A stretch of DNA of 35,428 nucleotides from assembly GCA_021205095.1 (NCBI GenBank), contig JAJPYE010000029.1, forward strand, positions 1 through 35,428, given 5' to 3'. The translations under genes and the position numbers were made by a program. Every line of letters starts with the position of its first letter. The first letter of the stretch is position 1. This document shows positions 1 to 35,428 of this stretch, piece after piece. This DNA comes from Oscillospiraceae bacterium. Its GTDB lineage: Bacteria; Bacillota; Clostridia; Oscillospirales; Oscillospiraceae. The notes beneath the pieces are model-generated. The model searched no databases, was not told the origin of the DNA, and saw only the letters and a program-made list of their open reading frames with translations.

Positions 1-224
1 CGCTCGAAGTAGGGCAGAAAATCCGCCGGGGAGGGCTGGCTGGTGGTGGGGAATACCTTTGAGGTCACAAGCTTATCAAAAAATTCCTGGTGCGTAATGT
101 CCACGTTGTCCCGGTAGGATTCCTCCCCAAAGAGTACCTTCAGCGGTACAACATCTATGCCCCGTTGGGCAGCTTCCTCCGGGAGAATGTCGGAGGTGGA
201 ATCGGTCAAAAAACGGATGGCCAT
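1..224 (-). CDS. DegV family (FakB-like) fatty-acid-binding protein, N-terminal part
   Basis: Only the first 74 or so codons are present; the gene runs off the left edge. The translation has the DegV-family N-terminus: a TDSTSDI motif right after the first strand, and later PTTSQPSP followed by DFLPYF, which is the second conserved block of the family. DegV/FakB proteins bind a fatty acid in the cytoplasm and, in Firmicutes, present it to a fatty acid kinase. The start at 224 was chosen because an AGGAAAGGA ribosome binding site lies just upstream; an in-frame ATG ten codons earlier lacks one. It lies 95 bp downstream of the FabT-like regulator on the same strand, which fits a shared link to fatty acid metabolism. 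No clear terminator or promoter is visible in that gap. Confidence 0.85.
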   Translation of the reverse strand, partial: MAIRFLTDSTSDILPEEAAQRGIDVVPLKVLFGEESYRDNVDITHQEFFDKLVTSKVFPTTSQPSPADFLPYFE

Positions 225-319
225 AAATTCAAGATCCTTTCCTGGTGTTGTCATATCTAAATATTATTGTAAGTGTCTGTATGAAATATAGGGTAAATAG
301 GATCGCTTAATTGCTATCA

Positions 320-811
320 TTAGAGGTCTTCAAAATCGTTTTCCTGCGCTTCGCCCAGCTCCTGCATTTCTGCGAAAAATCGGTCGAGCTGTTTCAGCAT
401 CTGGGTTAGAACCTCCAGTTCCTCATCGCTGAATTGGGCGGCGGCGCTGTGTATCATCTGTGCGTGGAAGCGACTGTGTATCTGGTTGGCGGCCTCGCCC
501 TTCGGGGTGAGGGCAATATAAACCTGCCGACGATCCTGTGATCCGACCTGTCGGGTCAGATAGCCCTTGCGAACCAGGGTGCGGACGGAGGTGGTCAGGG
601 AGCTTGTTTGAATGGAGAGGCTCTCCGCCACGGCGGTCATGGTGTTTTGCCCTTGTTGGGCCTGTTCGCTGACTGCCTCCAGCACGTGAATTTCCTTAAT
701 GGACAGGTTCCTGGCCCCAATGCGCTGCAGAGCCTGTTCCTCCAGACTGTTGATTTTATTGAAGATATGAACGAAAAAATCGTTTAGCGTTTTCTCCTGC
801 GCTGTTGTCAT
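320..811 (-). CDS. fabT: MarR family transcriptional regulator, FabT-like
   Basis: This 163-residue protein is a winged-helix MarR regulator. The N-terminal helix region (IFN, a paired EE, then SIKEIHVLEAV at about residues 37-47) closely resembles pneumococcal FabT as I recall it. The recognition helix region (SLSIQTSSLTTSVRTLVRKGYL) and the wing (SQDRRQVYIALTPKG) follow the MarR pattern. FabT represses fatty acid synthesis genes and is commonly autoregulated. Here the promoter (TTGACA, 17 bp, TAAAAT) is overlapped by a perfect palindrome with TTTGA/TCAAA half-sites, close to the known FabT box. A GGAGGG ribosome binding site precedes the ATG. The next gene on the strand is a DegV/FakB-like protein, consistent with a lipid role. 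MarR membership is near certain; the FabT assignment rests on similarity plus the operator. Confidence 0.85.
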   Translation of the reverse strand: MTTAQEKTLNDFFVHIFNKINSLEEQALQRIGARNLSIKEIHVLEAVSEQAQQGQNTMTAVAESLSIQTSSLTTSVRTLVRKGYLTRQVGSQDRRQVYIALTPKGEAANQIHSRFHAQMIHSAAAQFSDEELEVLTQMLKQLDRFFAEMQELGEAQENDFEDL

Positions 812-866
812 TATACCCTCCCAAACCCGTCTGACGGGCCGAGGTAAGTAAATCTGCCGTGCGGCG

Positions 867-887
867 ATACTTTGAACTTCAAAGTAT
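867..887. promoter_or_regulatory. FabT-type operator palindrome
   Basis: Perfect 21-bp inverted repeat: arms ATACTTTGAA and TTCAAAGTAT about a central C at 877. The core TTTGAACTTCAAA differs at one central position from the published FabT box AnTTTGAnTnTCAAAnT. It overlaps the -10 element and predicted start site of the MarR gene, so binding should block transcription. Confidence 0.75.
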
Positions 888-914
888 TTTAGCGCAGTAT
901 AAGCCTGTTGTCAA
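886..914 (-). promoter_or_regulatory. Promoter of the FabT-like gene
   Basis: Read on the minus strand, the -35 TTGACA (914-909) is separated by 17 bp from the -10 TAAAAT (891-886). The -35 hexamer is a perfect sigma-A match. The -10 overlaps the palindrome at 867-887. Confidence 0.8.
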
Positions 915-980
915 TCGGAAATGCATTAAAAGACAGAATTGCATACTCGATGCGGACGATGCTGCGCACATGGTTACATG

Positions 981-1011
981 AAAAACGACCAGCAGCCGAA
1001 GCTGCTGGTCG
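981..1011 (-). terminator. Rho-independent terminator of ackA
   Basis: An 11-bp perfect stem (CGACCAGCAGC / GCTGCTGGTCG) with a TTCG tetraloop, followed on the minus strand by TTTTT. It lies about 80 bp after the ackA stop codon. Confidence 0.9.
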
Positions 1012-1093
1012 AGAAATTCTATTGGCTCGTTTTATAAGGGGTGCTTCGGTCAACTGTCCGAAGCTGTCTCCTTTGCGGTGCGCCTGCGAGGGG

Positions 1094-2290
1094 TTAGCCC
1101 TCCACAAGCTCCTTGGTGTCGCGGGCGATGACCAGCTCCTCGTTGGTGGGGATGACCATGACCTTTACCTTGCTGTCCGCAGTGGAGATGATGATGTCCT
1201 CGCCGCGCTTGGAGTTACATTCGGGGCAGATCTCGATGCCCAGATAGGTCAGATACTGGCAGATGGCGGCGCGGGTAGAGGCGCTGTTCTCGCCGATGCC
1301 GGCGGTGAAGATAATGCCGTCAACGCCGTTCATGGCGGCGGCGTAAGCGCCGATGGTCTTGGCAACGCTGTAGTGGAAGATGTCCAGCGCCAGAGCGGCG
1401 CGCTCATTGCCCTCGCTGGCGGCGGTGTCCAGATCGCGGAAGTCGGAGGACACGCCGGAAACGCCCAGCACGCCGGACTTCTTGTTCAGGATGTTGGTCA
1501 GCTCCTTGATGTCCTTGCCGGTGTTGGCGGCCAGGTACTCCAGGATGGACACGTCGATGTCACCGCAGCGGGTGCCCATGGGCAGACCGGCGATGGGGGT
1601 GAAGCCCATAGAGGTGTCCACGCTCTTGCCGCCGTTGATGGCGCAGATGGAGCTGCCGTTGCCCATATGGCAGGAGATGAGCTTCAGCTCCTCCAGGGGC
1701 TTGCCCAGAAGGGCGGCGGCCTGCTTGGAGACATAGCGGTGGCTGGTGCCGTGGAAGCCGTAGCGGCGCACCTTCAGGTCGGAATAATACTCATAGGGGA
1801 TGGCATACATAAACGCCTTGCCGGGCATGGTCTGGTGGAAGGCGGTATCGAACACGGCTACCTGGGGCACGTCGCCCATAACGGCCTTGCAGGCCTCGAT
1901 GCCGGTGATGTTGGCGGGGTTGTGGAGGGGGGCCAGAGGGATACACTCGCTGATGGCGGCCATGACCTCGTCGTTGATGAGGACGGACTGGGCAAATTTC
2001 TCGCCGCCGTGGACGACACGGTGGCCTACGGCGCCGATTTCCGCCATGCTGTCCACCACGCCATACTCAGCGCTGGTCAGCTTATCCAGCACGGCGGCGA
2101 TAGCCTCGGTGTGGGTGGGCATAGCTACGTCCTCGTCAAAGACGGGCTTGCCGTTCTGGGGCTTATGGGACAGATGCCCGTCGATGCCAATGCGCTCACA
2201 CAGGCCCTTGGCCAGGAGCTTTTCCCCCTCCATGTCCAGAAGCTGATACTTCAGGGAGGAACTGCCGCAGTTGATAACAAGAATTTTCAT
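1094..2290 (-). CDS. ackA: Acetate kinase
   Basis: This 398-residue protein converts acetyl phosphate and ADP to acetate and ATP in the cytoplasm, the energy-yielding end of acetate fermentation. It begins [19 protein letters not shown], the acetate kinase signature 1. Later come [29 protein letters not shown] (signature 2), [11 protein letters not shown], and TAGIGENS near the C-terminus. The length matches the family (about 400). The start at 2290 is preceded by AAAGGACA; a longer in-frame reading back to 2434 has no supporting features and overlaps the divergent tmcAL gene. No pta gene is adjacent. A strong terminator follows at 981-1011, so the gene is probably monocistronic. Confidence 0.97.
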
Positions 2291-2307
2291 GGTTGTGTCC
2301 TTTCGTC

Positions 2308-2335
2308 TTGTAAAAAAATAAAAAGCGTGTAAAAT
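2308..2335 (+). promoter_or_regulatory. Possible promoter of the tmcAL-prfA operon
   Basis: TTGTAA (2308-2313), 16 bp, TAAAAT (2330-2335), about 68 bp ahead of the tmcAL start. Spacing is slightly short and the -35 imperfect. Confidence 0.45.
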
Positions 2336-2360
2336 GATATGTATAAAGGATTCTTTTCCT

Positions 2361-2388
2361 ATTTTAACGCAATTTTCAAAAAACGCAA
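2361..2388 (-). promoter_or_regulatory. Possible promoter of ackA
   Basis: On the minus strand, TTGCGT (2388-2383), 16 bp, TAAAAT (2366-2361). It interleaves with the divergent tmcAL promoter region, so the two could interfere. Confidence 0.4.
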
Positions 2389-2402
2389 GAGGAAGTATGC
2401 CC

Positions 2403-3599
2403 ATGAACGTAATTGGTGTTGTGGGGGAGTTCAATCCCTTTCATTATGGACATTATGAACATCTTCTGGAAAGCCGGAGGCTGATCGACTACGAGGCCCC
2501 GGTGGTCTGCGTCATGAGCGGAGACTTTATCCAGCGGGGCGGCCCGGCGGCCTTCTGCAAGCATACCAGAGCGGAGGCGGCGGCCCTGTGCGGGGCGGAT
2601 TTGGTGTTTGAGCTGCCTCTGCCCTGGTGCGGGGCTTCGGCAGAGCGGTTCGCCATGGGTTCCGTGGCCCTGCTGGACAGCCTTGGCGTGGTGACACATC
2701 TGTCCTTCGGCAGCGAGGCGGGAAGTCTAGCTCCCCTGACCGCGCTGGCTTTGGCCGCGGCAGATCCGGAAAATGTGGCGCGGGTGAAGAAGACGATGGA
2801 GGGCGGTATGTCCTACGCTGCCGCGCGGGAGATGGTGCTGCACGACGCCCTGGGTGAGGAATCCAGGCTCCTGCAAACGCCAAACAACATTTTGGGCGTG
2901 GAGTACTTAAAAGCCCTTTTTGCCATTAACTCCCGGATGACCCCCATAACGACCAGGCGCGCAGCCACCCAGCACGACCAGTTTTCCACCGGCAAAAACC
3001 GCAGCGCCAGCCAGCTTCGGGCCATGATGGAGGCGGGGGAGGACATCGGCCCCTATGTACCGGGGCCAGCCAGGCCTTTGACCGCCAGAGAGACGACGGC
3101 GGGGCGGGGGCCGGTGACTATGGAGAGCCTGGAGGAGGCCCTTTTGGCCCGCCTGCGGATGCTGAAGCAGGAGGATTTCTGCGCCCTGCCGGACGCCACG
3201 GAGGGCCTGGGAAACCGCCTTTATAAGGCCGTGCGCAGCGAGGGGAGTATTCAGGGAATATTGTCCAGCGTCAAAACCAAGCGGTATCCGCTCAGCCGTT
3301 TGCGGCGGATGGTGATGTGCGCCGCCCTGGGCGTGCAGGGGTCGGGCTATCCCGAACGGCCCCCGTATGCCAGGCTTTTGGCCTCTACGGAAAAGGGCCG
3401 GGCTTTACTGCGGGATATGGGGACAAAATCCTCTGTTCCTATTATTACCAAGCCCGCCGGGGCTAAGGAGCTTTCCGGTCCGGCGCGGGAGATATTTGAG
3501 CTGACGGCGAACGCACGGGACTTTTATGTTCTGGGCTATCCGGCGGCGGAGGAAAGGGCGGGCGGCTCCGACTGGCGGACAAGCCCCGCAACACTGTAA
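2403..3599 (+). CDS. tmcAL: tRNA(Met) cytidine acetate ligase
   Basis: This 398-residue protein is of the YlbM/TmcAL family, which uses ATP and acetate to make N4-acetylcytidine at the wobble base of elongator tRNA(Met). The N-terminal nucleotidyltransferase motif [10 protein letters not shown] (residues 8-17) contains the HxGH signature. A conserved [12 protein letters not shown] block lies near residues 198-209. The start at 2403 is set by an AGAGGA site 9 bp upstream; the ATG two codons earlier is too close to it. The gene is divergent from acetate kinase, a neighbourhood that makes sense for an acetate-using enzyme. It heads a tightly packed run with prfA and the TsaC-CoaE fusion. Confidence 0.92.
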
Positions 3600-3605
3600 G
3601 GTATT

Positions 3606-4673
3606 ATGGACGAAAAGCTAAGCCAGATAGAGGAAAAATACGAAAAGCTTCAGGCCCGGATGGCTGACCCGGCCACCTATGCCGACCCAGCCCAATATGC
3701 GGCCCTGGCCAAGGAGCAGAAGGAGCTGGAGCCGGTGGTGGTTGCCTGGCGGAAGGTAAAAGAGCTTCGGGCCTCCATAGAGGAGGCAGAGACGCTGCTG
3801 GCAGATGAATCCGACCTGGAGCTTCGCGCCCTGGCCCAGGAGGAAATGACCGAGGCCCAGGAGGCTCTTCCGTCGGCGGAGGCAGCGCTGAAAACCCTGC
3901 TCCTGCCCAAAGACCCCAATGACAGCCGGAACGTCATCATCGAGCTGCGGGGCGGCGTCGGCGGGGAGGAATCGGCCCTGTTTGCGGCAAGTCTCTATCG
4001 GATGTATTCCATGTACGCCGAGCGCCGGGGCTGGCAGGTACGCCTGGCCAATATGAACGACACAGATCTGGGGGGCATTAAGGAGGCCAGCTTTATCATC
4101 GAGGGGGAGGGGGCCTATTCCCGCCTGAAATTCGAGAGCGGCGTCCACCGTGTCCAGCGGGTGCCGGAGACGGAGACCCAGGGCCGGGTGCATACCTCCA
4201 CGGCCACAGTGGCGGTTCTGCCGGAGTTGGACGAGGTGGAGTTCAAGCTGGATATGTCCCAGATACGCATAGACGTGTTTCGCTCCTCCGGGGCCGGGGG
4301 CCAGAAGGTAAACAAAACAGAGACAGCTATCCGCGTCACTCATCTTCCCACCAACACCGTGGTGGAGTGCCAGGATGAGCGGAGCCAGTACAAAAACAAG
4401 GCCCGCGCCCTGTCCATCCTGGCCTCCCGCCTGGCGGAAGCGGAGCGACAGAAGCAGGCGGACGAGCGGGCCGACGCCCGCCGCCATCAGATAGGCACGG
4501 GAATGCGAAACGAGCGGATTCGCACCTATAACTTCCCCCAGGGTCGGGTGACAGACCACCGCATTGGCCTGACACTATATAAAATAGACAGCATTATGAA
4601 CGGGGATTTGGACGAGCTGATAGACGCGCTGATCACCGCCGACCAGGCGGAGCGTCTGCGCCAGGAGGAATGA
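3606..4673 (+). CDS. prfA: Peptide chain release factor 1
   Basis: This 355-residue protein recognises UAA and UAG stop codons and triggers peptide release on the ribosome. The catalytic GGQ is at residues 231-233 inside RSSGAGGQKVNKTETAIR. The stop-codon reading region is RVPETETQGRVHTSTATVAV, with the PxT tripeptide as PET, the form I recall in Bacillus RF1, not the SPF of RF2. The N-terminal half is a helical, charged domain. It starts 6 bp after the tmcAL stop. The methyltransferase gene prmC, which modifies the GGQ glutamine and often sits next to prfA, is not at this locus. Confidence 0.97.
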   Translation: MDEKLSQIEEKYEKLQARMADPATYADPAQYAALAKEQKELEPVVVAWRKVKELRASIEEAETLLADESDLELRALAQEEMTEAQEALPSAEAALKTLLLPKDPNDSRNVIIELRGGVGGEESALFAASLYRMYSMYAERRGWQVRLANMNDTDLGGIKEASFIIEGEGAYSRLKFESGVHRVQRVPETETQGRVHTSTATVAVLPELDEVEFKLDMSQIRIDVFRSSGAGGQKVNKTETAIRVTHLPTNTVVECQDERSQYKNKARALSILASRLAEAERQKQADERADARRHQIGTGMRNERIRTYNFPQGRVTDHRIGLTLYKIDSIMNGDLDELIDALITADQAERLRQEE

Positions 4674-4677
4674 AGCT

Positions 4678-5886
4678 GTGGAAACGAAGATACTCAAAGA
4701 GGATATTGCCCCCGCCGCCGGAATTTTGCGGCAGGGCGGCCTGGTGGCCGTACCAACGGAGACGGTATACGGCCTTGCGGCAAACGGGCTGGACGAGGAA
4801 GCGGTGGAAAAGCTATACGTCGTGAAGGGCCGCCCGGCGGCCAAGCCTATGAGCCTGATGGTGCCGGATGCTTCGGGCCTGGAGCGCTGCGGCAGGGACA
4901 TTCCCCGCGGGGCCTATGTGCTGGCGGAGGCGTTCTGGCCGGGGCCGCTGACCATTGTGGTGGAGGCGGGGGAGGACATTCCCTCCATCGTCACCGCCGG
5001 AGGCCATACGGTGGGCCTGCGCTGCCCGGACAGCGAAAAGACATTGGCCCTGCTGCGGGAATGTGGTCTGCCCCTGGCTGCCCCCTCGGCCAATCCCTCC
5101 GGCCAGCCAAGCCCCAAAACGGCGGCGCAGGTGCTGGATTATTTCCGGGGCAAGATAGACGCCGTTATAGACGGCGGCCCCAGCGGCATCGGGCGGGAGA
5201 GTACTGTGATCGACCTGACGGTCACGCCCTATAAAATCCTGCGCCAGGGAGCCTTGCCGGAGCGGGAGATTGAGCGGGCGCTTATCGCCTCCCTGAAGGT
5301 GGTGGGAGTGACCGGCGGCACGGGGGCGGGCAAGACCACCGCCCTGGACGCCCTGCGGGATATGGGCGCTCTTGTCATCGACGCGGATAAGGTGTATTAT
5401 GACCTGTGCGAGAGCTGCGTTCCCATGCTGGAAAAGATAAACGCCCGGTTCCCTGGCGCAGTGGAAAACGGAGTCTTGCAGCGGAAGAAGCTGGGGAGCG
5501 TGGTGTTTTCCGACCCACAGGCCCTGAACGATTTGCGGAGCATCACGGATGCCTATGTGGTCTCCACCATCGACCATATGCTGGCCTGCCACGCCGCCGC
5601 CGGCGGGAAATACGGGGCGGTGGACGCCATAAACGTGCTGGACACCGGCCTGCGGGACGACTGTGTTGCCACCGTGGGCGTGCTGGCCCCGGCGGAAACG
5701 CGCATTGCCCGCCTGATGGAGCGGGAGGGCATCACCGCCGAGTACGCCGCCCAGCGCATTGCCGCCCAGCGGCCTGACAGCTATTACATGGAAAACTGCA
5801 CCCACGTCATCACAAACGACGGCAGCCGGGAGGAGTTCCGGCTTGCCTGCGATACATTATTCAAACAGATTTTGGAGGAATCATAA
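4678..5886 (+). CDS. TsaC/Sua5 threonylcarbamoyl-AMP synthase fused to dephospho-CoA kinase
   Basis: One 402-residue ORF encodes two enzymes. Residues 1 to about 203 are a YrdC domain with PTETVYGLAAN, KGRPAAKPM and APSANPSGQPSP, and ending GIGRESTVID. Such enzymes make threonylcarbamoyl-AMP for the t6A base of tRNAs. Residues about 207-402 are a CoaE-type kinase, the last step of coenzyme A synthesis, with P-loop GGTGAGKTT (213-221) and IDADKVY (D235, D237). The join has no stop or frameshift. The start is a GTG with AGGAGG nine bases upstream; the extra SUA5 domain of long Sua5 proteins is missing and CoaE takes its place. The kinase half departs from classical CoaE: an aspartate (D291) sits where a His-Pro pair is usual, and the PLLFE block is not recognisable. 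Confidence 0.88.
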   Translation: METKILKEDIAPAAGILRQGGLVAVPTETVYGLAANGLDEEAVEKLYVVKGRPAAKPMSLMVPDASGLERCGRDIPRGAYVLAEAFWPGPLTIVVEAGEDIPSIVTAGGHTVGLRCPDSEKTLALLRECGLPLAAPSANPSGQPSPKTAAQVLDYFRGKIDAVIDGGPSGIGRESTVIDLTVTPYKILRQGALPEREIERALIASLKVVGVTGGTGAGKTTALDALRDMGALVIDADKVYYDLCESCVPMLEKINARFPGAVENGVLQRKKLGSVVFSDPQALNDLRSITDAYVVSTIDHMLACHAAAGGKYGAVDAINVLDTGLRDDCVATVGVLAPAETRIARLMEREGITAEYAAQRIAAQRPDSYYMENCTHVITNDGSREEFRLACDTLFKQILEES

Positions 5887-5887
5887 C

Positions 5888-7267
5888 ATGGACGAGATAA
5901 AAGAAAAGCTGTTCTATCAGCAGAAAAACGGCTATGACCTGCTGGACGCCCAGGAGCGGCTGGCCTGCGAGGAATACTGCCGGGGCTACATGGACTACCT
6001 TGACACGGCCCGCACGGAGCGAGAGGCGGTGGCAGAGGCCATCCGTCTGGCGGAGGAGGCGGGCTTCGTCCCCTATGACCCGGAGAAAGGCCCTGTCCAG
6101 CCGGGGGAGAAGGTATATTACAGCAACCGGGGCAAGGGCCTTATGCTGGCCGTGGGGGGCCGCCAGCCCATGAAAAATGGCTGCGTCATCACCGCCGCCC
6201 ATGTGGACGCACCCCGGCTGGATTTAAAGCAGCGGCCCCTGTATGAGGACGGGGAGCTGGCCTACCTGCGTACCCACTATTACGGCGGCATTAAGAAATA
6301 CCAGTGGACGGCGATCCCTATGGAGCTGCACGGGACGATTGCCATGAAGGACGGCTCCACGGTGGATGTCGCCATTGGCCGGGAGCCGGGAGACCCCCAG
6401 TTTGTCATCACCGACCTTCTGCCCCACCTGGCGAAGGATCAGATGGCCAAGACCATGACCAAGGGGGTAGAGGGGGAAAAGCTGTGCCTGCTGGCGGGCA
6501 GCGTTCCCTACGCCGGGGAGGGCGACAACCGGGTGAAGCTGGCGGTGCTGAGCCTTTTGAATGACCGCTACGGCATCACGGAGGAGGACTTCATCTCTGC
6601 CGAGCTGGAGGCCGTCCCCGCCTTTGACGTGCGGGAGCTGGGCCTTGACCGCAGTCTCATCGGCGGCTACGGCCAGGATGACCGGGTGTGCGCCTATGCG
6701 GAGCTGGCGGCCATTCTCTCCCTGGCGGAGCCGGAGCGCACCGCCGTGTGCATACTGGCGGACAAGGAGGAGATTGGCTCCTACGGTGTCACCGGCATGA
6801 CCAGCCATGCCTTCGAGTATTTCATCCAGCGCCTCTGCGGGGAGGACTGCACGGTGGAGGACTGCTTCGCCCACAGCTTCTGCATCTCCGCCGACGTGAC
6901 GGCGGCTTATGACCCCCTCTATGCCGACGTCAGCGAAAAGAGCAACAGCGCCCGGATTAACTACGGCGTGGGCCTCTGCAAATTCACCGGCTCCGGCGGC
7001 AAATCCGGAGCCAGCGACGCCAGCGCGGAGGTCGTGGCTTATCTCCGCCGCCTGTGTGACGAAAACGCCGTTGTCTGGCAGATGTGCGAGCTTGGGAAGG
7101 TAGACCAGGGCGGCGGCGGCACCGTGGCCCTCTACATGGCCGGCCGGAACATCGACACCATAGACGCAGGCGTCCCCGTCCTGTCCATGCACGCCCCCTT
7201 CGAGACCACCGCCAAGCTGGACTGTTATATGACGTATAAGTGCATGAAAGCTGCGTATAACGCGTAA
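5888..7267 (+). CDS. M18 family zinc aminopeptidase
   Basis: This 459-residue cytoplasmic metalloaminopeptidase belongs to the M18 (aspartyl aminopeptidase/aminopeptidase I) family, which forms large tetrahedral complexes and trims N-terminal residues. Metal-binding and catalytic blocks are all visible: ITAAHVDAPRLDLKQ (H105), GYGQDDRVCAYAEL, DKEEIGSYG, SADVTAAYDP, and the C-terminal SMHAPFETTAKLD. The start at 5888 is preceded by GGAGGA at a good distance. It begins one base after the stop codon of the TsaC-CoaE fusion and closes the operon, which ends in the hairpin at 7303-7344. Its exact substrate preference cannot be read from sequence. Confidence 0.93.
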   Translation: MDEIKEKLFYQQKNGYDLLDAQERLACEEYCRGYMDYLDTARTEREAVAEAIRLAEEAGFVPYDPEKGPVQPGEKVYYSNRGKGLMLAVGGRQPMKNGCVITAAHVDAPRLDLKQRPLYEDGELAYLRTHYYGGIKKYQWTAIPMELHGTIAMKDGSTVDVAIGREPGDPQFVITDLLPHLAKDQMAKTMTKGVEGEKLCLLAGSVPYAGEGDNRVKLAVLSLLNDRYGITEEDFISAELEAVPAFDVRELGLDRSLIGGYGQDDRVCAYAELAAILSLAEPERTAVCILADKEEIGSYGVTGMTSHAFEYFIQRLCGEDCTVEDCFAHSFCISADVTAAYDPLYADVSEKSNSARINYGVGLCKFTGSGGKSGASDASAEVVAYLRRLCDENAVVWQMCELGKVDQGGGGTVALYMAGRNIDTIDAGVPVLSMHAPFETTAKLDCYMTYKCMKAAYNA

Positions 7268-7277
7268 GGACGGGGCT

Positions 7278-7307
7278 TTGATAAACAAGGGTACAGCCGC
7301 ATAAAAT
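7278..7307 (+). promoter_or_regulatory. Promoter of tepA nested in the preceding terminator
   Basis: TTGATA (7278-7283), 18 bp, TAAAAT (7302-7307). The -10 overlaps the first bases of the 5' arm of the terminator hairpin, so a transcript begun here would start inside that arm at about 7313-7316. Confidence 0.6.
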
Positions 7308-7344
7308 CACCCAAAGCCGGGGAAACTGGCTTTGGGTGATTTTT
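7303..7344 (+). terminator. Rho-independent terminator of the tmcAL-M18 operon, touching the tepA start
   Basis: A 16-bp perfect stem (7303-7318 with 7328-7343) with a 9-base loop; the T run continues to 7344. The tepA ATG follows at 7345, and the only ribosome-binding-like sequence, GGGTGA (7334-7339), is inside the 3' arm. Confidence 0.9.
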
Positions 7345-7971
7345 ATGGACAGCATGGACAATATCCGGGACATGGGGACGGCGGCGCCCTCGGCTATTCA
7401 GGTTCTCACCATCATCGGGCAGATTGAGGGCCACCAGGTGCTGGGGGAGGAGAACAAGACCACAAAATATGAACACGTTATGCCCCTTCTGGCGGCGGTG
7501 GAGGAATCGCCGGATGTGAAGGGGTTGCTTATTCTGGTGAACACCGTGGGCGGGGACATTGAGGCGGGGCTTGCTATCGCGGAGCTTATCGCCGGGATGA
7601 AAAAGCCGACCGCCTCCCTGGTGCTGGGAGGCGGTCACTCTATCGGCGTGCCGCTGGCTGTGGCGGCGAAGCGCAGTCTGATAGCGCCTTCCGCTGCCAT
7701 GACCATCCATCCCGTGCGTTTAAACGGCATGGTCATCGGCGTCAGCCAAACATATGATTATTTTGCCCGCACCCAGGAGCGCATCGTCCGCTTCGTCACG
7801 GATAATTCCCGCATCAGCCGGGAACGGTTTCTCGATTATATGCTCCGCACCGGGGAGATCGCGAACGACGTGGGCAGTATTCTGGACAGTGGGGAGGCTG
7901 TCTCATGCGGCCTGATGGACGGCTTGGGAACCCTGTCCGACGCACTGGACTGGCTCCATCAGGAAAATTGA
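7345..7971 (+). CDS. tepA: TepA-type Clp-protease-like serine protease
   Basis: This 208-residue protein is a ClpP-fold (crotonase-like) protease of the TepA/YmfB branch. In Bacillus TepA has been linked to protein translocation and spore-related turnover. The branch-specific stretch NKTTKYEHV is followed by NTVGGDIEAGLAIAE, then the nucleophile block GGGHSIGVPLAVA (S99) and TIHPVR with the catalytic histidine (H122). In-frame starts exist at 7336 (GTG), 7345, 7354 and 7372. I chose 7345 because GGGTGA lies 5 bp upstream, though this site is weak and sits in the terminator hairpin. It is convergent with the acyltransferase, with no clear terminator in the 36-bp gap. Confidence 0.88.
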   Translation: MDSMDNIRDMGTAAPSAIQVLTIIGQIEGHQVLGEENKTTKYEHVMPLLAAVEESPDVKGLLILVNTVGGDIEAGLAIAELIAGMKKPTASLVLGGGHSIGVPLAVAAKRSLIAPSAAMTIHPVRLNGMVIGVSQTYDYFARTQERIVRFVTDNSRISRERFLDYMLRTGEIANDVGSILDSGEAVSCGLMDGLGTLSDALDWLHQEN

Positions 7972-8007
7972 GAAACGACACTGCCCCCATTGCCTGGCTC
8001 CGCAGCG

Positions 8008-9060
8008 TTATTTTGCTGTGTCCGGCTCTTTATAGAGAAGCTTTTTTATGAAGCTCATCAGATCCTTGTAGAGCTGATCGAGAGCAGGCAGGCCCAGGAG
8101 CCAGAGGAGGAACACGGCCATGATTACGGCGATGGGGATGGTGAAGTACCAGTGATCCAGGGCGGGGACAAAGCTGTACAGGTATCCCATATTGATAATG
8201 AAGTAGGTGTGCAGCAGATAGGGAACCATGGTGCGGGTGCCGCCGTCCCGGATGATGGGGAGAGACCTGTCCGGCACGAAGCAGAACAGGAACACAATCA
8301 GCAGCCCGGAGATGACATAGCCCAGCGCCCGAAGGATGATGCCCTTCAAAAAGCTATAGGAGAACATACTCAGGGGATCGCCGGCCACACCGGCATAAGG
8401 CTCCCAATAATAATAGAAGTCGATGTGATAAACGCCCTTCACATTGAGCCAGCCCCAGACGCCCATGACGGCCAGTGTGATGAGCAGGACGGGGATTTTG
8501 GGGAGCTTTTCCACCTTGGCCACGTCCTCCCGGCTCATCTTCATGCCGACGATATAGAAGGGGAGGAAGCCGATGGTGCGGCTCAGGCTCAGGAAATGGC
8601 CCACATCGTTCAGCCCGCCTACCAGCAGAGCCACAGCGATGGATAGAGGTAGAATATATTTTATCTGCTGCAGCGCCTTGGTCATCAGCTTCCAGCAGAA
8701 CATACTCAGCAGATACCAATACACAAAGGTAGGAGTGAAGATGTCTGCTGCAGAGGAGCCAAATATCAGGGCAAAAATGGAATTGAAGATCAGGTAGGGG
8801 ATCAGGAAGTCGAAAATAGCGCTCTGGTAGCACTTATCGCCCTTTTTGGAGAAATACCCGGATAAAAAGCAGAAAGCGGGCATGGTGATCATGCGCGACC
8901 AGCACACAATCACGGTGATAAGCCAGTTGTAGGTGATGTCTGTCTGGGTCAGCATATGCTCTGCAATTACATTGAAAAGCAGAATCCAGCGGATGTTATC
9001 GGCCCGGTACCAGCGCTTTTTTGCGGTGGCGGCAGGGGCGGGGGATGCTAAAGTTTCCAT
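8008..9060 (-). CDS. Membrane acyltransferase, acyltransferase-3 family
   Basis: This 350-residue polytopic membrane protein is of the acyltransferase-3 type, which O-acylates (often O-acetylates) surface carbohydrates using a cytoplasmic acyl donor. The conserved N-terminal block RADNIRWILLFNVIAEHML carries the family's arginine and histidine (R24, H35). About ten hydrophobic segments follow, and a tail rich in lysine. The best likeness is to the fucose 4-O-acetyltransferase-like subgroup. A strong AAGGAG site precedes the ATG and an excellent promoter is found at 9101-9129. It is divergent from the surface-polymer operon starting at 9327, which suggests that it modifies the same polymer; that link is inference. 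Confidence 0.88.
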   Translation of the reverse strand: METLASPAPAATAKKRWYRADNIRWILLFNVIAEHMLTQTDITYNWLITVIVCWSRMITMPAFCFLSGYFSKKGDKCYQSAIFDFLIPYLIFNSIFALIFGSSAADIFTPTFVYWYLLSMFCWKLMTKALQQIKYILPLSIAVALLVGGLNDVGHFLSLSRTIGFLPFYIVGMKMSREDVAKVEKLPKIPVLLITLAVMGVWGWLNVKGVYHIDFYYYWEPYAGVAGDPLSMFSYSFLKGIILRALGYVISGLLIVFLFCFVPDRSLPIIRDGGTRTMVPYLLHTYFIINMGYLYSFVPALDHWYFTIPIAVIMAVFLLWLLGLPALDQLYKDLMSFIKKLLYKEPDTAK

Positions 9061-9086
9061 AAGGCAGCTCCTTCAAGTCCTTGTGA

Positions 9087-9102
9087 ATGTTTTGTAAAAC
9101 AT
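9087..9102. promoter_or_regulatory. Palindromic operator candidate
   Basis: ATGTTTT-GT-AAAACAT, two perfect 7-bp arms, immediately downstream of the -10 of the acyltransferase gene and overlapping its first bases. The position suits a repressor site; the regulator is unknown. Confidence 0.5.
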
Positions 9103-9129
9103 TATAGATTGTTCCCCGTCGTTCGTCAA
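9101..9129 (-). promoter_or_regulatory. Promoter of the acyltransferase gene
   Basis: On the minus strand, TTGACG (9129-9124), 17 bp, TATAAT (9106-9101): one mismatch from the sigma-A consensus. Confidence 0.85.
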
Positions 9130-9186
9130 TAGGCACTTTGTTAAGGTAGATATACAGTTTTTTTTGTAACATATTGCGGATTCCTG

Positions 9187-9215
9187 TTGTAATCCTGTAA
9201 AATAAGTGCTATTAT
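9187..9215 (+). promoter_or_regulatory. Promoter of the surface-polymer operon
   Basis: TTGTAA (9187-9192), 17 bp, TATTAT (9210-9215), about 110 bp before the first gene. It would leave a leader of roughly 100 bases with a short 5-bp hairpin near 9260 and an AGGAGGA site before the ATG. Confidence 0.6.
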
Positions 9216-9326
9216 TTATTAAATAATTGTTAATATGTAGGCTGTCTGTACACTTTTGCTTGCGTGTGAAAGACGCATAAGACTTTCAACCCCCAAATCC
9301 CGTATCTTAGGAGGAACCCTTATACC

Positions 9327-11096
9327 ATGGAAGAACATAAGACGAAGGCCGTGTCCGGCAAGGATTATTGGAAAAACTGGCTCCATCGCTTTCTGGGGCT
9401 GCTGGCGCCGGCCTTTTTACTTTGCTTCACGGGGCTGTTCTTTGGCCCGCTGGACATTGTAAACTCAAACCAGGCATATCTGACTTTTTCGGCGGGGACG
9501 CTGTTCTGGGCGCTGGCTGGGGTGACGGTCGGCGTAACGGCGCTGCTGGCCGCTGTGCTGGCATTTGTTCCCGGTAAGGCCCAGCGCATTGTTTATGCCC
9601 TTCTGCTGGGCGTTGCCGTGCTGTTCTATCTTCAGGGCGTTCTGCTGAACGGCGAGCTGGCGGTACTGGACGGCTCCGGCTTCGACTGGCATGACGATGC
9701 CCAGGCCGCTTACATAAATATTGCCGTGTGGGCTGTGGCCCTGGTGGTCATTGTGATAGCCGGGTGGTTTTTGCACGGCGCGTATCGTACGGCGGGGTAC
9801 ATCCTCTGCGCCGCCCTGGTGCTGGCCCAGGCTGTCAGCCTGGTGACTACCTGGCAGGCGGAGGACCCGGATGCCATCAACTATCAGCTCGCGGGGGACG
9901 ATGAGTTTGTGCTGTCCTCGGACGAGAATATTATTGTTATCACCTTGGATCAGATGTCACCTTTAATTTTTGAGGAGGCGCTGGAGGAGGATCCGACACT
10001 GGCGGAATTTTTCCAGGACTTTATCTACTACGATAATATGTCCTCCTGCTATTCCTTCACCTTCCCGTCTCTGTGTTATCTGCTGACCCATGAGTATTTT
10101 GACACCACCATTCCTACCGTGGATGCGGTGTATAACGCCTGGCACAGCGACCTGGCAAATAACTTCTATGACACGCTCCACGATAACGGCTACACGGTGA
10201 ATCTCTATCTTGAGTCCAACTACGCCGCGATTGACACGGAGAATATGCTGGGTAAGGTGGACAATATTGCCGTGGCCGGAGACCTTGTGGTGACAGGAAA
10301 GCTACTGGAAAACGCGGTGTATATGTCCCTGTACCGCTATCTGCCTACCATGCTGAAAAATGATTTCTACGTCTCCACTGGAGGCATTGTGGATGTGGCG
10401 CAATATCAGGGTGTGGAAAAGCTGCACATCAACTATGACTTCTATACTGAGTTGCAGGAGGAACGCATCAGCCTGACGGACGACACCAAGATTTTTAGCT
10501 GGTATCACCTTCAGGGCGCTCACTTCCCTTATGTGGTGGATTATGATGGCTACCTGTGCGACGAGGACGAGACCGACCGCATGAGTCAGCTCCATGGTTA
10601 TCTGCTGGCCGTCGGTGAATTTTTGGAGCAGATGAAGGAGCAGGGCATCTATGACGACGCCACCATCATCATCTCCGCCGACCATGGCTATTTCGAGTGC
10701 TTCCAGGCAGCTTTCCTCATTAAAATGCCTGGCCAGGAGTTTGAGGAAATGCAGGTCACAAGCGCACCTGTGGCCCAGGAGGACATCATGCCCACCATCC
10801 TGTATGCCCTGGGTGAGGATTACAGCGACTACGGCACCACCGTCTTCGACTGGGAGGAGGGAGACGTCCGGGAGCGGACGACCCGCGTTTGGGGCTATAT
10901 GAAGTCCTATCCCGATGTGGATTGGGTGGGCAACCTGAACCAGTGGGACGCTCAGGCCAACGGCTCCTACCGCTATAATGTGTTCGGCGTATTCAACTAT
11001 ATCGGCGACCGGGACACCATTTATGAGGAAGAACGCTACTGGTACCTGTACGGCGTGGCCGACGCCATTGAGCCGCTGTACGACTCCTTCTATTGA
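9327..11096 (+). CDS. Sulfatase-fold membrane protein, probable phospho-group transferase
   Basis: This 589-residue protein has four to five membrane spans in residues about 20-175, then an extracytoplasmic alkaline-phosphatase/sulfatase-fold domain. Metal-site motifs are ITLDQM (D208) and ISADHGYF (D452, H453). At the position of the sulfatase C/S-x-P-S-R motif it has T-F-P-S with threonine T245. Thr is the nucleophile in lipoteichoic acid synthases and phosphoethanolamine transferases, while sulfatases need Cys or Ser; transfer of a phospho-alcohol group is therefore more likely than sulfate ester hydrolysis. A histidine in WYHLQGAHFPYV is a further candidate ligand. It is the first gene of the operon, 27 bp before the YidC-TagF fusion. 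The exact substrate is unknown. Confidence 0.82.
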   Translation: MEEHKTKAVSGKDYWKNWLHRFLGLLAPAFLLCFTGLFFGPLDIVNSNQAYLTFSAGTLFWALAGVTVGVTALLAAVLAFVPGKAQRIVYALLLGVAVLFYLQGVLLNGELAVLDGSGFDWHDDAQAAYINIAVWAVALVVIVIAGWFLHGAYRTAGYILCAALVLAQAVSLVTTWQAEDPDAINYQLAGDDEFVLSSDENIIVITLDQMSPLIFEEALEEDPTLAEFFQDFIYYDNMSSCYSFTFPSLCYLLTHEYFDTTIPTVDAVYNAWHSDLANNFYDTLHDNGYTVNLYLESNYAAIDTENMLGKVDNIAVAGDLVVTGKLLENAVYMSLYRYLPTMLKNDFYVSTGGIVDVAQYQGVEKLHINYDFYTELQEERISLTDDTKIFSWYHLQGAHFPYVVDYDGYLCDEDETDRMSQLHGYLLAVGEFLEQMKEQGIYDDATIIISADHGYFECFQAAFLIKMPGQEFEEMQVTSAPVAQEDIMPTILYALGEDYSDYGTTVFDWEEGDVRERTTRVWGYMKSYPDVDWVGNLNQWDAQANGSYRYNVFGVFNYIGDRDTIYEEERYWYLYGVADAIEPLYDSFY

Positions 11097-11123
11097 TATG
11101 GTGGGAGGCTGAGAGAGTAAGAA

Positions 11124-13013
11124 ATGATTGACTTTCTGGCAAAGATATTCGGCTATGTGATGGATCTGTGCTACGCCATCGTGCCAAATTACGTGGTGGC
11201 TATCGCCCTGTTTACACTGATCACTAAAATCATTCTCATGCCCGTGTCCCTGTGGACGAACCGCAACGGCCTGAAAATGGTGGCCCTGATGCCGGAGCTG
11301 AACCGCATTAAGGCGCAGTATTACGGCGACCGGGAGAAGATAGGCGACGAGCAGGCCGCCCTGTATAAGAAAAAGCATTACCGGCCCCTGCTGAGTACTA
11401 TCCCGCTGATTGTTCAAATCATCATCCTTTTGGGGATGATTGGGGTCATCCATACGGTGACGGACACAGGCGCGGCTCCGGCCCTGGGCCTTATCCCGAT
11501 GACGGACGGGGGCTGGACGTGGCTCATGCCGCTGGGGGCGGGGCTTGCGGCGGTGGTGCTGAGCTTCGCGCAGAACCACATAAATCCCCTTCAGCGGGAA
11601 CAGAGTAAAGCCGAGCAGCTCTCCTCCAACGGGGTGTCCGTGGGCATTTCCCTGGTGCTGGGTGTGTTTGTCTCCACCGGTGTGGCGCTTTACTGGATTT
11701 ACAGTAACCTCTTTTCTATCCTGGTGCAGCTCGCCTGCAACGCCATCATGCCGCCGAAGAAGTATGTGGATTATGACGAGCTAGAGACCAGCCGGAAAGA
11801 GCTGGAGGCGCTGGATCAGTTCGGCCAGACACAGACCAAGGAGCTGAAAAAGCGGGAGCGGGCGGACTACAAACGCTTCTTCCATGTGGCCAACAAACGG
11901 CTGGTGTTCTATTCCGAGGCCAGCGGGTTTTACAAGTATTTTCAGAATACCATCGAGTCGCTGCTGGCCCGGACGAACGTGGTGATAAACTATGTCACCA
12001 GCGATCCAGACGACCAGATCTTCGCCCTGGCGGAAAAGGAACCCCGCATTCAGCCCTATTATATCGGCGAACGGCGGATGATTACCCTGTTCATGAAGAT
12101 GGACGCGGACATCGTGGTAATGACCATGCCGGATCTGGACACTTATCATTTCAAACGCAGCTATGTGCGCAAGGACGTGGAATACGTTTATATGTTCCAC
12201 GGCATTTTCTCCGGCCTGGTGACGCTGCGGAAGGGAGCGCTTGATCATTTCGACACCCTGCTGACGCCCACCCCCGGCTTCGAGGTAGAGATGCGGGGCT
12301 GGAACGAGAAAATGGGCCTGCCGAACCAGAAAATGGTTCCCTGCGGCTACGGCGTCATTGACAACATGGCGGCGGAATACGACCGCATGGAAAAGCGGGA
12401 AAACCCCGTAAAAACGGTGCTTATCGCTCCTTCCTGGCAGGCGGATAATATCCTGGATAGCTGTCTTGCGGACTTGGTGGAGCCGCTGCTGGCAGCGGGC
12501 TTTGACGTGACCGTTCGGCCTCATCCCCAGTATATCCGCCGGTTCCCTCAGCGGCTGGAAAAGCTCATTCACGACTGCGAAGGCTACGACAAGGAGCGGT
12601 TCCGCTTCCAGCTTAATTTCAGCTCCAATGAGACAGTGTTCTCCTCAGACGTTCTGGTGACGGACTGGTCAAACATCGGCTGTGAATATGCCCTGGCGAC
12701 GAAAAAGCCTGTGATGTACATAAACACACCCATGAAGCGGGTCAACGAAGCATGGACAGACGAGGACATCGCCCGCTGCGCCCCGGACGCCAAGCTCCGG
12801 GATGTGATGGGGGCGGCGCTGGAGGTGGCCGATGTACGGGATAAGGCGGCGGCCACAGCCCTGGATATGATTGAAAACCGGGCGGCCTATGCGCAGACAC
12901 TGGAAACCGTTCGGCAGGAGAAGCTTTATCATTTCGGCGAGAGCGGCAAGTACGCCGCCGATTATCTCATCAGCCGTATGCTGGAAAATCAAAAAAAGAA
13001 AAAGGACGATTGA
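11124..13013 (+). CDS. YidC/Oxa1-type insertase domain fused to CDP-glycerol glycerophosphotransferase-like domain
   Basis: One uninterrupted 629-residue ORF. Residues 1 to about 210 match the YidC core: a first span with LITKIILMP, then a charged cytoplasmic hairpin with MPELNRIKAQYYGDREKI and an ALYKKKHYRPLLSTIPLIVQ block (the NPLAG..P counterpart), then more spans to about residue 205. The positive groove residue of YidC (usually Arg) would be K35. A charged linker (210-255) leads to a TagF/TagB-like glycosyltransferase-B-fold domain with a FHG motif (H359), RPHP (465-468) and DVLVTDWSNIGCEYAL (D514, S516). Such enzymes transfer glycerol- or ribitol-phosphate from CDP-alcohols to build teichoic-type polymers on the inner membrane face. 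The YidC part may anchor the enzyme or handle its lipid-linked product. The ribosome site is weak (GAGAGAG). Confidence 0.88.
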   Translation: MIDFLAKIFGYVMDLCYAIVPNYVVAIALFTLITKIILMPVSLWTNRNGLKMVALMPELNRIKAQYYGDREKIGDEQAALYKKKHYRPLLSTIPLIVQIIILLGMIGVIHTVTDTGAAPALGLIPMTDGGWTWLMPLGAGLAAVVLSFAQNHINPLQREQSKAEQLSSNGVSVGISLVLGVFVSTGVALYWIYSNLFSILVQLACNAIMPPKKYVDYDELETSRKELEALDQFGQTQTKELKKRERADYKRFFHVANKRLVFYSEASGFYKYFQNTIESLLARTNVVINYVTSDPDDQIFALAEKEPRIQPYYIGERRMITLFMKMDADIVVMTMPDLDTYHFKRSYVRKDVEYVYMFHGIFSGLVTLRKGALDHFDTLLTPTPGFEVEMRGWNEKMGLPNQKMVPCGYGVIDNMAAEYDRMEKRENPVKTVLIAPSWQADNILDSCLADLVEPLLAAGFDVTVRPHPQYIRRFPQRLEKLIHDCEGYDKERFRFQLNFSSNETVFSSDVLVTDWSNIGCEYALATKKPVMYINTPMKRVNEAWTDEDIARCAPDAKLRDVMGAALEVADVRDKAAATALDMIENRAAYAQTLETVRQEKLYHFGESGKYAADYLISRMLENQKKKKDD

Positions 13014-13023
13014 GATTAAAGCC

Positions 13024-13821
13024 ATGATGATTCAATGTGACAATTCATATATCCCTCAGGTAATCGACTATATTGGCGAGGATAAGTATAAGTGCTTTTA
13101 CCTGTATATGGATATGAAGGAATATGGCGCCCAGGGGCCGGATGTGGATCTTTGGATGTGCGGGGAGGAAAATCAGATAGAGGGGGTCATGTACCGCTAT
13201 TTTGACACCCTGCACCTGTACAGCCGGGAGGTGTTTCCCCAGCGGGAGGCGCTGACAATGATAGAGAAGATGCATCCCAAGTGCGTAACCGGGGAGCAGC
13301 GGAGCATTGACCCTCTCAGGGGGAAAACCGCCGATACATACGCCTATGAGCTGAGCCATATCATCACTACGGATAAGTTGATGGACGGAAAGTCTGATCT
13401 GTCCGTCCAGCAGGCGGGGAAGGCGGATGTGCCGGAGATCGCCCGGCTGATGATGAAGGAGCCGATTTACAATTCCGTTTATACCTATGAAAGCCTGTGT
13501 GAGCAGTTGGAAAACCGCATTGACAGCGGCTTTGGCCGCCTGTTCGTCATGCGGGAGCCGGGGGGCCGACTGGTAGCCACCAACGCCACCAGCGCGGAGA
13601 CGGAGGAGCTTGCCGTTATCAGCGGTCTTGTGACAGACACGGAAATGCGGGGCCACGGCCTGGGCCGGGCCATTACTGCCAGCACCTGGAACCTGGTGCT
13701 GACGGAGGGAAAACGGGGACTTGCCTATCTGGGGGCGGACAATGAGAACACCCTGTCCCTGCACCACAAAATGGGCTACGACTTTTTGGGCCTGTATGCC
13801 CGGTTACTTCGAGAGGACTGA
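13024..13821 (+). CDS. GNAT family N-acetyltransferase
   Basis: This 265-residue cytoplasmic protein has a C-terminal GNAT domain. The acetyl-CoA pyrophosphate-binding loop is in TDTEMRGHGLGRAITA (RxxGxG type), followed by YLGADNENTLSLHHKMGYDF, the usual strand-helix before a GY-F ending. The N-terminal half looks like a second, decayed GNAT-like domain without the loop motif, so this may be a tandem form. It starts 11 bp after the YidC-TagF stop and ends 12 bp before the nucleotidyltransferase fusion, so it is surely co-transcribed. Acetylation of an amino group on the polymer precursor is an inference from position. The start may be the ATG at 13024 or the next codon; no strong ribosome site distinguishes them. 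Confidence 0.85.
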   Translation: MMIQCDNSYIPQVIDYIGEDKYKCFYLYMDMKEYGAQGPDVDLWMCGEENQIEGVMYRYFDTLHLYSREVFPQREALTMIEKMHPKCVTGEQRSIDPLRGKTADTYAYELSHIITTDKLMDGKSDLSVQQAGKADVPEIARLMMKEPIYNSVYTYESLCEQLENRIDSGFGRLFVMREPGGRLVATNATSAETEELAVISGLVTDTEMRGHGLGRAITASTWNLVLTEGKRGLAYLGADNENTLSLHHKMGYDFLGLYARLLRED

Positions 13822-13832
13822 GAGGAGCAGCT

Positions 13833-15641
13833 ATGCAGGCATTAATGCTGGCCGCCGGTATGGGAAAGCGCCTGGGGGCCTATACGAACAACCAAACCAA
13901 GTGCATGGTGAAGGTGGGGGGCTATACGCTGCTGGAACACGCGGCGGAAGCCCTGCGGCAGGCGGGGATCAGCCGTTTCGTCATCGTGGTGGGCTACGAG
14001 GGGGAGAGGCTGAAAGCCTTTGCCAGGGAAAAGCTCAGCGACTTTGACTTGGTTTTCGTGGAAAACCCGGACTATGCTACCACAAATAATATCTATTCCC
14101 TGTATCTGGCCAGGGAGGAGCTGATGGCGGACGATACCATTCTTTTGGAGTCTGACCTGATATACGACCCAAGCCTGATTCGCCGCCTGGTGGAGGCCCC
14201 GGAGCCGAACATGGTGGCGGTGGCGAAATATGAGCAGTGGATGGACGGCACTGTTACCCTGGTGGACGAGGACGGCCTGATTCGGGAGTTCATTGAGAAA
14301 AAGGATTTCAGCTTCGCCAGCGCGGATACATATTACAAGACAGTTAATGTGTATAAATTCAGCCGGGAGTTTTCTACCCGGCAATATGTGCCGTTTATGG
14401 TGTCATATCTTCAGGCTTACGGGGCCAACCAGTATTATGAAATGGTGCTGAAGGCCCTGGCTCACCTGCCCTTTGCCGGTCTGCGGGCCTTTAAGATGGG
14501 AGATCTGAAATGGTATGAGATAGACGATGTGCAGGATCTGGACATTGCAAATACCATTTTCGCCAGCGAGGAGGACAGGCTCCACGCCTATGAGCGGCAT
14601 TTCGGCGGCTATTGGCGGTTTGACGGGCTGAAGGACTTCTGCTATCTGGTGAACCCCTATTTTCCCCCGAAGAAAATGCTGGAGCAAATGCAATATTCCT
14701 ATTCCCAGCTCCTTACCAGCTATCCCTCCGGGATGTACGTGCAGAAGCTGATGGCGGGCAAGATGTTCGGCATACGGGAGGAGCTTGTCCTGGTGGGAAA
14801 TGGAGCGGCGGAGCTTATTAATACCCTGGGCCGCACTATGCGGGGCCGGACGGGCCTTTCCATTCCCGCATTCAACGAATATGTCCGCTGCTTCCCGGAA
14901 TGTGAGATCGTTCCCATCCAGGCCGGGGACTATGGCTTCCAGTTTGATATGGCCGCCCTCCGCAAGGCGGCGGCGGAGATGGATAATCTTGTTATCATCA
15001 ACCCTGACAACCCCAGCGGCAGCTTTTTGAAGCGCGAGGAAATGATGGAGCTGGCCGACATCTGCCGGGAGCATGGCACAACCTTTGTGGTGGATGAATC
15101 CTTTGTGGATTTTGCGGAGGCGCCGCTGCGCTTCACGCTGCTGGATAACGAAATTTTGGACGCCTATCCCAACCTGATGGTCATTAAGAGCATCAGCAAA
15201 TCCTACGGCGTGCCTGGCCTGCGCCTGGGTGTGGCCGCCAGCGGTAACACGGCCTGGATGGAGCAGCTTCGGGGGCTTTTGCCTATCTGGAATATCAACT
15301 CCTTCGGGGAGTATTTCTTCCAAATCGTGGGCCTTTACAGCGGGGAGTACAGAACCGCCTGCAATAAAATCGTTCGTCAGCGGGAAAAAATGGAGGAACG
15401 GCTGCGTTCGTTCCCCTTCCTGACGCCCTATCCTTCCCAGGCCAACTACATCATGTGCCGGGTGGAGGGCATTAGCTCCAAGGTGCTGGCAAGCCAGCTT
15501 CTGCGGGACGATAACCTGCTTATCAAAGACCTGTCCACGAAAAACGGCTTCGGCGGTGCGGATTTCATCCGTGTGGCCGTCCGGGATGAGACGGACAATG
15601 AGGCGCTGTATCAGGCGCTGGAAAAAGTTCATGTGACATAA
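13833..15641 (+). CDS. LicC-like nucleotidyltransferase fused to CobD/HisC-like PLP enzyme
   Basis: This 602-residue protein joins two enzymes. Residues 1 to about 245 are a sugar-phosphate-type nucleotidyltransferase: LAAGMGKRLG with K23 downstream, then VENPDYATTNNIYSLYLA (77-93), which is typical of LicC-like cytidylyltransferases for phosphocholine or related amino-alcohol phosphates, and ESDLIYD. Residues about 250-602 are a fold-type I PLP enzyme: LVGNGAAELI, NPDNPSG (390-396), DESFVDF (D421), and the PLP lysine in SISKSYGVPGLRLG (K456). These blocks are nearer to CobD (threonine-phosphate decarboxylase) than to ordinary aminotransferases. A CobD-like step would give a phospho-amino-alcohol that the other half could activate with CTP. 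It closes the operon; GAGGAG lies 6 bp before the ATG. An aminotransferase role is the main alternative. Confidence 0.87.
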   Translation: MQALMLAAGMGKRLGAYTNNQTKCMVKVGGYTLLEHAAEALRQAGISRFVIVVGYEGERLKAFAREKLSDFDLVFVENPDYATTNNIYSLYLAREELMADDTILLESDLIYDPSLIRRLVEAPEPNMVAVAKYEQWMDGTVTLVDEDGLIREFIEKKDFSFASADTYYKTVNVYKFSREFSTRQYVPFMVSYLQAYGANQYYEMVLKALAHLPFAGLRAFKMGDLKWYEIDDVQDLDIANTIFASEEDRLHAYERHFGGYWRFDGLKDFCYLVNPYFPPKKMLEQMQYSYSQLLTSYPSGMYVQKLMAGKMFGIREELVLVGNGAAELINTLGRTMRGRTGLSIPAFNEYVRCFPECEIVPIQAGDYGFQFDMAALRKAAAEMDNLVIINPDNPSGSFLKREEMMELADICREHGTTFVVDESFVDFAEAPLRFTLLDNEILDAYPNLMVIKSISKSYGVPGLRLGVAASGNTAWMEQLRGLLPIWNINSFGEYFFQIVGLYSGEYRTACNKIVRQREKMEERLRSFPFLTPYPSQANYIMCRVEGISSKVLASQLLRDDNLLIKDLSTKNGFGGADFIRVAVRDETDNEALYQALEKVHVT

Positions 15642-15654
15642 TAGGCAAACCGAT

Positions 15655-15680
15655 TGACCCATGCCCTGCGGCATGGGTCA
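15655..15680 (+). terminator. Hairpin after the surface-polymer operon
   Basis: An 11-bp perfect stem (TGACCCATGCC / GGCATGGGTCA) with a 4-base loop, 14 bp after the operon's last stop codon. It lacks a T run, so termination here may be inefficient, or the hairpin may protect the mRNA end. Confidence 0.5.
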
Positions 15681-15741
15681 GTTCATGTAGAATCACGGTG
15701 ATTTCAACAAAAAAACGGTGGATGAATTCGCCGGATTGAAG

Positions 15742-15770
15742 TTGACGGCAAAAGGATATAGTGGTAAAAT
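15742..15770 (+). promoter_or_regulatory. Promoter of the M14 peptidase gene
   Basis: TTGACG (15742-15747), 17 bp, TAAAAT (15765-15770). The leader is about 110 bases and ends with AAAGGAAAG before the ATG. Confidence 0.8.
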
Positions 15771-15888
15771 TATCTGCATAATGGTTGTTCATCCATTATA
15801 TACCAGCGGGTTGGCGCGTTGGATGGAGTGGGTGATTTTTTGTTATCCATTACATTAGAAAAAATAATATGAAAGGAAAGAAAAACGT

Positions 15889-18800
15889 ATGAAAAAGAGT
15901 ATAACCAAACGGTTTGTATCCCTGCTGATGACCCTGGCGCTGCTCTTGTCTTTGGCGGTGGCCGCCGTTCCTGCCACGGCATTGGAATCGGAAGAGCCGA
16001 CAGAGGAAAGCAGCGGCACCTTTGTCAATGTTTCAGAGGATGGCGGCGAGGATTATATTAATCTGTGCGTTCCCCGTTCGTTTGAGGCGATCATTCCCGT
16101 GGATATGACCGAGGAGGAGGCCCAGGCTGCCGCCGAATCGGCGGAGTGGTCGCTGATTTACGACGAGGCGGCGGGGTATCTTGATCCGGAGCTTTATCCG
16201 AACCACACCACCGGCGGTGCGCTGGACAGCTTCACTGCCCTGAATGAGGAGGCTCTGTTCAGCGAGCCGGTCACGACCGTGGAGGTGGTGGACGGTCAGG
16301 TGTGCCTGAAGGTGTCCTTCGACAGCTATCTGTATTTCTACAATTCCCGTACCGACGAGGACGGGGAGACGGTGTACACCGCCGACTACAGCGTACCCCA
16401 TTCCAACGGCGGCTCCTATCTGGATGTGTGCGGGTATTATGACCTTTGCGTGTCCGTGGAAGGGGAGACCCTGGGAGGCGTGGAGGTGAAAATTACCCCT
16501 TATGACAATTTCCACACCATGCAGGAGATTTACGATGCGATAGAGGAGCTGGTGGCCTACGGACAGGAGAACACCGACCTGTATATCGAGGAATTTTCCA
16601 TGGGCTCCAGCCAGGGCGACAACGGCCTGGAGAGCCTGGATATGCCCTATATCATCATTGCCAAGGATCAGGACGCGGTGCTGAACTGGCTGTCCCTGAA
16701 GGAGGAGGCGGAGAGCGACCCCACCGGCGTGATCGAGAAGATTGAAAGCGGTGAGCTGACCGATTATCAGGTTCCCGTGATGTACTCTAACATTCACTCC
16801 AACGAGGTCTCCGCGTCGGACGCCGTGCTGGGCTTTGCGGAAATGCTGGTGGAGGCTGCCGCCGGGGACGGAACCATCGACTACAACACGCTTACCGGCT
16901 TTACAGAGGAAGGCGAGGCCGAGCTTGCGGAGCAGATGGGCGCTGAGGGCGAGCAGTACAGCGTGGCCGTGCCTGACCTGGTAGCCGACACCGCCACCTA
17001 TCTGGGCTATATCAAGGCCGAGGGTTCCAGCGTGTCCGCCGCTGTGGATCTGGATACATACTATACCCAGGAGACTGTCACAGTAGATATTGACGAGCTT
17101 CTGGAGGACGTGTTCTTCATTCTGGTGCCAGAGGAGAATGTGGAGGGCCGTACCTACGTCACCCGTACCTCCTCCGGCGGCTTCGACCTGAACCGGGATA
17201 ACTCCTTCCAGACCCAGGCTGAGACCCAGAACATGACCCAGCTTATCGCTATGTGGAACCCTGTCAGCTTTACGGAGTTCCATGGCCGGGTTCAGACCTT
17301 CCAGTGCGAACCCTGCGACCCGCCCCATGAGCCGAACTTTGAGTACGATCTGCTGGCGGAGCATTTGATGACCGGCGGCGAGGCCTTCGGCATTGCGGCT
17401 GTTGCCAACAACGACAGCTATAACAGCTATGTCATTCCCCAGCGGGATTACCTGAGCTATACAGGCGAGCTGACAGAGGACGGGGAGTATGAGACCTGCT
17501 GGTATGACCCGTGGGACGATATGTCCACCTCCTACACGCCTCAATACGCCATGCTTCACGGCACGGTGGCCTACACCGTAGAGGTACCCGCCTATAACGA
17601 CGACGTGGTGCAGGCGGTGGTATACGGCCAGCTTGGTCAGTCCAACTATATTGCTGAGAATAAGGAGAGCTATTTCCTCTGCCAGCTCCAGATTTTTGAG
17701 CGTGGCGTCACCAATGCCAACTCCGATGCTTATGAGCTGGTGGGCCAGTGGTTCTGCGACGTGTACGATGTGGAGGGGGCCGAGGCCGACCTGTTCCGTC
17801 CGGAATATGACGGCGAGGGCCAGAATGGAAACTTCTACCCTGAGTGCTATATCATCCCTCTGGACAGCGAGCATCAGTCCAACCTCCAGGCCGCCGATGA
17901 GATGCTGACCTATCTGGTACGCAACGGCGTTACTATCCAGATCGCGGACGAGGCCTTCACCTATGACGGAGTAGAATATCCCGCCGGTACGGCTGTGGTG
18001 TCCATGTACCAGGCTAAGCGCAGTGTGGCAAACGGCGTGCTGTATGACGGCACGGTTATCACAGAATGGCCGGTTCTTTATTCGGAGGGTATTACCGCCT
18101 TCAATATGACCCGTGGCTTTGACATGATCGTGTGCGCAGAGCCTGCCGCCTATGAGATTATCGAGGCAGCCGTCAGCGATGCGGACACCTGGACGGTGGC
18201 GTCTGATGTGGTCAGCACCAGCCAGGTCATTATCAACAACACCTCCGAGGCGGCTGTGGCCGCTGTCAACGCCCTGCTGAAGGAGGGCAAGAGCGTTAGC
18301 CTGATTATGGAGGGAGATTATATTGGAAGCTTCCTGGTGTCCCAGGAGGATTATGAGAGCGTTTCCGCCGATTACCTGCTCACCGCCGAGGAGGTGGAGG
18401 GAGAGGCACCGACCTCCCAGACGCTGACCAAGGCCCCGGTGGTCTATATTTCCGGCAAGCCGGACGACAATGATTCCGGCTTCGTGAAGACCACGCTGGT
18501 CTCCGGCTCCTATGAGTATAACTATGACCGGCAGGCCATGGAGATTCTTGGCTTCGAGGTAACAGACGACGCCTCTGAGGCGGACATTATCATTGGCGCT
18601 TCTGCGTTGGATGAGCAGGCGCTGGAGGCCGTTAAGACCGGCACACCTTATATTGGTTATGGCCGCCGGGCCATTGCCTCCGCCGTATCCCTGTTTGAGG
18701 ACGGAACTTTGGTGCGGGAGACGGTCAGCTCCAGCTCTATGGACGCCCTGGGCTATGTTACCTATCCTGCGGACAGCTTGATCACCGCTAGCTATGTGGC

Positions 18801-19107
18801 CGAAGGCGATTATATTCTCTATGGCTACGGGGCGGGCTACTTCTCCGTTATCCCCGATGGGGCGGAGATCCTGGTGCAGATGGACGGCTCTCAGGAGCTG
18901 CTGGAGGGCTTCCTGAACTCCGACGGCGAACACTATGAGGACTTCCTGAACGACTCCATCCAGGCTATTTCCTATGAGGGCGAGGGCGCGGACGGCGCAA
19001 CGCTGAATGTGGTGCTGTTTGCCAATACCCTGACCAATAAGGTGCATCAGCGGGATGAGTTTGGCTTCATTGCCAATGCCGCTTTTGCCGCTGTTCTGGC
19101 CGATTAA
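15889..19107 (+). CDS. Large secreted M14 family zinc carboxypeptidase-like protein
   Basis: This 1072-residue protein starts with a clear signal peptide (MKKSITKR, a hydrophobic run, then AVPATA before ESEE). The M14 zinc site is visible: NIHSNEVSASD supplies HxxE (H303, E306), FTEFHGRV supplies the third ligand (H465), and TVEVPAY supplies the likely catalytic glutamate (E565). M14 enzymes remove C-terminal residues from peptides or act on cell-wall peptides. The remaining 450 C-terminal residues match nothing I recognise and contain no sortase signal, cell-wall-binding repeats or final membrane span. The protein is strongly acidic. It has its own promoter and terminator. An extracellular role supplying peptides to the importer encoded just downstream on the other strand is plausible but unproven. 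Confidence 0.85.
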   Translation: MKKSITKRFVSLLMTLALLLSLAVAAVPATALESEEPTEESSGTFVNVSEDGGEDYINLCVPRSFEAIIPVDMTEEEAQAAAESAEWSLIYDEAAGYLDPELYPNHTTGGALDSFTALNEEALFSEPVTTVEVVDGQVCLKVSFDSYLYFYNSRTDEDGETVYTADYSVPHSNGGSYLDVCGYYDLCVSVEGETLGGVEVKITPYDNFHTMQEIYDAIEELVAYGQENTDLYIEEFSMGSSQGDNGLESLDMPYIIIAKDQDAVLNWLSLKEEAESDPTGVIEKIESGELTDYQVPVMYSNIHSNEVSASDAVLGFAEMLVEAAAGDGTIDYNTLTGFTEEGEAELAEQMGAEGEQYSVAVPDLVADTATYLGYIKAEGSSVSAAVDLDTYYTQETVTVDIDELLEDVFFILVPEENVEGRTYVTRTSSGGFDLNRDNSFQTQAETQNMTQLIAMWNPVSFTEFHGRVQTFQCEPCDPPHEPNFEYDLLAEHLMTGGEAFGIAAVANNDSYNSYVIPQRDYLSYTGELTEDGEYETCWYDPWDDMSTSYTPQYAMLHGTVAYTVEVPAYNDDVVQAVVYGQLGQSNYIAENKESYFLCQLQIFERGVTNANSDAYELVGQWFCDVYDVEGAEADLFRPEYDGEGQNGNFYPECYIIPLDSEHQSNLQAADEMLTYLVRNGVTIQIADEAFTYDGVEYPAGTAVVSMYQAKRSVANGVLYDGTVITEWPVLYSEGITAFNMTRGFDMIVCAEPAAYEIIEAAVSDADTWTVASDVVSTSQVIINNTSEAAVAAVNALLKEGKSVSLIMEGDYIGSFLVSQEDYESVSADYLLTAEEVEGEAPTSQTLTKAPVVYISGKPDDNDSGFVKTTLVSGSYEYNYDRQAMEILGFEVTDDASEADIIIGASALDEQALEAVKTGTPYIGYGRRAIASAVSLFEDGTLVRETVSSSSMDALGYVTYPADSLITASYVAEGDYILYGYGAGYFSVIPDGAEILVQMDGSQELLEGFLNSDGEHYEDFLNDSIQAISYEGEGADGATLNVVLFANTLTNKVHQRDEFGFIANAAFAAVLAD

Positions 19108-19121
19108 ACGAACTGAAAAGC

Positions 19122-19156
19122 GAGGGGCCGTATTTATCATGCGGCTCCTCATTTTA
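19122..19156 (+). terminator. Terminator of the M14 peptidase gene
   Basis: A 9-bp stem with one G-T pair (19122-19130 with 19142-19150) followed by ATTTTAT. Confidence 0.7.
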
Positions 19157-19189
19157 TATCGATTGCGCTTTGTTTCACAGAAATACATC

Positions 19190-19218
19190 TTGCGAAAATG
19201 CGGTATCGATGGTATACT
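19190..19218 (+). promoter_or_regulatory. Promoter of the small YVDPS membrane protein gene
   Basis: TTGCGA (19190-19195), 17 bp, TATACT (19213-19218), about 27 bp before a good AGAAGGA ribosome site. Confidence 0.7.
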
Positions 19219-19250
19219 TTATATAAACCAAAAGAAAGAAGGACATAAAT

Positions 19251-19568
19251 TTGAAAGCGATTCGGACTGCCTTTTATACTCTTTGCTTTGCTGTGATACT
19301 GATGGTACCGGCGTTCGCCTCTTATGTTGACCCCTCTGTCACTACCTTTGCGATCCAGGCTGTTGTGGGCGTGGTTGTGGTGGCCGGTGCGGTCATTGGC
19401 GTTGCCTGGCGCAAGGCCAAGAAAAAAGCCATGGACGTCCTGCATATCGACGAAAATGCCGGTAAGGAAGTCGAGGACGATCTGGTGGTATTTGATGAGA
19501 CAAAGCCTGAGGAAGAGGTTGCGCCTGAAGCCGCTGCCGAAGCTGATACGGCGGAAGTTCAGGAATAA
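19251..19568 (+). CDS. Small membrane protein with YVDPS motif
   Basis: This 105-residue protein has an N-terminal signal-like segment (residues 6-23), then SYVDPSVTTFAIQ, a second membrane span of about 18 residues rich in valine and glycine, a basic stop (WRKAKKK), and an acidic tail of about 45 residues ending in Glu/Ala repeats. The start is TTG, chosen because AGAAGGA sits 7 bp upstream. I do not recognise a named family, but small proteins with a Y-[IV]-D-P-S/G motif after a signal segment recur near surface polysaccharide genes in Clostridia as far as I recall. Its topology would place the acidic tail in the cytoplasm. It is monocistronic with its own promoter and terminator. Confidence 0.8.
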   Translation: MKAIRTAFYTLCFAVILMVPAFASYVDPSVTTFAIQAVVGVVVVAGAVIGVAWRKAKKKAMDVLHIDENAGKEVEDDLVVFDETKPEEEVAPEAAAEADTAEVQE

Positions 19569-19589
19569 TACAATACATACTGCATACAG

Positions 19590-19630
19590 AAAAACCGTTC
19601 ACCTATCCCTATGGAAGGCGAACGGTTTTT
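19590..19630. terminator. Bidirectional terminator between the YVDPS gene and the peptide importer operon
   Basis: An 11-bp stem (AAAAACCGTTC / GAACGGTTTTT) with inner CC/GG pairing. A T run follows on the plus strand and a matching one on the minus strand, so it can end both converging transcripts. Confidence 0.85.
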
Positions 19631-19640
19631 GTTATGCCTG

Positions 19641-20618
19641 TTAACTGTGAAAATCTCCGGCATGATGACAGGCGCATTGGCGGTCGCCGTAGGCTTTCAG
19701 CTCAGGCTTTGTAGTGCGACATTCCTCTGTGGCGTAGGGACAGCGGGTGTGGAAGGAACAGCCGCTGGGGAGGGCGAGGGGACTTGGTATTTCGCCGGTC
19801 AAAAGCTTGCGGCTGCTGTTGCGCAGATGCGGGTCGGCGTGGGGGATGGCGTCCAGCAGGAAGCTGGTGTAAGGGTGCAGGGGCTTTTCAAAAAGCTCCT
19901 TTCGGGGGGCCAGCTCGCATACCTGCCCCAAAAACAGAACGCATACCCGGTCGGCCATGAAGTCGATGACGGACAGGTCGTGGCCGATGAAAAGATAGGT
20001 CAGGGCGTATTCCTTCTGCAAATCCTTGAGAAGATTCAGAACCTGGCTCTGGACGGAAACATCCAGGGCGGAAACCGGCTCGTCGCAGACGATAAGCTCA
20101 GGCCGGAGGGCGATAGCCCTGGCGATACCGATGCGCTGGCGCTGGCCGCCGGAGAACTGATGGGGATAGCGGCCAAGAAATTCCACCGGCACGCCTACGG
20201 CCTCCAATAGCTCCGATACCCGCTGGGTGGTCTCCTGGCGGGTCTTGCAGACCTTATAGGTGTTCAGAGGCTCTGCCACGATGTCCCGCACGGTCATGCG
20301 GGGGTCGAGGCTTGCGTAGGGATCCTGAAACACCATCTGCATTTTGGGCCGGAGTGGACGAAACTCCTTGTCGGTCAGGGCGGTGATTTCCTGGCCCTGG
20401 AAATATACCTGTCCCGCCGTGGCGGGGAGCATACGAATCAGCGTGCGGCCCAGGGTGCTTTTGCCACAGCCGGACTCGCCCACCAGAGCCAAAGTCTCAC
20501 CCTTATAGATTTGCAGGGTGACATCGTTCACGGCGTGTACCTTCACGCCCTTTTTGCCGGTGTCAAACTCCTTCGTCAGATTTCGGGACTCTATCAGAAT
20601 TTGTTTTTCTTCGTTCAT
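19641..20618 (-). CDS. oppF: Oligopeptide/dipeptide ABC transporter ATPase, F subunit
   Basis: This 325-residue cytoplasmic ATPase energises peptide import with OppD. It has Walker [10 protein letters not shown] (47-55), the signature FSGGQRQRIGIARA, Walker B LIVCDEPVSALD, and the switch histidine in FIGHDLS. The C-terminus has the oligopeptide-transporter extension with a cysteine-rich LPSGCSFHTRCPYATEEC block, which in relatives binds an iron-sulfur cluster. Its start overlaps the oppD stop by 4 bp (translational coupling). It is the last gene of the operon and is followed by the terminator at 19590-19630. Opp and Dpp types cannot be told apart here. Confidence 0.95.
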   Translation of the reverse strand: MNEEKQILIESRNLTKEFDTGKKGVKVHAVNDVTLQIYKGETLALVGESGCGKSTLGRTLIRMLPATAGQVYFQGQEITALTDKEFRPLRPKMQMVFQDPYASLDPRMTVRDIVAEPLNTYKVCKTRQETTQRVSELLEAVGVPVEFLGRYPHQFSGGQRQRIGIARAIALRPELIVCDEPVSALDVSVQSQVLNLLKDLQKEYALTYLFIGHDLSVIDFMADRVCVLFLGQVCELAPRKELFEKPLHPYTSFLLDAIPHADPHLRNSSRKLLTGEIPSPLALPSGCSFHTRCPYATEECRTTKPELKAYGDRQCACHHAGDFHS

Positions 20619-21601
20619 GCCGTACCCTCCCCGCAGTGGAAGCAGCGGGCGTAATGCTCCGCGCCCACAGGTTGAAGCTCCGCCCTCTGTTCCCAGCAGG
20701 CGTCAGTGGCCCGCGCGCATCGGGTGCAGAAGGAGCATCCCTTCGGCAGATGGAGCAGATTCGGCACCACGCCGCCGATGGTGTGAAGTCGTTCAGGATT
20801 GTTTCCCAGCCGGGGAATCGAGGCCAGAAGTCCCTGGGTGTAGGGATGGGTTGTGTGGTCAAAGAGCTGGAAGGTTTCGCCCTGCTCCATGATTTGACCG
20901 GCATACATCACATAGACGTAGTCGCATATTTCTGCCACCACGCCCATGTTGTGGGTAATAATGAGGATACTCATGCCGGTCTGCTCCTGGAGCTGCTTCA
21001 TCAGCCGGAGAATCTGGGCCTCGATGGTTACGTCTAGGGCGGTGGTTGGCTCGTCTGCAATCAGCAGCTTGGGGTTGCCAATCATAGCCATGGCGATCAT
21101 CACCCGCTGGCGCATCCCGCCGGACAGCTCGTGTGGATAGCAGTTATAGCGGCGCTCCGGCTCCGGGATGGCCACCTGTGTGAACATCTCGATGACCCGG
21201 CGCTTGGCCTCCTCCCGGTTCATCGTTGGGTCGTGGGCCAGCAGCGTTTCCCGCACCTGCCTGCCTACCTTTAGCACGGGGTTCAGACTGGTCATAGGCT
21301 CCTGGAATATCATGGAAATGTCCTTGCCGCAGATGGCCCGGAGATGCTTTTCCCCGCAGGTGGTCAGCTCCTGATCCTCAAACAGAATACTGCCTCCGGC
21401 TATCCGGCCAGGATAGCGCAGAAGCCCCATAATGGAGCGGGCGGTCATGCTCTTGCCGCAGCCGGATTCTCCCACCAGGCCAACGATTTTGCCCTGCGGG
21501 ATGTCCAGACTGACCCCATCTACTGCCGGGACAACGCCCTTTTCCGTGAAAAAGCAGGAGCGCAGATTTCGTATCTCTAAAATATTGTTTTCATTTTCCA
21601 T
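20615..21601 (-). CDS. oppD: Oligopeptide/dipeptide ABC transporter ATPase, D subunit
   Basis: This 328-residue ATPase partners OppF. It has Walker A GESGCGKS (44-51), the signature [15 protein letters not shown], Walker [13 protein letters not shown] and [22 protein letters not shown]. The C-terminal oligopeptide extension carries [18 protein letters not shown], a cysteine cluster. The start at 21601 gives [13 protein letters not shown]; it lies 9 bp after the oppC stop. It overlaps the next gene by 4 bp. Confidence 0.95.
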
Positions 21602-21610
21602 ATATACGCC

Positions 21611-22507
21611 TCACTGATTCTTCATGTAGGGATCCAGCACGTCCCGCAGGCCGTCGCCCAGGAAATTGAAGGCCAGCACCACGATCATAATGGCGAGGCA
21701 TGGGCTGAGGCATAGCCAGGGGGCGGTGAACAGAAATTCCTTCGCCTGATTGACCATCAGGCCCCAGGACGCCTGGGGCATCTGCACGCCAATGCCCAGG
21801 AAGCTCAGGGAGCTTTCGGAAAGAATGGCGGAGGGAATGTTCAGGGTGAACAGCACGATAAGGCTGGGCAGGCAGTTCGGGAGGATATGCCGCAGCATAA
21901 TGACCAGCTTTGACACGCCGATGGACTGAGCCGCCTGGACATATTCGCTCTCCTTTAAGCTCAGCGTCTGGCTGCGAACCACGCGGGCCACGCTGGCCCA
22001 GCCGGTCATGGACAGCGCCACGAACAGGGTGACAGTGGAGGTACCCATGGTGTAGGTGACGACCATGGCCAGCAGCAGGGAGGGGATAGAAAGCATGATG
22101 TCCGCAAGGCGCATGATGATATAATCCACCGCGCCGCCCACATATCCGGCCAGCAGGCCCGCGATAACGCCCACCGCCAGGGAGATAAGGCTTGGCAAAA
22201 TGCCGATGGTCAGGGATACTCGTGCCCCATACAGCAGACGGGTAAACACGTCCCGGCCAAGCTCGTCCGTTCCCAGCAGATGCTTGGCGGAGGGGCCTTG
22301 CAGCCTGTTTAACAAGTCCTGTTCCGCCTCGCCATAGGGGGCGATGACCGGGGCAAGGATTGCCATAAGAATGATGACCAGAATCAGCACGGCGGAGAAG
22401 GCGGCCAGCTTATTCTGGCGGCACATACGCAGGAGCTTTTCCCCGATGCCGTCCTTTTCCCCGATCTGGCTTTGCAGCGATTCCTGGTTGCGTATAGATT
22501 CATCCAT
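21611..22507 (-). CDS. oppC: Oligopeptide/dipeptide ABC transporter permease, C subunit
   Basis: This 298-residue inner permease has a hydrophilic N-terminus of about 30 residues, the usual N-terminal OppC span (FSAVLILVIILMAILAPVIAPYG), then five more spans. The EAA loop that contacts the ATPases is EYVQAAQSIGVSKLVIMLRH. The C-terminus ends LGDGLRDVLDP, a family hallmark. The gene starts 3 bp after the oppB stop. Confidence 0.95.
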   Translation of the reverse strand: MDESIRNQESLQSQIGEKDGIGEKLLRMCRQNKLAAFSAVLILVIILMAILAPVIAPYGEAEQDLLNRLQGPSAKHLLGTDELGRDVFTRLLYGARVSLTIGILPSLISLAVGVIAGLLAGYVGGAVDYIIMRLADIMLSIPSLLLAMVVTYTMGTSTVTLFVALSMTGWASVARVVRSQTLSLKESEYVQAAQSIGVSKLVIMLRHILPNCLPSLIVLFTLNIPSAILSESSLSFLGIGVQMPQASWGLMVNQAKEFLFTAPWLCLSPCLAIMIVVLAFNFLGDGLRDVLDPYMKNQ

Positions 22508-22510
22508 GGT

Positions 22511-23431
22511 TCACTGCCCCTTTCTGATGCGCGGGTCAAGGACGGAGTACAGCAGGTCTGCCAGCAGATTCCCCGCGATGACGATGATGGTGGTGAAGAT
22601 GACCGTCCCCTGTAAAACGGGCATATCCCGGTTCGTGATGGCTGTGGTCGCCAGCCGCCCGATGCCGGGGATGGCGAAAATGCTCTCCGTAATGACCGCG
22701 CCGCTGAGCATACTGGAAAGCTGTAACGCCATCATAGTGATAACGGGGAGCATGGCGTTTTTCAGCCCGTGGCCCACAATGACCGCCCGGTACCGCAGGC
22801 CCTTGGCCTTGGCGGTGTCGATGTAGTCCGCCTGCATGACCTCCACCAGACTGGAGCGGGTCATGCGGGCAATGCTTCCAGCGCTGTTCCAGCCCAGGGC
22901 GATGGCCGGCAGAATCATGGTCGGCCAGGAGCCGTCGGACACCAGAGAGAACCACCCCAGCTTGAAGGCCAGCAGGTATTGCAGGAACAGGGATGTCATG
23001 AATACCGGCATGGAAAGGCCCATCAGGGACAGGCCCATAAACAGCCGATCCAGGAGCTTGTTTTGATAGATGGCGGAGATGATGCCGGCCAGCAGGCCGA
23101 AGGCCCACGCGAACACGATGGCCATGGCGGTCAGCTTCACGGTGTAGGGGAAAGCCTCCATGATCATATCCGAGACGGACAGACCATAGGTGTAGCTGAT
23201 GCCCAGGTCGCCCTTGAAGAGATTGCCGATATAGCTGACAAACTGCTGCCACATGGGTTTATCCAGTCCCATAGCCGCCGTCAGGCGGTCAATGGTGTCC
23301 TGGCTCACATGGTCGCCCAGCAGCACGGAGACGGCGTCCCCCGGAATGATGCGCAGCATCAGGAAGATGAGCAGCACCACGCCGATGATGACCGGGATCG
23401 CGCCCAGCAGGCGCTTTAAAAATTGCTTCAT
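22511..23431 (-). CDS. oppB: Oligopeptide/dipeptide ABC transporter permease, B subunit
   Basis: This 306-residue permease begins MKQFLKRLLGAIPVIIGVVL, the usual start of OppB/DppB proteins, and contains RIIPGDAV and the EAA loop DYIDTAKAKGLRYRAVIVGH. It ends in YSVLDPRIRKG. The start at 23431 was preferred over a longer reading to 23494 because the family begins here and AAGGGGG lies upstream. A strong hairpin separates it from oppA. Confidence 0.94.
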   Translation of the reverse strand: MKQFLKRLLGAIPVIIGVVLLIFLMLRIIPGDAVSVLLGDHVSQDTIDRLTAAMGLDKPMWQQFVSYIGNLFKGDLGISYTYGLSVSDMIMEAFPYTVKLTAMAIVFAWAFGLLAGIISAIYQNKLLDRLFMGLSLMGLSMPVFMTSLFLQYLLAFKLGWFSLVSDGSWPTMILPAIALGWNSAGSIARMTRSSLVEVMQADYIDTAKAKGLRYRAVIVGHGLKNAMLPVITMMALQLSSMLSGAVITESIFAIPGIGRLATTAITNRDMPVLQGTVIFTTIIVIAGNLLADLLYSVLDPRIRKGQ

Positions 23432-23460
23432 ATGTATGCCCCCTTGGGATAAAGCAAATC

Positions 23461-23490
23461 TGCGGACTGTAGCCGAAGCCGCAGTCCGCA
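23461..23490 (-). other. Intercistronic stem-loop between oppA and oppB
   Basis: A 9-bp stem (TGCGGACTG / CAGTCCGCA) around a 12-base GC-rich loop, with no T run on the minus strand. Such hairpins after binding-protein genes often stabilise the upstream message so the binding protein is made in excess. Confidence 0.55.
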
Positions 23491-23527
23491 GCATTTTTCT
23501 GTGTTTGGCTTTGCAGAGGCGTCGCTC

Positions 23528-25246
23528 TTACTCAGCCCTGGTGATTGTTGCGAAGCAGAAGTCAGAGTAGCCAGCCCAGTGGGGGACGAAGCTCTCTATC
23601 CGATCACTGAGGACAAACAGGTGGCTGCTGCTGTAAAGGGGAACCCAGGCGGCGTCCTCGGCCACAATCTGGTACTCCAGCGCGGCATACTCCGCAAGAC
23701 GCTCGTCGTCGTCCACGATGGCGCGGGCGGCTACCACGCGGGCCATAACGTCGGTGTTATAGTAGTTCAGGCTCCGCTGGGTGGTATTGGCCTCTGTGCC
23801 GAAGAAGGTGTAGATGAAGTTGTCCGGGTCGTTGTAGTCCGCCGTCCAGGTGGAGACATAGGCGGTCATCTCGCCGGAGTTACGCAGGTCAAGCCAGGTG
23901 GCGTGGTCGTAGTTTGTGATGGTGCAGTTGATGCCGATGGCCTGAAGCTCCTCCGCGATGACCTGGATGACGTTGACGCGGCTGGTGGAGTTGTCGTTGT
24001 CGTTTGCAATCTCCATGGCGAAGTAGTAGCCGTCCGCGTCCTTGGTATAGCCCGCGTCGATGAGAAGCTGCTCGGCAGCCTCCGGGTCATATTCAAGCCA
24101 GCCCTGGTTGTCCTCGGTGTAGCCGATCAGGCCTTCGGGATAGATGCCGTCAGGAATGGAGCCGTCGTTATCGAAGATGGCGGCCAGGATGGACTCCCGG
24201 TCAATGGCCATCTGAATGGCCTTGCGGACGCTGACGTCAGAGAGAGACTCGTCGTTCTCGTTCAGCGCGAGATAGGAGGTACCCAGGCGGTTGGCTGTCA
24301 CCAGCTTGCCCTCATAGGCGTCGGTCTTATAGGTGGCGCTGACCACGGCGGAATCCAGGAAATCGCAGTCCAGAATGTCTATCTCGCCGTTCTGGAACAT
24401 CATGCTCAGGGTGGAGGAGTCGGGGATGATCTGGATGTTGACCTCCGTGAAGTCCGGGGTCTCGCCCCAGTAATACTCGTTATAGCTCAGCGTCATGCCG
24501 CTGTCGCGGGTCCAGGAGGTGATGACGTAGGGGCCGGAGCCAATGGCGTAGGTATAATCCGTGCCGAAGCTGTCCCCGGCAGCTTCCACCGCGGCCTGGG
24601 AGTAGATGCACCCGGCGGGGGTGGCCAGCTCATACAGGAAGCCGGCAAAGGCATAGGCCAGGGTGATGGTGAGGTGGGTGTCGTCCGTCACGACGATGCC
24701 CTCGCAGGTGTCGTCATAGGAATAGCCCTCTGCGGCAATCAGCTCGTCAGCGCCCAAAATGCAGGCGGCAAAGTCAGTCTGCACAGAGGTGTCAAGGGCC
24801 AGCAGTCGAATCAGGGAAAAGGCCACGTCGTAGGCTGTGAGCTGGGTGCCGTCAGAGAAATACACGTCGTCCCGCAGTGTAAACTCATAGGTCAGGGCGT
24901 CGTCAGACACGGTATAGCTCTCCGCCACGCTGTTCACCAGGGAGGTGGAGCCGTCGTCGTTGAGCTGAATCTCAAACAGACGGTCATAAACATTCAGAGG
25001 AATCTGGTAATCGTCCGTGGTCTGGTGGACGTCCAGCGTCTCGATGTCGGCAGACCATGCCACATGCAAGGCGTCCGAGGATACGTCGGCGGTTTCTTCC
25101 ACCTCGGCGGCTTCGGTTTCGGTGGTGGTCTCGGTCTCTTCCGTTTCGGTCGCGTCGGAGGAGGTGTCCGAGCTGCTGGAGCTGCACCCGGCCAGAAGGG
25201 TCAGAACCATGGCCGCGCACAGCAGAAGGCTAAGTAGTTTCTTCAT
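23528..25246 (-). CDS. oppA: Peptide ABC transporter substrate-binding lipoprotein
   Basis: This 572-residue protein is a family 5 solute-binding protein that captures peptides outside the membrane for the OppBCDF importer. It has a lipoprotein signal: MKKLL, hydrophobic run, then LLAGC with C21 as the lipidated cysteine. A serine/threonine/glutamate-rich linker follows (residues 22-55). The mature domain shows family blocks such as YEFTLRDDVYFSDGTQLTAYDVAFS, the common GSGPYVITSW, and YSSSHLFVLSDRI near the end. It is the first gene of the operon. The ribosome site is AGAGG. A nearby TATAAT (25296-25301, minus strand) has no good -35, so the promoter is uncertain. Confidence 0.95.
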   Translation of the reverse strand: MKKLLSLLLCAAMVLTLLAGCSSSSSDTSSDATETEETETTTETEAAEVEETADVSSDALHVAWSADIETLDVHQTTDDYQIPLNVYDRLFEIQLNDDGSTSLVNSVAESYTVSDDALTYEFTLRDDVYFSDGTQLTAYDVAFSLIRLLALDTSVQTDFAACILGADELIAAEGYSYDDTCEGIVVTDDTHLTITLAYAFAGFLYELATPAGCIYSQAAVEAAGDSFGTDYTYAIGSGPYVITSWTRDSGMTLSYNEYYWGETPDFTEVNIQIIPDSSTLSMMFQNGEIDILDCDFLDSAVVSATYKTDAYEGKLVTANRLGTSYLALNENDESLSDVSVRKAIQMAIDRESILAAIFDNDGSIPDGIYPEGLIGYTEDNQGWLEYDPEAAEQLLIDAGYTKDADGYYFAMEIANDNDNSTSRVNVIQVIAEELQAIGINCTITNYDHATWLDLRNSGEMTAYVSTWTADYNDPDNFIYTFFGTEANTTQRSLNYYNTDVMARVVAARAIVDDDERLAEYAALEYQIVAEDAAWVPLYSSSHLFVLSDRIESFVPHWAGYSDFCFATITRAE

Positions 25247-25295
25247 AATTTGCCTCTTTTCTCCAAGATTATAGGGTTCATACCCTTACCATAGT

Positions 25296-25301
25296 ATTAT
25301 A
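25296..25301 (-). promoter_or_regulatory. Possible -10 of the peptide importer operon
   Basis: On the minus strand TATAAT, with only a poor TTTATT 17 bp upstream. Between it and oppA lies a small inverted repeat (AGGGT-TCAT-ACCCT). Confidence 0.35.
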
Positions 25302-25404
25302 AGGGAAATTTACAATAAAATAAACTGTTTGTAATGCTTTTGTATTTGCAAAAAATGCTGTATATTCCGTCAAATGAAGATTTTACCGCCGAAAAAGCGT
25401 AAAA

Positions 25405-25436
25405 ATCAGCAATACCGGCCCCTGTAAGGGCCGGTA
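25405..25436 (-). terminator. Terminator after spoVAE
   Basis: A 9-bp stem (TACCGGCCC / GGGCCGGTA) with a 6-base loop, 7 bp after the spoVAE stop. On the minus strand a TTTTT run follows only after 7 bases, so it may be a weak terminator. Confidence 0.6.
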
Positions 25437-25443
25437 GGAAGGA

Positions 25444-25812
25444 TTAAAATTTTTCTTTGCTCTTGAAAACCAGCGCAGCCAGAAGGCCGAACACGATGGC
25501 GGCGCTGATACCGCCTGCGGCGGCAGTGAAGCCGCCGGTGAAAGCGCCGATCACGCCGCGCTCCGCCACGGCCTCCCGAACCCCCTTGGCCAGCAGGTTC
25601 CCGAAGCCGGTCAGGGGTACGGTAGCTCCGGCCCCCGCCCATTGGGCGAAGGGTTCGTCCACGCCCACCGCGCCCAGTATCACGCCGACCACCACATAAA
25701 TGGTCAGTATCCGCGCCGGGGTCAGCCGGGTCAGGTCGATGAGAAGCTGTCCAATCAGGCACAGAACGCCGCCCACCAGAAAGGCTTTTAAAAGACTTAT
25801 AAATATATCCAT
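25444..25812 (-). CDS. spoVAE: Stage V sporulation protein AE (SpoVAEb type)
   Basis: This 122-residue, very hydrophobic protein is the small SpoVAE type of the SpoVA channel, which moves dipicolinic acid into the forespore and out during germination. It has four membrane spans with the family blocks GQLLIDLTRLTPARILTIYV, LGAVGVDEPFAQWAGAGATVPLTGFG and GGFTAAAGGISAAIVFG. It starts 1 bp after the spoVAD stop. Spore formation by the host is strongly implied. Confidence 0.93.
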   Translation of the reverse strand: MDIFISLLKAFLVGGVLCLIGQLLIDLTRLTPARILTIYVVVGVILGAVGVDEPFAQWAGAGATVPLTGFGNLLAKGVREAVAERGVIGAFTGGFTAAAGGISAAIVFGLLAALVFKSKEKF

Positions 25813-25813
25813 C

Positions 25814-26833
25814 TCAGCACCTCCCGTTTTCCAACGCGACGGCGTGGCATATAGCGGGGATGCTCTCGCCCTGCTGATTGGTGGTGGGACTCATCATGGC
25901 CCCGGTGGCTGCGAAGAGAAGCCGGTTCCAGTTGCCCTCCAGCATGCCGTGAAGCAGATGACCGCACAGCACCGCGGCGGAGCAGCCGCACCCGGAGCCG
26001 CCGCTGTGGGCGTCCTGGCCCTCGATGGAATAGATAAGCCGCCCGCAGTCCATATAGCGTACGCCAAGGTCGATGCCGTCCTTGCGGAACAAATCCCGCA
26101 AAATGTCCGAGCCGACCACGCCCAAATCGCCGGTGACGATGGCGTCATAATAATCCGGGCCGCGGCCTGCGTCCTGAAAGTGGGCGGTCAGGGTGTCATA
26201 GGCCGCGGGGGCCATGGCCGCGCCCATGTTGTTCATGTCCGTCACCCCGGCGTCCGCGATAATGCCGGTGGTGATGTGGGTGACATAGGGGGGAGGGCCT
26301 TCCGCTTTCAGGATGGCCGCGCCCGCGCCGGTAACAGTCCGCTGGGCGGTGGGAGGCCGCTGGCTGCCGTATTGCAGCGGATAGCGGTATTGCCGCTCTG
26401 CCGAGCAGAAGTGAGAGCTGGTGGCCGCCGCCGCGATGGAGCAAAAGCCTCCGTCTATCAGCATGGCCGCCAGGGACAGGCTCTCCGCCATGGTGGAGCA
26501 GGCCCCATACAGCCCAAAATAGGGCGCGCCGCACTCCCGCATGGCGTAGGCCGACCCGGCGCACTGGTTCAGCAGGTCGCCGGAGAGCACATATTCCACA
26601 TCTCCCGGCGGCGTTTTTGCCTTGTCGCAGGCGATGGAATAGCACATTTTCAGCATGGCGCTCTCCGCCTTTTCCCAGCTCTTGGCCCCAAAGCGTGAGT
26701 CCTCGCTGAGATAGTCGAAGTATTTTTTCAGCGGCCCCTGGCTCTCCTTCCGTCCCCCAACACAGGCCGCCGCCGCAATGGAGGGCTGGAGCGTAAGCCG
26801 CACCGTCTGTTTTCCCATTCGTTTCGTTTCCAT
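25814..26833 (-). CDS. spoVAD: Stage V sporulation protein AD
   Basis: This 339-residue protein has a thiolase-like fold and, in Bacillus, binds dipicolinic acid as part of the SpoVA complex at the spore inner membrane. Family blocks include MGKQTVRL near the start, GPLKKYFDYLSEDSRFGAKSWEKAE, GDLLNQCAGSAYAMRE, GLYGACSTMAESL and the C-terminal GSGCGCSAAVLCGHLL. The ATG at 26833 has no good ribosome site and the sixth codon (26818) is also an ATG, where SpoVAD proteins usually begin GKQT; the true start may be there. spoVAC, which normally precedes it, is absent: the next gene upstream is an unrelated CoA-transferase with its own terminator. Confidence 0.94.
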   Translation of the reverse strand: METKRMGKQTVRLTLQPSIAAAACVGGRKESQGPLKKYFDYLSEDSRFGAKSWEKAESAMLKMCYSIACDKAKTPPGDVEYVLSGDLLNQCAGSAYAMRECGAPYFGLYGACSTMAESLSLAAMLIDGGFCSIAAAATSSHFCSAERQYRYPLQYGSQRPPTAQRTVTGAGAAILKAEGPPPYVTHITTGIIADAGVTDMNNMGAAMAPAAYDTLTAHFQDAGRGPDYYDAIVTGDLGVVGSDILRDLFRKDGIDLGVRYMDCGRLIYSIEGQDAHSGGSGCGCSAAVLCGHLLHGMLEGNWNRLLFAATGAMMSPTTNQQGESIPAICHAVALENGRC

Positions 26834-26838
26834 GGAGA

Positions 26839-26867
26839 TAGTGTGTGTGGTTTTGGGAAAATCATAC
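26839..26867 (-). promoter_or_regulatory. Possible forespore (sigma-G/F-like) promoter of spoVAD
   Basis: On the minus strand GTATG (26867-26863), 17 bp, CACACTA (26845-26839), near the sigma-G pattern with one mismatch in the -10. It would start transcription about at the first ATG, which supports translation from the second ATG at 26818. Confidence 0.35.
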
Positions 26868-26875
26868 GGGGAATT

Positions 26876-26928
26876 TTTTCAAAAACATAACAGCCCTCCG
26901 CCAGACTTTAACCGCTGGCGGAGGGCTG
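26876..26928 (-). terminator. Terminator of the CoA-transferase gene
   Basis: A 14-bp perfect stem (26891-26904 with 26915-26928) and a 10-base loop, followed on the minus strand by TTATGTTTTTG. It separates the CoA-transferase from spoVAD. Confidence 0.88.
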
Positions 26929-26945
26929 CGTGATTTTATGGAGGA

Positions 26946-28259
26946 TTATATATACAGAAGCTGCTCCGCCTCAAAGCGCAGGCGGTCTCTGTCCTCCGGG
27001 TGGGCAATGGCGATCAGCGCCTTTACCCTGTCCTGTAGGGCTCGGCCCTTCAGTTCGGCGATGCCGTATTCTGTCACCACCGTGTCCGCGTAAGGCCGGG
27101 GAATCGTGACCTGCGCGCCGGGGGTAAGGGTTGACTTGATTTTTGGCTGGCCCTTTTTGGTGCGGGACAGAAGAATCAGGATGCTTCTGCCGTTTTTAGC
27201 GTGCTGCGCGCCGTAGGCGAAATCGAAGCCGCCGCCGGGGCCGGAATACTGCCGGGTTCCGATGGATTCGGAGCAAACCTGCCCGGTCAGGTCAATCTCC
27301 AAAATGCCATTTATGGATTTCATGTTGTTGTTTTCCATGATGACCCTGGGGTCGGTCACATAGCTGGAGGGGCGGATGACGCAGTTTTTATCCTCGTGCA
27401 GATAGTCATAAAGGCTTTGGGTGCCGCCGGCAAAGCAAAAGGTGTGTTCGCCGGGGTTTATGTTCTTCCGCGCTCCTGTGATGACGCCCTTGCGCACCAT
27501 TTCGCCCATCAGATTAGTGAACATCTCCGAATGAATCCCCAGGTCGTGCTTGTCCATCATGTGCGCGGCGCAGGCGTTTGGCAGCGTACCAATGCCTAGC
27601 TGGATGCAGTCCCCGTCGTTTATCAGACTTCCCACATACTGGCCGATTTTGTCCTCTGTCTCCGAGGGAACCAGGTCGGGAATTTCCGGGGGCTGATAGT
27701 CTGCCTGATACACCGCCGTCACCTGGGAAATATGGATGTCCATGCCGCCCTCTACCCGCTTGAGCTGCTTGTTCTCCTCGATGATGACCTTCTGCTGGCA
27801 CTGCTTCTGCTGCCAGATGTCCCACTCCCACATCAGAGACAGGTTTACCTGAAAACAGCCGTTTTCGTCCATGGGGGTGGCGGCTACCACATAGGCGTTC
27901 CGGGGGTAGGCGGCGTTATAGGAATAGGGCTGGTCATACAGGTCGCAGGCCACAAAGGTGACGTTTCCCTTGCGAAGCGGCTCATCCCAGCCCCGCGCAA
28001 AAAAGGCGGACTGGGTCAGGATATGGCCCTTCATCCCGTCGTTCTGCAAAAAGCCGTAGTCGCTGGAACGGCCCTTCAGCACGGAGACGTTTTCCACCCG
28101 CGGGGCAATGGTGTGCAGCGCCCGGCAGAACTCCTGCGGCTCGTTGCAGTCCTTTCCCAGGCACAGGTTGTCCCCGGACTGAATCAGGGCCAAGGCCCCT
28201 TCCACGTCCGTCAGCTTCTCCTGATAAAGCCGCTGAAAATCGGCGTATGTATTTGGCAT
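26946..28259 (-). CDS. Acetyl-CoA hydrolase/transferase family CoA-transferase
   Basis: This 437-residue protein is a class I CoA-transferase of the acetyl-CoA hydrolase/transferase family (butyryl-CoA:acetate, 4-hydroxybutyrate or succinyl-CoA:acetate types). The likely catalytic glutamate is E245 in GIHSEMFTN. Other family blocks are LGIGTLPNA, CFAGGTQSLYDYL, and SGPGGGFDFAYGA, where the usual GGQ is GGG. The enzyme moves CoA between acetate and a fermentation acyl-CoA; which acyl-CoA cannot be fixed by sight. An AGGAGGACAAG ribosome site precedes the ATG. It is transcribed away from a LysR gene, and its promoter has a good -10 but a poor -35, as expected for an activated gene. Confidence 0.9.
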   Translation of the reverse strand: MPNTYADFQRLYQEKLTDVEGALALIQSGDNLCLGKDCNEPQEFCRALHTIAPRVENVSVLKGRSSDYGFLQNDGMKGHILTQSAFFARGWDEPLRKGNVTFVACDLYDQPYSYNAAYPRNAYVVAATPMDENGCFQVNLSLMWEWDIWQQKQCQQKVIIEENKQLKRVEGGMDIHISQVTAVYQADYQPPEIPDLVPSETEDKIGQYVGSLINDGDCIQLGIGTLPNACAAHMMDKHDLGIHSEMFTNLMGEMVRKGVITGARKNINPGEHTFCFAGGTQSLYDYLHEDKNCVIRPSSYVTDPRVIMENNNMKSINGILEIDLTGQVCSESIGTRQYSGPGGGFDFAYGAQHAKNGRSILILLSRTKKGQPKIKSTLTPGAQVTIPRPYADTVVTEYGIAELKGRALQDRVKALIAIAHPEDRDRLRFEAEQLLYI

Positions 28260-28288
28260 GACTTGTCCTCCTGTTGTTTTTCATACAA

Positions 28289-28300
28289 GAATTATAATTC
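28289..28300 (-). promoter_or_regulatory. -10 region of the CoA-transferase gene within a palindrome
   Basis: GAATTATAATTC is a perfect 12-bp palindrome holding TATAAT (28296-28291, minus strand). There is no matching -35, which fits dependence on an activator. Confidence 0.5.
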
Positions 28301-28328
28301 AGCGGAAGAGGTTTGAGAAACAACTGGC

Positions 28329-28358
28329 TTTACAATTAACAACTTTTTGTTGTAAAAT
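28329..28358 (+). promoter_or_regulatory. Promoter of the LysR gene with overlapping dyad
   Basis: TTTACA (28329-28334), 18 bp, TAAAAT (28353-28358). An interrupted dyad TTTACAA...TTGTAAA (28329-28335 with 28350-28356), with an inner ACAAC/GTTGT repeat, covers it exactly: a typical LysR recognition and autorepression site. Confidence 0.6.
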
Positions 28359-28396
28359 AGGTTCCATCAACCGACAAGGTGAAGGGAGAGACCGTC

Positions 28397-29278
28397 ATGC
28401 TGTATAAACAGATTCAGTGCTTTTTGGAGGTTGCCAACTATTTGAGCTTTACCGCTGCGGCTCAGCATTTGTATATGAGCCAGCAGGCTGTGACAAAGCA
28501 GATTGCGGCGCTGGAGCGGGAGCTGGGCATTAAGTTGTTTTACAGAACCACCCGGCAGGTGACGCTGACCCCGGCAGGGACTGTTCTCCGGGACGATTTT
28601 GCGCAAATCAACCGGCAGATTGACGACAGCATCCACCGGGCCAGGGAGATGGAGCAGTCCGGGAAAAATCTGCTGCGTATTGGGTTCCAGTCCGCCCTGT
28701 CCCGGCGCGATATTATTCTGCCGGTGACGGATTTTCTGATGAACCGATACCAGGATTTGGAGGTGGATGTGCAGCTCATGGATTTTGTGGCGCTGCGAAA
28801 CGGACTGATGAACCGAAAGCTGGATATGTGCGTTACCACCTCCAACGACTGGCAGCTCTGGCCCGGCACCCAAGCCACGGTTCTGCAAAGAAAGCAGTTT
28901 CAGGTGATATATTCCCAGCGGCATCCGCTGGCGAAGCAGGAGACCATCACCCTGGAGGATATGGCCCAGTATACCCATCTGCTCCTGCCTGACGACACGA
29001 CCCTGGAGAGGATCGATTCATGGAGCCGCCGGATTCCATTTCGTCGGTGTATCCTCTGCCCGGATATTGAGAGTTTAATGATTCGCCTGGAGCTGGGCCA
29101 GGGCTTCGCCCTGCTGACCAGGGTCATCGAGGGCTGCGACGCGCCTGTTTTCCGCTATTGGGACGTTCCTTTTCCAGAAGCCCACGCGGAGATCGTCTGC
29201 CTCTGTGGGGAAAACGCCCCGGAGGAGGTGAAGCGGGCTATCTATGAAATACGGGAAAACAATGTGGTAAAAATATAG
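28397..29278 (+). CDS. LysR family transcriptional regulator
   Basis: This 293-residue regulator starts with the LysR winged helix: MLYKQIQCFLEVANYLSFTAAA, HLYMSQQAVTKQIAALE and LGIKLFYRTTRQVTLTPAG (residues 1-60). The rest is the periplasmic-binding-protein-like effector domain, with RIGFQSALS and a late LGQGFALLT. The start at 28397 is preceded by GGGAGAG; a GTG six codons earlier lacks a site. It is divergent from the CoA-transferase and likely controls it and itself through the dyad at 28329-28356. The effector is unknown, perhaps a short-chain acid or its CoA ester. Confidence 0.92.
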   Translation: MLYKQIQCFLEVANYLSFTAAAQHLYMSQQAVTKQIAALERELGIKLFYRTTRQVTLTPAGTVLRDDFAQINRQIDDSIHRAREMEQSGKNLLRIGFQSALSRRDIILPVTDFLMNRYQDLEVDVQLMDFVALRNGLMNRKLDMCVTTSNDWQLWPGTQATVLQRKQFQVIYSQRHPLAKQETITLEDMAQYTHLLLPDDTTLERIDSWSRRIPFRRCILCPDIESLMIRLELGQGFALLTRVIEGCDAPVFRYWDVPFPEAHAEIVCLCGENAPEEVKRAIYEIRENNVVKI

Positions 29279-29430
29279 TGGCTGGTCAATATCGGGGCGG
29301 CGGAGCGTATAAAGAAGCAGTGCAACCAGCGGCAAGAGCTTTTGCCGATCAAGGGGCGTCGATACTCTGATAGGGGAAACAGACAAACAATCTGCGCAAC
29401 CATTGAAAACAAAGGATTTTCCTATTTTTA

Positions 29431-29446
29431 TTCATGTAAACTTCAT
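29431..29446 (+). promoter_or_regulatory. TTCAT direct repeats, candidate response-regulator site
   Basis: TTCAT at 29431 and 29442, 11 bp apart, just upstream of the -35 of the response regulator gene. The second lies within TAAACTTCAT (29437-29446), which recurs at 32049-32058 before the hydrolase gene. Confidence 0.55.
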
Positions 29447-29447
29447 C

Positions 29448-29476
29448 TTGTTCCCTTATGCTCTAGCTGGTATACT
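29448..29476 (+). promoter_or_regulatory. Promoter of the two-component operon
   Basis: TTGTTC (29448-29453), 17 bp, TATACT (29471-29476). The rest of the 258-bp gap from 29279 holds only a weak 6-bp hairpin near 29330 and no clear LysR terminator. Confidence 0.65.
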
Positions 29477-29536
29477 TTAAGAAAAGCGATATATGCGAAT
29501 CTACATAAACCAATCGACACAATGGAGGTGTGGGCT

Positions 29537-30211
29537 GTGCGTATTTTGGTAGCAGAGGATGAGCGGGATATGAACCAGATTATTGTCCGGCGGTTGGCTT
29601 GGGAGGGATATTCTGTGGACGCCTGCTATGACGGACAGGAAGCCCTGGAGTATCTTTATGGAGCGCAGTATGATTGCTTAATACTGGATGTAATGATGCC
29701 AAAGCTGGACGGCTTTGGCGTGGTAAGGGCCATGCGGGACAGGGGAGACGATACGCCGGTGTTGTTCCTGACGGCCCGCGATACCCTTCAGGACAAAGTG
29801 CAGGGACTGGATTCGGGTGGGGACGACTATCTGGTGAAGCCCTTCCAGTTTGAGGAGCTGCTGGCTCGTCTGCGGGCGATGACCCGCCGAAAGGACGGCC
29901 AGAGGGCAAATCACTATATCTGTGCCGATCTTGAGGTTGACCCGGCACGGCATATTGTGACCCGTGGCGGTCGGGAAATACAGCTTGCGGCCAAGGAGTA
30001 CGCCCTGCTTGAATATCTGATTCGCAATAAGGGTATTGTGGTCAGCCGGGAGCAGATCGAAACGAATTTGTGGAGTTATGATTATATCGCCGGTTCCAAC
30101 GTGGTGGATGTGTACATCCGGCTGCTGCGGAAAAAAATAGATGAGGGCTGGCCGGAAAAGCTGATTCATACAGTGCGGGGATATGGCTACGTTCTGAAGG
30201 AGGGACGGTAG
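29537..30211 (+). CDS. OmpR/PhoB family response regulator
   Basis: This 224-residue protein has an N-terminal receiver domain (residues 1-118) with the acidic pair E7/D8, phosphoacceptor D51 in LILDVMMPKLDG, T79 and K101 in DDYLVKPFQF. The C-terminal winged helix shows LAAKEYALLEYLIRNKGIVVSREQ and ends in LIHTVRGYGYVLKEG. The start is the GTG at 29537 because GGAGG (29524-29528) lies at the right distance; an ATG at 29522 would contain that site. It is followed at once by the kinase gene. The shared TAAACTTCAT sequence before this gene and before the hydrolase gene suggests autoregulation and a nearby target. Confidence 0.95.
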   Translation: MRILVAEDERDMNQIIVRRLAWEGYSVDACYDGQEALEYLYGAQYDCLILDVMMPKLDGFGVVRAMRDRGDDTPVLFLTARDTLQDKVQGLDSGGDDYLVKPFQFEELLARLRAMTRRKDGQRANHYICADLEVDPARHIVTRGGREIQLAAKEYALLEYLIRNKGIVVSREQIETNLWSYDYIAGSNVVDVYIRLLRKKIDEGWPEKLIHTVRGYGYVLKEGR

Positions 30212-31984
30212 GTGAGTCTCAAACTCAAGATGACCCTGTGGTATACTGTGCTGATGCTGGCCATCGTGGGCGTAGTAATCATTTTTGTGATGAGTACCGC
30301 CAATGCTTCTGCGGAGACAGCGGCGAAAAATATTCTGCAAAACATCGTGGAACAGAATCAGCGGGAGCTGTGGTATACGGACGGGGAGTTGAAGCAATAT
30401 GGATTTCACACCTATCAGGACGGCGTCTATTTGATGGTCTACGACCTGGCGGAGCAGCTTGTATTGGGGACGGAGCCGGTGGAGCTGCCGGACATGACCT
30501 TTGAGAACAACGCCTTTGGTACCGTTGCGGTGGACGGTGGCGTGTTCTACTACTATCAGGTGTTTGTTGTCAGCGAGGAGAGCGGCGGTTTTTTTCAGGC
30601 GACAGGGGATTTTTCCGGCTCAAGAGAGGTGCGGGGCGAACCCAGTGAAGAGCCGTCTGTCGCTCTTGATGACGGAGAGGAAAATACGGAGGAGACCAGT
30701 ACTGCCGGTGATGGAGCAGTTACGGAGCCTGACGCCGCTGCCAGCGACGAGATGAACGACAGTTTGAACGAGACCAGCGGCGCCAGTGGGGAAGCCAGCG
30801 GCGAAGCGGCTGGAAGCGGCGGAAATAGCAGTGGCGAGATGCCCGCTGCCAACGGTTCAGATACAGATGCTGGTGGAGACGGCGCAGGGGAGACCGAGGC
30901 ATATGCCGCCGCTTTTCAGGGCGGCGCGTATACAGTTCAGTTGCTGTCAGCCACAGGAAGCGGCGGTGTGACGCTGTTGGCTTCCGCCAGCGGTGAGCCT
31001 TCTGCCAGCGGTGAGCCGGAGAAAGACGGCGTGTGGTTGATGGGTTTGCTGTCGGCGGACACGGTCTCCACAGTGGGGCCAATGATGTTTATAGCCCTGC
31101 CCCTGCTGGTGCTGCTGGCGGCCCTGGGAGGCTGGATTATGGCCACGAAAGCCCTGGATCCCATCCGAGAAATAGACGCGTCCGCCAGAGAAATTTCAGG
31201 CGGAGAGGATCTGTCTCGCCGTGTCGATGTGGGCCGGGGCCAGGACGAAATACACAAGCTGGCGGAAACCATAAACGGAATGTTGGACAGGCTGGAACGA
31301 TCCTTCCAGGCGGAGCGACAATTTACCAGCGACGCTTCCCACGAGCTGCGAACGCCTACGGCGGTCATACTGGCGGAGTGTGAGCTGGCGGAAAAAACGG
31401 CGGAAGAGCGTGAAGATTTCCTGCAAAGCCTGTCTGTCATTGAACGGCAGGGGCGGAAAATGTCTGCGCTGATCAGCACGCTGCTGGCCTATACGCGGCG
31501 AGAGCAGGGAACGGAAAAGCTGCAAATTGAACGAATAGATCTGTCCGAGCTTACGGAAGCCATCTGCCAGGAACAGCCAATGGTGAACCGGCAGGACATT
31601 GCCCTGGAGACGAATATTCAGCCAAGCGTATTTGTGCGGGCGGATTCCGGGCTGATCATGAGCCTTATCCAGAATCTTGTCACAAACGCCTATAAATATG
31701 GCCGGGCCGGAGGCCACATCTGGGTCACGCTGTCTGCAGAGGACGGAGCAGCTTACCTATCTGTGAAGGACGACGGGATTGGCATTTCCAGGGAAAACCA
31801 GGACAAGATTTGGAACCGTTTCTATCAGGCGGATCCTGCCCGCGAGAACCAGGATGGAAGTCTGGGGTTGGGCCTTTCCATGGCACAGCAGATTGCCCGG
31901 CTCCACGGTGGCTGCATCGACCTGTTCAGCCAGGAGGGGAAAGGCAGCGAGTTTGTTTTTTGTATGCCGCTGGATGAACAATAA
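30212..31984 (+). CDS. Sensor histidine kinase with low-complexity extracellular linker
   Basis: This 590-residue kinase starts with GTG directly after the regulator's stop codon, so the two are translationally linked. It has a first span (about 8-30), an extracellular region to about residue 288, a second span (about 289-311), a HAMP domain, the phosphoacceptor H377 in SDASHELRTP, and an ATPase domain with NLVTNAYKYG (N box), DDGIGIS (G1) and GLGLSMA (G2). The extracellular part is odd: about residues 130-265 are almost only Ser, Gly, Glu, Asp, Ala and Thr, including a tandem ASGEPSASGEP coded by an 18-bp repeat. It resembles a flexible stalk or a glycosylation target, not a folded sensor. 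The signal is unknown. Confidence 0.94.
   Translation: MSLKLKMTLWYTVLMLAIVGVVIIFVMSTANASAETAAKNILQNIVEQNQRELWYTDGELKQYGFHTYQDGVYLMVYDLAEQLVLGTEPVELPDMTFENNAFGTVAVDGGVFYYYQVFVVSEESGGFFQATGDFSGSREVRGEPSEEPSVALDDGEENTEETSTAGDGAVTEPDAAASDEMNDSLNETSGASGEASGEAAGSGGNSSGEMPAANGSDTDAGGDGAGETEAYAAAFQGGAYTVQLLSATGSGGVTLLASASGEPSASGEPEKDGVWLMGLLSADTVSTVGPMMFIALPLLVLLAALGGWIMATKALDPIREIDASAREISGGEDLSRRVDVGRGQDEIHKLAETINGMLDRLERSFQAERQFTSDASHELRTPTAVILAECELAEKTAEEREDFLQSLSVIERQGRKMSALISTLLAYTRREQGTEKLQIERIDLSELTEAICQEQPMVNRQDIALETNIQPSVFVRADSGLIMSLIQNLVTNAYKYGRAGGHIWVTLSAEDGAAYLSVKDDGIGISRENQDKIWNRFYQADPARENQDGSLGLGLSMAQQIARLHGGCIDLFSQEGKGSEFVFCMPLDEQ
30986..31017 (+). repeat. 18-bp tandem repeat in the kinase linker
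   Basis: GCCAGCGGTGAGCC occurs at 30986-30999 and again at 31004-31017, an 18-bp period that codes the repeated ASGEPS unit. Confidence 0.75.
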
Positions 31985-32048
31985 GGCGTACTGGCAGAAA
32001 ATGCTGATTTTAAAGGAAAGTGATACAATAAAATAAGATGACTTAATC

Positions 32049-32095
32049 TAAACTTCATTTTTTTTCATTTTAGATTCATTCAGAAGGAATAATAT
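32049..32095 (+). promoter_or_regulatory. Activator-type promoter of the hydrolase gene with phased TTCAT repeats
   Basis: TTCAT at 32054, 32064 and 32075 (10- and 11-bp steps) runs into a -10 TAATAT (32090-32095) that has no real -35. The first lies in TAAACTTCAT, shared with the response regulator promoter. ATCTAAA/TTTAGAT arms (32046-32052, 32069-32075) also frame the site. Confidence 0.55.
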
Positions 32096-32119
32096 GGCAT
32101 CACAACGGAGGTGACAGCC

Positions 32120-33205
32120 ATGTATTCCGCTGGAAAAGCTAAGAGATGGTTAGAGCGTGTTGTAATCTTGGTGTTATCCGCCGCTATTGTATTCGGGGCC
32201 TATCAAATCAGCGGCCTGAATCGGGAGGAAGCGGCGTCCTCGGCGCAGGCGGCGGTGCAGGCCATTGCCCTGACTACGGAGGACAGCGCAGGCGTCCTGG
32301 TGGCGGACAGCCTGACCTTTGGGGCCACGACCCTGGTGTCCCTCTACGACGTGAGCGCCATCAACGGGCGCACACGGAGCATGGAGATTTCTGTGGAGTC
32401 GGAGACCATGACGGAGACGGAAAACGGCACCCTTGTGACCCGAACCCTGACCCTGGACGACATCCCGCTGATGGAGGTCTATATAGACGATGGGGAGGAG
32501 AAGCCCCTGCTCCTGTTCCTCCACGGCATTGGCATGGATAAGGAGAGCGTCCGCCCCTATTTGGAGGATTACGCCGCCGCCGGGTATCACGCGGTGTCTA
32601 TGGACGCCTACGGCCAGGGGGAGCGCTCGGAGTCGGGTATTCTTTATGACGACTGGGCCAGCGTGCTGGTGACTGTCACCGATATTGACCAGGTGGTGGA
32701 ATTTTACGGCATCGTACCCAATGTGTCCACGGAGGATTTTGTCCTGGGCGGCTTCTCTATGGGAGGCATCGAGACCTGGGTCTATGCGGAGCTTGGCTCC
32801 TATACTCCGGCGGCCCTGCTGCCCCTGTCCGGCATTTGCGACACCGACGCCTGGAACGAGGGACGGCTGAACGAATCCTGTATCGCCTGGCTGACCGAGC
32901 TGCGGAGCAACGTAACGGTGGTCTACCAGCGCCAGGAGGACGGCTACACTCAGGTGAAGTATGCCACAGTCCAGGGCCTGGACGTGACGGAAAATTTGGA
33001 GGCATTTACGGATATTCCCATTTTCATGGCCATCGGAACAGAGGATTATTATTTCAGCAGTTCCGGCTCTCAAGCCGTTATAGAGGCTGTTCAAGAGGCC
33101 GGCAATGAAAACGCTGTCATCAGCATTTATGAAGGTATCACCCACACCGTTACTCCGAAAATGGTGGCGGACAGTATAGAGTTTTTGCAGGAAGTATTGG
33201 GATAA
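32120..33205 (+). CDS. Membrane-anchored alpha/beta hydrolase
   Basis: This 361-residue protein has one N-terminal membrane span (about residues 11-31) and an extracytoplasmic alpha/beta hydrolase domain. It shows LLLFLHGIGMDKE (oxyanion region), the nucleophile elbow GGFSMGG (S213), a likely acid D309 in IGTEDYYF, and the catalytic histidine H342 in GITHTVTP. It resembles the dienelactone hydrolase/prolyl oligopeptidase group; the natural ester or peptide substrate is unknown. The start at 32120 follows GGAGGTGA; a GTG at 32111 lies inside that site. It follows the sensor kinase on the same strand but has its own promoter with repeats like those of the regulator gene, so it is probably an output of that system. 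Confidence 0.88.
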   Translation: MYSAGKAKRWLERVVILVLSAAIVFGAYQISGLNREEAASSAQAAVQAIALTTEDSAGVLVADSLTFGATTLVSLYDVSAINGRTRSMEISVESETMTETENGTLVTRTLTLDDIPLMEVYIDDGEEKPLLLFLHGIGMDKESVRPYLEDYAAAGYHAVSMDAYGQGERSESGILYDDWASVLVTVTDIDQVVEFYGIVPNVSTEDFVLGGFSMGGIETWVYAELGSYTPAALLPLSGICDTDAWNEGRLNESCIAWLTELRSNVTVVYQRQEDGYTQVKYATVQGLDVTENLEAFTDIPIFMAIGTEDYYFSSSGSQAVIEAVQEAGNENAVISIYEGITHTVTPKMVADSIEFLQEVLG

Positions 33206-33222
33206 AAAAGGAAAACGGAAAG

Positions 33223-33265
33223 GGCTGTATCAAAACCGCTTGGTTTGATACAGCCTCTTTCTTTG
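33223..33265. terminator. Terminator of the hydrolase gene, possibly also of the CRISPR transcript
   Basis: A 12-bp perfect stem (GGCTGTATCAAA / TTTGATACAGCC) extended by CC/GG, followed on the plus strand by TCTTTCTTT. On the minus strand a TTTCC-rich stretch follows, so it could also stop the array transcript coming from the right. Confidence 0.8.
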
Positions 33266-33309
33266 AGGAGGACGACGGTATGCTTCGCGATGGTTTCACC
33301 GCCATAGAT

Positions 33310-33342
33310 ATTTCGATCCATGCCCCCTGTGAGAGGGGCGAC
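33310..33342 (-). repeat. Degenerate terminal CRISPR repeat
   Basis: It differs from the consensus at five of 33 positions, including two that disturb the GC stem. Decay of this kind marks the leader-distal end. Confidence 0.9.
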
Positions 33343-35428
33343 CCGCTGACGATGCCGACCAGTACATCTACATGGTGCCATTTCAATCCACGCCCCCCGC
33401 GAGGGGGGCGACACTATCTGGGCCGGGTCTTCCCTGCTGTATTTAATATTTCAATCCACGCTCCCTGCGAGGGGGGCGACGACGGAAGAAGCATTTTTCA
33501 GAACCTTCAACACGGAAATTTCAATCCACGCCCCCCGCGAGGGGGCGACCCGTTGCTGGGCCGGGGAAAGCATAACCGTCGCATTTCAATCCACGCCCCC
33601 CGCGAGGGGGGCGACTTACTCAGAGTTTCATTTAATTTACTTAATTCTTTTATTTCAATCCACGCCCCCCGCGAGGGGGGCGACGGCTAACTCACACTAA
33701 AGACCTATTAACTCAAAGCAATTTCAATCCACGCCCCCCGCGAGGGGGGCGACTACAATGGCTGTATGGCCTTTACTCTTTGTAACAAATTTCAATCCAC
33801 GCCCCCCGCGAGGGGGGCGACCATGGAGGGCAACAACGATGGAATGGATTAAGGAATTTCAATCCACGCCCCCCGCGAGGGGGGCGACCGTGGGAGCTGG
33901 GCGTGACAGGGACGAGCTACACGCGATTTCAATCCACGCCCCCCGCGAGGGGGGCGACCCAGCATAGCCAGCGTACTGCAGCATGAAAGGTATTTCAATC
34001 CACGCCCCCCGCGAGGGGGGCGACTCCGTGGACGGCAAGGCCGGGCCGGAGACGTTCGCATTTCAATCCACGCCCCCCGCGAGGGGGGGCGACGCCAGAG
34101 ACTCTGGAGGAGGCGAAGCGGGAGATATTTCAATCCACGCCCCCCGCGAGGGGGGCGACCCGCGTTAATGTGCTGGGCCTCCAGGTTAACATATTTCAAT
34201 CCACGCCCCCCGCGAGGGGGCGACCGTGCAGGAGGCTTTGACGATCCCCAGGGGACAATTTCAATCCACGCCCCCCGCGAGGGGGGCGACCTGCCGTATA
34301 TGCGTCTGAATTCCAGCTATCCTTTATTTCAATCCACGCCCCCCGCGAGGGGGGCGACCATCATCCGACAAAAGGTCTACAGTGTGAGAGAATTTCAATC
34401 CACGCCCCCCGCGAGGGGGGCGACGATTTGTTAAGGCGGTTTCCCTACCGCCATATGTTATTTCAATCCACGCCCCCCGCGAGGGGGGCGACTTTGCATT
34501 AATTGTAATAGTCGCATCAGAATCTACAATTTCAATCCACGCCCCCCGCGAGGGGGGCGACAGAAGATCACTCGTGGATTCAGAGAATCAGCTTATATTT
34601 CAATCCACGCCCCCCCGCGAGGGGGGCGACCCTTTACTGCTTCATCCTCTGTTATGTAGCCCTTTTCATTTCAATCCACGCCCCCCGCGAGGGGGGCGAC
34701 TTTGTTGTCTGTACAAATCGCCTGTATTTGTGGCATTTCAATCCACGCCCCCCGCGAGGGGGGCGACCAATTCGCCTGTAGTTTGGCTTTCTAACTCGTA
34801 ATAATTTCAATCCACGCCCCCCGCGAGGGGGGCGACAATATTGCATATACCATTTACGAGGCAAAGAATATATTTCAATCCACGCCCCCCGCGAGGGGGG
34901 CGACGCTACTACCGCGAGGACGTAGAACAGGGGATTTATTTCAATCCACGCCCCCCGCGAGGGGGGCGACTTAGACCCAGGTTTTAGCGATCTGTTATAT
35001 TACATTTCAATCCACGCCCCCCGCGAGGGGGGCGACACTTAGACGGTTCTTTCTCATGCGATCTCTAACAATTTCAATCCACGCCCCCCGCGAGGGGGGC
35101 GACTTGACCACATATCATCAAATTTTATTTCCCTGTTATTTCAATCCACGCCCCCCGCGAGGGGGGCGACGAGCAGCAGCCCCAGGACAAAGCCGGACGC
35201 AATAATTTCAATCCACGCCCCCCGCGAGGGGGGCGACCTTTTTATAATGCTACTTTCAACCCGGACATCGAATTTCAATCCACGCCCCCCGCGAGGGGGG
35301 CGACTTATACTTGTAAGGCAGAGGGAAACCTCTTTTGATTTCAATCCACGCCCCCCGCGAGGGGGGCGACAGCTTCTGATGCTGTAAGGGGACTGTTGTC
35401 GATGACATTTCAATCCACGCCCCCCGCG
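33310..35428 (-). CRISPR. Type I-C-like CRISPR array, 32 repeats visible, runs off the right edge
   Basis: Thirty-one complete repeats plus a truncated one (35407-35428) flank 31 spacers of 33-37 bp. The usual repeat is 33 bp; read on the minus strand it begins GTCGCCCCCC and ends GGATTGAAAT, the typical type I-C (Cas5c-processed) ending, with an 8-bp GC stem (CGCCCCCC/GGGGGGCG) closed by TCGC. Cleavage after the stem would leave the usual 11-base 5' handle, TGGATTGAAAT. The leftmost repeat (33310-33342) has five mismatches and the third (33448-33480) two, so the left end is the old, leader-distal end; transcription runs right to left and the leader lies outside the window. Odd lengths: 33518-33549 and 34193-34224 lack one base, 34060-34093 and 34597-34630 have one extra. 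No cas genes are in the window. Type assignment rests on the repeat alone. Confidence 0.97.

Follow-up and report, generated by a model that had tools for sequence, protein, structure and literature searches.

A YidC/TagF-like fusion protein of Oscillospiraceae in a three-domain module with a possible part in head-group transfer

The gene at positions 11124-13013 (+ strand) of a 35,428-nucleotide stretch of Oscillospiraceae DNA, here called the window, encodes a YidC domain and a TagF-like transferase domain (GLY) in one polypeptide of 629 amino acids. This fusion is real. Comparison across genomes lends good support to a module of three domains, YidC, GLY and an AlkP/sulfatase-fold protein (AlkP). 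Our preferred but tentative reading, which we hold at somewhat below an even chance, is that the fusion provides the inner-face enzyme and the membrane translocator of a three-component module for head-group transfer. Each part belongs to a known family; in the titles and abstract openings of the open-licence literature searched, no description was found of such a fusion or module, of the covalent use of YidC or of its two wirings.

One chain, two domains

The gene opens with ATG and is read as a single open frame. This agrees with the first-pass annotation, which had proposed a YidC/TagF-like fusion in one frame: LITKIILMP, FHG, RPHP and DVLVTDWSN are all present in the translation, and both domains score above their Pfam cut-offs. 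PF02096 (60KD_IMP) matches residues 23-206 with an E-value of 5.2e-30 (105 bits, cut-off 35), and the NCBIfam model TIGR03592 scores 93 bits (cut-off 84.3). PF04464 (Glyphos_transf) matches residues 405-532 (5e-6; 26.2 bits, cut-off 22.1), a partial match that covers only positions 161-291 of the 367 in the profile.

The YidC/Oxa1 domain (11124..11798, + strand, residues 1-225) has a five-helix core and a hairpin, with K35 at the groove position. A helical linker (11799..11885, + strand, about residues 226-254; helices 217-234 and 239-254 in the model) leads to GLY (11886..12989, + strand, residues 255-622), a TagF-like GT-B transferase domain that carries H359, RPHP at 465-468, D514 and S516. 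The AlphaFold2 model, made from a 27-row alignment (pLDDT 88.1, pTM 0.67), combines the five-helix YidC core with a GT-B domain. Foldseek searches with this model retrieve Cps3D 8qoy (3.8e-10), TagF 3l7l (2.7e-9) and two YidC structures, 6al2 (1.3e-6) and 3wo6 (TM 0.72 by target), so that structure prediction bears out the YidC-like nature of the N-terminal part. Hydropathy alone gives three spans there, against the five helices of the model.

A stop or frameshift between the halves was looked for and no sign of one was seen. Six genera of the family contain open single-chain relatives of 606-761 amino acids, and the unbroken genes of this architecture in the examined loci span 605-802 amino acids. 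The copy in locus L005 is of equal length and 97% identical, with 134 synonymous and 21 non-synonymous codon differences. A missed stop, frameshift or chimera is rejected because single-chain relatives exist in several genera and because of this substitution pattern. The codon-position GC pattern is the same in both halves. In one metagenome-assembled genome (MAG) the fusion is present as two frames of 449 and 203 amino acids (L027 9980-12006). The chain has named relatives at 23 loci, in Oscillospiraceae, in other Clostridia and in one Lentisphaerae MAG; two of the carriers are cultured strains, Eubacterium coprostanoligenes ATCC 51222 and Clostridium aminobutyricum DSM 2634. A plasmid-borne copy was also considered and dropped, the fusion having no match in plasmid records at 1e-20.

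Two wirings of the same three domains

The window and 70 other loci were scanned with our own HMMs, which were partly built from loci that they then labelled; representatives were checked by Pfam. Two arrangements emerge. In type I, YidC is fused to GLY and AlkP is a separate gene, as in the window. In type II, a stand-alone GLY (360-449 amino acids) lies beside a YidC-AlkP fusion (842-938 amino acids). With the duplicates L070 and L147 dropped, the genes amount to 37 of type I, 25 stand-alone GLY of type 2, and 6 stand-alone or broken GLY of the first subfamily. AlkP lies within 7 kb in 18 of 32 type I loci and within 100 bp in 14, a count that also leaves out the window's close kin (L005-L008 and L011), and the YidC-AlkP fusion lies within 100 bp of GLY in 20 of the 25 type-2 loci; the sampled genomes are related, and these locus counts are not independent. 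A classical flippase had been the first guess for the neighbour of the stand-alone GLY; it was rejected, since this neighbour is the YidC-AlkP fusion. Pfam sees both parts of the latter in L109, L115 and the unlinked L158; in L058 it sees the YidC part only, the AlkP part being recognized by our own HMM.

Five type-2 GLY loci have no adjacent YidC-AlkP fusion. The AlkP frame is cut by the contig start in L060; L113 adjoins L109 and ends at the edge of the examined stretch; in L118 and L141 an AlkP frame is found about 5 kb away, ending at the edge of the examined stretch; L065 has no AlkP frame. There are, in addition, two GLY clusters that contain no YidC (L066 and L140).

Five loci (L103, L108, L109, L115 and L117) carry two YidC-AlkP fusions with one GLY gene, which suggests that such a module serves two outer acceptors or two head groups. 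In some loci (L034 2672-2971, L035 1153-1452, L036 1170-1469, L023 9603-9971 and L066 6732-6962) GLY adjoins a gene for a small membrane protein that contains a Y-[ILV]-DP motif. A similar stretch opens the N-terminus of AlkP in L025, L026 and L101. It is possible that this membrane protein is a fourth component of the module.

Co-occurrence of the fusion and AlkP

The first-pass annotation had called for a domain-architecture search for YidC plus glycerophosphotransferase. Among 300 genomes of the family, 11 encode the fusion in one piece, a number that is our reading of the rows of matches. The AlkP profile at 1e-30 has matches in 12 of the 300, namely in 10 of the 11 type I genomes versus 2 of the 289 others (Fisher's test: 5e-16 by genome and 1e-6 by genus, both uncorrected for kinship). 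Of the six genomes that belong to the window's genus, three carry the fusion as well as AlkP, and the other three lack both. The choice of the adjacent membrane transferase (9327-11096) as a partner, already made from the sequence of the window, is thus upheld by conserved linkage and by co-occurrence.

The two genomes with AlkP only are G057 (76% complete) and G248 (65% complete), and in both the AlkP frame is cut off by the edge of its contig. In G248 (L160 2269-4518) the frame continues beyond AlkP into the beginning of a YidC domain, and there the contig stops. This YidC part measures 48 residues and scores 39 bits with our own HMM, while Pfam shows the sulfatase part only; possibly, AlkP, YidC and GLY are here joined in one chain. 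The catalytic end of AlkP joins the YidC N-terminus, which would then lie outside the cell too. Conversely, G010 is the sole type I genome of the 300-genome sample without an AlkP of the module kind, and it has another sulfatase-fold gene. Outside this sample, G533 likewise has no AlkP of the module kind; its two sulfatase matches both fall below the cut-off.

The AlkP partner

The AlkP gene (9327..11096, + strand, 589 amino acids) ends 27 bases upstream of the fusion. Its product is LtaS-like, with five predicted spans followed by the catalytic domain. LtaS itself has five spans, and enzymes of its type take head groups from lipids. The hydropathy spans number five in the window's AlkP, five in L020 and four in L012; the five-span pattern places the catalytic domain, by prediction, outside the cell. 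Pfam assigns Sulfatase (5.4e-7), and the best PDB match of the AlkP family profile is LtaS 2w5q (2e-11). D208, H399, D452 and H453 are invariant in 21 aligned rows and T245 is conserved in at least 90% of them; we take these residues to be the AlkP metal/nucleophile motif.

The likeness to LtaS and to other AlkP transferases that pass groups from lipid to acceptor thus extends to the profile match and to the order of spans and catalytic domain. It has its limits, however. The NCBIfam LtaS equivalog gives the window's AlkP 23.5 bits, far below its cut-off of 970. By fold alone AlkP is nearer to sulfatases, which rank first, above LtaP, in searches with the model (pLDDT 81.0). Unlike LtaS, the protein is linked to a CDP-head-group module, and its type II copies are fused to YidC. 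In these fused chains the number of hydropathy spans after YidC varies: seven in L104 and L115, six in L058, five in L109 and four in L062.

A YidC domain with a probable special role

We place the N-terminal domain in the YidC/Oxa1 family because of its profile score, five-helix fold and groove charge; its insertase activity is putative. With the YidC/Oxa1/Alb3 insertases it shares the five-helix core, the hairpin and the groove residue, and it passes the Pfam cut-off. It differs from them in that a transferase replaces the C-terminal tail, and its genome also encodes a separate housekeeping YidC (contig C17). Among the matches listed, a separate housekeeping YidC is likewise present in 8 of the 11 type I genomes; each of the remaining three has one further match beyond those listed. 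Some members of the family act on lipids as well: E. coli YidC, Oxa1 and Get1 scramble phospholipids in vitro, according to the excerpted text of PMC10491306.

In an alignment with the YidC chains of E. coli, K35 falls on Arg 366. Lysine at this place had at first been read as a hint of a changed role. This idea was abandoned, since Lys is the commoner residue both in the housekeeping YidCs compared (K 18, R 9, n=27) and in the type I fusions (K 30 and R 2 of the 32 rows with a letter there). Among the 25 YidC rows of type II, 20 show Asn here and none shows Lys or Arg.

In a tree that left out L070, L147, L005-L008 and L011, the 33 type I YidC domains form one clade (100/99), close to the family's housekeeping YidCs; a long branch leads to a separate clade (100/100) that holds the 25 type II domains. 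A topology that unites both sets is marginally rejected (AU p 0.044), in a test that involves long branches. The separate clades and this marginal rejection favour two putative recruitments of YidC, one per wiring.

Several residues conserved in the type I domain (N48, Q150, N151, Q157, P211, K213, D216 and Y217) are absent or uncommon in housekeeping YidCs. Q150, N151 and Q157, for example, are conserved in at least 30 of 33 type I rows and rare in housekeeping YidC; N154 and Q160, also conserved in type I, are found in 7 of 27 and 11 of 26 rows of the housekeeping set. The type I-specific residues lie mostly on the predicted cytosolic side. Such conservation favours a specialised, working YidC domain over a plain anchor.

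One such function could be that of a dedicated insertase or assembly factor for AlkP or for a small membrane subunit, a proposal close to the earlier suggestion that YidC inserts the adjacent transferase. The intact core features of YidC would suit it, as would the multi-span nature of the linked AlkP and the small Y-DP membrane proteins near some loci. Type II, nevertheless, suits it badly, since in the 20 loci with a YidC-AlkP fusion the N-terminus would, awkwardly, have to insert the rest of its own protein. The window's genome and the 8 type I genomes mentioned above have a separate YidC for housekeeping, and an insertase has no need for a CDP transferase. We regard this explanation as improbable.

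The GLY domain and its donor

H359, RPHP, D514 and S516 of GLY are invariant in 18 aligned rows, and the HP and D-S motifs align with those of TarL. In TagF-like enzymes the conserved His, RPHP and D-S motifs are catalytic. The GLY family profile matches Cps3D (5.4e-8) and TarL (2.8e-7). The fold search does not separate TagF from other GT-B proteins. GLY thus resembles the PF04464 enzymes TagF, TarL and Cps3D in its GT-B fold and conserved motifs, but its Pfam match is weak and partial, its membrane part is a YidC domain, and its genome has no CDP-glycerol synthase match. The C-terminus of Gram-positive YidC is cytosolic. Since GLY comes after the last YidC helix, it is predicted to lie on the cytosolic side, as a CDP donor would also require. 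It probably attaches small phosphate head groups, phosphoethanolamine or phosphocholine for example.

The genes that follow suggest the nature of the donor. A GNAT-family gene (13024..13821, + strand, 265 amino acids; Pfam FR47 1.6e-6) begins with the ATG at 13024, 10 bases after the fusion, a start that was set by comparison with L005; the 10 loci with relatives of it all belong to close kin of the window. Eleven bases after it starts a second fusion gene, encoding 602 amino acids. The N-terminal half (13833..14552, + strand) is a LicC/PntC-like cytidylyltransferase (NTP_transf_3 3.4e-17; LicC 1jyk 1.5e-14, 6pd1 5.4e-11). The C-terminal half (14595..15641, + strand) is a CobD-like PLP domain of the threonine-phosphate-decarboxylase-like kind (6oux 1.4e-40, 1lc5 3.3e-30; TIGR01140 1.9e-53, below the curated cut-off). 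AlkP, the YidC-GLY fusion, the GNAT gene and this gene are co-directional. In joining a LicC-like domain to a CobD/HisC-like PLP domain, the 13833-15641 product is a differently built counterpart of the PntC-aminotransferase fusion, and it probably makes a CDP-amino-alcohol.

Head-group supply genes (choline kinase, PEP mutase or the LicC-CobD fusion) accompany 14 of 32 type I loci and 9 of 25 type-2 GLY loci; none lies within 7 kb, lone cytidylyltransferases being counted, in 15 and 13 loci, respectively, some of the stretches being short. With self-chosen thresholds for labelling neighbours, 63 of 281 ORFs within 3 kb of GLY carry AlkP or supply labels, against 4 of 165 beyond 5 kb. Three sets can be distinguished, each present in both wirings. 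The choline set pairs choline kinase with a LicC-like gene, to which a BCCT transporter is added in most cases (type I: L023, L025, L067, L068, L073-L075; type II: L060, L062, L065, L104). The phosphonate set comprises PEP mutase with a fused cytidylyltransferase, a TPP decarboxylase, an Fe-ADH and a PntC-like gene (type I: L012, L017, L069, L099; type II: L109; partial in L110, L115 and L141). The cytidylyltransferase-CobD-like set is that of the window and its kin and, in type II, of L118, whose fusion lies at 8093-10009 and is CobD/HisC-like.

Three close kin of the window that carry the cytidylyltransferase-CobD fusion have, about 4-5 kb downstream of the YidC-GLY fusion, a choline kinase and a LicC-like gene as well (L006 9460-11144, L007 15567-17251 and L008 8115-9802). 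Possibly, two head groups are used in one strain.

The window's own genome (97% complete) contains no match to the glycerol-3-phosphate cytidylyltransferase model TIGR01518 at E 0.001 and no match to PEP mutase. As a consequence, a CDP-amino-alcohol is the likely donor here, rather than a phosphonate, and CDP-glycerol is an unlikely one. These observations bear on the glycerol-phosphate polymerisation first attributed to the GLY part, that is, a TagF-type polymerase making a teichoic-acid-like chain. The Pfam name and the GT-B fold speak for it. However, the missing TIGR01518 match counts against such an enzyme, the supply genes point to choline, phosphonate and amino-alcohol donors, and all CTP_transf_like matches in the 71 loci are domains fused to PEP mutase, although the home-made two-sequence profile used for this last search has limited reach. 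We consider such a polymerase very improbable.

PMC6697681 describes, in its excerpted text, the LicC/PntC logic and a PEP mutase-cytidylyltransferase fusion (Fom1, hydroxyethylphosphonate). The module shares with these Lic (phosphocholine) and Pnt (phosphonate) pathways the LicC/PntC-like cytidylyltransferases, choline kinase and the PEP mutase with fused cytidylyltransferase, all found near modules. The difference is that the clusters in that paper have LicD-like phosphotransferases or glycosyltransferases, while here the supply genes are linked to the YidC/GLY/AlkP set; neither 'YidC' nor 'sulfatase' occurs in the main text of the article. In the window's genome the sole LicD match is on contig C27 (L143), not in the module cluster. 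There it lies about 1.3 kb from a canonical glycerophosphotransferase gene, and the two are probably a separate envelope cluster.

A possible head-group cycle

The preferred reading can be written as four steps, the first of them deduced from gene content. The LicC-like/CobD-like fusion would make a CDP-activated amino-alcohol from phosphoserine or phosphothreonine, probably CDP-ethanolamine or CDP-aminopropanol. GLY would then move the phospho-head group onto the hydroxyl of a membrane lipid, diacylglycerol for instance, with release of CMP. The YidC groove would pass the loaded lipid across the bilayer and the spent lipid back. Finally, the LtaS-like AlkP (9327-11096) would take the head group off the lipid and attach it to an acceptor on the cell surface. 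We infer the lipid carrier as loading acceptor, the flipping and the final acceptor. A cycle of lipid loading, flipping and outer transfer is the simplest scheme. The two wirings and the co-occurrence with AlkP speak for it, as do the LtaS match of the AlkP profile and the lipid scrambling by E. coli YidC, Oxa1 and Get1 in vitro (PMC10491306). Of the earlier idea that the groove holds or flips a lipid-linked polymer, the lipid-linked substrate survives as the best reading, the glycerol-phosphate polymer does not.

In its general form the proposal goes further. The YidC/Oxa1 domain would be a dedicated lipid flippase in a phospho-head-group cycle. GLY would charge the carrier with choline, ethanolamine or phosphonate groups taken from their CDP/CMP-activated forms, and an LtaS-like enzyme would use the charged lipid to modify an acceptor at the surface; a fold known from insertases would have been recruited, probably twice, into envelope chemistry. 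We advance this wider claim with well under even confidence. Its logic of load, flip and transfer is that of three-component transmembrane glycosylation, except that a phospho-head group replaces the sugar and the flipping part would be a domain of the Oxa1 superfamily.

Some observations argue against such a cycle, namely the YidC-less clusters L066 and L140, the genomes G010 and G533 without module AlkP, and the sulfatase ranking of the AlkP fold. The uneven span counts of the type II chains and the rank of sulfatases above LtaP call for caution and shift some weight to a different explanation, to which we give roughly one chance in three. It assumes that the direct target of GLY is a lipid-linked glycan at the inner face, which it decorates as LicD-like enzymes do, that YidC is chiefly an anchor or docking platform, that another flippase exports the product and that AlkP edits or extends it outside. 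TagF/TarL/Cps3D-type enzymes act on polymer hydroxyls and the GLY profile matches Cps3D and TarL; the YidC-less clusters and the AlkP fold also speak for it. On the other hand, a plain anchor need not retain the hairpin, the core motifs and the groove charge, the YidC domain is found on either partner, GLY or AlkP, and Q150, N151 and Q157 mark a specialised role for YidC in type I.

If the preferred head-group cycle is true, it would be a new way for gut bacteria to load a head group inside, flip it and attach it to the surface. The module may thus serve CDP-activated surface tailoring, possibly with a new kind of flippase. The route of CDP-choline and CMP-phosphonate groups to the bacterial surface is known in part; PMC6697681 names the acceptor of the PntC pathway only in general terms, as 'carbohydrate or lipid nucleophiles'. 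Lipid scrambling by insertases, for its part, is not known to have a physiological use. With YidC tied covalently to a CDP-head-group transferase in some bacteria and to a surface AlkP in others, both surface delivery and such a use of scrambling become testable with purified proteins.

The rest of the window

Promoter and terminator scans of the window yield little above shuffled sequence (10 versus 6.2 and 10 versus 5.8, respectively). Upstream of the module, profile searches assign no family to 908-2332, and 7336-7971 is ClpP-like with weak phage-protease matches. Downstream, the frame at 15889-19107 (1072 amino acids) has no Pfam or NCBIfam family above the curated cut-off and no PHROG match, with one weak M14 peptidase match; its relatives are confined to three close-kin loci. 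The genes at 2334-7267 are housekeeping genes, and one of them, at 4678-5886, joins a Sua5/YrdC domain to the dephospho-CoA kinase CoaE in one frame of 402 amino acids.
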